A model generated the notes under the pieces. The model saw nothing but the letters and a program-made list of their open reading frames with translations, did no database searches and was not told where the DNA came from. 64,000 nt of DNA from Alphaproteobacteria bacterium (GTDB lineage Bacteria; Pseudomonadota; Alphaproteobacteria; RF32; CAG-239), in contig JAFUSU010000004.1 in NCBI GenBank assembly GCA_017467515.1, positions 64,621 through 128,620 on the forward strand, read 5' to 3'. This document shows positions 1-64,000 of the stretch, piece after piece; position 1 is the first letter of the stretch; each line of letters begins with the position of its first letter. Made by a program: the position numbers and the translations under genes.

Positions 1-881
1 GAAAAATTTTGGAACAACAATTGGCTGAGAATCCCAACCAAAAAGATATGATTCAAAAGAAAATAGATGATATTAATGCGCAAATTCAAAAAATCCGTGA
101 GGAGGTCAAAGCCAAGCAAGAAGTTAAACAAAAAGAATTTAATGAAGCAAAGAAAGCACTTACGGAAAAAATAAATAAATTAAAAGATCTTGCCGGAACA
201 GTTAATTTGAATAGTATGAATTTTGGCAGCGCTCAAAAGGCATTATCCGGATTTTTCGGTAGCGGGGGATCTGCCGCAATGAGCGAAACAATGCAGAAAA
301 ATTTCTATGCAGCGGATGAACAGGATTCTCCGCAACGTAACGGGGAAATAGATGCTTATCGCAAAAAAGTAGCTCTGGATGATACGGCAGATGTTTATGC
401 GCGAGCCGTTAAAATGATGAGTTATGGAGATAAATATATTATTGCCGTTAAAGACTTGGAAATGAATGCGCCAACGGCAGATACCGAGCCCGCAAGTCCG
501 CAATTACAAATATCAGCGAAAATAGAACAAATGAAAATTTTGCTTAATTATGCTTATTTATCGGTGGCAGAGCTGAAAATGACCACGGCTTTAGATATGG
601 TTACTCTGCCGAAACACTTAAATAATCCCGAAAAGGATCCGTCAGCCTTTAATTTGGATGATTATCGTGATTTTAAGGCTGCGGCCGAATCAAAAAAGAA
701 AAAGGGTGGTTTGTTGGGCTTTGTCAACAGTGTGAAGGATAAAGTGACGGAATTAAAAGATAAATATGGCGATGATATCAAAAACGCCATAGAAGCGGGA
801 AAAGAAGCCAAAGGCTTATATGAAGATGTTTCTGCGGCAAAAGAAGCGATTTCAAGCGGTGCGGTAGGTAATGGATTATAG
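1..881 (+). CDS. Coiled-coil protein, 5'-truncated by window edge; possible VirB5-like T4SS component
   Basis: The frame is open from the first bases of the window, so the true start and any signal peptide lie upstream; the first internal start candidate is a TTG at 9. The visible part (about 290 residues) begins with a Lys/Glu/Gln-rich coiled coil of about 60 residues, followed by a Gly/Ser-rich linker, a helical middle and a Lys-rich amphipathic tail. It ends 11 bases before the next gene, which runs the same way into virB8, so it is very probably part of the secretion operon. VirB5 proteins are exported, helical and found near VirB6-VirB8, which is the only reason to suggest that identity; no diagnostic motif was seen. 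It could equally be an accessory protein of this lineage. Confidence 0.6.
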   Translation, partial: KILEQQLAENPNQKDMIQKKIDDINAQIQKIREEVKAKQEVKQKEFNEAKKALTEKINKLKDLAGTVNLNSMNFGSAQKALSGFFGSGGSAAMSETMQKNFYAADEQDSPQRNGEIDAYRKKVALDDTADVYARAVKMMSYGDKYIIAVKDLEMNAPTADTEPASPQLQISAKIEQMKILLNYAYLSVAELKMTTALDMVTLPKHLNNPEKDPSAFNLDDYRDFKAAAESKKKKGGLLGFVNSVKDKVTELKDKYGDDIKNAIEAGKEAKGLYEDVSAAKEAISSGAVGNGL

Positions 882-892
882 GAGATAGACGA

Positions 893-3800
893 ATGAAGAA
901 GTTAAAAATATATTTTCTTGCTGTTCTTGCCGCTTGCGGAATATTCGTTTCGGTCAGTGCCATTCCTCCTATGCCTCCGGGGCCGCCTGATCCTGTGATT
1001 GATGTTGCCGATGATGCCGTTTATTATCTTAATTTAGCAACCAATGTTGTTAATAATGCGACAACGCAAATGAACGTGGTTGTGCAAACGATGAATTTGC
1101 AGGCAACGTCCTTATTAAGTAAATTTGTCGGTAAATTCCAAGGCTTTATGGGAGGAATTTTTAAAAAGAAACAGGAGCTTCCGGGAACAAAGAAAATTGA
1201 AGAATCAACCGTTGCCGATATTTATGATCCGGTTTCTGTTCAAAAAGCAATGTACCCGATGTTTTTTGAGTATCCGGCAGATTGTGATGATACTTCAGAT
1301 CCGGAGAATGCCAAAAACTGCGAATATTACAAACAGATGCGTTCTGAATTTTATGAAGATACCGTCATCGAAATTTATACGGCAGTTCGGGAATTGGAGA
1401 AAAAATTTCCTGAAATTGAGGAATCTATCGCGTCGCTTGAAACATCTTTAGCGGCAGGGGAAAAAGGCGCTGAAAATCCTGAAAACGGTAAGAATGCAAT
1501 TATCAAAAATTTGTATAACACTTATGATACACTGAATAGTATTTTAAAAATTATTGAAGAAATAGAGGCAATGAAGGCCCAATATTTTGCCGCTCAGGCA
1601 ATCGGATCAAATACGGTTCGGCCGCAAAAACCGGTTAAAAAGGATAAAGGGGCCTTAAATGATGTGTTTATGCCTTTAGATGCAAAAAATATTACGATAA
1701 AAGTCGCATCTAAGGAAACATTCCGTTTTGCGGATTCTGCCGATGATAAAAGGAAATTAACGTATCCAAGTCATTTTACGTTTGTAAACACGCCGGATAT
1801 GGGGACGGAAAAACCGTTTTCGGGCAGTGCCGAAGATATTGCGTTAATGGAAAAATTAGGTGAAGCCCAAGAAAAGATAGGCGATATTATAGAAATTCAT
1901 AATAAAATAGGAATGCTGGATGCTTTACAGAGTACCTATGATCATTATAACAAACAGAAACGCTTGCACGAAAAATCAATTGAAGCGCTGAAAGCAACAG
2001 AAAAATGTGCCATAAATTACTACAAGGCAATGTATGAAAATCCGCAACAGGTTTGGAACGGCGGATTGCCGGAATCTATGGTGACCAGCCACGAACAACG
2101 TAAAGGAATATCGGGATGGGCTTTTAAGGCGTATAGTTTGGCAAAGGCAGAAGATAGCGGTATTATCAATGATGTAAGCGAGAATATGTCATCATCTGCA
2201 AGCAAAGCATCAAAAGATGAAAACGGTAAAGTTAAGGTTGAAGCAAGTGATTTTTCAGAAGTACAAATAGATACCAGTAACGTCGATGTAAGAGATTTGA
2301 GCAGCAGCACGACGTCTCTGTCCTCTAAAGTAAATGAGAACACCTCAAGCAGCATCAAAGACGCCGAAAAAGAAAAGAAAATTATGACGGCAATGAATGA
2401 AAGTCAGCGTATTCCTTGGAACATAGCTTCCGAAATGGCTCATATGCTGGCAGAAGACCAATATAAAAACGGAAAAAAAGGGAAATGGGGCAATGCTAAG
2501 ATGCTCTATCCGGTTTGGAAAGACACAAAATCTTACTATGACCAATACTTAGATGGTAAATACGAGGGGATAAGTAAAAGGTTGGATTTATTTAATACCA
2601 ATAATCTGGCTTTGGAAATTGCTGAAAAATTAAATAATCTCTCCGGCGATGAAAATAAAACTAAAAATGCGGAAACAATTCGACAATTGAAATCAATGAT
2701 TGCAAAAGAGAGTGAGGTATCTGGCGCAGATTTAGATTCAATTGTTGCGGAGAAAAAACAGAAATTAGATCAGCTTTATCAAGCAAAAGAAGCGCAATTA
2801 GCCGCAATTGATAAAAAAGAGAAAGAAATAACAAAAGAGCTCAATAATATTGTTAAAGAATTAGATGCTTTATCAAAAGAACAGCAAAAAGCGGTCCAAG
2901 AAAATAAAAAGGCGGAAACGGCAGTATCCGCAATGGAAAGCTTAATTGATACTCTTTACAAATATGAGATAGATAAAGATGTTCAAACTTATATAGAAAC
3001 AGAAGAAAAAGAGTATAAAAAAGAATTAAACGGGAATATTTTGGAGCAACAAAGCAATCTTTATCAAGGGCTATACCAAAGTAGAGAACATCTGGGATAT
3101 GCACAATTAGCGCTCCAAAGTTCAATGGACGATGAAGGTGCTTTGGAAAAAGACACAGAAGTGAAAACTTATACGAAACAAGTTCAGACAGAAAAAGAGA
3201 TAGAAGATGACGAACCGCTGAGTTTATTGGTTGCTAAAGATACTTTGGCTAAAAATAGGAAGCTGTCTTTGGAATTAGAACAAAAAATTATCAATTTAAA
3301 TCAACAAATCAAAGAAAAAGAAGATAAAAAGGCAGCTCTTAAAAAGATAATAGACGTTGATTTAAGGAATCAACGTGATGCTGTTAAAGAGCAATATGTT
3401 TTGGCTGCCAATGAAGTAACGCAAAGTTATGACAAACGGTTGCTGGATGCCGAAAATAAATATCAAGAAGAGATAAAAAAGACGAATAATATAAATTTAG
3501 CCTCTTATTACAAAGATAAATTCAAAATACCGACATCAGGTATTGTCGGTCAAGTATATCAATCCAGCTTATTGGATATCTTGAATGATGCTAATGAGCT
3601 CGTAGAAGATGCAAAAGGAACGGCTCGTGAATTGATTAAAGAAACGCGGCAACAAATGGCAGATATGGGAGAAAATCTTTATAATCAGGATAATCACCGG
3701 AAGGTTGTTGATTTGCACAAACAATTGATAGAAAAGCTCAAAGATTTACCGGAGCAGAATTTAAAGAATTTTGGGGCAAAGGCAAATGCATATGCTTCAT

Positions 3801-5194
3801 ATTCGGGGATTATCAAATTATTGAGATCAATTTATGCAAAATATATTGTTGAAGATGCTTGTGTGAATAATTATTGCTATGAACCGGATAAAGAATATTT
3901 TGTCAGCGTCAGCGGAAAACGCAGGGATTTTTTGGCACCTAAAGTTGTCCCTCAAAGCACGTTGGCATCAGTTCGCGAAACGGTATACTTTGATGTCAAT
4001 GATTATGATATTATCCCTAAGAGTAAAACAGGGGTTGTTTCTCCAAGAGATATTTTAAATAATTTATCGTATGTTCCTGACATTTGGAAAAAAATATTAG
4101 CTTCCCCTGCCTATGGAGAAAAAGATATAGATTTTGCAGAATTACTGTCCCCATCAGCGGAAAGCTCCGAAAAAGCGCAGAGATTGTTGGCAAATAGCGG
4201 ACTTTATCCTTGTATGTATAACAATTATGTTGTGACGTCAGATGGCGAAAAGTATGTCATTTATTCCAAAACGCCGGTTACGGGGCTGTTTGGATTTGCT
4301 TCATCGTCAAATGCGGCCGCGGATAATCAGGCATACGAAAAACTTAAGAAAAAAGGATATGCACAGTGTCAAGATATATTGATTACGGGAACAGGATTAT
4401 ATCTGAACGTTAAAAATATCAGCGAAGATGTATCCGGTGAGGCACAAGTAAAAGGATATTCTTCATTTCCGTTTGAAGATGATGAAGACAATGAAAATGA
4501 AGAAAATCAAGATAAAGTAAAAATGTCTGAAGTTAGTGAATTAAGTTACTTATTTAAATACGATAACGGACTTAAATACAATGATGTGGCGGGAAGGGCT
4601 TTGCAGGAACTTTCAAATGCCAATAAGAATACAAATACGGAAATGCGACAGGCATTTGCTTTATATGATCAATTGACACTAAGTCACAGTCAAACAGGAG
4701 CCTTTTTGGAAGCTCTTGATCAGGAGCAAAGTTTGGCAGAAGGTGTCCTTGAAGCAAAAATAGAAATAGAAACAGCGAAGCAAAATTTAAAAGAATTGTT
4801 TGATAAAATTGGTTTTGTTATCAGCGCTGATTTTGATTTATCTAAAGAAAGTGATTATAATTTGGCAAGAAATAAGATTTTAAAATACAGAGATGATAGT
4901 ATAAAAGCAGTTTCTTCTGCCATTGCTCCCGCCCAGTCCAGCAAAAACGATATTATTCAATCGCGATTGAAAAAAATCAATAATATATTAGCCGCTCTGA
5001 AAAAAGACAGCCAAGCATATACAACAATAGGAGAAAGCTCGGCGGATAATGCGGAATTAGAACAAAATATTCGCACGGAAATGACAAATAGAAAAGTTAT
5101 TGCAGAACAAAAGAAAAAAGCTGATGAAGATTTTGAAAAGCATCTTAATAAAACGGGAAAAATCTATTGTTACCAACTTATAGATAATATGTAG
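893..5194 (+). CDS. Large exported coiled-coil protein of the T4SS operon, function unknown
   Basis: A 1433-residue protein with a clear Sec signal peptide (MKK-LKIYFLAVLAACGIFVSVSA, residues 1-23) followed by a Pro-rich stretch, so it should be periplasmic or surface exposed. Residues about 560-880 are a long Lys/Glu/Gln coiled coil, with other helical blocks before and after; Cys pairs occur near residues 145-160 and around 980. An acidic patch lies near residue 1200. There is no transmembrane segment beyond the signal peptide and no recognised enzyme motif. The gene starts 11 bases after its upstream neighbour and stops 8 bases before virB8, behind a GGAG-type ribosome site, which argues for co-translation with the secretion system. 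I do not recognise the family; a periplasm-spanning scaffold or a very large VirB5-position protein are possibilities, not conclusions. Confidence 0.75.
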   Translation: MKKLKIYFLAVLAACGIFVSVSAIPPMPPGPPDPVIDVADDAVYYLNLATNVVNNATTQMNVVVQTMNLQATSLLSKFVGKFQGFMGGIFKKKQELPGTKKIEESTVADIYDPVSVQKAMYPMFFEYPADCDDTSDPENAKNCEYYKQMRSEFYEDTVIEIYTAVRELEKKFPEIEESIASLETSLAAGEKGAENPENGKNAIIKNLYNTYDTLNSILKIIEEIEAMKAQYFAAQAIGSNTVRPQKPVKKDKGALNDVFMPLDAKNITIKVASKETFRFADSADDKRKLTYPSHFTFVNTPDMGTEKPFSGSAEDIALMEKLGEAQEKIGDIIEIHNKIGMLDALQSTYDHYNKQKRLHEKSIEALKATEKCAINYYKAMYENPQQVWNGGLPESMVTSHEQRKGISGWAFKAYSLAKAEDSGIINDVSENMSSSASKASKDENGKVKVEASDFSEVQIDTSNVDVRDLSSSTTSLSSKVNENTSSSIKDAEKEKKIMTAMNESQRIPWNIASEMAHMLAEDQYKNGKKGKWGNAKMLYPVWKDTKSYYDQYLDGKYEGISKRLDLFNTNNLALEIAEKLNNLSGDENKTKNAETIRQLKSMIAKESEVSGADLDSIVAEKKQKLDQLYQAKEAQLAAIDKKEKEITKELNNIVKELDALSKEQQKAVQENKKAETAVSAMESLIDTLYKYEIDKDVQTYIETEEKEYKKELNGNILEQQSNLYQGLYQSREHLGYAQLALQSSMDDEGALEKDTEVKTYTKQVQTEKEIEDDEPLSLLVAKDTLAKNRKLSLELEQKIINLNQQIKEKEDKKAALKKIIDVDLRNQRDAVKEQYVLAANEVTQSYDKRLLDAENKYQEEIKKTNNINLASYYKDKFKIPTSGIVGQVYQSSLLDILNDANELVEDAKGTARELIKETRQQMADMGENLYNQDNHRKVVDLHKQLIEKLKDLPEQNLKNFGAKANAYASYSGIIKLLRSIYAKYIVEDACVNNYCYEPDKEYFVSVSGKRRDFLAPKVVPQSTLASVRETVYFDVNDYDIIPKSKTGVVSPRDILNNLSYVPDIWKKILASPAYGEKDIDFAELLSPSAESSEKAQRLLANSGLYPCMYNNYVVTSDGEKYVIYSKTPVTGLFGFASSSNAAADNQAYEKLKKKGYAQCQDILITGTGLYLNVKNISEDVSGEAQVKGYSSFPFEDDEDNENEENQDKVKMSEVSELSYLFKYDNGLKYNDVAGRALQELSNANKNTNTEMRQAFALYDQLTLSHSQTGAFLEALDQEQSLAEGVLEAKIEIETAKQNLKELFDKIGFVISADFDLSKESDYNLARNKILKYRDDSIKAVSSAIAPAQSSKNDIIQSRLKKINNILAALKKDSQAYTTIGESSADNAELEQNIRTEMTNRKVIAEQKKKADEDFEKHLNKTGKIYCYQLIDNM

Positions 5195-5202
5195 GATATA
5201 AA

Positions 5203-5958
5203 ATGGCGGATAATTTACTTGAAGGCAGTCAAATATTAAAAATAGAAGACGGAAATGCTCAACGTCATATAGAATTTCTTGAAGAAGACGAAAAGCAGGA
5301 AGCTACGTTAAAATTGAAGTATTATATGTGGCTATCCCGTTTTTTTGTTTTTTTAGCTATTTTATCATTGACGCTCTTTTGGAGTGCGTCTTTGGCCCTT
5401 TTTCGCTTGGCGCCGGAAGTTAAAGTAAAGCCTTTTCTTATCATATCGCAAGATAACAGCAATGGAATTGTCCGTGCCGAAACGATTGAAACGAGTATGG
5501 CCTCTCGAGATAAATTAACGGAAATGTATGTTAAACAGTATGTTGAAGCGCGGAATACAATTGTTGATGATGAGATAGAGATGATGTCTCGTTGGTTTCC
5601 GGGCGGAATGGTTAATTTTCTGTCATCACCAAAAATATTTGATGCTTTTTCTCAAGATATAGATAAAAAAATCAAAGAACAATTATCAAGAGGAACGGTT
5701 CAAGAAGTAGAAATTGTTGCAACACACCGTGTCGGAGGGCAGCATAGCCCGATATGGAAAGTAGATTTTAAGACATACACTCTGGAAAAAGATGAACAGG
5801 ATAACGCAACAATGGAGCGAGTTATGAAAACCCGCTATTGGACAGCATCAGTGACGGCTGTATACATTAAAGAACGAGCTTTTTCCGGTATTCGATTAAT
5901 TAATCCTTTAGGTTTTACCGTTTTAAGATATTCCCAAGCTTTGGTCGAGGGACTTTAA
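5203..5958 (+). CDS. virB8: VirB8-family inner-membrane T4SS assembly protein (copy 1)
   Basis: VirB8 proteins are bitopic inner-membrane proteins whose periplasmic NTF2-like domain helps assemble the secretion channel with VirB9 and VirB10. This 251-residue protein has a cytoplasmic N-terminus, one membrane segment at about 42-68, then the periplasmic domain opening with VKVKPFLI. It carries the family pattern of Y-V-x-x-R-x-x-I followed by a Trp-rich stretch and ends with N-P-L-G-F-T-V-L-R-Y (about 233-242), the hallmark VirB8 C-terminal motif. Length is normal for the family. It is followed by a VirB7-like lipoprotein and a second VirB8, then VirB9, VirB10 and VirB11. The DotI/IcmL family shares the fold; the neighbouring order favours the VirB branch. 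Confidence 0.85.
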   Translation: MADNLLEGSQILKIEDGNAQRHIEFLEEDEKQEATLKLKYYMWLSRFFVFLAILSLTLFWSASLALFRLAPEVKVKPFLIISQDNSNGIVRAETIETSMASRDKLTEMYVKQYVEARNTIVDDEIEMMSRWFPGGMVNFLSSPKIFDAFSQDIDKKIKEQLSRGTVQEVEIVATHRVGGQHSPIWKVDFKTYTLEKDEQDNATMERVMKTRYWTASVTAVYIKERAFSGIRLINPLGFTVLRYSQALVEGL

Positions 5959-6056
5959 TTCTTTGTTGATATTCTAAGATGATATTAGACATTTAAAAGA
6001 AAAGAGTATAACCTCAAACTAACAGGTTTAGTATACTAAAAATGAGGTATCTCGGA

Positions 6057-6245
6057 ATGATCAAAAAGGTTATAATAGCAATAGCTTTATTGATGTTGCC
6101 ATCGTGTGGTATTTTTGGATCCTATTATGAAGCGGAACCGGTTGGCGTCGGTAAGGGTATTGATGAACTTAAGCTTTCTCCTTGCGCATGCATTCATATT
6201 GAATTGCCAAAAGATTTACCCGATTGGTTCGTTGAAACAATATAG
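6057..6245 (+). CDS. Small lipoprotein, VirB7-like by position
   Basis: A 62-residue protein with a type II signal peptide ending in LPSC, so Cys17 should be lipidated and the mature protein anchored in the outer membrane. VirB7 proteins are small lipoproteins that stabilise VirB9 in the outer-membrane core complex, and this gene sits between two virB8 genes and one gene before virB9, the expected neighbourhood. The mature part contains CxC (PCACIHIEL) and ends in a short Leu-Pro-x-x-Leu-Pro-x-Trp stretch, which could make disulfides or contacts with VirB9. I chose the ATG at 6057 because a GAGG box lies nine bases upstream; an in-frame ATG at 6042 overlaps that box and would add five residues. 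VirB7 sequences are poorly conserved, so the call rests on lipobox, size and position. Confidence 0.65.
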   Translation: MIKKVIIAIALLMLPSCGIFGSYYEAEPVGVGKGIDELKLSPCACIHIELPKDLPDWFVETI

Positions 6246-6258
6246 TTTTGAGGGGTAA

Positions 6259-7002
6259 ATGGAAAATCAGTTAGGAAATAATAACAGCGAACAGCGCCTT
6301 ATCGGTAGCGGACAACCTTCCGTAGCTGCACGGGAAACAATGCGTAGACAGCAAAGGGGGGAGGCTTTTGTTGCAAATAATAACGAGAAAAGGTATTTAT
6401 GGACAGCTCGCGCCTTTGCAACGATTACGGCGATCAGCTTATGTTGTAATGTTGTTTTAATCCTGGCAATTATGCAGGTTATTCCTTTATTCCGTGTAGA
6501 GCCGTATTTGCTGAGTTTTCAGGCTAAAGATGAGCAGGTCTATAATATTCTTCCGTATCAAGACGATTTAGCCGGACATAAATCTATAACAGAGGCTTTT
6601 GTTCGCAGTTATGTCTTGCAAAGAAGCACAATTGTTAACGATGAAACGGAGATGGAAATTCGTTGGTTGCCGGGAGGCCCGATTCAAGAAATGTCGTCTT
6701 CTGCGGTGTATGAGGAGTTTGTCAGTAAAACAGCCAATCGAGCACTGGAATTGGTTAAAGAGAGGGGCTTGCAACGAGAGGTTAATATTCTGACTGTAAA
6801 TGAATTAGGGCAGGGTTTATGGCAGGTCGAATATGAAACAAGAGATATGTATCCCTCGTCTGCGGCGCCTGAGTTGAATTATTGGACGGCTTCGCTGCGG
6901 GTTGTGTATCGCAAAAAGGCAGTTAAATTTAATGATCGCTTGAATAATCCTGTCGGCTTCACTGTTGTTAGGTATTCATTAATGCGCAATAAAACAAAAT
7001 AA
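6259..7002 (+). CDS. virB8: VirB8-family inner-membrane T4SS assembly protein (copy 2)
   Basis: A second VirB8-like protein of 247 residues, divergent from the copy 300 bases upstream. It has a longer polar, Gln/Asn-rich cytoplasmic tail (about 48 residues), one membrane segment at about 50-75, then a periplasmic domain opening with FRVEPYLL and ending in N-P-V-G-F-T-V-V-R-Y. The matched patterns (YV-x-x-R-x-x-I-V-x-D-E-x-E and WLPGG versus WFPGG in copy 1) show the two are paralogues. A strong GAGGGG box precedes the ATG. Rickettsiales also carry two VirB8 copies, where they are thought to occupy different positions in the channel; the same division is inferred here, not shown. Confidence 0.83.
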   Translation: MENQLGNNNSEQRLIGSGQPSVAARETMRRQQRGEAFVANNNEKRYLWTARAFATITAISLCCNVVLILAIMQVIPLFRVEPYLLSFQAKDEQVYNILPYQDDLAGHKSITEAFVRSYVLQRSTIVNDETEMEIRWLPGGPIQEMSSSAVYEEFVSKTANRALELVKERGLQREVNILTVNELGQGLWQVEYETRDMYPSSAAPELNYWTASLRVVYRKKAVKFNDRLNNPVGFTVVRYSLMRNKTK

Positions 7003-7013
7003 GGTAAAATATA

Positions 7014-8615
7014 ATGTTTAAAGTTATAGGAAAATATTCATTCTTTATGTTGATTGCAGGGTTGTTTTGTGGTCGTGCTTATGCGCAAGCAACGATGGGA
7101 AGTTTGGATCAAAATGCGGATCAAAGCCAAGGAATGTATATGCCGATGAATATGAGCTATGCTGGTTTTAATGCCTTGGGTATGACACAAACAGCCTGGA
7201 TGGATCCTTTGCAAAATTTGGGAGAAGGACAAAGTAAGCCTGCGTATTCTAAATATTATTGGTCATCTGATCTTATTTTGCCAATTCGCGTCAGAGAAGG
7301 TATGGTAACGTTGTTGAACTTTCCTAATTGGGAATTAATAGAAGATATTTATTTGGGCGACAGTTCCAGTTTTGATGGGCAGATTACAGGACCGAATACT
7401 GTTTTGCTCTATCCTAAAAAAGGAGCAAATGTCGGGGTTGATACCAATATTGTTATTTTCGGGCGCAGCGGTAATAAGTATGTGTTTTATCTTAAAAGCG
7501 AAGGTGTTAACACAGAACGGCTGACAAATTCTATAATTGATATTGATGTGATAGATGGTCCGTCCGGCTCTAGGGGGGCGGGGATAAGCGGTGGCAATCT
7601 TGGCGGCGGACATAGCGGTGTTAATGCAACGACATTTAAAGGAGGAAACGGAAAATCGATAGATTCTTTGTTTACGAAAAGTTTTCAGAGGGAAGATTGG
7701 ATAAAATCTATTCCTTTGGATGCTTCTAAATTTCGTTTTGATATAGAAGTTTACATCCCAAATCCTGATGATGTTGTTATTGCGCCTGAACGTGTATGGA
7801 GAGATGATATTTTTACCTATATTGATTTAGGAGAAAAATCTTTAACAATGACGCAACGTCCGATTGTGACACTAATCGTTGAAAGGTTAGAAGTTCCTGT
7901 CGGATTTAGAACAAAAGGACCGAATAATCGTTTAATTATTGTCGAAGGAATTGGGGATATGGTTCTGCGCAACGGAAAAAGGATGATTTGCTTAAAGTTG
8001 CGTCGTTCGGATGAGGCCGGTCTTGAATTTACGCCAACGGCAAAAGATATTGAAGATCGTCAATGGAATGTTCCGGCACCTATTCCGTCCGGAATAAATG
8101 GAAATAATTCAGGCGGTTACGGCAGTATGGGCCAGTCGATGAACAGTAATGGAGAGGATTTTATTGTTTCTGATTATCGTCAAGGTGCAAATGGTGGTGT
8201 CAATATTACTTATCGACCGGGGTATAATCTCAACGGGCAAAATGGTGATTTTGATTATTCAAAAATGCAGAGAATAAGCAATAACTACCAATATGCGCCG
8301 GAAGGCAGTTTGGGCAATATGGGTAAAAACAGATCAGGCTTAATGTTTGCTGATAATAGCAATATTTCCATAGAATTGGGAACAGATGCAGATGTGTCAA
8401 AATTAGAAGATTTATGGGGATCTTTATCCAAAAAATATTCAGATTCTTTAGGGCGTTATGAACCGTTCTTCTCGGTTGATGCAGCAGCTGACGGACAAGG
8501 AAAAGAATTGTTTCACCTGCGTGTCGGACCTGTTGATAGTCTGGAAACGGGCGATGAGGTTTGTAGTCAGTTAGGACGTAATGGCGTATTTTGTAGTGTG
8601 GTCAGAACACAATGA
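7014..8615 (+). CDS. virB9: VirB9-family outer-membrane core protein with a C-terminal SPOR domain
   Basis: VirB9 forms the outer-membrane core ring of type IV secretion systems with VirB7 and VirB10. This 533-residue protein has a signal peptide ending AYA (about residue 25). A VirB9 N-terminal domain lies at about 85-180 (LPIRVREGMVTLL, then GDS, then TNIVIF, then YVFYL). The VirB9 C-terminal domain at about 240-350 includes APERVWRDDIFTYIDLG, the usual P-x-x-V-x-x-D-x-x-x-T-Y pattern. A Gly/Asn-rich linker follows, and the last 65 residues look like a SPOR domain (LFHLRVGPVDSLETGDEV, then G-x-x-C-S-V-V). SPOR domains bind denuded glycan strands of peptidoglycan. Ordinary VirB9 is about 270-300 residues and lacks this tail. 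The stop overlaps the next start (ATGA), so the two genes are translationally coupled. Confidence 0.85.
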   Translation: MFKVIGKYSFFMLIAGLFCGRAYAQATMGSLDQNADQSQGMYMPMNMSYAGFNALGMTQTAWMDPLQNLGEGQSKPAYSKYYWSSDLILPIRVREGMVTLLNFPNWELIEDIYLGDSSSFDGQITGPNTVLLYPKKGANVGVDTNIVIFGRSGNKYVFYLKSEGVNTERLTNSIIDIDVIDGPSGSRGAGISGGNLGGGHSGVNATTFKGGNGKSIDSLFTKSFQREDWIKSIPLDASKFRFDIEVYIPNPDDVVIAPERVWRDDIFTYIDLGEKSLTMTQRPIVTLIVERLEVPVGFRTKGPNNRLIIVEGIGDMVLRNGKRMICLKLRRSDEAGLEFTPTAKDIEDRQWNVPAPIPSGINGNNSGGYGSMGQSMNSNGEDFIVSDYRQGANGGVNITYRPGYNLNGQNGDFDYSKMQRISNNYQYAPEGSLGNMGKNRSGLMFADNSNISIELGTDADVSKLEDLWGSLSKKYSDSLGRYEPFFSVDAAADGQGKELFHLRVGPVDSLETGDEVCSQLGRNGVFCSVVRTQ

Positions 8616-11600
8616 AAGAACAAAGAGAATATTTAACTCGTTCTGAAAGTTATGTGAAAAAAACCAACCATATCATTTTGATGGTTGGTATAATCTCTTT
8701 GGCTATTTTTATTTTTGGTTTGCTTCTTATCTTAAGAGAAGAAGAACCCGAAGAACAGTATACAGCCCCCGTATTCACATCTAATGATGATGCCTTAGGG
8801 GCGCAGGAAGATACCGGCCCTCAGGAATCAATAGAGTTTGAAACACTTGAACAAGGCGAAATTCCTATTACGACAACACCGGATCCTGTTGAACTAGGAC
8901 AGGTTGTTTTAGGCACAGAAGCAAAAAATGTTTTGACTATTGGAACAACGGGAAAAATATCAGTTCGGATTATTTCTGTGCAACTTGCCGAACCTCCTTT
9001 TGACGGTTTTAATTTTAAAGAAAACTGCGCCGATAAAGTTTTAAGAGGGCATGAAACCTGTGATGTAACAATGTCTTGGGTTCCGATTGTGCCCGGAAAT
9101 GTCCAGAATAACTTTATTATCACTTGGCGTGAAACGAATTTAAGTTCTTCCAGCAATAAATCTCAGAAAATTCCCGTTACGGGAAAAGCTGTTCGTAAAG
9201 AAGATTGTAATTTTTGTGATACATCAAGTATAGCGGGTAGTAAAGGTGCCGATAAACCGGGGCAAAACGTCAGGTATGCGATTGGACCGAACGGAGAAAT
9301 AATCGGAACAATAGATGAAGACGGATATGTGCGCGATGCAAACGGAAATGTGATCGGTCGCGTTAATGCCAATGGGATGGTTGTTGATGAAAACGGTAAT
9401 ATTATAGGTGTGGCAGAAAATCAACGTCTTGTTTATGATGCAAACGGAAATGTGATCGGACGCGTTTTGGCAGATGGTACCGTTGTTGATGAAAACGGAA
9501 ATATCATAGGAAAAATGCTTCCGGACGGAACGGTTGTGGATAATGATGGAAATGTTATTGGAAAAGCCGTGGATGCCGGTTTTGTTTATGATGAAAATGG
9601 GAATATTATCGGTCGTGTTTTGTCAGACGGCAGCGTGGTTGATAAAGATGGTAACGTCATCGGTCGATTAAATCAAAACGGTGAAGTTGTCGGTTTGGAT
9701 GGACGGATTATCGGTCGTGTCAGTAAGCAAGGACGTGTAGCGATAGATAAAGACGGTAAAGTTCTTGGAATAGTAATGCCTGATGGCTCTGTTGTTGACA
9801 AGAACGGTAATGTCGTTGGCTATATTGATAAGAACGGCAATGTTATTACTAAAAATATTAAGGGACAGGCTGATGAAAATCGTCGACTTGTTTATGATGC
9901 AAACGGAAATGTTATCGGATATGTCAATCCTGACGGCAGTGTTGTCGATAAAAATGGTAAGGTCATAGGAAAAATGCTTCCGGACGGAACGGTCGTGGAT
10001 AATGAGGGCAATGTTATCGGTAAAGCTGCTGCGTCAAAGGGAAAAGAGCGTATTCTTTATGATTCAAACGGAAAAATAATCGGCAGAATAGATGCGGAAG
10101 GAAATATGTATGATGCCAACGGTAAATTAATCGGAAAAATTAAGCCGGATGGATCGATTGTCGATTTAAAAGGAAATGTCATCGGTAAAATAGATAAAGA
10201 TGGCAATATGTACGATGCAAACGGCAAGTTAATTGGAAAAGTTAAGGATTTGGCCTCAACCGCAAAACAAGTTTTGTATGATGCTGATGGTAGAGTTATA
10301 GGCTACGTTGATGCAGACGGTAATATGTATGATGCCAACGGAAATGTTGTTGGAAAAGTTCTTGCTGATGGAACAATGGTTGATAAAAACGGAAATGTTG
10401 TCGGAAAAATTGATAAAGATGGTAATATCTATGATGCTAAAGGAAATATTATAGGAAAAGCAAAGAAAAAATCATCACCTCAGATTGCTTATGACAAAGA
10501 TGGTAATATTATTGGCTATATAGATGAAAACGGTAATGTTATTGATACCAACGGTAACATTATTGGACAAGTCAGATCTGACGGTTCAATAGTGGATAAA
10601 GACGGCAATGTTATCGGCTATGCTTCGGAAATGACAGTGGGGGATTTACGCAGATTAGCCTATGATAAAGATGGTAATGTTATCGGTTATATAGATGAAA
10701 ACGGTAATGTTGTTGACTTTAACGGTAATGTTCTCGGAAAAATGCTTGAAGATGGAACTTTAGTTGATGAAAATGGTAATGTCTTGGGCAAGGCGGGAGA
10801 TTTCGTTAATTTAGTTTTAGATAAAGATGGTAATATTGTCGGCTATGCAACATCAGACGGGCAAATTTATGATGATAAAGGTGAACTAATCGGTTATATA
10901 GATGCCCAAGGGAATATTATCAGTAAATATAATCGAAATATAGGTGCCTTAGTTCAAACAAATATGCTTCCGGTAACGCCGGATGGTAATATTTTGGGGG
11001 AAGTTACCAATCAGGGAACGGTTGAAAAAGATGGACAAGTCTTAGGACGCGTTTTGGCAAACGGTTTGGTCAAAGATGCTGCCGGTTCGGAAGTTGTTGC
11101 TAAATTGGTGCGAAGTGGGTTAGCTATCGGTTTCGGATGTAAAAATATAGGTTACCTCGATAAATCCGGAAAAATAATGAAAGGCAATGCCGATACCAAA
11201 TTGCGCATTATGTTTGACGGTGTTGTTGTTGATAATAACGGAAATTATGTCGGAGAAATCAGTAAAACAGGTCCGGTTTATGATAATTCTTGCACATTTT
11301 TAGGTAATGCAGGAACGGACGGAATAGTCAGAACAACAGAAGGAACGTATGTTGGTTGCTTAAATCCGGATGGAACGGTCTTAAATGAGCAAGGTGACAT
11401 TGTTGGTGCTGTCCGTCGACAAGGTGTTGCTGTCGGAACCGATGGACGGTACTTAGGCCGTATATCTGAAGAAAATTATATTCTGAATTCAAAATCAGAA
11501 AAAATAGGGTGTGTAGGAATTAATGGTGATGTTTTTAATTCAGATAAACAATATATTGGGCATATTTTAGAAAAAACATACGCTTACGATTTACAAGGCA

Positions 11601-12805
11601 ATTTTCTGAATATCGTTGATTCTTACGGTCATGTAGGTATGGCAGGACGAGAGCCCGGGCAAATTTTTATCGGTAAATTGGTCGCAAATTCTAAAAACGA
11701 GGTTATTGGTGTTTTAATGGCTGAACAAACAGCTTTTATAGACGCTTTCGGTAATTTCATCGGAAGATTATTTCCTAATGGCAGTGTCTATAATATGAAA
11801 GGAGCAAATCTCGGCAAGATAACGGGAGACGGATACGGATTTTTAAATCGTCGATTAGTTATTCCTGTCGAAATAGGCCAAATTGTAGATTTTAACGGTA
11901 AGGGAATAGGTCTGACAACATACGATGGTAAAGTTGTTAACCCGTATGGGACACTCTTGGGACAAATAGATGGTAAAGGAAATTTCTTTAATGACAAAGG
12001 CGTGTATGTCGGTGGATTGGTTAAAACGGGCGCCGCAGTCGGTTATGATGGTCGTTATTTGGGGTATAGTTTACGTAACGGAGAAATCATCAGTACGGAT
12101 AGTAAGGTGGTCGGGCATACAACTTCTGACGGTAAAGTTGTTGATGTCAAAGGAAAACTCATTGGGGAAATTTTACCTGAAAACATTCTGATTGATATTT
12201 GGGGGCATTACCAAGGATATACAAATATGTATGGGGATGTTTTAAATATGAATAATGAAACGATTTCAGCAATTTTACCGGGGGGATCTTCTGATAAAAA
12301 TTTAACATTGTTACGGAGAGGCGCGGTTATTGATTTTGGTGGTAATGTCCAAGGCGTGGTTCAACCTGATGGAATTGTTTCCGATAAAGAAAATGTTGAA
12401 ATAGGACGGGTATTGTCTGACGGACAGGTGATTAGCGCGAACGGTAAACTGTTAGGTGATATAATTGATGGAGATATTGTTGTAGACAACGCAGATAAGG
12501 TGGTCGGATATATTAATTTTGACGGTAAAATTATCAATCAAAGCGGAACGATGGTCGGAAAAGTTATTTCAAATGATTTAGCTGTTGATAATAATGAAAA
12601 TATCTTAGGTAAAATATATAAAATTGGTGCTACAATACTTGACAATGAGGGTAAGTATGTCGGTCGCTTAAATGCCAAAGGTATTGTCGTTGATGAATAT
12701 GGAAAAAACAGTGGGTATATAAAAAATAACGGAACATTTGTGAATCTTGATAAAAAAATATCAGGATACGCACTGCCTGAAGTTGCAAAAAACAGAAGAA
12801 ACTAA
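8612..12805 (+). CDS. Giant repeat protein: N-terminal membrane anchor, Ig-like domain and many 17-residue repeats; probable N-terminal half of a split VirB10
   Basis: A 1397-residue protein with a short cytoplasmic tail, one membrane segment at about 20-43 and then an acidic linker, the layout of a VirB10 N-terminus. Residues about 75-195 form a beta-rich, Ig/ASH-like domain with Cys pairs and a closing VTGKAV strand. From about residue 222 to the end the protein is built of a 17-residue repeat of the form V-[VY]-D-x-x-G-N-[VI]-I-G-x-[VI]-x-x-[DN]-G-x. By length there is room for about 65-70 copies; they are nearly identical up to about residue 770 and degenerate afterwards while keeping the 17-residue register. 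It has no VirB10 C-terminal domain: that is in the next gene, 19 bases on. It overlaps the VirB9 stop by four bases. Confidence 0.8.
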   Translation: MKEQREYLTRSESYVKKTNHIILMVGIISLAIFIFGLLLILREEEPEEQYTAPVFTSNDDALGAQEDTGPQESIEFETLEQGEIPITTTPDPVELGQVVLGTEAKNVLTIGTTGKISVRIISVQLAEPPFDGFNFKENCADKVLRGHETCDVTMSWVPIVPGNVQNNFIITWRETNLSSSSNKSQKIPVTGKAVRKEDCNFCDTSSIAGSKGADKPGQNVRYAIGPNGEIIGTIDEDGYVRDANGNVIGRVNANGMVVDENGNIIGVAENQRLVYDANGNVIGRVLADGTVVDENGNIIGKMLPDGTVVDNDGNVIGKAVDAGFVYDENGNIIGRVLSDGSVVDKDGNVIGRLNQNGEVVGLDGRIIGRVSKQGRVAIDKDGKVLGIVMPDGSVVDKNGNVVGYIDKNGNVITKNIKGQADENRRLVYDANGNVIGYVNPDGSVVDKNGKVIGKMLPDGTVVDNEGNVIGKAAASKGKERILYDSNGKIIGRIDAEGNMYDANGKLIGKIKPDGSIVDLKGNVIGKIDKDGNMYDANGKLIGKVKDLASTAKQVLYDADGRVIGYVDADGNMYDANGNVVGKVLADGTMVDKNGNVVGKIDKDGNIYDAKGNIIGKAKKKSSPQIAYDKDGNIIGYIDENGNVIDTNGNIIGQVRSDGSIVDKDGNVIGYASEMTVGDLRRLAYDKDGNVIGYIDENGNVVDFNGNVLGKMLEDGTLVDENGNVLGKAGDFVNLVLDKDGNIVGYATSDGQIYDDKGELIGYIDAQGNIISKYNRNIGALVQTNMLPVTPDGNILGEVTNQGTVEKDGQVLGRVLANGLVKDAAGSEVVAKLVRSGLAIGFGCKNIGYLDKSGKIMKGNADTKLRIMFDGVVVDNNGNYVGEISKTGPVYDNSCTFLGNAGTDGIVRTTEGTYVGCLNPDGTVLNEQGDIVGAVRRQGVAVGTDGRYLGRISEENYILNSKSEKIGCVGINGDVFNSDKQYIGHILEKTYAYDLQGNFLNIVDSYGHVGMAGREPGQIFIGKLVANSKNEVIGVLMAEQTAFIDAFGNFIGRLFPNGSVYNMKGANLGKITGDGYGFLNRRLVIPVEIGQIVDFNGKGIGLTTYDGKVVNPYGTLLGQIDGKGNFFNDKGVYVGGLVKTGAAVGYDGRYLGYSLRNGEIISTDSKVVGHTTSDGKVVDVKGKLIGEILPENILIDIWGHYQGYTNMYGDVLNMNNETISAILPGGSSDKNLTLLRRGAVIDFGGNVQGVVQPDGIVSDKENVEIGRVLSDGQVISANGKLLGDIIDGDIVVDNADKVVGYINFDGKIINQSGTMVGKVISNDLAVDNNENILGKIYKIGATILDNEGKYVGRLNAKGIVVDEYGKNSGYIKNNGTFVNLDKKISGYALPEVAKNRRN
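9271..12790 (+). repeat. 51-bp coding tandem repeat array, first half
   Basis: In-frame tandem repeat with a 51-base period (17 codons). Copies to about 10,920 are close in DNA as well as protein sequence; later copies keep the period but have diverged. Occasional units are lengthened by a few codons (for example near 10,030, 10,260 and 10,640), usually at the junction between groups of two or three units. Confidence 0.85.
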
Positions 12806-12824
12806 ATAGAGGAATTATTCTGAA

Positions 12825-15800
12825 ATGGTAAAAAAACAACTTTTTCAAAAAATGCTAACCATAGGTTTGATCTGTGGTGTTTTGTTTGCTGCCATAATTT
12901 CAGATACGTATGCTCAAGAAATTACTGCCATTAATTTTAACGGTGAGGTTATAGGTAAGGTTATTCCTGATGGTAAAGTTGTCGGTTTAGAAAATCAGCT
13001 TTTGGGTAATGTTACGGCAGACAGCTTAATCGTTGATTTTAACGGAAAAATTATCGGAGGTGTCGTTCCTCAGGGAATTGCTATCGGAAATGATAATAAG
13101 CCGTTGGGAAAGGTCGGTAATGACGGTACGGTTCGTCTGCCTTCCGGAAAAATTGTGGCGCATGTTTTGCCAAACGGTTTGGTTATTGATGAGTTTTATA
13201 ATATTAGTGGTGCCGTATTATTTCCGGGGTTAATCTATTCTGATGAAGGAACAACGATTGGTCGGTTTACCGGAAATGGGGCATATACAAATTTACAAGG
13301 ACAAGAAATCGGCTTTATTTCTCCTGACGGCTATGCTTTTCGTCGGATTGGCGGAGATTACTCGTTGGAAGGACGTTTGATTTCATCTAAAATGGTGATT
13401 TCTAATCAAGGTGAATTTATCGGCAGTATAGCGCCCGGTGGTGCTGTTACTAATTTTGAGGGGCAAACAATCGGTCACATTAAAGCAAACGGCTTTGTTT
13501 ATAATGAGGGCGAAAAGATCATTGGAAATATTGTTCGTAATAAATATGCACTGGATGATTTTGGTCGTTATTTAGGCTTGGTAACTTATAATGGAGAAGT
13601 TGTTAATCGAAATGATATTGTTGGTAAAATGCGTGCAGACAATATGATTGTTAATGATAGAGGCGAAGTTATAGGTTCCACTGTTGATATAGCCGCCACG
13701 GCAACGGATTTTTCAGGGGCTTATTTAGGGCGTATTATGCCGGAAGGAAAAATAGCTCGCGCCAAAGATATTATCGGTTATGTAGGGGCGCGTCGATTTG
13801 TTTATGATAATAATGGTAAACTTATAGGAAAACTTGTTAATTCAGGTCCTGTTTTTGATTACAAAGGGACGCTTGTCTATCAGGCATTGAAGAATGGTTC
13901 CGTAACCACGCTTGATGGAATGACGACAGGTTATATGCAGGATAATATTGCTTATGATAATACCGGCCGCGTTATCGGAGGCAGTTATAATAATATAATA
14001 TCAATTAATGAAAACAATAAAGCATTAGGAGTTGCCGGAATAAACGGTGTTGTTTATGACGGTAGTGAAAAAAAGTTTGTTTCTCCTTTTGGTTATATGT
14101 TTACGGCTGAAGGCAAAAATTCCGGTCGGGGTATTCCATTGTCTGCGTTATATGATGAAAGCGGTTCCGTTAACGCTTATATTATGCCGGGAGGCGATTT
14201 AATTGACAAAGAGGCTGTCGCCATCGGAAAGTTAACGCAATCAGGCATATCAATTAATGAGCGAAACGAAATTATCAGCAAAAATTTAAATTTTGAAAAC
14301 GCTGTTTCCAAAAGGGGCGAAATTATCGGTTCCGTCAGTGTAAGTAATATGATTAGCAAAGGTGATAGTTATATTGCTAAAATTTTACCGGATATGTCGG
14401 TTGTTGAAGATGCATCAAACACAAATTCTTTTGTAAGTCCGCAAATCGGTTCTGCATATAATAACAAAATGGCAATGGGCTTTAACGGGAATATTATCGG
14501 ATATACAAGTCCGGGAGGATATGTTCGGGATATGTCCGGAAGTTCCTTAGGTAAAATCCTCAATGGTAAGGATATTTTTGATAATAATAATACGCTGATC
14601 GGTCATACGGTGGATTATGCGTCAATTATTGATGATAAATGCAATTTTCTGGGTGTGATTACACCCAGAGGGTATGTTCGCAATTACCGAGATATTGTAC
14701 AAGGACGTGTTTTGCCAAACCGACAAGTCGTTAATGAAACAGGTGCCTATATGGGATATGCCGTTGAGCCGACGGCTATGATTAATTTTACGGGAAGCAT
14801 CATCGGTGTCGTTTCCGCAAATGGTCAAGTTTTGAATTACAATAATGAATTTTTAGGCTGTGTTGATCGCCGTGGCTATTTAAAAAACAGTGACGGTATT
14901 ACATTAGCGCATACGGTTGAGTATTATCCGGTTATAGATTTTAAGGGGAATTTTATCGGTCGAACATTGTTAAACGGGTCTGTGGCCAATGCAAAAAGTC
15001 AAATAATAGGTTATATGCAGCCGAATGGAAATGTTAATTCTAAAAATGGTCTGGCACTTGGTAATTTATTTAAATACAAAATAGCTTTTAATCTTCAAGA
15101 TAAATATATCGGTTATGTCGGGACAGATGGTGAGGTTATAAGCTCAAAAGGTGAAAAAATAGGCCAAGTTGATTTTTATGGTAATGTGATTAATAAAGGG
15201 CACAATGTCGGTTATGCGCTATATGATTTTTATATGTATGATGTTGACGGTAAAGTATTGGGTTATATTACAAAAGACGGCAATGTTCTATCCCCGATAG
15301 GCAGCCACATCGGAGAATTAAAACAAGGATTTTTAATTGATAAAGATAATCAATTGATAGGCAGGGGAAATAGAGATTATTTAATCAGAGATAACAGTGA
15401 TCAAGTCTTGGGAGAATTAAATCTCAAAGGAGAATTAATTAATTTTGACGGACAATTGTTGGGAACGTTGAATGCAAAAGGAGAATTGGTTACCAATAGC
15501 GGCAGATATATAGCAAAAGCGCATCCTCTTCAATATTATCACGCACAATCATATATGACAAAACTTTATGATGCTAATGGCAGATTTATAGGCTATGTTG
15601 ATGCTAACGGCAATGTTGTTGATGAAAACGGTAATGCAATCGGAAAGCTCTTAGAAAATGGTGATATTGTTGATTTGGAAGGCAATATCATTGCTCAGAC
15701 CAACAATGAAAAATATGTTTATGATGAAAACGGTAATATTATCGGTAAGGTTCTCTCCGATGGGACGGTCGTTGATTTAGATGGTAATATTATCGGACGT

Positions 15801-18800
15801 GTTTTGGCCGATGGAACAGTCGTTGATAAAAATGGAAAAATTATCGGTAAAGCAGATGTCAGTGACTTGGTTTTTGATAAAGATGGTAATGTCATAGGTC
15901 GGGTTTTAGCCGATGGATCGGTTGTTGATTTGGCCGGTAATGTCATTGGTAAGGTTCGTCCGGATGGAACGGTCGTTGATAAAGATGGCAATGTTATCGG
16001 TAAGGCCGATGTCAGTAAGTTGGCTTTTGATGATGCCGGAAATGTGATCGGTCGTATTATGCCGGATGGAACGGTTGTTGATAAAAATGGGAACATTATA
16101 GGTAGTTCGGAAGACGATAATTTAGTTTATGACTTGCAATGCAATATCATTGGTCGATTACAGATGGATGGAACGGCACAGGGACTTAGCGGTAAGATTA
16201 TCGGAACCTTTGGTAAAGATGGCAAAGTTGTCGATGAAAATGGTTTGTTTGTCGGCTACACATATACAGATACTTTTATTCGAAATAAGAAAGGAAACAT
16301 TATCGGTCGCATAAAATCAAACGGTGGCGCTGTTGATAAAAATAATAAAATTATAGGTCGTATTAAGTTTAACGGTGAAGTCGTCAATAAGTTAGATAAG
16401 GTTATCGGATACGCTGATGCGGGTAATTTCATCTTTGATAAGAGTGATTTTGTAATCGGTCGAATGAATCGTTTAGGTGAGGCGCTTGATATAAAAGGCA
16501 AAAAAGTAGGAAATATTACATCTAACGGTGAGGTTGTTGATAGTAAAGGGAACAGTTTTGGTCGGACAGACGTTTCAAAATATGCTTTTGATCGAAAGGG
16601 AAGCTTCTTAGGACGCTTAAACAGTAAAGGTGAGATTATTAACAAAGATTGTAAGATTGTTGATGCTCAAGATAAAGAAATCTACGTTTATGATGAATAC
16701 GGCAATATTATTGGTCGTGTTCTAAGTGACGGTACAGTTGTTGATATGGATGGTAATGTTATCGGTAAAGTTCGTCCGGATGGTTCGGTTGTTGACGAAG
16801 AAGGTAAACTTCTTGGCTATGCAGATGTTAAAAATTTAGTCTTTGATAAAGACGGCAACGTTATTGGACGCATTTTAGCCGATGGTTCTGTTGTTGATAA
16901 GGATGGTAATGTTATCGGTAAAGTTGGAGATAACGGCGTAGTATATGATAAAGATGGTAAGGAAATAGGAACAACCGCCCAAAACCAATTTGTTTACGAT
17001 GATAACGGTAATATTATCGGCCGTTTATTACCGGATGGGACCGTTGTCGATTTGAACGGTAATTTGCTCGGACGTATTAATGCCAACGGTGAAGTTGTCG
17101 ATGAAAACGGAAACATCATAGGTACTGTTGATAAAGCAAATTTGGTTTATGATGAAAACGGTAAAGTCATCGGACGCGTTTTAGCGGACGGAACGGTTGT
17201 CGATTTAAATGGTAATGTTATCGGTCGAGTTTTGGCTGACGGAACGGTTATTGATAAAGAAGGAAATATTATCGGTAAGGCCGATGTCAGTCATTTAGCT
17301 TTTGATGAAAACGGTAATGTTATCGGAACGATAATGCCGGACGGTACGGTTGTTGATGAAAATGGAAATGTTATTGGTAAAGTCTTAAAAGATGGAACCA
17401 TTGTGGATAAGAATGGTAAAATAATAGGGCGTGCAGATACTTCTAAATTTGTTTATGATGAAGATGGAAATATTATCGGGCGTGTTTTACCGGATGGAAC
17501 GGTGATAGACTTGGAAGGAAAAGTTATCGGGAAAATGACGGAAGACGGATCTGTCGTTGATCTTAATGGAAATGTTATTGGATATGTCGGTAAAAATAAG
17601 CTGTTGGATCCTTTTGATAATAGCACGGGAAGAAGAAAGGTATGGTTTAGCCGCTCTCGAGATCCCAGTCTGAAAAGCAAAGAAAAAGAAAATTTACCCA
17701 AAGTCGGTTTGTCACCCATTTCAGACAAAGAAGTTGAAAAATATCGTAAAGCGCTTGGGGTTGCTTTAACACCGGATGGTGAATATTTAGGCGAAATTAT
17801 GGAAGACGGTTCTGTTGTTAATAAAGAAGGAAAAGTAATAGGTCATCGTACGCCTGACGGTTTGATTGTAGACAACGAAGGTGCTTTAATAGGAATTGAA
17901 GAAATTGAGCGTCCACAGGTTGCCGAGGAAATGTTTGTTCCTCAGGGAACCTTTGGGACAGGTGGTGCTTACGGAATGGGAACCGGCCCCGGGCAAAATT
18001 TAGGTCCCGGCGGAGGTTTTGGTCCGGGGGAGAGATACGATCCTCAGCGAGCCGCGGCACTGGGCGCTGCTCAACAGTTCAGAAGAACGGGAATACAGGT
18101 TGGAAAGATAAGCTCGAATGCTGATAGAAATGCTTTTGACGGAATGCAGGAAGATTGGTCAGACCAAGGTGTGTCTAAAACGATTTCTTCTTGGCGCGTC
18201 AATATGAGTGAAATGATTTTGGCGGATAAAGCAATTCCTGCCGTAATTGCCCGATCTATTGACAGCAATCATCCGACGCCGGTTACCGCTTATGTTGAAA
18301 GAAATGTATATGCGGAAGAGGGGCGGAATATCATTATTCCGGCAGGCAGCCATTTAATCGGAACATTGGGCGGACTAACAGGAACCTCAGAAACAACGTC
18401 TGTTTCTGCAAAAGTATCAATTACTTGGGAAAGGTTAATTCGTCCGGATGGCTCAATGTTTAAATTTAACGGTATAACGGCAGACGCTCAGGGTAGAGGA
18501 GGAGCTTTAGGTTATTTGGATCAGCAATTATTCAAAAAATATACATTACCGATTATGACAACAGCTTTGACCAGTTATGCTTCGTATATGATGGCAGATG
18601 ATAAAAATTCGGATGGTGAGATCGAAACGCCTAAACAACAAGCGGCCAATGATGCTCGCGATAACTTCTTGTCTGATATGAAGCAAATTTTTGAGCAAAT
18701 TTTAGCCGATAAGGCAAATATAAAGCCGTTAACCTATGTTCCTGCCGGTACGCGTATTATTATTTATCCAAACACGGATTTATGGATAAAAACAGAAAAG

Positions 18801-19130
18801 AGAAGCGATAAGAAAATTGGTTCAGGAACTTTCGAGGGAGAAGCCGGCGGACGCGTCTTGATTGATGATAAAGCAAGAGCAAAGCAAAGAGCAGAATCAA
18901 ATGCTCGAGCAGAAGTTGTTTATAATGCGGGTGAATCTACACCGGTATCTTCATCAGGCGATGAAAATAGACCGGTCTTGATTGACGACAGAGCTAAAGC
19001 ACAGCAAAGAAGCAACAGTAAGGCCTCTGCCGGAGCTTTACCGCCACCGCCGCCTTCAACACCAGCGCCGACATCAACCCCATCGTCATCACAATCAAGC
19101 TCAACAAGCAGCATTCCGCAATTATTCTGA
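12825..19130 (+). CDS. virB10: Giant repeat protein with a C-terminal VirB10/TrbI domain
   Basis: VirB10 spans the envelope and forms the outer-membrane cap of the secretion channel. This 2101-residue protein starts behind a GAGG box with a cleavable signal peptide ending TYAQ (about 31) instead of the usual inner-membrane anchor. The 17-residue repeat then fills residues about 32-1590 (room for about 90 copies), degenerate first and almost perfect from about 910 onward; two further units lie at about 1645-1690. After a Gly-rich linker, residues about 1750-1990 are a VirB10/TrbI domain: VIARSIDS, PVTAYVERNVY, IIIPAGSHLIG, ITWERLIRPDG, and finally PAGTRIIIYPNTDLWI. The tail holds two VLIDD-[KR]-A-[RK]-A units and a Pro/Ser-rich end. 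With the preceding gene it makes a two-chain VirB10 of about 3,500 residues. Confidence 0.85.
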   Translation: MVKKQLFQKMLTIGLICGVLFAAIISDTYAQEITAINFNGEVIGKVIPDGKVVGLENQLLGNVTADSLIVDFNGKIIGGVVPQGIAIGNDNKPLGKVGNDGTVRLPSGKIVAHVLPNGLVIDEFYNISGAVLFPGLIYSDEGTTIGRFTGNGAYTNLQGQEIGFISPDGYAFRRIGGDYSLEGRLISSKMVISNQGEFIGSIAPGGAVTNFEGQTIGHIKANGFVYNEGEKIIGNIVRNKYALDDFGRYLGLVTYNGEVVNRNDIVGKMRADNMIVNDRGEVIGSTVDIAATATDFSGAYLGRIMPEGKIARAKDIIGYVGARRFVYDNNGKLIGKLVNSGPVFDYKGTLVYQALKNGSVTTLDGMTTGYMQDNIAYDNTGRVIGGSYNNIISINENNKALGVAGINGVVYDGSEKKFVSPFGYMFTAEGKNSGRGIPLSALYDESGSVNAYIMPGGDLIDKEAVAIGKLTQSGISINERNEIISKNLNFENAVSKRGEIIGSVSVSNMISKGDSYIAKILPDMSVVEDASNTNSFVSPQIGSAYNNKMAMGFNGNIIGYTSPGGYVRDMSGSSLGKILNGKDIFDNNNTLIGHTVDYASIIDDKCNFLGVITPRGYVRNYRDIVQGRVLPNRQVVNETGAYMGYAVEPTAMINFTGSIIGVVSANGQVLNYNNEFLGCVDRRGYLKNSDGITLAHTVEYYPVIDFKGNFIGRTLLNGSVANAKSQIIGYMQPNGNVNSKNGLALGNLFKYKIAFNLQDKYIGYVGTDGEVISSKGEKIGQVDFYGNVINKGHNVGYALYDFYMYDVDGKVLGYITKDGNVLSPIGSHIGELKQGFLIDKDNQLIGRGNRDYLIRDNSDQVLGELNLKGELINFDGQLLGTLNAKGELVTNSGRYIAKAHPLQYYHAQSYMTKLYDANGRFIGYVDANGNVVDENGNAIGKLLENGDIVDLEGNIIAQTNNEKYVYDENGNIIGKVLSDGTVVDLDGNIIGRVLADGTVVDKNGKIIGKADVSDLVFDKDGNVIGRVLADGSVVDLAGNVIGKVRPDGTVVDKDGNVIGKADVSKLAFDDAGNVIGRIMPDGTVVDKNGNIIGSSEDDNLVYDLQCNIIGRLQMDGTAQGLSGKIIGTFGKDGKVVDENGLFVGYTYTDTFIRNKKGNIIGRIKSNGGAVDKNNKIIGRIKFNGEVVNKLDKVIGYADAGNFIFDKSDFVIGRMNRLGEALDIKGKKVGNITSNGEVVDSKGNSFGRTDVSKYAFDRKGSFLGRLNSKGEIINKDCKIVDAQDKEIYVYDEYGNIIGRVLSDGTVVDMDGNVIGKVRPDGSVVDEEGKLLGYADVKNLVFDKDGNVIGRILADGSVVDKDGNVIGKVGDNGVVYDKDGKEIGTTAQNQFVYDDNGNIIGRLLPDGTVVDLNGNLLGRINANGEVVDENGNIIGTVDKANLVYDENGKVIGRVLADGTVVDLNGNVIGRVLADGTVIDKEGNIIGKADVSHLAFDENGNVIGTIMPDGTVVDENGNVIGKVLKDGTIVDKNGKIIGRADTSKFVYDEDGNIIGRVLPDGTVIDLEGKVIGKMTEDGSVVDLNGNVIGYVGKNKLLDPFDNSTGRRKVWFSRSRDPSLKSKEKENLPKVGLSPISDKEVEKYRKALGVALTPDGEYLGEIMEDGSVVNKEGKVIGHRTPDGLIVDNEGALIGIEEIERPQVAEEMFVPQGTFGTGGAYGMGTGPGQNLGPGGGFGPGERYDPQRAAALGAAQQFRRTGIQVGKISSNADRNAFDGMQEDWSDQGVSKTISSWRVNMSEMILADKAIPAVIARSIDSNHPTPVTAYVERNVYAEEGRNIIIPAGSHLIGTLGGLTGTSETTSVSAKVSITWERLIRPDGSMFKFNGITADAQGRGGALGYLDQQLFKKYTLPIMTTALTSYASYMMADDKNSDGEIETPKQQAANDARDNFLSDMKQIFEQILADKANIKPLTYVPAGTRIIIYPNTDLWIKTEKRSDKKIGSGTFEGEAGGRVLIDDKARAKQRAESNARAEVVYNAGESTPVSSSGDENRPVLIDDRAKAQQRSNSKASAGALPPPPPSTPAPTSTPSSSQSSSTSSIPQLF
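12920..17900 (+). repeat. 51-bp coding tandem repeat array, second half
   Basis: The same 17-codon repeat as in the preceding gene. Here the order is reversed: copies from 12,920 to about 15,550 are degenerate, and those from about 15,560 to 17,600 are nearly uniform, with a patch of variants at about 16,130-16,680. Two isolated units lie at about 17,760-17,900. Long antisense open frames in this stretch are by-products of the biased repeat codons. Confidence 0.85.
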
Positions 19131-19141
19131 TAGGAGATAAG

Positions 19142-20110
19142 ATGAGTTTTAAAGTATTAGAATCAGTGTTAAGACCTTTAGCCTATTGGTATAATCAAGA
19201 AAACATAGAGGAAGTAGCAATCAACAGAGCCGGACAAATTTGGTTAAGATTGCGCGGCAAAAGAGCCTATCCGTGGGTTATGTACAAAGATGAAAAGCTC
19301 AGCAAGGAATATTTAACGGATTTACTCTATATCATTGCAAATACTTATGAGCTTCCGTTTGACCCAATTCAAGGAACACCGGTTGTGTATGCAACGATTC
19401 CGGGCGACCATCGTTTTTCGGCGATTTGCGGAAAAAACGTAATGTATGATCAAGGCGATTTAACGGGAGGCATTGCTTTAACAATTCGTGTTCATAGTGA
19501 TGATGTTGCCTTTGGTTTGGGCGACTATGGCCTAAAACAAGGCGAGCAGCTTCACAAAATTAATCCATTGAGAGCGATAAAAGATCCGGAAGATCCTTAC
19601 GAGCGACTACTGCTGAGTATTAAGCGAGGAGATCATATTCTTGTGAGTGGTGCCACCGCCACCGGAAAAACAACATTTTTAAATAATTTATTGAAAATAT
19701 TGGATATTCATAAAAGAATTATCACAATTGAGGATACCCGAGAATTAATTGTTCCACATCCTAACCGTGTGCATGTGGTTATGTCGCGTACGGATCAAAC
19801 CAACGATTTCAGCTACGCGAAAATTATTGACTTAGTGGTTCGTTTTACGCCCGATGCAATCATCGGAGGGGAAATTTCAACAAGTAATGCCGGCGCTCTA
19901 TGGGAGTTGATGGGATCAGGACACGATAACTGCTTGGCTACAATTCACGCCGAAAGCTCAGAGGCGGCTTATGCTGCTTTCACAGATCGTATTTTGCATA
20001 GTTACCCGAGCATTGATAGAGCTAAAACGATTCAGGAAATGCATAAAAAACTGCGCGTTGTTCAGATTAACAGAGATGGAAACTTGCGCGCCGTAACAGA
20101 AGTCACATAA
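19142..20110 (+). CDS. virB11: VirB11-family traffic ATPase
   Basis: VirB11 is the hexameric cytoplasmic ATPase at the base of type IV secretion systems that switches between pilus building and substrate transfer. This 322-residue protein has an N-terminal domain of about 130 residues and a RecA-like domain with Walker A GATATGKTT (about 170-178), the Asp box ITIEDTREL, a Walker B-like region TPDAIIGGEIS, and the His box TIHAES (about 266). Length is typical of VirB11, and the gene follows virB10 by 11 bases as in classical virB operons. DotB and PilT relatives share these motifs; the N-terminal domain and gene order favour VirB11. Confidence 0.9.
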   Translation: MSFKVLESVLRPLAYWYNQENIEEVAINRAGQIWLRLRGKRAYPWVMYKDEKLSKEYLTDLLYIIANTYELPFDPIQGTPVVYATIPGDHRFSAICGKNVMYDQGDLTGGIALTIRVHSDDVAFGLGDYGLKQGEQLHKINPLRAIKDPEDPYERLLLSIKRGDHILVSGATATGKTTFLNNLLKILDIHKRIITIEDTRELIVPHPNRVHVVMSRTDQTNDFSYAKIIDLVVRFTPDAIIGGEISTSNAGALWELMGSGHDNCLATIHAESSEAAYAAFTDRILHSYPSIDRAKTIQEMHKKLRVVQINRDGNLRAVTEVT

Positions 20111-20210
20111 TCCCTTAAAATAGTTGCTCTAAGGCGTAAATATTAACCTGAAATTTACAACCTTCTGCTAATCTGGTAAAAGATAGAAATTTAACCAGAG
20201 ATTGACTGAC

Positions 20211-22679
20211 GTGGAAAGTTCAACGAAAATTAAGAAGAATTATAAGCTGATGGGGACAGAAAGCGATCCTGTCATCATTGCTCAGCGTCTGCTCAATTTG
20301 TATCGGCAACTTCATATTTTCAGTTCAGATAAAAAAGATGCCTACGACAGAATGCTGTTGGAACAACCTGCTGAAATAAAGAAAATATTAGGTACTTTAC
20401 CCGGAGGAATAGTTGTTCAACAGTATATTGCAGATTTGGAAGCTGAAAAAGGACTGGCTGTTGAAAATTTTGAAAATGATTTACCTCCTAAACCGGAACC
20501 GGTAGCCGCACCGGTATTTACAGCAGATCCACAGGGAACGCAAAGAGCGGCACCTGTTCAACCGACTGTGGTTTCCGTTGCTAATGATCCTGCAATGATA
20601 AAGGGAATTGTCGATGCTTTTAAGGAAGCAATAATCACTTCTGAAAAAAATCGGAAAGAAGACACAAAAGAATTAGCGCAAACAATTGTTGCTTTGCAAA
20701 GCAAATTAATGCAAAGTATGATGGCAAAAATGCCCACAACACCGGCTCAAAATCCGACGGTTGAAGCAAAATCGGCAACGGTCGAAACCACAAAGGTAAC
20801 CACGGTTGAAACAAGAGTAACATCATCAAATGAAGCGTCCGGAGGCATACAAGCTTCGCAATTGGAAGATATTGTTGCCGGAATTTCAAGAGCTCAATCT
20901 CAATTAATCAAAGAAATGGCGGCAACGCAAACGGAACAGCTGTCACAATTAATCAGTAAAGTTCTTAAAGAAATACAGCAAATGTCAACGCAGACATTAA
21001 TTGATGCTGTGCAGGCCGTTCATCGTGAAAATATGGATTTTTTTAAAAATCAAATATTCAGTAGTGTCAGTATGGTTCCTATCAATAAAGAAATGGCTGA
21101 TGACGAAGATGATGAAGATTATTTTTATGAAAGAAAAAAAGCAAAAAAATCCAAAAAACGCAACACACTTCGGACCGAAGAAAAAAATGCCGAAGATTAT
21201 GAATGGCAGTATGTTTCGGAACCGATAGAACAAGAAACATATCAGGATGAAGAAGATAAAGATAATGCGGATGAATGGGAATACGTTGAGGAACCTGTTC
21301 GGGAAGAAGTTACAAAAACAAAATCTTCCTTAGATGATGAACCGGATCCGACAGATAATTTTTTACCGCAATCATTTGTGGAAAATGAAAGAAACAAACA
21401 AAAAGATGATGACGTTTTTTTCCGACCGGATGAAGCCGAACCGGATATAAGAGATTCTTTTCAGCAAGATGAAAAAATTAGTGAAATAAAGAATGATGAA
21501 GATTTTTCGGAAGATAAAAATACAGAAGAAATACAGGAAAAAAATAACGAAGAGTATGAATGGGAATATATAGATAATGTTCAAGATGAAAATAAAATAG
21601 AGTCGGAAAGCACTATATCTCAGAAAGCCGAAGAAGGTGAAGACTACGAGTGGGCGTATGAGGAAGAAGAAACGCCTAAAGAGGAAGTTGAAGCCGAGCC
21701 TGAGCCTGAACCGAAACCCGAACCCGAGCCGGAAATAGAAACGGTAGAGGAAGAAAATCCACAGGAGGAAAATGTTGAGCCGATTGATTTAGACGGTGAA
21801 GAAACGTTTGCGGAACCTGAAGAAGAAAGTGCACCGCTTTCAGGAACCGAAGAAGGTGAAGATTACGAGTGGGCGTATGAGGAAGAAGAAACACCTAAAG
21901 AGGAAGTTGAAGCCGAGCCTGAGCCGGAACCCGAACCCGAGCCGGAAATAGAAACGGTAGAGGAAGAAAATCCACAGGAAGAAAATGCTGAGCCGATTGA
22001 TTTAGACGGTGAAGAAACGTTTGCGGAACCGGAAGAAGAAAGTACACCGCTTTCAGAAACCGAAGAAGGTGAAGACTACGAGTGGGAATACGTAGAAGAT
22101 GATGAAGAACCTGAAAAAGATACAGAAGACAGTGCAAATGCAACAGATTTAGATGTCGAAACAGAAAAAAAAGAAGATTCAGAACCGGAAGAAGATTATG
22201 AATGGGAGTATGTTGAAGATGGGGAAGCTGAAGAAGGAGAAGATTACGAATGGGAATACGTAGAAGATGAGCCTCAAACAGAAGAAAATCCGGAAGATAA
22301 TGTATTGCCGATTAATTTAGATGAGGAAGAAAAAGAACCGGAAGCAGCATCTGAGCAAGATGAAAACAATGAAGAAGACTATGAATGGGAATATGTAGAA
22401 GATGGGGAAGCTGAAGAAGGTGAGGATTACGAATGGGAATATGTAGAAGACGAGCCTCAAACAAAAGAAAATCCGGAAGATGACGCATCGCCGATGGATT
22501 CAGAAAAGCAAACAGAGGAAGAAATTTCAATAGATGACTTACTTTCAGAAAGTGCAACGGAAAATTCTGAGGCAGTTTCCAAAGCAACACCTAAAAAATC
22601 TAAGAAAAAAAAGAAAAAGAATAAAAATAAAAACAAAAGAGCAAAAGAAAACACAATAAAAGAAACCGGAAATATTTGA
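20211..22679 (+). CDS. Acidic cytoplasmic protein with about ten Tyr-Glu-Trp-Glu-Tyr repeats
   Basis: About 822 residues, with no signal peptide or membrane segment. Residues 1-75 look like a small folded helical domain, followed by a Pro/Ala/Thr-rich linker and a helical, Gln-rich region (about 220-290). From about residue 325 the protein is extremely acidic and contains about ten copies of an E-D-Y-E-W-[EQA]-Y core at irregular spacing, including a duplicated block of about 80 residues (about 480-640). The last 35 residues are Lys-rich. The charge pattern suggests a disordered scaffold with aromatic stickers. It starts at a TTG (20202) or the GTG at 20211; I prefer GTG because the AGAG box is ten bases upstream of it and only one base from the TTG. 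It follows virB11 by 100 bases. Function unknown. Confidence 0.7.
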   Translation: MESSTKIKKNYKLMGTESDPVIIAQRLLNLYRQLHIFSSDKKDAYDRMLLEQPAEIKKILGTLPGGIVVQQYIADLEAEKGLAVENFENDLPPKPEPVAAPVFTADPQGTQRAAPVQPTVVSVANDPAMIKGIVDAFKEAIITSEKNRKEDTKELAQTIVALQSKLMQSMMAKMPTTPAQNPTVEAKSATVETTKVTTVETRVTSSNEASGGIQASQLEDIVAGISRAQSQLIKEMAATQTEQLSQLISKVLKEIQQMSTQTLIDAVQAVHRENMDFFKNQIFSSVSMVPINKEMADDEDDEDYFYERKKAKKSKKRNTLRTEEKNAEDYEWQYVSEPIEQETYQDEEDKDNADEWEYVEEPVREEVTKTKSSLDDEPDPTDNFLPQSFVENERNKQKDDDVFFRPDEAEPDIRDSFQQDEKISEIKNDEDFSEDKNTEEIQEKNNEEYEWEYIDNVQDENKIESESTISQKAEEGEDYEWAYEEEETPKEEVEAEPEPEPKPEPEPEIETVEEENPQEENVEPIDLDGEETFAEPEEESAPLSGTEEGEDYEWAYEEEETPKEEVEAEPEPEPEPEPEIETVEEENPQEENAEPIDLDGEETFAEPEEESTPLSETEEGEDYEWEYVEDDEEPEKDTEDSANATDLDVETEKKEDSEPEEDYEWEYVEDGEAEEGEDYEWEYVEDEPQTEENPEDNVLPINLDEEEKEPEAASEQDENNEEDYEWEYVEDGEAEEGEDYEWEYVEDEPQTKENPEDDASPMDSEKQTEEEISIDDLLSESATENSEAVSKATPKKSKKKKKKNKNKNKRAKENTIKETGNI

Positions 22680-22854
22680 CAATAATTTTATCATTTTTGG
22701 TGAAGAAAATAAGGGAAACATTATATTTAAGATGTTTCAAGGAAGTGAAGGTCGGATTCTGAAAGCTAAGTTGGGTATAATATATTAAAAAGTAATTTAC
22801 AAAAAGAAGCCCTTTTACTAAACTTAAACAAACTGAATGGGAGTAAATGAGGAT

Positions 22855-23469
22855 ATGGAGCAAGAAAACCAATCGCCGCAAAAAGCAGGAGCTCAAAAGA
22901 CGCCGGAAAACACAATATCTAAAGCGCAAAAGGTTTCTTCCGGATCTGCCGTAAGCAAAGAAACATTGTGGTATCTGGATAATTATATTTTATTGCGTGA
23001 TTACTATGATAGAACAATATCTCGTATTGCCGCTCGTTGTGTCCGGATGGGGAATATTGCGATGGAAGAATATCCTCATTATAATTATATATTGGATGTT
23101 CTTCAAGAAATCAGCGAAACGGGGAATTTTGTTCTGTCCCATAAAGAACTCTATCCGTATGTTGAGAAAAAAATAAAAGGCGGTGTTGAGGCCTTACGCC
23201 GAAACTTGAAAGAATATGAAATGGAATTGCAGAAAAATTCATCTCCGGATATGATTAAAGAAGATGCTTCTGCAATCAATAAAATGAAAGAGGCTCTCGG
23301 AGAAATAGATATTAAAGATGATCCGACACAAGGCGCCGGAATGAATATGGATGACCTTATGAATAAACTAATGGCACAGAACCAAGTTGACACAAGCCAA
23401 TATGCAACATATGATGCAGAAGAAAAAATGCCGGTTTTGAATGAAGATACTCAGCCGAAAGGAAATTAA
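22855..23469 (+). CDS. Small soluble helical protein in the T4SS cluster, function unknown
   Basis: About 204 residues, hydrophilic and without signal peptide or membrane segment. The N-terminal 40 residues are disordered (Gln/Ser/Lys-rich); residues about 40-145 are predicted helical, with a Tyr-rich start (LWYLDNYILLRDYYDR), and the last third is acidic with Met-rich MNMDDLMNKLM. An in-frame ATG at 22837 is also possible but has no ribosome site. The next gene starts seven bases after its stop. It may be a cytoplasmic chaperone or adaptor of the secretion system by position only; I do not recognise the family. Confidence 0.65.
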   Translation: MEQENQSPQKAGAQKTPENTISKAQKVSSGSAVSKETLWYLDNYILLRDYYDRTISRIAARCVRMGNIAMEEYPHYNYILDVLQEISETGNFVLSHKELYPYVEKKIKGGVEALRRNLKEYEMELQKNSSPDMIKEDASAINKMKEALGEIDIKDDPTQGAGMNMDDLMNKLMAQNQVDTSQYATYDAEEKMPVLNEDTQPKGN

Positions 23470-23476
23470 TAAAAAA

Positions 23477-24724
23477 ATGACATTGATAAGAAAATATTTC
23501 TCATTTGTTTTTATTATGATATTGCTGGGTTGCTCCGTTTTTGAAACAGAACCTGAGCAGACACCGATTACGGCCAATGTTGATTTTATCTATCCTCAAG
23601 ATCCTCATCGCATAAGAACGACTAAAGGAGCAAATGATCTTGATTTAGAAACTCCCTTGAGATGTTATGTAAACTGGGAAACTCAAGAAATGATTAGTAC
23701 CATTCCGTATAATGTTAAAGCTTTTAACTTACGCCGAAATGACAGAAATGATCCGTTGCCGAAATTTGAGGTTACAGGCTTTTCTTTTGATACGACACCT
23801 GCTGAAAAAGCATTTAAGAATCTGTTGAAGGAAGCTGATATTAAAGTTGTTGCAAAAGATGCCCCCTATACAAGTATTTCTGCTGAAAATTTGCGCGGGG
23901 ATCTCTCGGGTGTTTTATCGATGTTGGCAAATGCCGCTGAGATAAATTATGCATACAATGCCGATAAAAAACAAATTACATTAAGTCGCAAAGCAAATTA
24001 TAGCTTATTTATTCCGGAATCGCGGATGATTATGCTGGGATTGTTAGATGTTTTACGCGGTGCGGGAATTACAGATATTACGGTCGATTGGCAGGATTAT
24101 TCCATTACCGTTGATGCCGATTATGAGCTACTGAATAAAATTCAGAACCTGATTAAATATTTTACGGATAATCCTGTTTTAATTACTTATGATGTTAGCG
24201 TTTTACGAATCTATCCTTACAATAAAAAAGATGTCAAGTGGCAAAACTTACTGAAAAATTTTGAATTCGGGACAATTCGAACCACAAAAACAGGGGTGAT
24301 AGGTCGTGTATTAACATCTTCAAATGAATTGAATATGCCTCATTTGTTGCAGTTTTTATCTCAGCAGGCTAAGGTAGAGGTTGTTTCTCAAGGAAAATTT
24401 ATTGTGCCGGAGCATTGGTTTGCCAGATTTGATGTCGGAAAATGCGGCAAAAGAAAAGCTGCAGAATCTGACCTGTCTATTTTAGCCAGAAGCTCTTTAG
24501 AAAAACAAGATACTCGAATTTTCACAGAATTGACACTGGATTCTACAGGAGGAGAAATTACTAAATTTAATATGCGTAGCCGTTTAGGTGAGAATTTTAT
24601 TATTTTTGGTATTCCTAATAAAATATTCAGCGATGGATCGGAACATTCCGAAACGGTAGTCTTTATGGTTCCTCGCTTGATAAGAACTCTAAAAACAACG
24701 AAACCGATAACAAATAATTTATAA
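23477..24724 (+). CDS. Secretin-like (PilN-family-like) outer-membrane lipoprotein
   Basis: About 415 residues with a lipoprotein signal peptide (lipobox LLGC, Cys at about 19). Residues about 95-175 resemble the secretin/TonB short N-terminal (N0/STN) domain: a PAEKAFKNLLKEADI helix, then a LRGDLSGVLSML segment and a final NADKKQITLS strand. The C-terminal third has secretin-like features: LPHLLQFLSQQAKVEVVS-type helix-strand, and near the end ETVVFMVPRLI, matching the closing strand-P-R-[IL] of secretins. It is short for a pore-forming secretin and could instead be a DotD/PilN-type lipoprotein ring component. An upstream in-frame ATG at 23441 would overlap the previous gene; 23477 gives a proper lipoprotein signal. 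It lies seven bases after the upstream stop. Confidence 0.65.
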   Translation: MTLIRKYFSFVFIMILLGCSVFETEPEQTPITANVDFIYPQDPHRIRTTKGANDLDLETPLRCYVNWETQEMISTIPYNVKAFNLRRNDRNDPLPKFEVTGFSFDTTPAEKAFKNLLKEADIKVVAKDAPYTSISAENLRGDLSGVLSMLANAAEINYAYNADKKQITLSRKANYSLFIPESRMIMLGLLDVLRGAGITDITVDWQDYSITVDADYELLNKIQNLIKYFTDNPVLITYDVSVLRIYPYNKKDVKWQNLLKNFEFGTIRTTKTGVIGRVLTSSNELNMPHLLQFLSQQAKVEVVSQGKFIVPEHWFARFDVGKCGKRKAAESDLSILARSSLEKQDTRIFTELTLDSTGGEITKFNMRSRLGENFIIFGIPNKIFSDGSEHSETVVFMVPRLIRTLKTTKPITNNL

Positions 24725-24733
24725 GAGGCAAAA

Positions 24734-25462
24734 ATGTCAGAATTTAATCAGAATATGGTCAGCAATGATGGTCTGCGCAAATTTAAAAAAGTTAAGCGTC
24801 CTGTTAAACGATTTGTTCCGGGAACTCCTGCGCAGCCATCAGCATCGCAGCCTGTTAATAATATTACGGAAATAGAAACGCAGCCTCTGAATGCGCAGTC
24901 AAATTTAGATGAACTGTTGGATAATCAGTTGAATTTGCCATCAATTAATGCGTCGCAACAAACTTTTCATCCTTTACGCCAGCCAGAGAATCAGGTTCAG
25001 ACAGAATCGCAGAAAACAGCTTATCAACAACAAAACAGATTTTTATCGGAAGATGATTTTGCACCTAAACCTCGTTTTATTGATACCTTAATGGAAGGAA
25101 ATTTATTTACCGTAAAAGGTGTTGCTCTTATTGCTGTTTTGATGCTTATTTTAGGCGCTTTAGTTACAAAATTGATTGTTGGCGGAAAAACAGTTGTAAA
25201 AGATGGCTTACAAGGTGTTGTTGTCAATACGGAAGTTCCGAGAGGACGCGCTCGTTGTGGCGTGGCAGAAAGAACACAAGGTTGTGTTCTGTATATTATG
25301 AATCCTCAACGCCGAGATTTACAGGGACGAGATTTTTATGATTTAGCTTCGCAATTAACAGGACGTCAGCGTTTTGTTGTCGAAACGGGAAATATGCGCT
25401 ACTCCAGTGCCAAAATTCGTCCGGGGGATATTGCTCAAATAAATATTCCGCCGTTGCAATAA
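24734..25462 (+). CDS. Single-pass membrane protein closing the T4SS cluster, function unknown
   Basis: A 242-residue protein. Residues 1-125 are polar, Gln/Asn/Pro-rich and probably disordered in the cytoplasm; one membrane segment lies at about 131-155 (GVALIAVLMLILGALVTKLI), then a periplasmic domain of about 80 residues with a Cys pair (RCGVAERTQGC) and a Val/Ile-rich end. It begins nine bases after the secretin-like gene and is followed by a strong terminator, so it is the last gene of the operon. The topology resembles accessory bitopic proteins of secretion or pilus systems, but there is no recognised motif. Confidence 0.65.
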   Translation: MSEFNQNMVSNDGLRKFKKVKRPVKRFVPGTPAQPSASQPVNNITEIETQPLNAQSNLDELLDNQLNLPSINASQQTFHPLRQPENQVQTESQKTAYQQQNRFLSEDDFAPKPRFIDTLMEGNLFTVKGVALIAVLMLILGALVTKLIVGGKTVVKDGLQGVVVNTEVPRGRARCGVAERTQGCVLYIMNPQRRDLQGRDFYDLASQLTGRQRFVVETGNMRYSSAKIRPGDIAQINIPPLQ

Positions 25463-25470
25463 GAAAATAA

Positions 25471-25504
25471 AAAAAAGAACCTCAGAAAAGAGGTTCTTTT
25501 TTTT
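25471..25504 (+). terminator. Rho-independent terminator of the first T4SS cluster
   Basis: A-run, nine-base-pair stem AAGAACCTC / GAGGTTCTT with an AGAAAA loop and a T-run of eight. It is symmetrical enough to also serve the convergent regulator gene on the minus strand. Confidence 0.85.
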
Positions 25505-25520
25505 GGAGTGAAAAGCTGCT

Positions 25521-26492
25521 TTACAAGTAAATGGCAACAACTTTATGTAAATGATTTAATTCATTATTGCCGATTTTAATCTTTTCATCAGGATTCCAAC
25601 GCATTCCATATAAAGCGCCGGTTTCGTCTTCTCTTATACTTAAAACTTGAGCTGTTTCTTCTGTCGGATAATAAATAGCAATGTCTCCGACGCTGACAAC
25701 GTCTTTCGGATCAACCAACAAGACAGAGCGCGTAGGAAGAAGACTTCCTAACCGACGGGTACACAAATTAAGTGCATACGCTTCTTTTTTATTATAGAGT
25801 TGTGAAGGGCGCTGTACCTTTTTCGTTTCCTGTGTAAAATCAACGTAAATATCGCCATCTTTACCGGCAACACCATAAACAGAAATTTTCATTGTGTCCT
25901 GAGAATTTGAGGTAAAGGCGGAAATTGCACCACGAGGGGTTGATAACAATTTGTATTTTGCATCATTACGTTGAATGATTTCTTCAAGCATACCCTTTTC
26001 TTCAAGCTTTTTAATGGTTTCTTTTAACTCATCGGGAGCCATACCGATAGCTTTGGAAATATTCTTAAATTCTTTATCGGAAACTTCACGTTGTCCCATT
26101 TCAATACGGTGATAAACGGATAAGGTCATATCAGCACTTTCGGCGACTTCAATCAGTGTCAAATTCTTCTCGTTACGAATTTGGCGCAAGCCGGCACCTA
26201 AAGTTTTCAAACCGCTTTTTTCATTTATTTTATTGCGACGTTCTTGCTCTCTACGCCAAGATTGAACGACTTCCTGTTGAGAGTTTTGCTCGTTTACAAA
26301 CAAATCTTGCAAAGGGCAGTCTAAAAATTCAGCCACACGAACCAATTGCTCTTGGTCAACACGGCGATAACCTTTTTCAATTTTAGAGATAGCAGAAAGG
26401 CTTACGCCTAAATGATCGGCTAATTCCTGCATAGAACGACCACGCAATCTTCTGTACATTCTGATTTGATTCGGGAAAATAATTTCTTCCAT
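25521..26492 (-). CDS. Transcription regulator with two XRE helix-turn-helix domains and an S24/LexA-like C-terminus
   Basis: A 323-residue protein. HTH domain 1 is at about 7-62 (MQELADHLGVSLSAISKIEKG) and HTH domain 2 at about 98-152 (LTLIEVAESADMTLSVYHRIE). A helical linker follows, then a beta-rich domain (about 190-323) with the outline of a peptidase S24 / LexA-CI C-terminal domain, including SVGDIAIYYP and VLSIRED strands. The usual catalytic S-M pair is not visible at the expected site (LLPTRSVLLVDP), so autocleavage is doubtful. It is convergent with the secretion cluster across a shared terminator and has its own upstream region of about 150 bases. A regulator of envelope or secretion genes is plausible from position only. 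Confidence 0.75.
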   Translation of the reverse strand: MEEIIFPNQIRMYRRLRGRSMQELADHLGVSLSAISKIEKGYRRVDQEQLVRVAEFLDCPLQDLFVNEQNSQQEVVQSWRREQERRNKINEKSGLKTLGAGLRQIRNEKNLTLIEVAESADMTLSVYHRIEMGQREVSDKEFKNISKAIGMAPDELKETIKKLEEKGMLEEIIQRNDAKYKLLSTPRGAISAFTSNSQDTMKISVYGVAGKDGDIYVDFTQETKKVQRPSQLYNKKEAYALNLCTRRLGSLLPTRSVLLVDPKDVVSVGDIAIYYPTEETAQVLSIREDETGALYGMRWNPDEKIKIGNNELNHLHKVVAIYL

Positions 26493-26612
26493 TGTTTGTC
26501 ACCTTATATTTAATAAAACACAACAACTTAACAAACCATATAATAATATAAGAAAGCAAATAATCAAGAAAATAGTACAAAAAAAGACAATATGTGTACA
26601 AATATTGAAATA

Positions 26613-26647
26613 AAAAAAACCGTAAAATTTTTGTATTTTACGGTTTT
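26613..26647 (-). terminator. Rho-independent terminator of the sugar-transferase gene
   Basis: Stem AAAACCGTAAAAT / ATTTTACGGTTTT around a short TTTTGT loop, overlapping the sugar-transferase stop codon; A/T-runs flank both arms. Confidence 0.75.
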
Positions 26648-27347
26648 AATAAGAGATGTCTTGAAATTTTAATGTTTCAATCATAATAGCAATGTCTTTT
26701 ACCCAAGAGCGATGACGGATATAGTCGATATCATATTCCGAACAACGCTTGCTTGAAAGGGTTCTGCACGAATTTATTTGTGCCGGTCCGGTAATGCCCG
26801 GACGAAGTAGAGGACGAAGATAATATTGCGGATAAGCGCGAAATTCGTCAACGGCAAAATTCAGCATTGGTCTTGGTCCGACCAAACTCATCTCTCCTAT
26901 CAAGACATTGTAAAATTGGGGAAATTCATCCAAATGAGTTCTCCTGATGAATTTACCTATCGGAGTCACTCGCTCATCATTTTTATCTGCAATTTTTAAT
27001 GATGAATTTAAATACATAGAACGAAATTTATAACAAACAAACTCTTTCTCGAACAATCCTACTCTTTTTTGAGAAAAGATAATCGGTCCGGATGAGGTTA
27101 GTTTGATAATAATCCCCAATACAATATACAAAAGAGGAAGAATGCTCAGGCATACCAGCAAGGCGACAACAATGTCTGTCAATCGTTTTACAACGCAGGA
27201 AAATAAGGAAAATTTCTGCATGGGCAGAACATTGTATGCTGATGCGTAAGTGTTCCTCTCTCTCTGAAGGCGCCTTTCAGTGCGCGTAACAGCTATGCAG
27301 ATTCCCAGAAAAGCAATAGCTAAGGTAATAATCCATATCATAAGCAC
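26646..27347 (-). CDS. Polyprenyl-phosphate sugar-1-phosphate transferase (bacterial sugar transferase family)
   Basis: This family starts glycan synthesis by moving a sugar-1-phosphate from a nucleotide sugar to undecaprenyl phosphate at the inner membrane. The 233-residue protein has an N-terminal membrane segment (2-22) and a second hydrophobic hairpin at about 58-82. The catalytic domain then shows the family motifs CYKFRSM, RRTHLDEFPQFYNVL, GEMSLVGPRP and RPGITGPAQI. It is a compact member, without the N-terminal four-helix domain of WbaP/WcaJ. No other glycan genes are adjacent, so the product (O-antigen, capsule or exopolysaccharide) cannot be told. Confidence 0.88.
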   Translation of the reverse strand: MLMIWIITLAIAFLGICIAVTRTERRLQRERNTYASAYNVLPMQKFSLFSCVVKRLTDIVVALLVCLSILPLLYIVLGIIIKLTSSGPIIFSQKRVGLFEKEFVCYKFRSMYLNSSLKIADKNDERVTPIGKFIRRTHLDEFPQFYNVLIGEMSLVGPRPMLNFAVDEFRAYPQYYLRPLLRPGITGPAQINSCRTLSSKRCSEYDIDYIRHRSWVKDIAIMIETLKFQDISY

Positions 27348-27448
27348 AATAATTAGTTTTGCAAAAAGAAATAACAGGTGATATTCTGAGAGTCAAGTAT
27401 TTAAACGGTTTAAATTGACTGGCATTAAATGTGTACAGGGGAAGAGCA

Positions 27449-28576
27449 ATGGATAAAAAAGATATAAAAATTAATTACAATAGAAGTATTATATCTGTTA
27501 CGTCATCTGTTTTAAGGCATTTCAACGTTGATACGACATATCAGACACTGCCGGAATTAGATGAGCTTTTGTCCGAAAATTACAAAAATGTTGTTTTAAT
27601 GATTATTGATGGAATGGGAACGGATATTCTTAAACGTCACTTATCGGAAGATTCTTTTTTGCGACAACATATGATTTTATCCATCAGTTCTGTCTTTCCT
27701 CCGACGACAACGGCGGCAACAACAGCCTATCATTCCGGCCTACCGCCGATTTCAACAGGTTGGCTGGGTTGGATGAATTATTATCCCCAATATGATAAAA
27801 TTATCGAAACTTTTCTTAATCGGGAATACTACAGCGGTAAACAACTGAATACGCCGTTGCCGTCGGATACGTTGATAAGTTATGAAACAATTTATTCCAA
27901 AATCCAAAAGACAAACTCGGAAATAGAATATTATAAAATTTTTCCGCCTTTTGATGAAAACGGATGTCAGAGTTTTGAAGAAGAATGTGAAAGACTTGTG
28001 TCCTGTCATCAAAAAAGCGATGCAAAAAAAATTATTTCGGTATATTGGACGGAACCCGATCATTCTATGCATTCTTTGGGTGTGGATTCTCCGGAAGTGC
28101 ACAGAATTATGCGCAACATAAATGATACGCTGGAAAAAAACGTTAATCAAATGAAAAATACCATAGTAATTGTATCCGCTGATCACGGAATGAAAAATAT
28201 TAAGAATATCCTTTTAAATGACTATCCGGACATTTGTGAAATGTTTTTGCGCCCGCCCTGCTTGGAAGCGAGATTCTTAACTTTTTTTATTAAAAAGGAA
28301 TATACTGATTCGTTTCAGAAGCTGTTTTTGAAATATTTTGGGAATGATTTTGTTTTATATCGTAAACGGGAATTCTTGCAGAGCGGAATTCTGGGAGAAG
28401 GAAAACAGCACAAATTGGTAGAAGAATTTCTTGGCGATTTTGTTGTGATAGGAATCGGGGATAGGGCCTTACATTATACGACAGGGGAAAGACCGTTAAA
28501 GAGTTTTGCTGCAGATCATGCCGGTTTTTCTTTCGAGGAAATGTCGATTCCTTTAATTGTTATCCGGAAAAGGTAA
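27449..28576 (+). CDS. Type I phosphodiesterase / nucleotide pyrophosphatase-family protein
   Basis: A 375-residue member of the alkaline phosphatase superfamily, predicted cytoplasmic. Motifs in order: VVLMIIDGMG (metal Asp), SVFPPTTTAATTAYHSG (nucleophile Thr in the FPPTTT block), WTEPDHSMHSLG (metal Asp and His), IVSADHGM (metal Asp-His), and DHAGFSFEEM near the end. These are the metal ligands and nucleophile of nucleotide pyrophosphatase/phosphodiesterases. Substrate unknown. The start at 27449 follows a GGGGAAG box; a GTG at 27431 would place that box inside the gene. Confidence 0.82.
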   Translation: MDKKDIKINYNRSIISVTSSVLRHFNVDTTYQTLPELDELLSENYKNVVLMIIDGMGTDILKRHLSEDSFLRQHMILSISSVFPPTTTAATTAYHSGLPPISTGWLGWMNYYPQYDKIIETFLNREYYSGKQLNTPLPSDTLISYETIYSKIQKTNSEIEYYKIFPPFDENGCQSFEEECERLVSCHQKSDAKKIISVYWTEPDHSMHSLGVDSPEVHRIMRNINDTLEKNVNQMKNTIVIVSADHGMKNIKNILLNDYPDICEMFLRPPCLEARFLTFFIKKEYTDSFQKLFLKYFGNDFVLYRKREFLQSGILGEGKQHKLVEEFLGDFVVIGIGDRALHYTTGERPLKSFAADHAGFSFEEMSIPLIVIRKR

Positions 28577-28657
28577 AAAAATACAACAAAAAATTGATAA
28601 AATTAGGATTATCTAAAATAACGCTTGCAATTATAAAGAGAATAATATATTATTAAG

Positions 28658-28702
28658 TGTAATAAAAATTGAATAAAAGATTTTTGTTCAGTTTTTATTA
28701 CA
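28658..28702 (+). other. Long hairpin in the intergenic region, possible small RNA or leader
   Basis: Arms of 16 bases (28658-28673 and 28687-28702) pair at 15 of 16 positions, the exception being a G-T pair, around a 13-base loop. No gene overlaps. Together with the terminator 16 bases downstream this could be the 3' end of a small RNA or an extended 3' UTR of the phosphodiesterase gene. Apart from this hairpin and the terminator, the 28,577-28,895 interval is AT-rich sequence with no visible gene. Confidence 0.4.
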
Positions 28703-28717
28703 ATTCAGCAGTCAGGG

Positions 28718-28744
28718 AAGCTTAAGTTTAACTTAAGCTTTTTT
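28718..28744 (+). terminator. Rho-independent terminator
   Basis: Perfect ten-base stem AAGCTTAAGT / ACTTAAGCTT with a three-base loop, followed by a T-run. It lies 140 bases after the phosphodiesterase stop and before the NrdD-tail gene. Confidence 0.75.
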
Positions 28745-28895
28745 CATTAAAAAAAGATAACATATTGAAAATAAAGCAATAAAAAATATAAATAAAAATA
28801 TGTTGATAAATACTACATATTGTTTGTTTACTATTTATTAATACTATATATGGTATAAATAAATTAATAACAACAAACGCAAAGGAGATAAAATT

Positions 28896-29108
28896 ATGAC
28901 CGTTATTAATATAGAAGATATTAAATTAGCCGATGAAGAAAGACAACCTTGTGAGATTTGGACTCGCGTTATGGGCTATCATCGTCCGGTTTCTGAATTT
29001 AACAAAGGCAAAAAGTCAGAATTTTATTCCCGTGTTTGCTTTTGTGAGAGCAAAGCTACAGCAAATCATAAGTTTGCCACAATATCTTGCGGTTGCGCAG
29101 CTGAATAA
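28896..29108 (+). CDS. Stand-alone NrdD C-terminal-tail-like small protein
   Basis: A 70-residue protein behind a good AAAGGAG box. Residues about 19-45 (EIWTRVMGYHRPVSEFNKGK, then EFYSR) match the conserved end of anaerobic ribonucleoside-triphosphate reductase NrdD, the T-R-V-x-G-Y-x-R-P-V-x-x-x-N-x-G-K signature. Six Cys are present (one at about 19, two in a CFC, then CGC near the end), which could bind a metal. The catalytic barrel and glycyl-radical loop of NrdD are absent. Small proteins of this type are known as free-standing genes; whether this one works with a separate NrdD, or acts independently, cannot be told. Own terminator follows. Confidence 0.65.
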   Translation: MTVINIEDIKLADEERQPCEIWTRVMGYHRPVSEFNKGKKSEFYSRVCFCESKATANHKFATISCGCAAE

Positions 29109-29128
29109 TCCAAATAATAACAGATAAT

Positions 29129-29159
29129 AAAAAGGCCCTGAATAAAGGGCCTTTTTTTT
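29129..29159 (+). terminator. Rho-independent terminator
   Basis: Stem AAAAGGCCCT / AGGGCCTTTT with a short AT loop and a T-run of eight, 21 bases after the NrdD-tail gene. Confidence 0.88.
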
Positions 29160-29228
29160 GTAAAAAAACATTTGAAAAAAAACATTTTATGTCCATAATA
29201 AAAAAATCGGAAGAAAAGGACTTTATAA

Positions 29229-30056
29229 ATGGGAAAGACAGTTTTTTTAATGATTTTATTGATGCTGATTTTTATGTTTGTCGGCAATGAGATCGGTGGT
29301 TACGAAGGAATGAAAACGGCATTTTGGGCGGCCGGCGGAATGAATTTTGTGAGTTATTTTTATAGCGACAAATTAGTGTTGAAGCAATACAAGGCAACAG
29401 AAGTTAAAGAAAAAAATGCACCGGAGTTGTATCACATTGTCAGACGTCTATCAGAACAGGCCGGCTTGCCAATGCCGAAAGTGTATATTATTCCGGAACA
29501 GGTTCCCAATGCATTTGCTACAGGGCGAAATCCAAAACATGCCGCCGTGGCTGCAACACAAGGGTTGCTTGATTTAATGACGCCGGAGGAAGTGGAGGGT
29601 GTTCTTGCGCATGAAATGAGTCACGTTCGACACTATGATATTCTCACTGGTTCAGTTGCGGCTGTCTTTGCCGGTGCGATTACGCTGTTGGCAAATTCTT
29701 CAAAAAGAAATACGCAAAATAGCAGGGGCGGTTTAATGGGAATTGTTTTAATGCCGATTGCGGCAACAATTATCCAGATGGCTATTTCAAGGACAAGAGA
29801 ATACAAAGCAGATGAAGGGGCGGCTCATTTGACGGGGCATCCCGAATGGTTGATGTCGGCACTTTCAAAATTAGACGGTTATGCAAAAAGCAATCAGATG
29901 CAGAGAGCAAATCGCCAAACGGCACATTTGTTTATTGTTAATCCTTTCAGTGGAATTAAGGGAAATTTTGCAAGTCTGTTCAGCACACACCCCGCTACGG
30001 CAGACAGAATTGCAAGATTAGAACAAATTCGCAGATATATAGTTGAAAACAAATAA
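29229..30056 (+). CDS. htpX: HtpX-family inner-membrane zinc metalloprotease
   Basis: HtpX degrades misfolded membrane proteins together with FtsH. The 275-residue protein has an N-terminal hydrophobic pair (about 4-40), the zinc site AHEMSHVRHYD (HExxH), a second hydrophobic stretch at about 140-180, and the third ligand region SRTREYKADEGAA (family E-x-x-A-D). The end holds the STHPATADRIARL motif of M48 proteases. Length is normal. Its stop overlaps the next start (TAATG), so the downstream gene is translationally coupled. Confidence 0.92.
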   Translation: MGKTVFLMILLMLIFMFVGNEIGGYEGMKTAFWAAGGMNFVSYFYSDKLVLKQYKATEVKEKNAPELYHIVRRLSEQAGLPMPKVYIIPEQVPNAFATGRNPKHAAVAATQGLLDLMTPEEVEGVLAHEMSHVRHYDILTGSVAAVFAGAITLLANSSKRNTQNSRGGLMGIVLMPIAATIIQMAISRTREYKADEGAAHLTGHPEWLMSALSKLDGYAKSNQMQRANRQTAHLFIVNPFSGIKGNFASLFSTHPATADRIARLEQIRRYIVENK

Positions 30057-31474
30057 TGAAAAAATTTGAAACAGAAAAAATTACCGATTTATCAGAAGTT
30101 TTCTTTGCCGTGATGGGCGGTCAAACGGAAGATATCCGTGAGATGGAAGAATTTATGAAGACGAGTCCTTTAAACAGGCTAATGCATGCTGTAGATCTTG
30201 AAAGAATTCTAAAATATGACGGTTTTTTTGCCGATGAAGTAGTTGATGCGGTTTATGCTTTACTTCCTTTAAATATTCGCTTAAACGAACACAAAAGCAT
30301 CTTATTGACCCCGCAGGCCTTTCGCAAGTTGAATGTGGCAAAAGTGGCTATGCCGGCAAGCCGTTTCATTAATATAGATTTTCCGAAAGCTTATAATGTC
30401 TATTGTAGTGCATATCCCGAAAAAATGAGAAAACTGGTAAAAGAAATTAGAGATGGAGGTCCTCTGCAAGAAAAAAGGAAAACAGAGATAAGTGACCCAA
30501 AAAAAGAAACGCAGTCGGATAATCATAATTCCGGAAAAACAACAGCGCGAAAACATTATTATTCAAGAAAAAGAGAAAAAGGTTCGCTTCCTAAAATTGT
30601 TTTGGAACGACAGAAAAAAGTAGAAATGAACAAAAAAGAAGAGGAAAAGAAGAACCGTGAAACGCAGGCGCAAGATGAATACAGAAAGCAAGAAAAGAAA
30701 AGACTGAAAAAAGAATTGAAACAGCAACAAAAAGAGGTTGAAAGGGCTGAAAAAAGACGTTTGTTGGAAGAAAAGAGAGAAGCAAAGAGATTAGAGAAAG
30801 AAGATCAAAAGAAATTACAACAAAATAAGAAAAATCGCGAAAAGGCAAGAGAACAGCAAAAAATAAACGAAGAAATTGCTCAAATTAAAGAAAATAGAGA
30901 AAAAAAACAAAAAAGAATAACGGAAAATCAACAAGAGATTCGTTCGGAAATAGCTAAATTGGATAAGAAAAAACAAGACTTAGAAGAAAGAAAAAATAAA
31001 CCCTTAGGCAATCTGACAGAAGAAGAAAGAAACAAAGAAAAAAACCGACGCCATATGGCTGAATATAGGGCAAAAAATAAAAAAAATACTAAAGACATCA
31101 GAAAAAAAATGTCGGAATTAACGCCCGAGGAACAAGAATTAAGGCGAGAAGAAAATCGCCGCCGCAATGCAATTTATCGTGAACGGCACAGAGAAGAATT
31201 AAGGGCTTACCATAATGCACGTCGAGCTCAGATGAAAGCGGAAAATCCGGAATTATTAAAAGAACTGGATAGGAAAAATAATGCTAAAGCCGGTCGTAAG
31301 CAAGCCGGAAGAAAATATTACCTGCTTAATAGAGAAAAATTAAATACTCAAAATAAAAATAATCCTAATCGAGCACAGATTAATAAACGATATAAAACAA
31401 AAAAACGTCTGGAAAAAACAGGAGCGGTAATATCGTCCTTAATACAAGGATTGTTAAACTTTAAAGGAAGATAA
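30056..31474 (+). CDS. Lys/Glu-rich coiled-coil protein coupled to htpX, function unknown
   Basis: A 472-residue basic protein. Residues 1-130 look folded (leucine-rich helices with ADEVVDAVYALLPLNIRLNEHK). Residues about 140-330 are an almost uninterrupted Lys/Glu/Gln coiled coil. The C-terminal part has repeats of the kind N-R-R-x-x-A-x-Y-R (HMAEYRAKNK, RRNAIYRERHRE, RAYHNARRAQ), resembling the short Arg/Tyr repeats of nucleic-acid-binding or phage-like proteins. One-base overlap with htpX. No signal peptide. RNA or DNA binding is a guess from charge. Confidence 0.65.
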   Translation: MKKFETEKITDLSEVFFAVMGGQTEDIREMEEFMKTSPLNRLMHAVDLERILKYDGFFADEVVDAVYALLPLNIRLNEHKSILLTPQAFRKLNVAKVAMPASRFINIDFPKAYNVYCSAYPEKMRKLVKEIRDGGPLQEKRKTEISDPKKETQSDNHNSGKTTARKHYYSRKREKGSLPKIVLERQKKVEMNKKEEEKKNRETQAQDEYRKQEKKRLKKELKQQQKEVERAEKRRLLEEKREAKRLEKEDQKKLQQNKKNREKAREQQKINEEIAQIKENREKKQKRITENQQEIRSEIAKLDKKKQDLEERKNKPLGNLTEEERNKEKNRRHMAEYRAKNKKNTKDIRKKMSELTPEEQELRREENRRRNAIYRERHREELRAYHNARRAQMKAENPELLKELDRKNNAKAGRKQAGRKYYLLNREKLNTQNKNNPNRAQINKRYKTKKRLEKTGAVISSLIQGLLNFKGR

Positions 31475-31514
31475 ATTTTTTTGGTTATCAATAAATACAG
31501 GCTGCATTGCAAAT

Positions 31515-32222
31515 TTATTTGCCGGAGGATAAATGTTTTTTTCGCGTGCTTTTCTTTTCGCTAAAGGTATGGCTTTCTGTAATCAATTGAAAAATAATCT
31601 CATCATTCAGCGTTTCATCTAAAATGAGCGTTATCCAATACTTTTTATTCATATGATAAGCCGGATAAAATCCTTTTTGTGTGAGTAATAAGGGAATCTT
31701 TTTGTCATCAATTTTCAGATTAATAATTTCGGTTTGCCCTGAAGCTGTAGGGGTTAATCTTTTTTTATCTATAGGCATAATCAACCCGTACCATTTGTTG
31801 GTATCCGGATTGCGAAATACCCCGAACTGATCATATTTTTCCCACGGAAAATCAGGGCTGTCTCCGAATTTTTGCCTGATAAAATCTGCTAAGCGATTAC
31901 TTTGCGGTTGCGTAAATAAATTAACGAGGCAACAGGCTTGTTTAATTTTTCTTAAAATTTTTTCGTAAGCGTCTTTAACTTGTCCGACATAGCCGGTGCT
32001 TAAGTTTTCAACGCGTAAGGGAAGATAAATATCATCATTTGCAACATCGTAGACAACACCGTTGACAAGACCTGATGGAGAAATTGTTATGCGGGCAATG
32101 AAATCGCCATTCATAAATTTTTCTTCATAAATGTAGTCTGAACCTTGCAGGCTGAAGCCAAAAGGAAGTAATTTTTTGAAATTAATTTGAGATTGCTTAA
32201 AAATATTTTCTTCTATTGTCAT
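31515..32222 (-). CDS. MmcQ/YjbR-like protein
   Basis: A 235-residue cytoplasmic protein. The second half reads like the MmcQ/YjbR (CyaY-like fold, DNA-binding-like) family: PWEKYDQFGVFRNPDTNKWYGLIM, then a lysine-containing INLKIDD, a GFYPAYHMNKKYWITL segment and a final DETLNDEIIFQLITES. The family usually has about 120 residues; here it is preceded by about 110 residues with a beta-rich SGLVNGVVYDVANDD region. I start it at the ATG at 32222, since the frame continues 58 codons upstream into a Phe-rich stretch that overlaps the divergent neighbour and looks non-coding. Confidence 0.7.
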   Translation of the reverse strand: MTIEENIFKQSQINFKKLLPFGFSLQGSDYIYEEKFMNGDFIARITISPSGLVNGVVYDVANDDIYLPLRVENLSTGYVGQVKDAYEKILRKIKQACCLVNLFTQPQSNRLADFIRQKFGDSPDFPWEKYDQFGVFRNPDTNKWYGLIMPIDKKRLTPTASGQTEIINLKIDDKKIPLLLTQKGFYPAYHMNKKYWITLILDETLNDEIIFQLITESHTFSEKKSTRKKHLSSGK

Positions 32223-32333
32223 TTTGTTAATATCCTTTAGGTAGAATATACTAGTTAAGGATGTAATTGATAGCAAGAAAAATTTTGAGCATTGATGTTG
32301 TCCTGAAAATAAATTCAAAAAAAAGAGATAAAA

Positions 32334-32738
32334 ATGGCGTCCAGAAAAGAAGAAGCGGCAGAGAAAAAACGTTGTGGTCAGTATAATTGTGCGCAAGCCG
32401 TTATTTGTACGTATTGTGATAAAGCGGGAATAAGCGAAGAAACGGCATCAAATCTCGGAAATGCTTTTGCTGCGGGAATGGGAACAATGGAAGGAACTTG
32501 CGGTGCTCTTGTCGGCGCAGGTATTGTTTTAGGGTTGATCAATAAAGACAAAGCTAAGACAATGCAAGAGATGCGTCAAATAATGACAAAGTTCAAAGCA
32601 CGCAACAGTGAAACCCAATGTTATAAACTAAAAGGTTTAGAAACGGGATGTCCCTTACGAGAGTGTCCGGATTGTGTTGCCGATGCCGTTGAATTTTTAG
32701 AAGAATTTATTGAAGAACAACAGGAAAATAAAGGATGA
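32334..32738 (+). CDS. C_GCAxxG_C_C-family redox-type protein
   Basis: A 134-residue protein with the Cys signature of this family: CGQYNCAQAV near the start, then GMGTMEGTCGALVGAG, a single Cys at about 102 and CPLRECPDC near the end. Members are small, probably metal- or redox-active proteins common in anaerobes; no reaction is established. It precedes the hydrogenase operon by 118 bases, in the same direction, which may be a coincidence. Confidence 0.85.
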   Translation: MASRKEEAAEKKRCGQYNCAQAVICTYCDKAGISEETASNLGNAFAAGMGTMEGTCGALVGAGIVLGLINKDKAKTMQEMRQIMTKFKARNSETQCYKLKGLETGCPLRECPDCVADAVEFLEEFIEEQQENKG

Positions 32739-32856
32739 ATATCGCCTTTTGTCGGGCTTAAAATATTCTTGAAAATATGCTAAAATCAGTTGCAATGAAA
32801 AAGGAAGAAAATATAATATAAACAGCGTATTAAACTTTAATTTGTAGGAGATAAAT

Positions 32857-33333
32857 ATGGATAAAGAGCCTTGTTTGGGTTGCCAAGTCGGTGAAAAATG
32901 GCGCAAAAAGCGCGGGTCGCTGATTATGGCTTTGCACGAAATACAGGGTGCAAAAGGCTATGTTGAATGGAGTGATGCTGTTTCTCTGGCAGAAACAATG
33001 CAAGTTCCTCTTGCGCGCATTTATGAGGTTTTGACTTTTTATAACTTTTTTAAATTGGTTGCGCCCGGTAAGGCTGTTATCTCAGTATGTACGGGAACGG
33101 CTTGCTATTTAAAAGGGAATGACAAGGTTTTGGAAAAATTTAAATCCGAGCTTAAAATTAAAGAAGGTGAAAGTACGCCTGACGGACTTTTCCATTTACA
33201 ATGTGTTCGTTGTGTCGGTTGCTGCGGTTTGGCTCCGGTATGCGTTGTTAATGGCAAAACATACGGTCGTATGACCCCTGAACAAGTGCCTGAAATTTTG
33301 AATGAATGGCGCGAAACATTTAAGGAGGCTTAA
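32857..33333 (+). CDS. hydC: [FeFe]-hydrogenase gamma subunit, NuoE-like [2Fe-2S] protein
   Basis: A 158-residue thioredoxin-like ferredoxin, homologous to NuoE of complex I. The [2Fe-2S] ligands are in VCTGTACYLKG (Cys-x4-Cys) and CVGCCGLAPVC (Cys-x3-Cys). The N-terminal helical domain (IMALHEIQGAKGY to VYEVLTFYNFF-like region) is also typical. It passes electrons between the NADH-binding HydB and the hydrogenase. An AGGAG box precedes the ATG, and HydB begins three bases after its stop. Confidence 0.93.
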   Translation: MDKEPCLGCQVGEKWRKKRGSLIMALHEIQGAKGYVEWSDAVSLAETMQVPLARIYEVLTFYNFFKLVAPGKAVISVCTGTACYLKGNDKVLEKFKSELKIKEGESTPDGLFHLQCVRCVGCCGLAPVCVVNGKTYGRMTPEQVPEILNEWRETFKEA

Positions 33334-33336
33334 AAT

Positions 33337-35016
33337 ATGGCTGATATGTCTGAAATTATGAAAAAGTTTGATATTCACGAAATTGCGAAGAATAAACTTG
33401 CAGAAATTGAAAAATATAAGTGCAGTATCTATTGTTGTCACTCAACGGGGTGTAAATCTTCAGGAAGTGATGATTTAATAACCTTAATTCAAGAAATATT
33501 GCAGGAAAAATCTCTGACGGAAAAAGTTCGTATCGTTGCGACAGGGTGTATGGGTTTGTGCGCACAAGGTCCGCTTATCAGGGTTGAAATAAAAGGCAAG
33601 AAGGACATTTTGTTTAAGCGCCTTAATTTAGATGCAGTTCGTACCATTATGGAAAAATATGTTGCGCCTGCATTGGAAACGGACGGGGATATCGTCTTGG
33701 CAGAAGAATTAAAGCCGTATGTTTTGTCGCTTGATTTGCCGTTTTTTACAAAACAAGAAAAAGTCGTTTTGAAAAATGCCGGACATATTGATCCGGAAGA
33801 CATTACCGAATATATGGCTCGTGGTGGATATTTGGCTTTGGAAAAAGCTTTGAAAACCATGACACCGGCACAGGTTGTTGATGAAATTAAAAAATCAGGC
33901 ATGCGTGGTCGCGGTGGTGGCGGATTCTCAACCGGTATGAAATGGGAATTGGCAGCAAAAGTTCCGACAGTTGATGAAAAATTTATCATTTGTAACGGTG
34001 ATGAGGGTGACCCGGGTGCATATATGGATCGTTCTATTTTGGAGGGGGATCCGCACGCTGTTATTGAAGGTATGATGATTGCGGCTTATGCAATTGGCGC
34101 AACGGAAGGTTGGTTCTATGTCAGAGCTGAATATCCTTTAGCGGTTGAACGATTGAAAAAAGCCATTCAGGCCTGCAAAAAGAATATGTTACTCGGTAAG
34201 AATATTATGGGAACGAATTTCTCCTTTAATGTTGATATTCGTTTAGGTGCTGGTGCATTCGTTTGCGGTGAAGAAACAGCTCTTATTCATTCTATTGAAG
34301 GGGCAAGGGGAACACCGCGGCCAAGACCTCCTTATCCGACCAATAAAGGTTTATGGGAAAAGCCTTCTTGCGTGAACAATGTTGAAACGCTGGCAAATGT
34401 TTCCAAAATTTTACTCAAGGGAGCAGATTGGTTCGCTTCTTTCGGTACGGAAACATCTAAAGGAACAAAAGTATTTGCGTTGACAGGACAAGTAGAACAC
34501 TCCGGTTTGATTGAAGTTCCGATGGGAACCACAATTAATGAAATTGTCAATGAAATCGGAGGAGGTGTTCCTCAGGGTAAAACATTGAAAGCAGTTCAAA
34601 CAGGCGGTCCGTCCGGTGGTGTTATTCCTGCTAAATATATGGATATGCCGGTTTGCTATGAAGAATTGAAAAAACTGGGGTCAATTATGGGATCCGGTGG
34701 TATGATTGTTATTGACGATTCTTCGGATATGGTTTCTTTAGCGAAGTTCTATCTGGACTTTACGGTTGACGAGTCTTGCGGAAAATGTGCACCTTGCCGT
34801 ATTGGAGGTAAGCAAATGCTCATTCTTCTTGATAAGATTAATCGTGGTCGAGGTAAAAAGAAAGATTTGGAACAGTTGAAAAAAATTGCTTATGCTATGC
34901 AAAAGGCATCTCTTTGCGGTTTAGGTCAAACAGCTCCGAACCCTGTACTATCAACACTTCGTTTTTATGAAGAAGAATATACAAATAAATTGCTTGACGG
35001 TAAAGAGAAGGAGTAG
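33337..35016 (+). CDS. hydB: [FeFe]-hydrogenase beta subunit, NuoF-like NADH-binding flavoprotein
   Basis: A 559-residue protein that oxidises or forms NAD(P)H at FMN. Residues 1-120 are a thioredoxin-like [2Fe-2S] domain (CCHSTGCKSSG and ATGCMGLCAQGP). The NuoF core follows with the FMN/NADH motifs MRGRGGGGFSTGMKW and NGDEGDPGAYMDRS. The [4Fe-4S] site is SCGKCAPCRIGG with the distal Cys in SLCGLGQTAPNP. It ends soon after that Cys, so it lacks the C-terminal two-[4Fe-4S] ferredoxin domain present in Thermotoga-type HydB. That may bear on whether the enzyme is bifurcating or simply NADH-linked. Confidence 0.94.
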   Translation: MADMSEIMKKFDIHEIAKNKLAEIEKYKCSIYCCHSTGCKSSGSDDLITLIQEILQEKSLTEKVRIVATGCMGLCAQGPLIRVEIKGKKDILFKRLNLDAVRTIMEKYVAPALETDGDIVLAEELKPYVLSLDLPFFTKQEKVVLKNAGHIDPEDITEYMARGGYLALEKALKTMTPAQVVDEIKKSGMRGRGGGGFSTGMKWELAAKVPTVDEKFIICNGDEGDPGAYMDRSILEGDPHAVIEGMMIAAYAIGATEGWFYVRAEYPLAVERLKKAIQACKKNMLLGKNIMGTNFSFNVDIRLGAGAFVCGEETALIHSIEGARGTPRPRPPYPTNKGLWEKPSCVNNVETLANVSKILLKGADWFASFGTETSKGTKVFALTGQVEHSGLIEVPMGTTINEIVNEIGGGVPQGKTLKAVQTGGPSGGVIPAKYMDMPVCYEELKKLGSIMGSGGMIVIDDSSDMVSLAKFYLDFTVDESCGKCAPCRIGGKQMLILLDKINRGRGKKKDLEQLKKIAYAMQKASLCGLGQTAPNPVLSTLRFYEEEYTNKLLDGKEKE

Positions 35017-35021
35017 TCGAA

Positions 35022-36785
35022 ATGGTTAAATTAAAAATTGATAATTTTGATGTTGAAGTAGAAGCCGGAACAAGCATTTTAGATGCCGCCAGAAAAGCTC
35101 AGATTAATATTCCTACGCTGTGTAAACATCCTGATGTTGATCCGAGCGCCGGTTGCGGCTTGTGTATTGTTAAGGTTGGCGGGCGTATTATGCGCTCTTG
35201 TTGCACGCCGGTTGCAGAAGGTATGGAAATTATTACTTCTGATGAGGATTTGAAAGACATCAGAAAGACGGTTTTAAAACTTATTCTGAGTAATCACCCG
35301 AATGATTGTCTGAACTGCTCAAGAAGCGGTCAGTGCGAATTACAGGATATGGCTTCTGAAATGGGTATTGATCAGAATGAAATCATTAAAATGTTGTCCC
35401 AAGAGCCTAAAGATGAAACTTCCGGAGCAATTGTTTTGGATCCGTCAAAATGTATTGTTTGCGGACGCTGTGTCAACATTTGCCAGAATGTTCAAAATGT
35501 TTGGGCGTTGAGTTATTTGCATCGTGGCTTTGTTACCAAAATCACCGGAGCAAATGATAAAAAATTGGCTGATTCGCCTTGTATCAGATGCGGACAATGT
35601 GCAGCACACTGTCCGACAGGGGCTATCACGGATTATGATAATACACAAAAAGTATCAGCTTTGTTAAATAACAAAGAAAATATCACGGTTGTGCAAATTG
35701 CTCCGGCTGTTCGTGTGGCTTTAGGTGAAGAATTCGGTTTTGAATTCGGATCTAATTTGACCGGCAAAATTTATGCGGCTTTGCGTCGTTTAGGCTTTGC
35801 AAAAGTGTTCGATACAAATTTCGGGGCTGACTTAACCATTATTGAGGAGGCTTCAGAATTTGTAAAACGTTTTACCGGTAACGATAATTTACCGATGTTT
35901 ACATCTTGCTGTCCGGCTTGGGTTGACTATTTGGAAAAATATTATCCTGAGAATATTCCGAATTTGTCGTCTTGCAAATCACCGCATCAGATGGTTGGTG
36001 CCATAGCTAAAACATATTGGGCAGAAAAGGCCGGAATTGATCCTGCAAAAGTTAAAGTTGTTTCCGTTATGCCATGTACCGCTAAAAAATGGGAAATCGG
36101 TCGTGATGACACAATGAATTCTTCAGGATATAAAGATGTTGATGAGGTTATTACCACGCGTGAATTAGCCAAGATGATAAAAGCGGCCGGAATTAACTTT
36201 AAGGCATTGAAAGAAGAAGAAGCCGATAATCCGTTAGGAGAATATTCCGGTGCAGCAACAATCTTCGGTGTCACCGGTGGTGTAATGACGGCAGCTTTAA
36301 GAACAGCTTATTACTATATTACCGGTAAAGAGCTGAAAACATTGAACTTTAAAGCAATTGAAGGGCTTGATGCCGTTAAAGTTGCCGAAGTGGAAATTAA
36401 AAAGATTAAAGTTCGTATTGCTGTCGTTAACGGTGTTGGTAATGTTGAACCGGTTATGGAAGCCATCAATAAGGCTAAAGCGGAAGGAACAGAATTACCG
36501 TTCCACTTTGTTGAAGTTATGGCTTGCCCCGGCGGCTGCATTGCCGGAGGTGGTCAGCCTCGTGTTATGGGGGCTACTTTTGAAAAACCGTGGGGTATTA
36601 ATGATGGTATTCGTAAACTTCGCTCACAAGGTTTAAATACAGAAGATGAGAAAGCAAAGAACCGTTTATCTCATAAAAATAAATCCATCAAAAAATTATA
36701 TGATGATTATTTAGGTGAGGCCGGTGGCGAAAAAGCACATCATCTGTTACATACAAAATATCAAAAAAGACCTTTATATAAATAG
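35022..36785 (+). CDS. hydA: [FeFe]-hydrogenase catalytic subunit
   Basis: A 587-residue catalytic subunit for reversible H2 formation from protons. Domains in order: plant-type [2Fe-2S] (CKHPDVDPSAGCGLC, then a further Cys), the His-Cys3 [4Fe-4S] segment HPNDCLNCSRSGQCELQ, two [4Fe-4S] sites CIVCGRCVNICQN and CIRCGQCAAHCP, and the H-cluster domain with all three signatures: TSCCPAW, MPCTAKKWE and EVMACPGGCIAGGGQP. Nothing catalytic is missing. It lies five bases after hydB. The maturases HydE, HydF and HydG are not in the window and must be elsewhere for activity. Confidence 0.96.
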   Translation: MVKLKIDNFDVEVEAGTSILDAARKAQINIPTLCKHPDVDPSAGCGLCIVKVGGRIMRSCCTPVAEGMEIITSDEDLKDIRKTVLKLILSNHPNDCLNCSRSGQCELQDMASEMGIDQNEIIKMLSQEPKDETSGAIVLDPSKCIVCGRCVNICQNVQNVWALSYLHRGFVTKITGANDKKLADSPCIRCGQCAAHCPTGAITDYDNTQKVSALLNNKENITVVQIAPAVRVALGEEFGFEFGSNLTGKIYAALRRLGFAKVFDTNFGADLTIIEEASEFVKRFTGNDNLPMFTSCCPAWVDYLEKYYPENIPNLSSCKSPHQMVGAIAKTYWAEKAGIDPAKVKVVSVMPCTAKKWEIGRDDTMNSSGYKDVDEVITTRELAKMIKAAGINFKALKEEEADNPLGEYSGAATIFGVTGGVMTAALRTAYYYITGKELKTLNFKAIEGLDAVKVAEVEIKKIKVRIAVVNGVGNVEPVMEAINKAKAEGTELPFHFVEVMACPGGCIAGGGQPRVMGATFEKPWGINDGIRKLRSQGLNTEDEKAKNRLSHKNKSIKKLYDDYLGEAGGEKAHHLLHTKYQKRPLYK

Positions 36786-36792
36786 AAATGAA

Positions 36793-36824
36793 AAATCCTC
36801 TCCCATAGCGGAGAGGATTTTTTA
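36793..36824 (+). terminator. Rho-independent terminator of hydCBA
   Basis: Eleven-base stem AAATCCTCTCC / GGAGAGGATTT with a CATAGC loop and T-run, eight bases after the hydA stop. Confidence 0.92.
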
Positions 36825-36946
36825 TATCCCTTGTTTGAAAATGTTGTTTTCTACGTATATTTTTTTCTTCTCATTCGGAATTGATACTTGCAAAATAAGA
36901 TATATTTTATTAGCATTATAATAGTCTTAAAACAGAGGAGGGTAAA

Positions 36947-37192
36947 ATGACAGACCAAATTGCAAACATTGGAATTTTGGTAAAAGATTTTAGCAAAGTA
37001 TCTGAAATCAATGCTATTCTTCATACATATTCAGATAACATTTTGAGCCGAAGCGGTATGCCGTATCGTGAAAAGAATGTTCGTTTAATTAATGTTACTT
37101 TGGAAAGTTCTCCGCAAATCGTTACGGAGCTGAATGCAAAACTTTCCGCAATCCAAGGTGTTAATTCTCAAATTATGATTTTTGAGTTATAA
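36947..37192 (+). CDS. TM1266-family [FeFe]-hydrogenase-associated regulator
   Basis: An 81-residue ACT/NikR-C-like protein. It follows the TM1266 pattern: NIGILVKDFSKVSEINAIL (first strand and helix), then R-x-G-M-P-Y-R-E and a VNSQIMIFEL closing strand. Proteins of this family, annotated as iron-only hydrogenase system regulators, sit beside [FeFe]-hydrogenase genes; their ligand is not known to me. A GAGGAGGG ribosome site precedes the ATG, and a TATAAT-like box lies about 30 bases upstream. It is separated from hydA by the terminator, so it is probably its own unit. Confidence 0.88.
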   Translation: MTDQIANIGILVKDFSKVSEINAILHTYSDNILSRSGMPYREKNVRLINVTLESSPQIVTELNAKLSAIQGVNSQIMIFEL

Positions 37193-37193
37193 T

Positions 37194-37931
37194 TTATTCT
37201 CTGGAAAGAGGATTAAATTGTATTAAATCTTTAACAACCTCACCGGCAATAATTAATCCGACAACGGGTGGAGTAAAAGCCGTTGAACCGGGAGTTTGCC
37301 GCTTTGAAGATTTTTCCGATTCGTCATCAGTCGGCTTCAAAGGAGTTAAAGGCGGCTCTTTTGAATAAACCACTTTAAGATTTTTAATTCCTCTTTTACG
37401 GAGTTCTTTGCGCATAACGTGGGCCAGAGGACAGACGGAGGTTTTGTATATATCAGCCACCTCAAAAGCGGCAGGGTTCACTTTATTGCCCGCACCCATT
37501 GCGGAAATGATTGGAATGCCGGCATTATTTGCTTCTACGATCAAACCTATCTTTCCCGCGACGGTATCAATGGCATCGACAACATAATCGAATTGGGTGA
37601 AATCAAATTCATTTTTGTTTTCCGGAAGATAAAAAGTTTTATAAGTAGTCACGTTGCAATCAGGGTTAATATCGGCAATGCGCTCTGCGGCAACATCAAC
37701 CTTAAATTGACCTATCGTTTTGTGTGTGGCAAATAACTGCCGGTTGAGGTTTGTCAGACAAATTGTATCATTATCAATTAAATCGAGATGTCCGATTCCT
37801 GATCGTGCCAACGCTTCAGCAACATAACTGCCAACGCCGCCGAGACCGAATACAGCCACACGGGAAGTTGCCAATTTTTTTAGGGCAGATTTTCCAAACA
37901 CCAGTTCACTTCGAGAAAATTGATTAAGCAT
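37194..37931 (-). CDS. tcdA: tRNA threonylcarbamoyladenosine dehydratase (TcdA/CsdL)
   Basis: A ThiF/E1-like enzyme that cyclises t6A to ct6A at position 37 of ANN-decoding tRNAs, using ATP. The 245-residue protein shows the adenylation domain: VFGLGGVGSYVAEALARSG (nucleotide loop), DLIDNDTICLTNLNRQ, then VVDAIDTVAGK and ISAMGAGNKVNP. The C-terminal part contains the VCPLAHVMRKELRKRG block characteristic of TcdA over ThiF and MoeB. Length matches the family. Convergent with the TM1266 gene, one base apart. Confidence 0.92.
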   Translation of the reverse strand: MLNQFSRSELVFGKSALKKLATSRVAVFGLGGVGSYVAEALARSGIGHLDLIDNDTICLTNLNRQLFATHKTIGQFKVDVAAERIADINPDCNVTTYKTFYLPENKNEFDFTQFDYVVDAIDTVAGKIGLIVEANNAGIPIISAMGAGNKVNPAAFEVADIYKTSVCPLAHVMRKELRKRGIKNLKVVYSKEPPLTPLKPTDDESEKSSKRQTPGSTAFTPPVVGLIIAGEVVKDLIQFNPLSRE

Positions 37932-37957
37932 AACCGTATCCTTTTATCCTTACAAAA

Positions 37958-38419
37958 TCAGCCCTCGATAATATCATCAATTTCAGATTTAACGGCTGAT
38001 GGGCTGTCAACATTATCAAAATAAACTTTGGACGTTCCTGTTCCGGAAAATTCAATTGTTCCGTAATCTAAAAGCCGTCCGAGAATGGTTTGCTTGATTT
38101 CAACGGATTCTATTTTATTATTTTTAAGCTCTTCCGTTCTGATACTGATAATACCGGTTTTATAGATAACCCGTTTATTTGTAATAACGCGCTCTGTTGT
38201 ATAAAGTTTTAAAAAGTTATATAGCGTCCACAGAATAAAGAAAGAAACGAGCGTAATGTAGATGATATTTTGCCACAAGTGTCCGTTAAACAAAAGAACA
38301 AGAAGTAAGAACAAAGCAATAAAAGTAAAAACACCGGTGACGATATAATTAATCCAATGAAGTTTAATTATTTTTTTGACTTCTTCGTTGGCTGATAAAT
38401 TTCTTGTAATGTAAGACAT
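37958..38419 (-). CDS. Two-pass membrane protein with a bacterial PH (bPH2/DUF304) domain
   Basis: A 153-residue protein. Two membrane segments (about 27-50 and 52-72) are followed by a PH-like domain (TTERVITNKRVIYKTG, then ELKNNKIESVEIKQT, ILGRLLDYGTIEFSG) at the cytoplasmic C-terminus. This is the usual layout of the YdbS/YdbT-type DUF304 family, of unknown cellular role. The ATG at 38419 has a GAGG box nine bases upstream; a TTG five codons earlier is less likely. Confidence 0.8.
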   Translation of the reverse strand: MSYITRNLSANEEVKKIIKLHWINYIVTGVFTFIALFLLLVLLFNGHLWQNIIYITLVSFFILWTLYNFLKLYTTERVITNKRVIYKTGIISIRTEELKNNKIESVEIKQTILGRLLDYGTIEFSGTGTSKVYFDNVDSPSAVKSEIDDIIEG

Positions 38420-38585
38420 CTGCCCTATCCTCAAAATGATTTTTTCTAAGGATATAGATTTAAAGAAAAAATATCAAGAAGATAAAAGGATTTTTAATGA
38501 ACAGTTCAATTAATCTTATCTTGTCTTTTCAGGTGAAAATAACTATCATAGCACGAACGACAATTTTATGGAAAAGTAAAATATT

Positions 38586-40205
38586 ATGATAAAGTCTAAA
38601 ATAAACATAAAATCACTGACATATACAACACTTCTCAGTGCATACTTTGCATATATCCTCAATATCAAATTCTGGACATTTTTATGGACCGGATCGGAAA
38701 TTAACGGTATTTTTGATGTGGCGGCGCTGGTTGGATTTTTAATTGTATTTTTTTCGATTTATTTTTGTTTCTTCAGTTTAATAGCCGTTCCATATATTGG
38801 CAAAATCATCATTGCCGTCTTACTGATTTGTTCGGCTGCGGCTGATTACAGCTCACAAAATCTGGGCATTGTCATCAATCCGGATATGATTCGTAATTTT
38901 GCAGAAACAACGGCACGCGAGGCTTCAGACTTTTTTACTCTTCCTTTTGTTTGTTATGTTATGCTTTTAGGTGTACTCCCTGCCATTTGTTTGTTTTGGA
39001 TAAAGGTTGAGTATTCTCCCCTTAAAAAAGAAATAAGAAACAGATTATTGTCTTGCGGAATGGTGCTTGCCCTATCGGCTCTGATTTTGCCGATTTTTTA
39101 CAAATCTTATATTTCATTCGGCCGTAATAATTATCAAATCAGATACTATATTAATACGTTTAATTATATCAGTGCGGTGGTGCGCTACCATAAGAAAAAT
39201 GCCAATAAAAACAGGTCTTTTGTTATTTTAGATAACAATCCGTATGTTTTATCAAGGACTTCAGGGCAACCGAGAGTTCTTGTTTTGATAGTCGGAGAAA
39301 CGGCGCGAGCAAATAATTTTTCTCTTTACGGCTATTCCAAAAAAACAAATCCTTTGCTGGAAAAACAAGATATTATTGCTTTTCAAAAGACAATATCCTG
39401 CGGCACATCAACGGCGGTTTCTTTGCCTTGTATGTTTTCTGTTACCGGTAAACGCAAGTTTGATATAACAGATGCCAAATATACACAAAATGTTTTGGAT
39501 ATTGTGCAGGCTGCCGGTGATCGGGTGATTTGGAAAGACAACGATGATGGTTGTAAAAATGTTTGTGTTCGTGCAGAGTACATCAATGCTCAAGCCGAGA
39601 ATAAACAACCATATTGCTTTAATGATTATTGCCACGATGATATTTTACTGGATAACTTGGAAGTCACTTTAGATGAGATAAAAAAGGACACATTGATTGT
39701 TTTGCATATGATGGGGAGCCACGGTCCTGCTTATTATAAGAGATATCCGGAAACGATGAATGTTTTTGGACCGGCTTGCAATACGGAAGATTTGCAAGAT
39801 TGTTCTCAAGAAGAAATTGTCAATGCATACGATAATACAATCTTATATACGGATTATATTATTTCTTCGGTAATTGATTTGCTAAAAACAAAAAACAACT
39901 TGCAAAGCAGTATGTTATATGTTTCAGATCACGGGGAATCTTTGGGCGAGCATAATATCTATCTGCATGGGCTTCCTGACAAAATTGCGCCAAAGGAACA
40001 AAAAGAAGTTCCTATGATTTTATGGTTGTCTGATAATGTAAAAAATAATATGAATATAGATATTTCTTGTCTGCGCCATAATGCAGAGAAAAACTCTTTT
40101 TCTCATGATAATTATGCGCATACCATTTTGGGGCTGTTAGAAGTACAAACCAAAACATATCAGAAAAATTTGGATATTCTGAATACCTGCATCAAAACAG
40201 AGTAA
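38586..40205 (+). CDS. eptA: EptA-family lipid A phosphoethanolamine transferase
   Basis: A 539-residue inner-membrane enzyme of the alkaline phosphatase superfamily that adds phosphoethanolamine to lipid A or core sugars. Five hydrophobic helices lie within residues about 10-185; the periplasmic catalytic domain begins with LVLIVGETARANNFSLYGY (metal Glu) and holds the nucleophile Thr in the SCGTSTAVSLPCMFS block. Further motifs are HMMGSHGPAYYKRYP, YVSDHGESLGEHNIYLHG (metal Asp-His) and a late His in SHDNYAHTILGLL. Multiple Cys pairs support disulfides. Length and motifs match EptA/MCR-type enzymes; the exact acceptor is unknown. It stands alone. Confidence 0.88.
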   Translation: MIKSKINIKSLTYTTLLSAYFAYILNIKFWTFLWTGSEINGIFDVAALVGFLIVFFSIYFCFFSLIAVPYIGKIIIAVLLICSAAADYSSQNLGIVINPDMIRNFAETTAREASDFFTLPFVCYVMLLGVLPAICLFWIKVEYSPLKKEIRNRLLSCGMVLALSALILPIFYKSYISFGRNNYQIRYYINTFNYISAVVRYHKKNANKNRSFVILDNNPYVLSRTSGQPRVLVLIVGETARANNFSLYGYSKKTNPLLEKQDIIAFQKTISCGTSTAVSLPCMFSVTGKRKFDITDAKYTQNVLDIVQAAGDRVIWKDNDDGCKNVCVRAEYINAQAENKQPYCFNDYCHDDILLDNLEVTLDEIKKDTLIVLHMMGSHGPAYYKRYPETMNVFGPACNTEDLQDCSQEEIVNAYDNTILYTDYIISSVIDLLKTKNNLQSSMLYVSDHGESLGEHNIYLHGLPDKIAPKEQKEVPMILWLSDNVKNNMNIDISCLRHNAEKNSFSHDNYAHTILGLLEVQTKTYQKNLDILNTCIKTE

Positions 40206-40345
40206 TTCTTTTGGCCTCAATAAAAAACAGAAGTTAATGTTCGCAAAAAATAAATACTTTTATGTTTGACTTGTAAGAGGTAATGGATTATTTTTTTTCT
40301 TACAGTTTGATATGCTCCGCGTTATAGGCGCTGACAGGGGGTATT

Positions 40346-42694
40346 GTGTTAAAAACATTTAAACAAATAACAAGCAAAGACAAATATAGTGCAGGCGGAA
40401 AAGCCTATTCTTTAGGACGGATGATTAAACACTTTTCCATACCGAACGGCTTTGTTATTTTGTCAGATACTTTTGATGTATTTCTTCAAGAAAATAAATT
40501 AAAAAATAAAATTAAGAAAATTATTGCCGGAGATGATGATTTTTTTAATAAATCAGGTAAGATAAAAGAATTAATAGTTTCAGCCCCTTTGAATCCAATA
40601 TTATCTAAAAAAATAATGCAATCTTTTGCACATTTACATTGTGCCTCTGTTGCTATTCGTTCTTCGGCTACTTGTGAAGATTCCGAAGATAAAGCGTGGG
40701 CAGGGCAATTGGATACTTTCTTAAATGTCAATGAAACAAAATTATTAGAAAAAATTAAACTTTGCTGGGCTTCTCTTTTTTCTGAACGAACTTTAGCTTA
40801 TGGCAGTAATATTCTTGATGAGGCATCAGTTGCCGTCGTTGTTCAGGAAATGGTATCGGCAGATGTTGCCGGTGTTGCTTTTTCGGTTAATCCTCTTACT
40901 AAAAATATCAATGAAATATTAGTTAATGCCGTTTATGGATTGGGAGAAACCATTGTATCCGGAGAAATTACACCAGACCAATATTTAATCCATAAAACAG
41001 GGCGTATTTTAAGCCAAACATGTGAATGCCAATCAAAAGGTCTGTACTCAAAAAAAGAAAATCTGATATGGCGTCGTATACCTCTAAGCAAGCAAAATAA
41101 ACAAAAATTATCACAAAAACAGATTTTGAAGCTCTGCGATATTGTTAAAAAAATTGAAAAATTTTATGGATTTCCCGTAGACATAGAATTTGCGATTAAA
41201 AATCAAAAAGTATATATTTTACAAGCAAGACCTATAACAACTCTCAATAATACACCCAAAGATTATCGCGTACCGAAGGTTTGGGAAAGACCGAGTATTC
41301 CTCTCTTTACACAAGATGGTTTTGAAGGGTTAATGGGGCAAACCAAACTGATAGAAAAATATTTCAAGTATCCGCATATTGCAGATGTAGATGTAGCGGC
41401 CTATGCCGAACAGCATTTATGCTATTCTCACAAGTTTACATTAGAAAGCCGTGATGCTTATTTTTGGGCATATAAACGGCAGGATTTTTCGGTGTTTTTC
41501 AAAATAGGAAAGATCTGTCGGCGCAATTTCCGTTTTTATCAAAAAATTTTTGCACGCTATGCTCAAAAAATTCCAACGCCAAAGGAATTAGAAAATATGC
41601 TTAATGCAGTATGTAAGCGTATGCATTTTGAAATGGTGTTCGTTGATATGCTTATGGATTTGTCGGATATTGTATCTGATGATTTATCAAATTTACTTCT
41701 AAAGAAAAAAATACCGGATATTACGGAAAAGATGCTTGTCCTATCCGCAAATGAAGATTTGACACGCGTTGAGGAAGAAAATCAATCAATGCAGACAATC
41801 CTTGAAATTGCTCGTAAAATTGAAAATTGGCAAAATAATGTCAAAGTTAAAGAATTGATAGAGGAACATTTGGAAAGATTTTCAGGTATGACTGTGCGTG
41901 CAATGCACGGTCAGTTTATGACGAAGGAAGAAGTAATTCATCGGTTACAGGAAGCCATACAGTCCCATAAAAGTTTCTTTACCAAAAACGTAGAAAATGA
42001 TAAGAAAACAGTACAAAGTATATTTAAACAATATCACTTTAATGTTTTTGAGAAAAATTTTGTTGCCTTTGTTAAAGAAGCAAATTTCTTACGCACACAT
42101 ATTTTAGATATGTATCATTGGCTTAGTCAGAATTTTATGATGATATTTGATAAAATTGGTCAACCCTATGGTTATAAAGGCTTTGATTTTCGCAATATGA
42201 TGCCTGATGAAATTATCAGTTGGTATTACGGAAAAAGTAAATTTAAGCTCAGACAGGACAATGAGTGGTTGTGGTATCGCTATGACGATGAGCGAAAAGT
42301 TGTTGATACCCCGCAAGATATTCAAAAAGCTTTGGATAAATTTATATTGCCCGATAAAAAAGCTGATGTTTCAGACTGTCAAGTTAAGGGAACAGTTGCT
42401 TATTCGGGGAGAGTACAAGGTCCGGCACGGATATTAAAAGATATAAGCGAAGTCACAAAAGTGTGCCGAGGTGATGTAATAATCTGTCCGATGACGTGGC
42501 CTTCTGTTATTATTGCTTTAGAAAAAGCGGTCGCGTTTGTAACGGATGAAGGCGGCATTTTATGTCATGCGGCTATTTTAGCACGAGAATTGAAGAAAGC
42601 GTGCGTTACAGGCACCAAAAATGCGACTGTTTTGTTTCATGACGGAGATATGGTTGAAGTTGATGGCGAAACAGGGATCGTTCGTAAAATTTAA
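40346..42694 (+). CDS. PEP synthase / rifampin phosphotransferase-like dikinase-type enzyme
   Basis: A 782-residue enzyme starting at a GTG behind a GGGGG box. Residues 1-310 are the PPDK/PEP-synthase ATP-grasp domain: GGKAYSLGRM, IRSSATCEDSE, AWAGQLDTFLNV, VVQEMVSADVAGVAFSVNP and YGLGETIVSGEITPD. A middle region of about 380 residues, rich in aromatic and basic residues, has no motif I recognise. The last 95 residues are the phosphohistidine swivel domain (DEGGILCHAAILARELKKACVTGT, with catalytic His). The PEP/pyruvate-binding barrel of true PEP synthase is missing. This ATP-grasp, middle, His arrangement is that of rifampin phosphotransferase-type kinases, which use ATP to phosphorylate a small molecule bound by the middle domain. 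The substrate here is unknown. Confidence 0.8.
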   Translation: MLKTFKQITSKDKYSAGGKAYSLGRMIKHFSIPNGFVILSDTFDVFLQENKLKNKIKKIIAGDDDFFNKSGKIKELIVSAPLNPILSKKIMQSFAHLHCASVAIRSSATCEDSEDKAWAGQLDTFLNVNETKLLEKIKLCWASLFSERTLAYGSNILDEASVAVVVQEMVSADVAGVAFSVNPLTKNINEILVNAVYGLGETIVSGEITPDQYLIHKTGRILSQTCECQSKGLYSKKENLIWRRIPLSKQNKQKLSQKQILKLCDIVKKIEKFYGFPVDIEFAIKNQKVYILQARPITTLNNTPKDYRVPKVWERPSIPLFTQDGFEGLMGQTKLIEKYFKYPHIADVDVAAYAEQHLCYSHKFTLESRDAYFWAYKRQDFSVFFKIGKICRRNFRFYQKIFARYAQKIPTPKELENMLNAVCKRMHFEMVFVDMLMDLSDIVSDDLSNLLLKKKIPDITEKMLVLSANEDLTRVEEENQSMQTILEIARKIENWQNNVKVKELIEEHLERFSGMTVRAMHGQFMTKEEVIHRLQEAIQSHKSFFTKNVENDKKTVQSIFKQYHFNVFEKNFVAFVKEANFLRTHILDMYHWLSQNFMMIFDKIGQPYGYKGFDFRNMMPDEIISWYYGKSKFKLRQDNEWLWYRYDDERKVVDTPQDIQKALDKFILPDKKADVSDCQVKGTVAYSGRVQGPARILKDISEVTKVCRGDVIICPMTWPSVIIALEKAVAFVTDEGGILCHAAILARELKKACVTGTKNATVLFHDGDMVEVDGETGIVRKI

Positions 42695-42697
42695 ATA

Positions 42698-43429
42698 TTA
42701 TCTTTGGCTTTGTGTTAAAGGATAATATCTATGTTTCTTTCGTTCGCCATTCTTTTTTCTGAGTTTTTTAAGCTGGTGCAGATGTTGACTTTTTATAGGG
42801 AGACGTTTTCTCAGCTGGCGAATAACGATGCTCCAGTTTTTCCCGCTGATAAATTCTATATTGGGGTGTTTTTTATCCAAAGTTTCCTGTACTGTTTTCT
42901 GTTGTTCCATGCCTGATGGTGTAAACCCGCAAATAACTTTGGTTTGAGGTGATAACTCTGCAATTTTTTCAGCTAACGCAACATCGCTGGACGTGTCACC
43001 TAACACTACGATAGTCCTTGGCTTATAGTTCATATCGATAATGCCGTCAGCATCTTTTGTCATAATATGGTTAATGCGGATATGGTTATCACGATAGGCC
43101 ATTTTTTGTAATGACACTTGTTCGGGATCATCGGCAACACTGCTTGCAACAACATTTACGCCATGCAGATCATGTAATAACCGAGCAACGGAAGGAATAA
43201 CTGTCCAACCATATTCAATACCCTTTTGAAACGGCTTTAATTTCTTATTTTGACATCCGCTCGGATCAAGTTCGATAGCCCCCAAAGGTGCCATTTTTTC
43301 AGGAATAAAAGGATCTTTAACATGGTTCTTATCCGGTCCTAATGCAAATAAAGTACCAGCAAAATCAACGACAACCAGAAATTTATCTTTCCGTAACCGA
43401 TTGACTTTATTTTGAATTTCTTGCCGCAT
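42698..43429 (-). CDS. HAD-superfamily protein, substrate unknown
   Basis: A 243-residue protein. The N-terminal strand VVVDFAGTLFALG fits HAD motif I (D-x-x-G-T) with the nucleophile Asp, and VVLGDTSSDVALAEKI fits motif IV (GDxxxD). Motif II Ser may be in VVASSVAD and motif III Lys in MTKDADG. The basic C-terminal tail (LRKKNGERKKHR) is unusual. It is convergent with the PEP-type enzyme, separated by a short inverted repeat (42,695-42,730). Confidence 0.7.
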   Translation of the reverse strand: MRQEIQNKVNRLRKDKFLVVVDFAGTLFALGPDKNHVKDPFIPEKMAPLGAIELDPSGCQNKKLKPFQKGIEYGWTVIPSVARLLHDLHGVNVVASSVADDPEQVSLQKMAYRDNHIRINHIMTKDADGIIDMNYKPRTIVVLGDTSSDVALAEKIAELSPQTKVICGFTPSGMEQQKTVQETLDKKHPNIEFISGKNWSIVIRQLRKRLPIKSQHLHQLKKLRKKNGERKKHRYYPLTQSQR

Positions 43430-43549
43430 AATATCCCTCCTGCATATATAATAGCATTTTTTGGGAGCAGAATCAAACAGAAAAATTATAAATTTTTTGA
43501 ATACCGAAAATATAAAAGCAGGTCGAAGAATTTCTGATTGCGAGCTAAT

Positions 43550-44500
43550 CTATTTCTGCTTTTCACAATAATAATCATCATCCCAATGTCTGTAGATTTC
43601 AGCAAGAATTGCACCGGAAATATTATGCCATACCGAAAAGATTGCACCTGGCACAGTTGCCATAGCAAGTGATGGGAAGGCTGTTCCGGCCAAACTCGTT
43701 GCTAATCCGGAGTTCTGCATACCAATTTCTATAGAAAAAGCTTTAATCTTTGCCGGTTTCATTTTTAGTATTTTACCGAATGTAAATCCGCATAAATAGC
43801 CCAAAAGATTATGCAACACAACAACACTCAATACAACAAATCCGCAAGTATAAATTTTCTCGGCATTATGTGCCACCACTGTCGCTATAATCATACAAAT
43901 AGCAACAACCGAAAGCACAGGCAGTAAATCCACCAGTTTTTGCGTGATCTTGTTAAAAAAGCGATTAAGGATAAAACCAAGTACAATCGGGACTAAAATC
44001 ACATTGATGATTGCTGCAAGCATATTTGTCATATTTACTTCTATCGTGGTGTTGAGCAAAAAGTATGTTACGAGTGGTGTCAGTATCGGTGCAAGCAAGG
44101 TATTAACACTGGTGATAGAAACCGAGAGAGCAATGTCGCCTTTGGCAAAATAAGTAATAACATTGCTTGCTGTTCCACCCGGACAGGTTCCGACCAAAAT
44201 CACGCCGGCGGTTAAGGCGGCATCAAGTCCGAATAAACGGCTCAAACCGAAAGCTAAGAGAGGCATAATTGTATATTGCGCGAAAACACCGCAAAGTATA
44301 TCTTTTGGACACTTAAATACCAAAACAAAACTTTCAGGCTTTAAGGTCAAGCCCATACCGAACATCACCACCATCAAAAGATAATTTATCCAAGAGGTCG
44401 AAATCCATAACGCACTTTGCGGCGCAAAAAGTGATACCAAAGCAATGACGGATATGATCAATGCCATATATTTAATAAAAAAGTCCTTGATTATTTTCAT
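43550..44500 (-). CDS. Bile acid:sodium symporter-family (BASS) transporter
   Basis: A 316-residue integral membrane protein with nine or ten predicted helices. Family signatures include VVMFGMGLTLKPE, FGLDAALTAGVILVGTCPGGTASNVITYFAKGD (the Gly-rich sodium-site crossing region), and IEIGMQNSGLATSLA near the end (E-x-G-x-Q-N). It resembles the bacterial YocS/YfeH branch, which carry pantoate or related organic anions in some species; the substrate here is unknown. It has its own upstream region of about 85 bases. Confidence 0.88.
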   Translation of the reverse strand: MKIIKDFFIKYMALIISVIALVSLFAPQSALWISTSWINYLLMVVMFGMGLTLKPESFVLVFKCPKDILCGVFAQYTIMPLLAFGLSRLFGLDAALTAGVILVGTCPGGTASNVITYFAKGDIALSVSITSVNTLLAPILTPLVTYFLLNTTIEVNMTNMLAAIINVILVPIVLGFILNRFFNKITQKLVDLLPVLSVVAICMIIATVVAHNAEKIYTCGFVVLSVVVLHNLLGYLCGFTFGKILKMKPAKIKAFSIEIGMQNSGLATSLAGTAFPSLAMATVPGAIFSVWHNISGAILAEIYRHWDDDYYCEKQK

Positions 44501-44582
44501 TTCTGTTCTCTTTTTTTAGTGCTTTTTACAATATACACACCAAACCTTAAATTTGAGTTTAGAAGAATAGCGAAATAAGAGG

Positions 44583-44675
44583 TTTGAACTGTGGCTGGGG
44601 TGAGTTCGCGGTTTTCGAGTTAAAATTTGGATTGTTTTTAACTTATGGGTGTCAAGAACCAGAGGTTGCCTTAAA
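44583..44675. repeat. Island repeat: tRNA-Gln 3'-end fragment plus associated sequence
   Basis: Positions 44,585-44,600 repeat the end of tRNA-Gln with the bases GGCTGGGGTG, followed by 35 bases (44,601-44,636) that match 46,394-46,430 at most positions. Further on, 44,650-44,668 carries a short direct repeat (core AAGAACCAGAGGTTG) found again at 47,095-47,112 and, with changes, at 47,718-47,732. The 44,501-44,762 interval holds no gene. Confidence 0.6.
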
Positions 44676-44762
44676 ATCGGATAAACACTTGTGTTTTAAG
44701 AAATAAACTCCTAAATAATAATTATCAACTTTTAGTATAAAGGAACAAGAAGTTTATTTAAA

Positions 44763-45575
44763 ATGAAGTTTGCTCTTGTAAATAATGAACGTTGTGAAGC
44801 AACACCTAAAGCAAAAGGTATATGCCCTTGCTGCGGAAATGTTGTTATTGCAAAATGTGGAGAGAAAAAAGCTCACCACTGGGCTCACGAAAGTAAAAAA
44901 AATTGTCAAAATAATAGATGGGAAACAGAAGGAGAATGGCATCAAAACTGGAAAAATAAATTTCCTAAAAATTGGCAAGAAAAAATAATAATTATAAATG
45001 GCGAGAAAAACATAGCCGATATACAGAATGAACAAGGTCTAGTAGTAGAATTTCAGCATTCTCATATAAAACCCGAAGAGCAGAGAGCTAGAGAAACAAG
45101 CTATAAAAATATGATTTGGGTTGTTGATGGAATGCGACTAAAAAATGATTTTCCTCGTTTTCAAAAACATATAGAAAGCAATACAAAATTATTTATGAAT
45201 GGTTTTCCTCTTCATACCGTATCATTTTTAGAAGAAGTTTTTTCAAAAAATTGGATTCATTGCTCTGTGCCTGTTTTTTTTGATTTTAGAAAAGAGCCAA
45301 ATGATGAGGAAATTCCTCTATATTGTTTACTTCCTCAAACAGTATCAAAAGAAAGCTATTCTTCTTATATTTTCCCCATTCGTAGGGCTGAATTTATTTC
45401 GTTAATAACAACCAATCAATGGCAAAAATTCTATGAAGATTTATTAAATGGAATATTTCGAATATCTAAAGAATATGAAAAATTACGCCAAAGACAAGCT
45501 GAGATATCTGCAAAGATTGCATTTAATAGAATAATGGGCTTTTCTTCATCACATAGAAATCGCCGGAGATTCTAA
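44763..45575 (+). CDS. CoiA-like nuclease-domain protein
   Basis: A 270-residue protein. The N-terminal part has a zinc-finger-like site (CPCCGN-V-V-I-A-K-C) followed by HHWAHES; then a restriction-like nuclease core with TEGEWHQNWKNKFP, NIADIQNEQGLVVEFQHSHI (D then E-x-Q) and MIWVVDGM. This order matches the competence protein CoiA family and its relatives, which are predicted nucleases. The C-terminal 120 residues are not recognised. It opens the tRNA-Gln island and has no competence neighbours, so a role in mobile-element biology or defence is as likely as uptake. Confidence 0.8.
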   Translation: MKFALVNNERCEATPKAKGICPCCGNVVIAKCGEKKAHHWAHESKKNCQNNRWETEGEWHQNWKNKFPKNWQEKIIIINGEKNIADIQNEQGLVVEFQHSHIKPEEQRARETSYKNMIWVVDGMRLKNDFPRFQKHIESNTKLFMNGFPLHTVSFLEEVFSKNWIHCSVPVFFDFRKEPNDEEIPLYCLLPQTVSKESYSSYIFPIRRAEFISLITTNQWQKFYEDLLNGIFRISKEYEKLRQRQAEISAKIAFNRIMGFSSSHRNRRRF

Positions 45576-45606
45576 ACTTTTTATCTAGCAAAAGATCTAT
45601 AATTTA

Positions 45607-45957
45607 TTAATATTTGACACAGGAGTCCCCTTGCGTTTGCCATTTAGTAACTTTATTTTTTTGAACAACAAATGTTGTGTCGCACCATTCATTTACTGTG
45701 TAACCAGGGGTATGGTGGGTATAAGAGTATGTGCCATAATTGTTAGTATATGAATTTCCAGGAATATATGTTTGAAAACTTTGTTTATAGGTTAGATATT
45801 CTGTATCTTTATCTAATTGATAAGTTTTATCAGGAACACCCCAAGCATCTATTAATTCAACTTTATCTATACCAATGAACCCATCAAGATAACGAGCATA
45901 TTTCTCATACGTTGCACAAGATGTTAAAAATAGTAATAAGCAGAGAAACTTTTTCAT
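45607..45957 (-). CDS. Small lipoprotein, function unknown
   Basis: A 116-residue protein with a lipobox (LTSC at about 12-15), so it should be outer- or inner-membrane anchored. The mature part is Tyr- and Thr-rich with a GNSYTNNYGTYSYTHHT stretch and two Cys (WCDTTFVV and GDSC) that may pair. Its start IDKVELIDAWGVPDKTY resembles the opening of small outer-membrane lipoproteins that sense or stabilise envelope components, but no family is certain. Confidence 0.7.
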   Translation of the reverse strand: MKKFLCLLLFLTSCATYEKYARYLDGFIGIDKVELIDAWGVPDKTYQLDKDTEYLTYKQSFQTYIPGNSYTNNYGTYSYTHHTPGYTVNEWCDTTFVVQKNKVTKWQTQGDSCVKY

Positions 45958-46164
45958 TTTAAATTCCTTATCAATATTTTGAACATAGTTATATTATTAG
46001 ATTTTCACATAAATACAATCATTTTTTATTTTAAATTATAATATCCTTAAAAGTATAACAGCTTGATTTTTAATGATTTTCACACAAGGAGTTCGAAGAT
46101 TGCCCCATTTTAGGCATTTTTCATACCGAACATTCGAACCAGATTAAATGCTTGTATATAAAAG

Positions 46165-46191
46165 AAAAAATCGCCATTTCTGACGATTTTT
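46165..46191. terminator. Terminator-like hairpin
   Basis: Eight-base stem AAAAATCG / CGATTTTT around a ten-base loop, immediately before the degenerate tRNA fragment. It is symmetrical and could work on either strand. Confidence 0.5.
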
Positions 46192-46197
46192 GAACTG

Positions 46198-46393
46198 TGG
46201 TTGGGGTGGCAGGATAGACCTCAACATTGCGTTGCAATGCTCGGTCCTCCGCACTCATCGGCTAAAGCTGACCGCGATACTCCCGTCTCGCTTTCGTTTG
46301 TCGTCGAACCTACTCTCTCGTAGCTTCAAATCCGCCGTCCAATTCAACAAAAAAAAGCCTCCGCAAGGGAGGCCTTTTTTGTTGGCTGGGGTG
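46198..46393. repeat. Degenerate tRNA-Gln 3'-end unit (island boundary repeat)
   Basis: Bases 46,198-46,215 repeat the tRNA-Gln acceptor end and part of the T arm with one change, then 125 bases of GC-richer sequence with no gene follow, and 46,340-46,393 is an exact 54-base copy of 48,651-48,704, which spans the tRNA terminator and the tRNA 3' end. Both ends of the unit therefore carry a tRNA 3' fragment. The 45,958-46,431 interval has no gene. Confidence 0.75.
46350..46380 (-). terminator. Duplicate copy of the tRNA-Gln terminator
   Basis: A-run, stem AAGCCTCC / GGGAGGCC-type with GCAA loop, T-run; identical to the functional copy beside tRNA-Gln. Confidence 0.7.
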
Positions 46394-46431
46394 AGTTTGC
46401 AATTTTCGAGATGAAAATTTGGATTTTTATA

Positions 46432-47004
46432 TTAAATTTGATTCTGTTCTATTTTTTGATTTTGTTCCGTAAAATTTATTATTTGTTTTATTATTTTGGC
46501 ATTGTGTATGTTATCTATAACATAAGGAATTTGTACTAATCCACCAATAGCGTAGAAATTTAGCGTGCAATACCCGCATAGTTTTCCTCCTAAAGACCTA
46601 TATAGTTCGATGTTATTAATATCTTTTATATATAATTTATCATAGCTACGATAAAAAAGGCCTTTTTTAACAGTTATATATTCTTCGCAATAAATAGCTT
46701 CAGCAAAACAAGCATCAAATATATTATTGAAATCTTTAATATATAGAAATAATGGTATTAAAAATATGCTATACATGTATTGTTTATCAAATATGCTATC
46801 TGTAAGTTTTTCTCCAAGCCAATTACAACAGTTATAGCAAATCACTAATATAAATAAAAATAATAAAAGATGAGCAATTCTTTCAATACATTGAAGTTTA
46901 TTTAATTGTATGGTCTGTCCCTTGTTTGTTTCAAAAAAGCAATCAAGTTTTTTAGGTTTGTTCAAATTTTTTATTTTAGATACATATTCAGAAATCATAG
47001 ACAT
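46432..47004 (-). CDS. Two-pass membrane protein with a PH-like (DUF304) domain, in the island
   Basis: A 190-residue protein with hydrophobic segments at about 42-65 and 78-92 and a C-terminal domain with EEYITVKKGLFYRSYDKLYI, DINNIELYRSL and ALNFYAIGG-like strands, the pattern of bacterial PH domains that follow a membrane hairpin. It is much more divergent and AT-rich than the DUF304 protein at 37,958. Cys-rich at 58-60 (NCCNW) and 143-147. Island gene of unknown role. Confidence 0.6.
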   Translation of the reverse strand: MSMISEYVSKIKNLNKPKKLDCFFETNKGQTIQLNKLQCIERIAHLLLFLFILVICYNCCNWLGEKLTDSIFDKQYMYSIFLIPLFLYIKDFNNIFDACFAEAIYCEEYITVKKGLFYRSYDKLYIKDINNIELYRSLGGKLCGYCTLNFYAIGGLVQIPYVIDNIHNAKIIKQIINFTEQNQKIEQNQI

Positions 47005-47192
47005 ATTCTTACCTTTATTGTTAACTACACTGATTATTTAGGTAAAAAACTTATAAAGCGCAAGAGATTTGTATAAAAATAAATTTAACTTCTGTGTATC
47101 AAGAACCAGAGGTTGAGATATATTGTGTTGTCAAAAATTAAAACTTACATATATGATAATTTGTAGTAATTTTATTTTTGGAGTTTGATCCT

Positions 47193-47714
47193 ATGAATAA
47201 AGATGAATTAGATTCTATTATTAAATATAATGAACATGCAGTATTCATGTCTGAAATAGCTTTAGAAGTATTAAAAGGTAACAAACTAATTTTAGACCTT
47301 AAAGGAGTTAAAGAACTTATAGCTATGTATCTTCTCATTCCATATATAACAAAAGACCAATTAGATAAGCCATCAATGAATCACAATCTTCCGCAGTTAG
47401 ATATAAATAAAATTTTTCAAAATTCTATTGATTCTGAAGGAAATAAATGTGATATAACTTTAGATAATTTAAGAAATGCAATATGCCATTCTTTTGTGAC
47501 AATTGAAGATAGAGAGGAAGGATACATTATTATTGATGATAGAGCAATATATACTAATAGAGCTTCTCATAGTAATCAAATAAAAAAATCTTTATGTCAA
47601 AGGATTCATATCGAATCAGCTAAAGCTAAACTATTGGAACTACACAATGATGTAATCGACCAGCAAAAATCATTTAATGTACAATTAAAGAAAAATAACA
47701 TTATTAGCTTATAA
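47193..47714 (+). CDS. HEPN-domain-like protein
   Basis: A 173-residue helical protein. The segment LRNAICHSFVTIE at about 93-105 contains an R-x4-H motif preceded by Asn-Leu, the hallmark of HEPN RNases, in the L-R-N-A-x-x-H setting of the family. The opening helices (NEHAVFMSEIALEVLKGN, GVKELIAMYLLIPYI) fit a four-helix HEPN bundle. HEPN proteins are often toxins or defence effectors with a partner antitoxin; none is seen next door, though the gene at 47,839 is convergent. I start at ATG 47193, nine bases after a GGAG box, rather than the TTG at 47178. Confidence 0.65.
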   Translation: MNKDELDSIIKYNEHAVFMSEIALEVLKGNKLILDLKGVKELIAMYLLIPYITKDQLDKPSMNHNLPQLDINKIFQNSIDSEGNKCDITLDNLRNAICHSFVTIEDREEGYIIIDDRAIYTNRASHSNQIKKSLCQRIHIESAKAKLLELHNDVIDQQKSFNVQLKKNNIISL

Positions 47715-47838
47715 ACCCAGAACCAAAGGTTGTTTAATAGTTTTTTGGTGATAATAAAAGTCATTTTTCTACCCTATATACACGATTTTGGCTTTAACAT
47801 AGGTTTTATTGCAAAAAGTGAATTCGGTTATTATGGGG

Positions 47839-48333
47839 TTATTTTTCTTTAAAACCTGTATATATCCATTTCACAATGCAAGACAATAAAAATGGCAAAT
47901 AAAACCAAAATAAAGACCAAAGAAATTTGAGAAGATAAAGATAGTTTATTTTATTATTTTTATCACCATTATCAGAGTGTCGTAATTTATTTTCTGATGT
48001 AGTATTTTTTAATTCATTAGCCACACTTGGATACTTTTCTGCTATCCATTGCTTAATTTGAGCTTTCTGTTGCATATTTTCAGGAAATTCTACAATTACC
48101 CCGTCAGGCATTCTTACTTTAGGATAATTTTTATTAACATCATTTTCTCTGTTTGAATATGAATTATATTCATTTTTCGTCTCTTTTGAAGTTTGATAAA
48201 AATTATGATTTAAATTTTCATACCAAATCATAGTTGGCAATATTGCAAATAGAATACCTAATATAAAACAAATACGGCGAACACCTTTATTTTTTAAATA
48301 TGATACCAAAAAGATATTTTTAATAAAATTCAT
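47839..48333 (-). CDS. Two-pass membrane protein of the tRNA-Gln island, function unknown
   Basis: A 164-residue protein with membrane segments at about 18-38 and 135-157 and a polar, Asn/Ser/Lys-rich loop of about 95 residues between them. The loop contains VRMPDGVIVEFPENM and AQIKQWIAEKYPSV, a short pattern often seen in small secreted or membrane-linked domains of phage or plasmid origin. No partner gene is recognised. Confidence 0.6.
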   Translation of the reverse strand: MNFIKNIFLVSYLKNKGVRRICFILGILFAILPTMIWYENLNHNFYQTSKETKNEYNSYSNRENDVNKNYPKVRMPDGVIVEFPENMQQKAQIKQWIAEKYPSVANELKNTTSENKLRHSDNGDKNNKINYLYLLKFLWSLFWFYLPFLLSCIVKWIYTGFKEK

Positions 48334-48512
48334 AATTCAACCTCTATTACAGTCATTATCATTATATAATCCACGATAACATCAAAAATTTTTAATGCAA
48401 ATAAAAATCTTGTCGCAATATTCGAACTTTTATAAATAATTGATTTTTAAGGAAACTTGTCGAAATTGGTTCGAAGATTATCCGGTGTAAGGTATGTTTT
48501 GTGAAAATATGG

Positions 48513-48704
48513 CAGGATGGTGCGCGCGCTGACGCACTGCGCATCTTTCGCTATCGCTCAAGACCTCGGATGGCAAAGCCGCCTCGTCCTAGCTACGAAC
48601 CACAAAGCGGTTCTTGCTAGTCGAACCAGGTAGGTTCTTTCCTCGACACACAATTCAACAAAAAAAAGCCTCCGCAAGGGAGGCCTTTTTTGTTGGCTGG
48701 GGTG
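48513..48704. repeat. Island boundary unit beside tRNA-Gln
   Basis: This unit has the same layout as 46,198-46,393: an eight-base GGCAGGAT fragment of the T arm at 48,513-48,520, about 130 bases of GC-richer sequence without a gene, then an exact 54-base copy (48,651-48,704) that here is the real tRNA 3' end with its terminator. The 48,334-48,693 interval contains no coding region. Confidence 0.65.
48661..48691 (-). terminator. Rho-independent terminator of tRNA-Gln
   Basis: Stem GCCTCC / GGGAGGC-type with a GCAA loop, A-run and T-run on either side, three bases after the encoded CCA end. Confidence 0.85.
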
Positions 48705-48768
48705 GCAGGATTCGAACCTACGAATGTCGGCACCAAAAGCCGATGCCTTACCACTTGGCGACACCCCA
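48694..48768 (-). tRNA. tRNA-Gln (anticodon TTG)
   Basis: Full cloverleaf on the minus strand: seven-base acceptor TGGGGTG paired with CACCCCA, discriminator G and encoded CCA at 48,694-48,696. The anticodon stem TCGGC / GCCGA encloses the loop TTTTGGT, giving anticodon TTG (Gln). The T loop has GGTTCGAATCC. Its 3' end is the site copied in the neighbouring island repeats. Confidence 0.95.
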
Positions 48769-48817
48769 ATCAGTCAACGAGAGTATATTTAGCCTAAATC
48801 ATTTTATTTTGCAACAC

Positions 48818-49333
48818 TTATTTTTCAGTTTGTGCGATTTTTTTATATTTTTTATATGCTACAAAATTACAATAGATAACTGCAATTTCGATTAAACCGG
48901 CCCAATTTTTAATATTGACTTGATAGAGCAAGAATAAAACGCTGTTCCAGCCGCCGACAATTCGCATTTTTTGCGGCGCAAGCCACCACACACATATAAG
49001 ATTTAGGGTCGCATTAATAAAAATTAAAATAGAGGATATGCCCTCAAAATACAAGAAAAATGCAATATAGACATATAAAGCCTGAAACAGTAAAAAGCCT
49101 GCCAGCCATTTTTTATGATATTTTTCTTTGATGTTTGCAACAATCAACAATAAAAAAGTAATCACAAAAGAATATGCCCCACTGAGTGAGCCCAAACAAT
49201 AGAGACCAGCAACCGTAAAAATTTTAGACACCAAATCCAACAGCAACATCATTTGCTTGGTTTTAACAAAGCGGCTGATACAATAGCAGATGTAGTTGAT
49301 AACTGTGAAAAAATAACCGAGAAAAATCATCAT
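48818..49333 (-). CDS. YgjV-like inner-membrane protein
   Basis: A 171-residue very hydrophobic protein with about six membrane segments. The second half (MRIVGGWNSVLFLLYQ, NWAGLIEIAVIYCNF) resembles the YgjV family, whose function is unknown. It starts eight bases downstream of the HAD gene stop, so the two are co-transcribed. Confidence 0.6.
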   Translation of the reverse strand: MMIFLGYFFTVINYICYCISRFVKTKQMMLLLDLVSKIFTVAGLYCLGSLSGAYSFVITFLLLIVANIKEKYHKKWLAGFLLFQALYVYIAFFLYFEGISSILIFINATLNLICVWWLAPQKMRIVGGWNSVLFLLYQVNIKNWAGLIEIAVIYCNFVAYKKYKKIAQTEK

Positions 49334-49341
49334 GGCAAAAT

Positions 49342-50235
49342 CTAGTTGTGCTTATAACATTTAAGTTTATTAACCGTTACTTGAAGATGTTTTTTCTTTT
49401 CTTCTTTGGCTTTTAGGATATCCAAATCGCGCTCGGTGGCAATTTTATCCAAAATGGTTTTAACCACAATATCAATCTCTTTATTTTCGCTGTAATCTGC
49501 CGGTAGGGCAAAATTAACGCGATTATCAACCAAAAGCTTCATCGCTTTCTTTTTGGCTCGACTGTGCGGTGTATAGACAGCGATGGCATTACCACCCCGC
49601 TCTTTGGTCAGTTTCATAGAGGGAATATCTGTCATTCCGTCTCCGAAATAAATCATTTGCTTAAAAGGAATACGGCGTTCCTCGTCAGGAGTATATTCAT
49701 TAACGGCAATATCGTCATTTTTGCCCAAACCTTTATTGATTTTAGATAAAAATTGCGTCTTAATACTGTAATTAACCACACGCGCCGGCCAAACGGGTTG
49801 TTTATCCTGACCGAAAGCATAAGAGCAAGCAAAAACATCTTTGAAATATTTGCGAATAGCTGTTCCTTCGACAATTTCCTCATAACCGGAAGAAATAATA
49901 TAGTGCTCAACTTCCAAATCCAAAGCGTGTCCGTAATTATTGATTCTTTCAAACCAAGTCAGTACGCCGTTATAATACTCAATGTTGCGCCCGAAGTTTT
50001 TTAAATCTTCACGTGTGAGGGAAACACCTTTTTCTTTGGCGGTCTTCATAAAATAATACATTGTCCCCGTAATTTGGTCGGCATTATTATTGGCAGACCA
50101 AAGATTTGCTTTCTTCCAAAAAGTTTCAGGTGTGTATCCTAAAGCCTGAATTAAGCCGAAAGACTGCATATAATCAATACTCAGCGTTTCATCGAAATCA
50201 TAAATTAATCCGACTTTAGTGGAATTTTTTGCCAT
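49342..50235 (-). CDS. HAD-superfamily phosphatase-like protein
   Basis: A 297-residue cytoplasmic protein with HAD motif I in LIYDFDETLS (D-x-D-x-T), a motif II Ser in HYIISSGYEE, a likely motif III Lys near KTQFLSKINK, and motif IV in YFGDGMTDIPSM (GDGxTD). The pattern resembles phosphoserine-phosphatase-type HAD proteins but with a larger cap (about 25-115). It is Lys-rich at the C-terminus. Substrate unknown; it may pair with the YgjV-like gene. Confidence 0.78.
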   Translation of the reverse strand: MAKNSTKVGLIYDFDETLSIDYMQSFGLIQALGYTPETFWKKANLWSANNNADQITGTMYYFMKTAKEKGVSLTREDLKNFGRNIEYYNGVLTWFERINNYGHALDLEVEHYIISSGYEEIVEGTAIRKYFKDVFACSYAFGQDKQPVWPARVVNYSIKTQFLSKINKGLGKNDDIAVNEYTPDEERRIPFKQMIYFGDGMTDIPSMKLTKERGGNAIAVYTPHSRAKKKAMKLLVDNRVNFALPADYSENKEIDIVVKTILDKIATERDLDILKAKEEKKKHLQVTVNKLKCYKHN

Positions 50236-50331
50236 AGCTTTTTATCTCCGCTTGCTTTTTCATAATAAATAATATACAAGGAAAGAAGTTAAAATTTAAT
50301 CAATAAGTAAAAAATTAAAAGGACAGTAAAA

Positions 50332-51693
50332 ATGGTTGCAACAACAATGGATCAATTGGTTTCTTTATGCAAACGCCGCGGTTTTATTTTTCAAAATGCA
50401 GATATTTATGGCGGAATGCAAGGCGTTTATGATTACGGTCCGTTAGGTGTAGAGTTGAAAAATAACCTTAAAGCAGCTTGGTGGCGTTCAATGGTTTATG
50501 AACGTGATGATGTTGAAGGGCTTGATGCTGCTATTCTAACCAATCGCAAAGTGTTGCATTATTCCGGTCATGAAGATACCTTTTCCGATCCGATGACCGA
50601 TTGCCGTAAATGTAAAGGTCGTTTTCGTGCAGACCATATTAAAGACGGTAAATGTCCGAACTGCGGCTCAACTGATTTGACAGAACCCCGTCCGTTTAAC
50701 CTGATGTTTAAAACACAGGTCGGACCGGTTGAAAGTGATGATAATATCGGTTATCTCCGTCCCGAAACGGCGCAGGCTATTTTTACTCAATTTAAAAATG
50801 TGGTGGATTCCACTTCTCGTAAGTTGCCGTTCGGTATTGCGCAAATCGGTAAATCTTTCCGTAATGAGATTACACCGCGTAACTTTATTTTCCGTGTTCG
50901 CGAGTTTGAACAGGCGGAATTGGAATTTTTCGTTAATCCCGGAGAAGATGAAAAATGGCACGAAATCTGGAAAGAAAATCGTATTAAATGGTGGCAGGAG
51001 CAAGGCTTGCCGCTTGAACACATCAATATTTACAAAACACCTGATGCTGATTTGGCGCACTATGCAAAAGCTTGCTATGATATTGAATATCAATTTCCGC
51101 ACGGAATGGAAGAACTGGAAGGTATTGCCAACCGTCGCGATTATGACTTGGGTAACCATACTAAGAATCAAGAGGAATTCAGCTTAGAAGCACATTGCCA
51201 CGAAAATAGAGAATCAACCACAAAATTGGCAATTATGGATGATAACAATAAATGGATCATTCCGTTTGTCGTCGAACCGTCAATGGGTGTGGATCGTGGT
51301 GTGTTAGCAGTGCTGACAGAGGCTTATACAGAGGAAGATTTGGGCAACGGTAACAGCCGTACGGTTTTGAAACTCAAAAAACATTTGGCACCGATTAAGG
51401 TTGCGGTTATTCCTCTGAAAAAGAATAACGAACAAATTATGGCAAAATGTCACGAAATTAAACAAAATCTGCTTAAATTGGGTATTGGTCGTGTTGCTTT
51501 GGAAAATACAGGCAATATCGGTAAGGCTTATCGCCGTCACGATGAAGTCGGAACACCGCTTTGTATAACGGTTGATTTTGAAACGATTGAACAACAGCCC
51601 GAAACCGTCACCATTCGTGACCGCGATACAATGGAACAACATCGCGTTGCCGTGGCTGATTTGCCGAGTTATTTACGAGAATATTTTCTGTAA
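50332..51693 (+). CDS. glyQS: Glycyl-tRNA synthetase, single-chain (alpha2) type
   Basis: A class II synthetase that charges tRNA-Gly. The 453-residue protein has the dimer form typical of Gram-positive bacteria, archaea and eukaryotes. Motif I ([19 protein letters not shown]), motif II ([25 protein letters not shown]), motif III ([14 protein letters not shown]) and an anticodon-binding domain in the last 110 residues are present. A Cys4 zinc-like insertion is at about 82-105 (CRKCKGRF and CPNCGS). Most proteobacteria carry the unrelated alpha2-beta2 form, but many alphaproteobacteria outside Rickettsiales also have that, so this type is worth noting. Confidence 0.95.
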
Positions 51694-51712
51694 GTATTGA
51701 ATATTTAAAAAT

Positions 51713-51744
51713 AAAAAAACGCTCTTTTATAAGGGCGTTTTTTT
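51713..51744 (+). terminator. Rho-independent terminator of glyQS
   Basis: A-run, stem AAACGCTC / GGGCGTTT-type around TTTTATAA, T-run of seven. Convergent with the minus-strand secretion cluster end and likely bidirectional. Confidence 0.88.
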
Positions 51745-51747
51745 AGA

Positions 51748-52347
51748 TTATTTAGAAAAATATTGTCTTAGAATTTCCAACAATTGCGAAATGGGTCTGT
51801 TTGGATTTTGATCTAAAATCTGATTTAAGGGCTTGCAATAATTATCTAAAATGTAGTTCACCGCTTCTTCATTTTCTATATTTTTTTCTATTCCAGACCC
51901 ATAAATATTAACAGATGAAAGAATACCTTCCAATGAGCCATTGTCATACCATTCATAGAAATTAAAAGCTGTTATTATTGGTTTGGTATTATCCATTTGC
52001 TTAAAACTATATTTGAAATTCCCTTGAATATAGAAAAAATCTATAAAAGAAGTTTTTGAATTAACAGCTTCTACAAGTAAAGGACTGTATTTATAACAAT
52101 TAGGACCTATTTCATCATCAATTGATGCTGCATCTAAATTTTCTTGAATGGCATTTGCAGATTGAAGAAAATCAGGATTAGATTTAATTTCTTTTTTGAG
52201 TAAATCTACAATAAGTTGTTGTCTGACAGAAATAGGAGGCATTTCATTATTTTCAGCATCGCCAAATGTTTGGGCAATACTGTTATTGAAATATGTGCCA
52301 CCAATGATGAGTAATCCAAAAATTAAAGAAATTTTGAGCGCTTTCAT
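51748..52347 (-). CDS. Exported protein at the end of the second T4SS cluster, function unknown
   Basis: A 199-residue protein with a signal peptide ending SIAQ (about 26), so periplasmic. The mature part has helical ends and two Cys far apart (about 82 and 170). The end (LDQNPNRPISQLLEILRQYF) is helical. It lies 83 bases downstream of the VirB6/transglycosylase gene on the same strand and may belong to the same operon. Not recognised. Confidence 0.65.
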   Translation of the reverse strand: MKALKISLIFGLLIIGGTYFNNSIAQTFGDAENNEMPPISVRQQLIVDLLKKEIKSNPDFLQSANAIQENLDAASIDDEIGPNCYKYSPLLVEAVNSKTSFIDFFYIQGNFKYSFKQMDNTKPIITAFNFYEWYDNGSLEGILSSVNIYGSGIEKNIENEEAVNYILDNYCKPLNQILDQNPNRPISQLLEILRQYFSK

Positions 52348-52430
52348 AAGGCCTCCAACAATGATTATTTCTTAATGCATTATATGTCATATATAATAAA
52401 ATTTGTCTTAATATTTTTCAATATTTATTT

Positions 52431-55400
52431 TTATCTTCCGAAAGCGTGATGATTAATAACATCTCCGTATTTTTTCATTTGTTGCTTATAGAGTTCTAAG
52501 TCACTATCATCAAACATTAATTCTTCATCCTTAAAGGCATCTTCAATAATGCCGTCATCATCAAAGATTTTGGCTCCTTTATAGGCTCTGGCGTGAGAAA
52601 ATTCAACTTTCTGTGCTCTATAACCGCTACGATTCAGGTTATCTACGGATTTTCCGAGATAGGTCTTTTGATCTTCATTCAATTGACCGAGAACACTGCC
52701 TTTATCCGTATAATTGATAATTTGTCCATCTTCAGTGATAACAGCGTTAGGCGCTCCGTTGGCATCGCAAATATGACCTTTAATATTATAAGTGCCTGCT
52801 TCTGTTCGATAAGCGTAATTATTAACAGCTTTAATTTTTCCAAGAGCTTTGCCATTCTGATCAAAGACCAAATCTGCTGATTTTCCGGTTCCGATGGCAT
52901 TACCTTGTTTATCTATAATATTGCCGCTGGCATTCATCATTCCGACAAAATTACCGTCTTTATCAGTAACAGAACCGTCAGAACCGATTGTCATTCCCTT
53001 CATTTCAGCACCGTTAACGGTTACTTGAGCCGGAGCATCTTGTTGTTGAGGTGCGCTTGCGCCGGAATCGTATCTTCCGGATTCTTTCTTTTGAATAATA
53101 CCGTCAGAAGACCACTTATGGGAGTGACCGTTTTTAGTAATCCGCTCATATTCGACCATAGCACGGCTTTCACCTTTAACCATACGATAAACACTGGTGT
53201 TACCGTCTAAACCGACACGACGAACTTCAAAGACTTCACGCCCTTTATCGTCAGTATAAGAATTGATTTTCTCACTGACAAAAGCACCGGTAGATCCTAG
53301 TCCTCCGCTTAAAGAAGCGCCACGATTAACCGTTACCGGAGGCCATCCCCATTTGAAACCGATTTTACGTCCGGCATTTGGCAAACGTTGTTGCATCAGT
53401 TGGTTTAAGATAGCTTTGTTAACAGCGTCTTTCGGTAAAGAAGAATTCTGCATCAATTTATTGATGGCTTTCTGATTAATAGTGCCGTCTTTATTAATTA
53501 AGGAACGAGCAATGGATTTATCCATTTTATAAGATTCGCGAATGGCCCCGTTTTTAGAAATTTTTTGCTTGATTGACATATTTTCATCAGCCAAAACAGA
53601 AACTTCACGGCGACGAATAAGAGATTTTCTGGTACTCTGCAACGCCATTGTTCCATCAGGATTTTTAACAATGGATCGTGTAACTTTTTGACCCCAGAAA
53701 TTTCTGCCGGTAACGGAAGTGACCGGTCCGCGTCCGCTGGCAGCCGCCTCTGCATTTGCTTTATCTAATTTTTTCTGTGTCCGGTTCATCAGATAATTAT
53801 GGCGCAGACTGCGAATGTCTGCCATAGCGGTAGAGCCGGCTAAAGCTGCGCCGGCTAAAGCTGTTCCTCCGGTGCTTTTTGTTGCTTTCCAAGCGATTTC
53901 GGCACCGCCTTTAGCTATGCCTGTTGCGGCACGAGCCGCCGTCCCGCCTACGGAACGACCGATACCTAAGTTCTTAGCACCGCTTTCGCCCATTGATAAA
54001 GGTTTAGCAAAGTCTTCGGCAAAGCTTGGAATGTCTTCTAAAACGGCCTTACCCAAGAAAAGGAAAAAGATGAGTTTAACAAATTCTTTGGAATACCAAA
54101 TAAAATTATCCAGATTGAAATAATCATTATCCGAAGTGTCATAAGCACGCTGGATAATCGGCAAGAGTGAATTATCAATGCCGGCTAAGAGAATAAACAT
54201 GATAATGGTTATAAAGATAAAGATAAACATTGCATTGATAAAGATATGAATAATCTTAAAGATATTCAGATATTTTTTTGTAAGTTCAAAAGCCGATGCC
54301 GCTAAAGCTGCAGGGAAAAGAGATGAGGCAACGGTAAACTGTAAAACGGAATCAATCAAAAGGAACGGATAGATAGCCATAAAGATCGTTGCTGTTATCC
54401 ACATAAAGACACCGGTCAGCAAATACCCGAAGTGAGGGAAAATCGGATAGCCGTGATAAGACTTAACAAAAAAGGCAATACAAATAGAGTTTGAACCAAG
54501 CGCCATCAGTTTTTCTAAGCGATTTTGAACGGCATAAATACCCTTGAGCATACTAATACCCATTTTGGCAGGCAATCCGCTACCATCGACAGTGCCGGCG
54601 CCATCAGGTAAATCAACACCCGTATTAGTAATAGCCAGCTCCGCTATTTTGAAACCGGTATCAAAAACAGGTGTGACGAACATATTAAAGAATGCGGCAA
54701 CATCCAGTTTTAATAAGGCAATAATAACGACAACGACGAATATTTTACGGAAAATGGCATTAAGCATAATTCCGGGGTCTTTCTGTGTCATATCGGAAAC
54801 ATATTGCATAATAATCCAAGCTAAGGAAATAGCCAAGCCAACGGCCATCAGTTTAATTAAACTTGAAGCAAATTTTTCGTGACAAACTTTGGCTATCTGG
54901 GAAGCGGCATTAAAAATGACACGGAATTGCGAACAGAACAAACAGCCTTGTATTTGGTTAAAGTTCTCTGATAATGAGCATTTGTAATTAGAAAAATATT
55001 GCGTTAAAGTCGCATTTGTATCATCAGCGCCCCCACCGAAGGAGTCACCGCTTCCATATGAAAAATATTCGCAATTTCCTCCTATACCGAGAGCATCTAG
55101 AGAACAATTATTTTGTTTAGCTAAATTTTGCATTGCAGAGCTAATTTCTTTATAGTATCTAGCAGAAGTACAATTTCCTGTACTTTTTTTGTATGACTTT
55201 GCTTCACCAGCACCTCTGTTGTGAGCTAATATACCACAAGCTAAAGATCCATCAGTATTTTTCATATTATCAATTAAAAGAACAGCAGCACACATAATGT
55301 TAGAATATGCATCAAATCTATCATTTTCAGTTAAAGCCCTACCATTTTTTCCTGTACATTTACCGGAACCTTTAACGGTTACATAATGTCCGGGAACACT

Positions 55401-56666
55401 TACAACCCATTGTCCATCAACTTTTTTATAATGATCGGGCTCCCAAACTTGATGTGTTCCGGACAATGCATACTGTGCCCACGTTGTTGGCTGAAATTGA
55501 ACCAATCCGCCACCGCCATCACCCAAGCACGCTTGAACTTGCGGATTCCAAGAACCGGCAGATTCGACCTGAATGTAAGCGGCAAGGACAACAGCCGGAA
55601 TGTTATACTTCTTTGAAGCATCCGCAATAGCATTAGTAATATCTGAAGTAATGGATCCTGCTGCATATTTCCCTCCACAGGCTTTATTGCCGGTAGTAGA
55701 TCCGGTTGCTGTTTTAGTAATAACACATTGGTTTTTAGCTGAATCTGTTTTAGAATTTTCTATCGGTTTACAGTATGTTCCTCCTTCATCGATGGCCTTA
55801 TTGCGAATCTCGCATTGTTCTTTTTCTGTACCGCTCATTGAAGAACAGTCTTTTTTCTCTTTCAAATAGGGATTGACGGCATTGTTACTGCCAACACCAG
55901 AAGCATCAGAAGACGCTGCTGCATCTTCCGTAAGACTTCCAGCTCCTCCGGCACAAGCTTGATTATGAATTTCTTCATATATATTCTTATTAACAGAAGA
56001 ACCGTAGTGTATACCATCTGAAGCGGTCGTAGTCGCTTTAGCGGTAGCATTAATGATGGAAATATTTGAAGATAAACCAGCTTTCACCGCACTATTGAAT
56101 GCAGCAACAGCTTCATTTGTAATAACGCAAAGATTGCCATTTTTTAATTTTCCATTTGCATCACGGGGACTTTGTTTTTGTTCATCGACCTTGGTAACTA
56201 AACTCCAGTAGACTTTTTTTCCTTTAGATGCCCACTCGCCGCCATATTTATTTATAGCGGAAATGTATTTCTTGGCTTGAGCTTGAGCATCCGCAACTGT
56301 ACAACCGGTGTTGTTTGCTCCTAAAGCAATAACAATTGTATCATGTGAGGATAATTTATTATTTATATTGCCAACACCATTGGTTAACCAATCAAGCATA
56401 GCGCCACTCTGAGCATACCAGTAATTACCATCTTTCTCTGTTGTGACTGTATCAGCTTGAACTTTGGTTTTGCGGAGCTGGGCTTTACGAACATCACCTG
56501 TTCCATATTTTGCTATATACATACCAACGGTTCGGCTATCGCCGATATAAATAATTTTATTCGTACATTCTCCGGACCAAGCATTTTCGCCCCATAACAA
56601 ACAGGTGAACATAGCCATAATTGCAAGGCTGAGCGTTTTTTTGAATATGTAACCAATCGTTTTCAT
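52431..56666 (-). CDS. VirB6-like T4SS protein fused to SGNH esterase and lytic transglycosylase domains, with C-terminal 17-residue repeats
   Basis: A 1411-residue protein. Signal peptide 1-31. SGNH hydrolase domain at about 37-235: IGDSR (Ser44), GALGANN region (Asn118) and SDGIHY (Asp217, His220). SLT/lysozyme-like transglycosylase domain at about 340-530 with candidate catalytic Glu368 in QVESAGSWNP, then GGGGLVQFQP. VirB6/TrbL membrane region at about 575-880, introduced by CLFCSQF, and an Ala/Gly-rich cytoplasmic segment. At about 1220-1340 come roughly six copies of the repeat found in the split VirB10. VirB6 forms the inner-membrane channel, and VirB1 is normally the separate transglycosylase; here they are one chain. 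I start at 56666 (AGGTG box, proper signal peptide), not 22 codons upstream. Confidence 0.85.
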   Translation of the reverse strand: MKTIGYIFKKTLSLAIMAMFTCLLWGENAWSGECTNKIIYIGDSRTVGMYIAKYGTGDVRKAQLRKTKVQADTVTTEKDGNYWYAQSGAMLDWLTNGVGNINNKLSSHDTIVIALGANNTGCTVADAQAQAKKYISAINKYGGEWASKGKKVYWSLVTKVDEQKQSPRDANGKLKNGNLCVITNEAVAAFNSAVKAGLSSNISIINATAKATTTASDGIHYGSSVNKNIYEEIHNQACAGGAGSLTEDAAASSDASGVGSNNAVNPYLKEKKDCSSMSGTEKEQCEIRNKAIDEGGTYCKPIENSKTDSAKNQCVITKTATGSTTGNKACGGKYAAGSITSDITNAIADASKKYNIPAVVLAAYIQVESAGSWNPQVQACLGDGGGGLVQFQPTTWAQYALSGTHQVWEPDHYKKVDGQWVVSVPGHYVTVKGSGKCTGKNGRALTENDRFDAYSNIMCAAVLLIDNMKNTDGSLACGILAHNRGAGEAKSYKKSTGNCTSARYYKEISSAMQNLAKQNNCSLDALGIGGNCEYFSYGSGDSFGGGADDTNATLTQYFSNYKCSLSENFNQIQGCLFCSQFRVIFNAASQIAKVCHEKFASSLIKLMAVGLAISLAWIIMQYVSDMTQKDPGIMLNAIFRKIFVVVVIIALLKLDVAAFFNMFVTPVFDTGFKIAELAITNTGVDLPDGAGTVDGSGLPAKMGISMLKGIYAVQNRLEKLMALGSNSICIAFFVKSYHGYPIFPHFGYLLTGVFMWITATIFMAIYPFLLIDSVLQFTVASSLFPAALAASAFELTKKYLNIFKIIHIFINAMFIFIFITIIMFILLAGIDNSLLPIIQRAYDTSDNDYFNLDNFIWYSKEFVKLIFFLFLGKAVLEDIPSFAEDFAKPLSMGESGAKNLGIGRSVGGTAARAATGIAKGGAEIAWKATKSTGGTALAGAALAGSTAMADIRSLRHNYLMNRTQKKLDKANAEAAASGRGPVTSVTGRNFWGQKVTRSIVKNPDGTMALQSTRKSLIRRREVSVLADENMSIKQKISKNGAIRESYKMDKSIARSLINKDGTINQKAINKLMQNSSLPKDAVNKAILNQLMQQRLPNAGRKIGFKWGWPPVTVNRGASLSGGLGSTGAFVSEKINSYTDDKGREVFEVRRVGLDGNTSVYRMVKGESRAMVEYERITKNGHSHKWSSDGIIQKKESGRYDSGASAPQQQDAPAQVTVNGAEMKGMTIGSDGSVTDKDGNFVGMMNASGNIIDKQGNAIGTGKSADLVFDQNGKALGKIKAVNNYAYRTEAGTYNIKGHICDANGAPNAVITEDGQIINYTDKGSVLGQLNEDQKTYLGKSVDNLNRSGYRAQKVEFSHARAYKGAKIFDDDGIIEDAFKDEELMFDDSDLELYKQQMKKYGDVINHHAFGR
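52640..53010 (-). repeat. 17-codon repeats at the C-terminus of the VirB6/transglycosylase protein
   Basis: About six partly degenerate units of the same D-x-x-G-N-x-x-G pattern (DKDGNFVG, DKQGNAIG, DQNGKALG) as in the 8,612 and 12,825 genes. Confidence 0.75.
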
Positions 56667-56691
56667 TATCACACCTGTTTTGTTGTTAAAT

Positions 56692-58743
56692 CTACTTATC
56701 GTCACTACCTTTTCCCCGGATTCCATCAACAACTTTACGAGCAGCTTTTGTCGCTACACCTCTGGTTGCATTTGCTGCCATTCCTCCGACACCGCCACTG
56801 ATAGCACTGGCCGCATTGCCGATTTGTTTTTTGGCAAAATCAATCATTTGTGTTGTCTTTTCATGCATCGGGTTCAACCCTGACATTTTAGAACTGAAGA
56901 ATTTATCCGTAAGTTTGCTGACGGTTTCCGAAATCAGATTATGTGAATAGAAAAAGGCAAACAGAATAATCAGGAAGGAGGAACCGGTTAAGGAGAACAG
57001 TTGAGAAACATATTCTTGATTGTTCTCATTAATTTCCTTCAATAATCTTTCCGTTCCGCCTAAAGCAGAGCTGATTAAGACGATGGTGATACCGGTAGAA
57101 ATACCCAAGAACATAAATGTTCCGGCGGCATTAATGATAATCTTGACACATTCCACAAATTTGCTTTTGAATTTATTAAAAGGCCAAAGACCGAGGGTAA
57201 TGGGCAGAGCCATTAGAGCAAAACCAATCTTAAAACTTAAATCGAGCAGATAAAAGTTAATACCCATAACGACCATAAAGGCAAAAAACCAAATAACCGC
57301 CCCACACAGCATCAGCCAAAAATCAGGGAAATAAAATGGAATACTGGTTGTTTCCGTAATCGGAATTTTGAAAGAAATGGCACCTGCGTGATAAGAATGA
57401 CAGAAGAGCGCATTACCGATAACAAAGTTTAGGGAAACAGCGGCATCTGCCTTTTTGCTGATAGTCATAATTCTATCAAAAACTTTACGGTCAATACTGT
57501 TTGAAGCAGCAATACGGTACGATTTATTATCTTCCGTTACCCCGTCAATATTCAATTTTTCCGGCATAACCGTATCGATAATGGCGATACCGTAATCCGC
57601 ACCGGCAACAAGCAGAGGATTAACAATCAGGGTAGAAATAGTCTTCAAACCGGAGGTAATAAGCGTATATGCCAACAGACATTTGAAAAAGAAAGTCAAA
57701 AGTTCCTGCGCCATTTTCATCGGTTCCAGACTGACGAAAGAAGACAACTTACCCAAGATATAAATTGGAATCCAAATCATCATACCGATAAGCAACAGCT
57801 TTGTTCCGGCATCCTGCATTAAAGGTTCGGCAAGGTTAGCAACGGCCATAAAGGTACTGATAATTGCCGATACAACCACGCAGGAATAGCACGTTCCCAC
57901 ATACTTTTCTTTTAACTGATCAATATGACAAGCTTCATTGGAACGAAAGTCTATAACGTCAGTACTCCACGTAACATTACCATCTGCATCAATATGAGCA
58001 TCTACAGACTGTGGTGTAGTTCCTATAATAGGGACACCTTCTAAAACATCAGTTCTTTCTGAATGTAAATCCGTAGAACCATCATTATTTGTTTGAGTAG
58101 AAGAACGTTCAATAGTTCCTCCCATAATCTCTGTTGTTTCTTCTTTTCTTCCTATCCCTTGACTTCCTTTGGAACTTTCTTTCCAATCTGTACCGGGAGA
58201 ATCAACACTACAACTCCATTCAGTTGTTTTAGTCTTTTTATTGTCAATACTACCCACAGACATACCGGTACCATACTTTGAAACAGATGTTTTTGTAACT
58301 TCTCTGGTCCAGCATTTTTCTCCGTTTGGACAGCCATAAGGGAAAAGATCACCACAATCATTTTCAAATGGAAGCTTTTTAATTTGTATTACTGTTTCTT
58401 TTAATTCTTTAAGCATTGATTGATATTCATTCCACTTACCATCAGCTTGTATATTTTCCTCTAAATTTTTCTGTGAAGTATATCCAAACTCAAAATGATT
58501 ATCATCAGCAGTTTGACATAAAGTCTCTAAGTCTTGTTTTAATTGAAAATACTTTTGTTTTAGAGAAACGGTAGCTTGGTCATCTGAAGGATTGCTTTGT
58601 GCTTTAGGCAGGTCTTTATAGTCAATAGGATAACAGTCATAAGAATCTATTCCGGCCCAAACTTCATTTATTCCCAATCCGATAACCAGACTTAAGCTAC
58701 ACAATATTTTCCAGAAACCAAATTTAGATAATTTTTTCATCAT
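56692..58743 (-). CDS. virB6: VirB6-like T4SS inner-membrane protein
   Basis: A 683-residue protein with a signal peptide ending VWA (about 30) and a Cys-bearing periplasmic domain of about 260 residues that is Ser/Thr/Asp-rich. A VirB6/TrbL-type membrane region (about 275-610, six or so helices) follows and begins with YVGTCYSCVVV. The C-terminal tail is Ala/Gly-rich and basic (GGVGGMAANATRGVATKAARK), similar in kind to the tails of the two larger VirB6 proteins here. VirB6 proteins line the inner-membrane translocation pore. Its ATG overlaps the stop of the upstream gene, so translation is coupled. Periplasmic extension is much larger than classical VirB6 (about 300 residues), as in Rickettsiales. 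Confidence 0.82.
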   Translation of the reverse strand: MMKKLSKFGFWKILCSLSLVIGLGINEVWAGIDSYDCYPIDYKDLPKAQSNPSDDQATVSLKQKYFQLKQDLETLCQTADDNHFEFGYTSQKNLEENIQADGKWNEYQSMLKELKETVIQIKKLPFENDCGDLFPYGCPNGEKCWTREVTKTSVSKYGTGMSVGSIDNKKTKTTEWSCSVDSPGTDWKESSKGSQGIGRKEETTEIMGGTIERSSTQTNNDGSTDLHSERTDVLEGVPIIGTTPQSVDAHIDADGNVTWSTDVIDFRSNEACHIDQLKEKYVGTCYSCVVVSAIISTFMAVANLAEPLMQDAGTKLLLIGMMIWIPIYILGKLSSFVSLEPMKMAQELLTFFFKCLLAYTLITSGLKTISTLIVNPLLVAGADYGIAIIDTVMPEKLNIDGVTEDNKSYRIAASNSIDRKVFDRIMTISKKADAAVSLNFVIGNALFCHSYHAGAISFKIPITETTSIPFYFPDFWLMLCGAVIWFFAFMVVMGINFYLLDLSFKIGFALMALPITLGLWPFNKFKSKFVECVKIIINAAGTFMFLGISTGITIVLISSALGGTERLLKEINENNQEYVSQLFSLTGSSFLIILFAFFYSHNLISETVSKLTDKFFSSKMSGLNPMHEKTTQMIDFAKKQIGNAASAISGGVGGMAANATRGVATKAARKVVDGIRGKGSDDK

Positions 58744-60026
58744 TTGGCCTCCTTATCACCGGTGATACTCATCACCTTATTAAGTTTATTGCGGCTCCAT
58801 TCTGAAACAGATTTCGGAACAAAGAACGATACGACTTGCATACCGAGGGTTGCACCCCATTTTAATGCCCCGACAATAAGAGCCTTAGCATCTTTTTGGA
58901 ATTCTGCATTAGACTTACCGCCAATAAATGAATCACAAAGCTTGCCGGCAATTTTGACGCTTGAAACAACTAAAAAGGCTATCATCATCATACAAATAAA
59001 CGGAATACTAAATTCTGCAAACGGATCATCACCGGTAAAGACATTCTTAAAGGTGTTCAAAATAAGATGCATTGCCTGAGTACACATTGTAATAATAATG
59101 GCAAAGAACAGCATAAATCCGGCCGAGTTAAACATATTGTTAACGCCTTTTCCTAAAATACCTCTTGTTTTAGGGAAAGGATAACACATAATCATTAACG
59201 GCAACATAACCACCATAACCGTAAAACGGAAAATCGTATCAACCAAATAAAAGATAAAAGCTAATTTTACCATTAAAAAGCAGAAGAAAGTCCACAAACC
59301 GACAAGCCAACTGACAATAGAAGATTTTGTCATTGCCTCCAAAGCCATTGTCATTCCGAATGATAAACTATGATTAACCGAGCAAGCCATACAATTCATC
59401 ATCTGTTTTGGGCTGTCTGGAAATCCGGTTGCATCTTCGGTCATGTGGACGGAAGTTGATACATTGCAAACAACAGGGTATTGTGAATTGACAATTGAGA
59501 AGTCTTTTCCAAAGACGGTTACGGATTTATTTGTCATATCCGGTGTCGCCGTTCTCAAGATTGAATCGGCAAATTCCAGAAAAGCATTATAAATCGGGAA
59601 AATAGCATCCCCCAAAACCAAAACCAGTAAATCTACTTTAGAGGCAATAAGACCACACACAAAACAGAGGAAAAACATCTTGGCGATTTCAGTCCATACT
59701 TCACCCATTGTTTCTTCTTTGAAAGAGCTGAGTTGCTCGATTAAACGCTTAGTCATCCACAAGGCAAAAGCAACCATCATTAAAGACATTGCGCCACCGG
59801 TCATTTGCCGATATGTTTTAAGAGCAACTTTCCCCATTAAATCATATAACGGGTTAATAACTTCCACTTGCCAACAAGCGGTTTGATCTTCTTCCGGAAC
59901 GCTGGTAATCGGGGCCTGATCTCTATTTTCCGTATCATCGCCGTTGCAGGCTGTTAACATCAGCACAACAAAGCAAGCCATCATCAATAGCTTTAGAAGT
60001 TTAAGTATGTCAACAGTCCTTTTCAT
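58740..60026 (-). CDS. virB6: VirB6-like T4SS lipoprotein-type membrane protein
   Basis: A 428-residue protein opening with a lipoprotein signal (LMLTAC, Cys at about 27), a short acidic linker, then ACWQVEVINPLYDLMG and a VirB6-type membrane region of six or seven helices (about 75-380). It is the smallest of the four VirB6-like proteins and lacks a large periplasmic domain. A run of Cys residues lies near 205 and 222 (QYPVVCNV, NCMACSV). Its stop overlaps the next gene by four bases. The lipoprotein start is odd for a polytopic protein and, if used, would anchor the N-terminus in the periplasmic leaflet. Confidence 0.78.
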   Translation of the reverse strand: MKRTVDILKLLKLLMMACFVVLMLTACNGDDTENRDQAPITSVPEEDQTACWQVEVINPLYDLMGKVALKTYRQMTGGAMSLMMVAFALWMTKRLIEQLSSFKEETMGEVWTEIAKMFFLCFVCGLIASKVDLLVLVLGDAIFPIYNAFLEFADSILRTATPDMTNKSVTVFGKDFSIVNSQYPVVCNVSTSVHMTEDATGFPDSPKQMMNCMACSVNHSLSFGMTMALEAMTKSSIVSWLVGLWTFFCFLMVKLAFIFYLVDTIFRFTVMVVMLPLMIMCYPFPKTRGILGKGVNNMFNSAGFMLFFAIIITMCTQAMHLILNTFKNVFTGDDPFAEFSIPFICMMMIAFLVVSSVKIAGKLCDSFIGGKSNAEFQKDAKALIVGALKWGATLGMQVVSFFVPKSVSEWSRNKLNKVMSITGDKEAK

Positions 60027-60049
60027 TAGTCAAACTCTTTATTCAACAG

Positions 60050-62401
60050 TTACTCTGAAGCCCCACGGCGTTCTTTGCCCCTCATCTTTCCTAAGAAGTT
60101 TCCGACGGCACGTAGACTCTTTTGTGGGTGGAATACAGCATGTGTAACACCTCTGACAGCGTTTGTTGCCCCCCGAGCAATGCCGTTTCCGGCAGCACTG
60201 AGCCCGTCATTTAAGCTGCGGTACTTGCCGTCTTTATCTTTCCATACTTTCAGATTAGCAGCCCCTTTAACGGCACTTTTACCCATATTGACAGCACCTT
60301 TAGCCGCTCCGGTTGCAGCCTGAGCCCCAAGAGCTCCGACTTTACTGCCAATGCCGAGATTTAATCCGCCGCCGCTGAACTGATCGGCTAAATCGGTGAC
60401 TTTCATCATCAGTTTAACACCAAAGATACAGCACGCTAACAAGACGAGAAATCCGGCAAATCCGATTCCCAACAAGTCTTGCAGAACACGAACTTCATTA
60501 CCGTTAATAGCGTCCTCAACGGCAGTCAGCCCGCCTTTACCACCGGTCAGAGATTGTCCGATTAACTGCATAATAATGTTAACCACGATTCCCATAAAGA
60601 CATAGACAAACCATGAGTTCATAAAGACACCGACACCTGTTTTGAAATAACTGTTCGTAACCTTAAACGGCATACACAGGATAATAAACGGCAGGACTAT
60701 GCCGAAGATACCGAGCTGAATGGTTGCATCAACCAGATAGAAAGCATAGGCCAGAGATAAAATCAGCGAAATGATGTAAATCAAAGCACCCTGCAGCATC
60801 ATATTAAAGTCCGGCATAACACGGGCAATAGGTCCGAGGTTGCTTAAAGCGGCATTGCGAGAAACACACATCAACGAACTGCCGATAGCTTGAGAGGTGG
60901 CTAATTCAAATTGAACAGCTTCAATAAAGCAGAGCAGATATTTTTGCAGGTATGCAGGGAAGACGCCTCCTGTGGTTGAGGTAAAAGTTGTCGTTTTAGA
61001 GCAATTTCCAATAATGTCTTTGGTGTTATTAAGGAACGCACCGCCGAACTCAAAACCGGCTTTAAGCAAAGGTCCGATGATATAGTGATAAATGATAACC
61101 GGATCTTTTAACAAGAAATAAGCGATAATAACCTTAAATGAGGCGCGTAAAAGCTTGGTTATAAACTCAAACGGGTCTTGTCTGGTCATCGCGCTGACAT
61201 TTTGTAAGACCATTAAAGCAATCCAAATCGCTAAACCGATTAAAATCAATTTAGCCATCGGGGTTCCTAATTTAGCAAATGAGGTTGTTGAGGCAACTTG
61301 AATAGTGTTAAAAATTGTTTTGAATAGTGGGCAGAATAAACAACTGCGTGCTTCATATAATTTAAACGGCAAAGGCTCACAGCCACGCGTTACTCCACTG
61401 ATAGAGGTAATACTCGAAAAATCATCATTAACAATAAATTCTATTACAGAGCAAGTTTCCTTACCTTCTTTATTTTTATGACATTGCCTATATTCATAAA
61501 TCGTTGCATTAGAATGTTGCAGCCTCTCAATATTTTTATAATCCCCGACACTTCTCTCTAAATCCGCAGCTAGATTTAAAATATCACGTCTTAAAGTGTC
61601 AGGCATATCTTGAGAACAGGTGGATAACACCTCTTCTGTATGAGCAACCCAACTATATCCTTTTCCTAAAAGAACTCTGGCACTTTTCGTCTTTAATTCG
61701 CTGACCCAATCTTGATTACAGTTATATTTTTCTCCTATTTTTCCAAGTTCTTTATTATAATCTTCTTTAAGTTCATCTGTCCTTTCATATAACTCATCAT
61801 AACGTTTTTTTAAGGTGTCTTGTAAAGCTGTAATCTTTCCTTGATTTTTGGATTGAGCCAGATTATTTTTAATGAATTCAGCAATTTCCGTCTGAGCGGT
61901 AATATTAACATTAGGTTCGTGAGTATAGACAGGATTTTCAGTCGGAGTTGTTTCTTTTGTCTGAACAATGCCTCCGTTTTGAGTCGTTAAAGTGCCACTT
62001 TTGCCACATTCGGAGACAGCAACTTCTGAAACCGTACAATTGCTTGTGTAATTAGGTTTTGAAGCAGCACACTGATAATCCTCTTTTATGGCGGCAGAAT
62101 CGCCAGAACCTAGACACGTACTTTTCCAACATCTTAAAGAGCAATTGCCGTCATCAGCCCAAGCATTTGTTGAAAATAATGCGAATCCTGCCAAAAAGGC
62201 AATTGTTAAATATGAAAATAGCTTTGCTTTAGCCACTACCGGCATTTGCCCCTTAGCCGTCATCCTCGGCGTCGTCACTAACCCCTTAGCCGTCATCCTC
62301 GGCGTCGTCACTAACCCCTTAGCCGTCATCCTCGGACTTGATCCGAGGATCCATTTTTTCAAGAAGGATATTTTTTCTTTAATAAAACTCTGTCTAGTCA
62401 T
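60050..62401 (-). CDS. virB6: VirB6-like T4SS membrane protein with a palindromic-repeat insertion ahead of its signal peptide
   Basis: A 783-residue VirB6/TrbL-type protein. The first 50 residues are read from palindromic-element DNA (WILGSSPRMTAKG, then two LVTTPRMTAKG units), and the true signal peptide core follows (LFSYLTIAFLAGFALFSTNAWA). A periplasmic Cys-rich and coiled-coil region (about 75-340) precedes the membrane region at about 345-680, which starts with CLFCPLFKTIF, as in the 1411-residue protein. The tail is Ala/Gly-rich (GAQAATGAAKGAVN). The ATG at 62401 overlaps the upstream stop by eight bases and has an AAGGA box eight bases upstream. An internal ATG at 62245 has a GGGG box only three bases away and would give a 731-residue protein with a normal signal peptide. 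Confidence 0.78.
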   Translation of the reverse strand: MTRQSFIKEKISFLKKWILGSSPRMTAKGLVTTPRMTAKGLVTTPRMTAKGQMPVVAKAKLFSYLTIAFLAGFALFSTNAWADDGNCSLRCWKSTCLGSGDSAAIKEDYQCAASKPNYTSNCTVSEVAVSECGKSGTLTTQNGGIVQTKETTPTENPVYTHEPNVNITAQTEIAEFIKNNLAQSKNQGKITALQDTLKKRYDELYERTDELKEDYNKELGKIGEKYNCNQDWVSELKTKSARVLLGKGYSWVAHTEEVLSTCSQDMPDTLRRDILNLAADLERSVGDYKNIERLQHSNATIYEYRQCHKNKEGKETCSVIEFIVNDDFSSITSISGVTRGCEPLPFKLYEARSCLFCPLFKTIFNTIQVASTTSFAKLGTPMAKLILIGLAIWIALMVLQNVSAMTRQDPFEFITKLLRASFKVIIAYFLLKDPVIIYHYIIGPLLKAGFEFGGAFLNNTKDIIGNCSKTTTFTSTTGGVFPAYLQKYLLCFIEAVQFELATSQAIGSSLMCVSRNAALSNLGPIARVMPDFNMMLQGALIYIISLILSLAYAFYLVDATIQLGIFGIVLPFIILCMPFKVTNSYFKTGVGVFMNSWFVYVFMGIVVNIIMQLIGQSLTGGKGGLTAVEDAINGNEVRVLQDLLGIGFAGFLVLLACCIFGVKLMMKVTDLADQFSGGGLNLGIGSKVGALGAQAATGAAKGAVNMGKSAVKGAANLKVWKDKDGKYRSLNDGLSAAGNGIARGATNAVRGVTHAVFHPQKSLRAVGNFLGKMRGKERRGASE
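62249..62352. repeat. Palindromic element with three 33-base tandem units inside a coding region
   Basis: Three units at 62,249, 62,282 and 62,315, each starting CCCCTTAGCCGTCATCCTCG. The third runs into a complete palindrome with a nine-base stem (ATCCTCGGA / TCCGAGGAT) and a CTTGA loop ending near 62,352. The same CTTGA loop and stem length occur in the intergenic elements at 62,855 and 62,950. The 33-base period keeps the frame of the VirB6 gene. Confidence 0.85.
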
Positions 62402-62579
62402 TGTCGTCATCCTTGGCAAAGGGATTTCCCAAAATCTTTAAGGCTGCCAAAAACAGCAGAAAAATGATAATGCCGATAACCAAGCCGGCGTACTTTGAGG
62501 TAAATATTTCTAAAACATCAAAGTAATACAGAGCTAAAGCGATGCCCGCAATGATAATATTTACAACAAAGTCCTTCAT
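62394..62579 (-). CDS. Small two-pass membrane protein, first gene of the second T4SS cluster
   Basis: A 61-residue protein with two membrane segments (about 4-22 and 31-49) and an acidic C-terminal tail (FAKDDDND). Its stop overlaps the following VirB6 start by eight bases, which indicates coupling. Size and two-helix topology recall VirB2/VirB3-type components, but there is no signal peptide and no recognised motif, so the identity is open. Confidence 0.55.
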   Translation of the reverse strand: MKDFVVNIIIAGIALALYYFDVLEIFTSKYAGLVIGIIIFLLFLAALKILGNPFAKDDDND

Positions 62580-62611
62580 TTTTCCTCATAAAAATTCTTA
62601 GCGCTGATTAT

Positions 62612-62620
62612 ATTGTAGCA
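62612..62620 (-). promoter_or_regulatory. Candidate extended -10 promoter of the second T4SS cluster
   Basis: On the minus strand the sequence TGCTACAAT fits an extended -10 element (TGn plus TACAAT). It lies about 33 bases upstream of the small membrane protein gene. No good -35 box is visible, which extended -10 promoters can do without. Confidence 0.35.
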
Positions 62621-62739
62621 CATAAATTATAAAAGAAGTGTTACAGTTTTTTGATTTTTTTCATAAAAGTATTTTTTTATGAATTAGGCTGACGATATCT
62701 TTTGTATTTTCTTTATTATTCCGGCTTTTTTCGGTCATT

Positions 62740-62985
62740 ATTATAATGGACCCTCGTGTCGGGGCACGAGGGTGACCAGTAAAAAAGGTGTCATACTCGG
62801 GCTTGACCTCTTTTCTTCTTCCCGTCATACTCGGGGACGTTTCTTCTCTCTCCTGTCATACTCAGGCTTGACCTGAGTATCCATTCGAATAAGGAATCAA
62901 TATTATAATGGACCCTTGTGTCGGGGCACGAGGGTGACCAGTAAAAAACGTCATACTCAGGCTTGACCTGAGTATCCATTCAAAT
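62740..62985. repeat. Cluster of intergenic palindromic elements
   Basis: Two kinds alternate. Type A (62,740-62,786 and 62,903-62,949) has an eight-base stem CCCTCGTG / CACGAGGG (a T in the second copy) and a GACCAGTAAAAAA tail. Type B (62,855-62,886 and 62,950-62,981) has a nine-base stem ATACTCAGG / CCTGAGTAT with a CTTGA loop. Two broken type-B copies lie at about 62,790-62,835. No gene is visible in 62,580-63,074 apart from these elements. Confidence 0.88.
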
Positions 62986-63074
62986 AAAGAATCAATTAAT
63001 ATTAAAAAAATATAGACAAAAACAACAAAATAATGTATACAGAAAACGTTTAATCATTTTTATAACTATTATTT

Positions 63075-63674
63075 ATGAATAAAAAAGTATTATTGAGCAT
63101 TATCGGGGCGATAGCCTTAGTAATGACTTTTAGTTCTTGTAAAGGAAATTCCCAATCTTCTAATTCAGAAGAAGGTCCGGGAAAAGTTGATTCCTATGTG
63201 GAAACGCATTATCCTGAAACTCAGGTGAAAAAAGCTCTGCAAAGAGATATTGAAGTACAGAGAGTTATTCGACCGACTGATGCCAGCAACTTCGGAGTCA
63301 AAAAAGCAGAGGTTAAATGGCGAGCCCTTGAAAAAGACATGGAAGCAGAAAATTTTGTTAAAGAAGAGGGTGAAGTTGTTATTATTCACTATGAGCATGG
63401 CTTGGAAATCATTAAAGACGGTCAGCATTGGTTTTATGATGGTTTCCAATACGATGACCATAATATATCATCTATTTCGGCGGGAATGGCTATTTTACAT
63501 AGACCTCGCTGGGAGCCTGTGTGTGCCAGATTTAGTGGGGCAGATTTATTATTTGAGTACCTATATCCAGTAGGTCATGCAAATATAGAAAGATTCATTA
63601 TTTCTGAATCTAAACTGTATAAAGTGAATATTAATCGAATTGGTGATATAATAATATCAAGCAAAAAGTACTGA
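63075..63674 (+). CDS. Lipoprotein, function unknown
   Basis: A 199-residue protein with a lipobox (FSSC, Cys at about 22). The mature part begins with a Ser/Glu linker, then a VDSYVETHYPETQVKKALQRD segment and a beta-rich remainder with EEGEVVIIHYEHGLE and IKDGQHWFYDG. Two lone Cys remain, at the lipobox and at about 150. It is transcribed away from the secretion cluster across the palindromic elements. Not recognised. Confidence 0.7.
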   Translation: MNKKVLLSIIGAIALVMTFSSCKGNSQSSNSEEGPGKVDSYVETHYPETQVKKALQRDIEVQRVIRPTDASNFGVKKAEVKWRALEKDMEAENFVKEEGEVVIIHYEHGLEIIKDGQHWFYDGFQYDDHNISSISAGMAILHRPRWEPVCARFSGADLLFEYLYPVGHANIERFIISESKLYKVNINRIGDIIISSKKY

Positions 63675-63703
63675 AAAAAAGCGCGGATTTCCGCGCTTTT
63701 TTT
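63674..63703 (+). terminator. Rho-independent terminator
   Basis: Nine-base stem AAAGCGCGG / CCGCGCTTT with a four-base ATTT loop and a T-run, directly after the lipoprotein stop. It also faces the convergent truncated gene. Confidence 0.92.
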
Positions 63704-63716
63704 ATCTTTTGCATAA

Positions 63717-64000
63717 TTAAAATTCGCCTTCCTTCAAGAATTTAACACACTTTGAAGCAAGATCAGGACATTTCATAACGGTCAGTGTTTTTGCATTTAT
63801 TTTGGTCGCTTCCTTAATATCCCCGTGTATATATTCTTCAAAAAACGGCGTATAATTTTTGAAATGATCCGGTAAAATCTTACAGAATTGCGCAATGAGA
63901 GAATGACAACAGATAATACCGACTTTGTACTTCTTATCATACTCCGGAATCCTTTGAACACCGGTCGGCGTAATATCCGCAAGAATCGGTCCGAATAATT
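63717..64000 (-). CDS. C-terminal part of a gene cut by the window edge, function unknown
   Basis: At least 94 codons are open on the minus strand and end with TAA at 63,717-63,719; the start lies beyond the window. The visible residues include VGIICCHSLIAQFCKILP, a GDIKEATKINAKT segment and a final MKCPDLASKC. Four or five Cys in so short a stretch suggest metal binding or a redox role, but I do not recognise the family. Confidence 0.6.
   Translation of the reverse strand, partial: LFGPILADITPTGVQRIPEYDKKYKVGIICCHSLIAQFCKILPDHFKNYTPFFEEYIHGDIKEATKINAKTLTVMKCPDLASKCVKFLKEGEF

What the first reader, a model, noticed from the sequence alone, without database searches (positions are those of the whole stretch)
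8612..19130. VirB10 split into two giant proteins built of a 17-residue repeat
Seen: the membrane anchor sits in a 1397-residue protein and the VirB10/TrbI domain in a separate 2101-residue protein with its own signal peptide and ribosome site. Both are filled with the same 17-residue repeat, with room for about 65-70 and 90 copies. Known: VirB10 is normally one chain of 350-450 residues spanning both membranes; DotG and CagY are longer, repeat-bearing relatives. Inference: the repeats form two long beta-rich stalks that meet in the periplasm or outside, making an unusually tall or extendable channel.
Basis: partly seen in the sequence, partly recalled or inferred. Interest (0 to 1): 0.92.

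Follow-up and report, generated by a model that had tools for sequence, protein, structure and literature searches.

The report
Secretion-channel backbone split in two
In a family of gut bacteria, VirB10, the protein that normally runs as one chain from the inner to the outer membrane of a type IV secretion machine, has been broken into two very large proteins made of the same 17-residue repeat, so the machine's membrane-to-membrane link must be rebuilt by contact between separate proteins.

Summary
Confirmed. ORF A (8612-12805, 1397 aa: membrane anchor, PapD/ASH-like domain, about 61 detectable 17-residue repeats) and ORF B (12825-19130, 2101 aa: signal peptide, about 84 repeats, TrbI/VirB10 domain) lie between VirB9 and VirB11. 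Not an assembly error: 79 of 99 related loci show the same two genes; 16 are cut or masked before A, two are ordinary short VirB10s. Two loci from outgroup families, and further families class-wide, carry the same anchor domain and TrbI domain on ONE repeat-filled chain (1273-2831 aa). A TrbI tree puts the split forms in one clade (93/87): one ancient gene fission. B's Shine-Dalgarno sequence is usually written into A's last codons (64 of 71), implying coupled translation. Constant-length cores (A's last ~700, B's first ~870 residues) flank the split; length-variable arrays lie towards the membranes. AlphaFold2 gives a continuous all-beta chain (pLDDT 84, pTM 0.72) for a whole A homologue. A taller or extendable channel is plausible but untested. 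Best reading: a two-piece VirB10 rejoined non-covalently in the periplasm; a new variant of a known kind.

The parts
7014..8615 (+). VirB9 (CagX family), immediately upstream; C-terminal SPOR-like domain
   Evidence: Pfam CagX E=1.2e-11; CagX in 15/15 relatives, SPOR in 8/15 at E<=0.001; overlaps A's start by 4 bases
8612..12805 (+). Gene A: N-terminal piece of split VirB10, 1397 aa
8666..8734 (+). A transmembrane helix (about residues 19-41), preceded by basic residues, predicted N-in
   Evidence: hydropathy; helix 9-40 in the AlphaFold2 model of the L067 homologue
8864..9196 (+). A PapD/ASH-like beta domain just outside the inner membrane (about residues 85-195)
   Evidence: VIA-align Z 12.9, rmsd 2.9 over 120 residues to the CEP192 ASH domain 6fvi (model of the L067 homologue); choice-of-anchor-D E=9e-5, below cut-off; shared with single-chain forms
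9812..10681 (+). A length-variable repeat array (about residues 401-690)
   Evidence: gap fraction 0.46-0.97 across 45 homologues
10709..12802 (+). A conserved repeat core and C-terminus (about residues 700-1397), nearly gap-free
   Evidence: conserved end ...EVAKNRRN
12809..12814 (+). GAGGAA ribosome-binding site of B
   Evidence: sequence; in 64 of 71 homologues with the RRN end GGAGG lies inside A's last codons
12825..19130 (+). Gene B: C-terminal piece of split VirB10, 2101 aa
12825..12914 (+). B signal peptide (about residues 1-30)
   Evidence: hydrophobic N-terminus, A-x-A-type site before QEITA; seen in the split homologues listed
12915..15524 (+). B conserved gap-free repeat core (about residues 31-900)
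   Evidence: near-zero gap fraction across 80 homologues
15525..17744 (+). B length-variable repeat array with 51-residue super-period (about residues 901-1640)
   Evidence: gap fraction up to 0.97; period 51
18216..18785 (+). TrbI/VirB10 outer-membrane core domain
   Evidence: PF03743 residues 1798-1987; profile matches ComB10 2bhv 1e-32, CagY, TrwE, VirB10 6gyb, TraF
18786..19127 (+). Proline/serine-rich tail ending PQLF
   Evidence: 65 of 80 B homologues end in F
19142..20110 (+). VirB11 ATPase
   Evidence: T2SSE E=2.6e-21
5203..7002 (+). Two VirB8 paralogues
   Evidence: PF04335 E=1.3e-14 and 2.3e-21

Best explanation
A and B are the two halves of one VirB10 whose gene was split once, in an ancestor of this bacterial lineage. 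A is anchored in the inner membrane, carries a PapD/ASH-like domain just outside it and sends a beta-repeat arm into the periplasm. B is exported separately, places its TrbI domain in the outer-membrane core complex beside VirB9 and sends its own beta-repeat arm back. The conserved, constant-length halves next to the split (the end of A and the start of B) probably pair in the periplasm and rebuild the membrane-to-membrane link without a covalent bond. The length-variable arrays, near the inner membrane in A and next to the TrbI domain in B, act as spacers. Overlapping translation signals keep the two made together. Shown by sequence: homology of both halves to single-chain forms, the single-clade split, real gene boundaries, constant cores and variable arrays, predicted all-beta repeats. 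Inferred: membrane topology, the periplasmic joint, the spacer role, and any effect on channel height or signalling.
For:: A's N-terminus aligns with the N-termini of the single-chain forms in G034 and G053 (L047 43%, L048 33% identical to the window sequence); their C-termini align with B's TrbI domain; 79 loci carry the two ORFs; single chains with both domains also in families f74 (2157-2529 aa) and f91 (2193 and 2232 aa); split forms are one clade (93/87, one change, one clade in 92% of bootstrap trees); 73 distinct junctions lie in all three relative frames (14/26/33), so neither stop readthrough nor programmed frameshifting makes a fused product; start-to-stop gaps are mostly 1-3 nt. GGAGG embedded in A's last codons in 64 of 71, using CGG and AGG, which are 10.6% and 4.1% of arginine codons elsewhere in A; nearly gap-free cores flank the split; a whole A homologue predicted at pLDDT 84, pTM 0.72, strands from residue 223 to 1137. 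VirB10 normally spans cytoplasm to outer membrane and senses the ATPases (PMC12624023).
Against: No direct evidence that A binds B. The constant cores could be conserved for other partners. The single-chain forms could not be aligned to A+B repeat by repeat, so the fission point is not located in them. B might act alone at the outer membrane, with A doing something else. No expression or localisation data.
Confidence: 0.62

Rival explanations
1. B alone is the working VirB10, now an outer-membrane-side protein without an inner-membrane anchor; A has become an independent inner-membrane scaffold or sheath of the same machine and does not link to B.
For: B has its own signal peptide and the complete TrbI domain; A has no TrbI domain.
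Against: A keeps exactly the N-terminal anchor and ASH domain that single-chain relatives use; the genes look translationally coupled; both cores next to the split are conserved almost without gaps.
Confidence: 0.2
2. The repeats project outside the cell as a surface fibre or adhesin sheath, with the TrbI domain only as the anchor, as proposed for the repeat region of CagY.
For: Arrays vary strongly in length among relatives (A 1037-2734 aa), and CagY repeat variation is selected by hosts (PMC3585145); CagY is reported to sheathe a surface filament (PMC2581425).
Against: The repeats lie between the inner-membrane anchor (A) and the TrbI domain (B), positions that are periplasmic in known VirB10; A, which is membrane-anchored, carries them too.
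Confidence: 0.12
3. The split is an assembly or frameshift artefact, or the two frames are joined by recoding.
For: The genome is a draft assembly with internal repeats; two outgroup loci do show likely frameshifts (L150 inside B, L156 in a single-chain gene).
Against: The same boundary in 79 loci from many assemblies; all three relative frames used; exact repeats under 40 bases.
Confidence: 0.02

Closest known systems
VirB10/TrwE/TraF/ComB10 (type IVA core complex)
   Same: TrbI domain, position between VirB9 and VirB11; ComB10 2bhv is the nearest solved sequence
   Different: One chain of a few hundred residues without such repeats; here two chains of 1397 and 2101 residues
CagY (Helicobacter pylori Cag system)
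   Same: Giant VirB10 (1927 aa) with a large, length-variable tandem-repeat region; TrbI-domain match
   Different: Single chain; its repeats are alpha-helical (PMC2581425), here predicted all-beta
DotG/IcmE (Dot/Icm system)
   Same: Enlarged repeat-bearing VirB10 relative; tomography has suggested its pentapeptide repeats lie in the stalk (PMC7511231)
   Different: Single protein; different repeat; not compared by sequence here
Beta-flower families PF21784/PF21785 and DUF3659 (PF12396)
   Same: Strong profile matches; hairpin repeats with the [DNEQ]xxG turn
   Different: Described beta-flowers are single closed barrels of 4-6 hairpins; here dozens of uninterrupted repeats, global shape unknown
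Rhs/YD-repeat proteins
   Same: Local 3Di similarity, Foldseek E about 1e-13
   Different: TM-scores about 0.1, so no global match

Membership tests
VirB10 (PF03743 TrbI) | TrbI outer-membrane core domain | tested here: met
   B residues 1798-1987, E=4.5e-33, above cut-off; profile hits solved ComB10, CagY, TrwE, VirB10, TraF
VirB10 (PF03743 TrbI) | Inner-membrane anchor on the same chain as the TrbI domain | tested here: not met
   Anchor is on gene A; B starts with a signal peptide; met in single-chain outgroups
VirB10 (PF03743 TrbI) | Gene neighbourhood VirB8-VirB9-VirB10-VirB11 | tested here: met
VirB10 (PF03743 TrbI) | Oligomeric ring spanning both membranes | not testable with these tools
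   needs purification or tomography
Beta-flower (PF21784/PF21785) | Sequence profile above the curated cut-off | tested here: met
   337 and 415 bits for PF21785 against a 38-bit cut-off
Beta-flower (PF21784/PF21785) | Closed barrel of 4-6 hairpins | tested here: inconclusive
   Two strands per repeat predicted; coordinates not available to measure closure
CagY | Alpha-helical repeat modules | tested here: not met
   AlphaFold2 models of the repeats are all beta
Conjugation system | Relaxase in the genome | tested here: inconclusive
   No PF03432 or PF08751 match; other relaxase families not searched; a VirD4-type coupling protein is present on contig C15

The most novel reading that the evidence does not exclude
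A whole bacterial lineage runs a type IV secretion machine whose backbone protein is not covalently continuous: a periplasmic joint between two giant beta-repeat arms replaces it, with array length setting the span, so the inner and outer parts could move, extend or be assembled separately.
Probability: 0.35. Interest if true: 0.87.

Novelty: new variant of a known kind. Interest (0 to 1): 0.76.

Why it matters
VirB10 is described as the component that physically links the cytoplasmic ATPases to the outer-membrane gate and as a strong candidate trigger of the machine's switching (PMC12624023). A natural, anciently fixed two-piece VirB10 tests whether covalent continuity is needed for that signalling. 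Single-chain and split forms with the same domains exist side by side in related families, so the comparison is ready-made. No paper found in the searches made here describes a VirB10 split into two chains or a beta-repeat VirB10 of this kind.

Tried and rejected
Readthrough or frameshift fusion of A and B: rejected, all three relative frames occur. Length compensation between A and B (raw Spearman -0.68): rejected, it vanishes with phylogenetic contrasts (r=0.03). A 25,213-aa frame in G413: artefact of masked bases (7,729 in L086). An apparent second independent split in G231 (L156): its second frame has no signal peptide and repeats the end of the first, so probably a frameshift. Locating the fission point in single-chain forms with core profiles: not resolved, repeats cross-match. 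Global fold of the repeats: PDB and viral Foldseek searches gave only local similarity, TM about 0.1-0.2, and VIA-align Z at most 4.3 for the repeat block. Plasmid-borne relatives: A's N-terminal region has no match in 72,556 plasmids. A phylum-wide sample of 398 genomes gave no N-terminal-profile hit other than the window's own genome.

Full report
What was checked. Pfam finds beta-flower and DUF3659 repeats in both and TrbI only in B. The repeat period is exactly 17 residues and stays in phase over at least seven units; B, and arrays in several relatives, also show a three-repeat period of 51 or 52. About 61 copies in A and 84 in B are detectable. A typical unit reads DxNGNVIGRVLxDGTVV.

The split is real and old. 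Relatives' loci and 80 named loci from a collection of species genomes (mostly gut metagenome assemblies, including Azospirillum sp. CAG:239) were examined. Seventy-nine loci show two ORFs, two show one, and 18 lack a detected A. Of the 18, two (L049, L050) are ordinary short VirB10 genes without repeats, and in the others the contig ends, is broken or is masked before A's N-terminus. Some loci come from the same genomes, so 79 is not a count of independent species; 73 junctions are distinct. In two outgroup families a single chain carries the same N-terminal anchor and ASH domain and the same TrbI domain (L047, 1273 aa; L048, 2831 aa). A search of 385 genomes of the class found the N-terminal profile in 20, and single chains also occur in families f74 and f91. 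A tree of the TrbI domain places all 24 split forms, including one from family f51, in one clade (93/87), with single-chain forms outside it. The f51 row is a long branch, so its place is less sure.

The gene boundary. B has a signal peptide, and its ribosome site usually lies inside the last codons of A: 64 of 71 A genes ending in RRN carry GGAGG there, using arginine codons that are uncommon elsewhere in A. Start codons mostly follow the stop by 1-3 nt. In the window the site sits just after the stop, at 12809-12814. All three relative frames occur, which excludes a recoded fusion as a general rule.

Anatomy. Conservation divides each protein. In A, residues 1-400 and about 700-1397 align almost without gaps and 401-690 vary in number of repeats. 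In B, residues 1-900 and 1650-2000 are conserved and about 901-1640 vary. Across 72 pairs A runs from 1037 to 2734 aa and B from 1393 to 2101 aa; the window's B is the longest of these pairs, and that of its neighbour G002, whose A is cut by the contig end, reaches 2366 aa. The constant parts lie on both sides of the split and the elastic parts towards the membranes. Apparent compensation between A and B lengths disappears after correction for kinship.

Structure. AlphaFold2 on a 17-repeat block of B gave pLDDT 77 and pTM 0.52, with two short strands per repeat. On a whole A homologue (L067, 1146 aa, 45-row alignment) it gave pLDDT 84 and pTM 0.72: a membrane helix, a separate beta domain at 84-192, then strands without long linkers from 223 to 1137. 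The beta domain matches ASH/PapD-like domains (Z up to 12.9). The repeat block has only local similarity to Rhs proteins and nothing global.

Context. VirB11 of this system is found as one copy in 82 of 101 genomes of the family and 15 of 16 genera, so the machine is mostly inherited and sometimes lost. A VirD4 gene is on another contig; two relaxase families are absent. VirB4 and genes resembling a type IVb pilus set lie just upstream, and two VirB6-like proteins further along the window. In this genome the DUF3659 repeat passes the threshold only in A and B, apart from a weak match in a 1433-aa protein with a transglycosylase domain.

How it probably works. A recent review describes VirB10 as one chain from cytoplasm to outer membrane (PMC12624023). 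Here that continuity is broken. The economical reading is that A and B pair through their conserved cores in the periplasm and that the arrays set the reach. Comparable giants, CagY and DotG, are single chains; CagY's repeats are helical (PMC2581425) and its rearrangement tunes the machine (PMC3585145). Whether array length tunes this machine is unknown.

Confidence. Split VirB10: high. Non-covalent joint: moderate, untested. Taller or extendable channel: open. For scale, predicted masses are 148.6 kDa for A and 221.5 kDa for B without its signal peptide; if the copy number were 14, as in known core complexes, the set would total about 5.2 MDa (inference).

Noticed in passing
window 52431-56732 (-): A 1433-aa protein with transglycosylase SLT domain, several membrane helices and a weak beta-flower/DUF3659 stretch at residues 1243-1307, near two VirB6/TrbL-like genes.
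   Followed up: partly
L051 4315-12158 (20 kb upstream of the window): Secretin, PilO-like, T2SSE and T2SSF genes resembling a type IVb pilus set, directly before VirB4 and the secretion operon.
   Followed up: partly
window 7014-8615: VirB9 carries a C-terminal SPOR-like domain (8 of 15 relatives at E<=0.001), suggesting peptidoglycan contact.
   Followed up: partly
window 18786-19127: B ends in a proline/serine-rich tail with a conserved terminal PxLF-like motif (65 of 80 end in F), kept in most single-chain relatives.
   Followed up: partly
window 5203-7002: Two consecutive VirB8 paralogues, also seen side by side in many relatives.
   Followed up: no
window 20202-22679: 825-aa protein downstream of VirB11 without any Pfam or NCBIfam match; a protein with a similar N-terminus occurs in relative L034.
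   Followed up: no
window 893-5194: 1433-aa protein with a signal-like N-terminus and no family match, upstream of the VirB8 genes.
   Followed up: no
L150 5044-10301: In family f51 gene B is itself broken into two frames, probably by a frameshift.
   Followed up: partly
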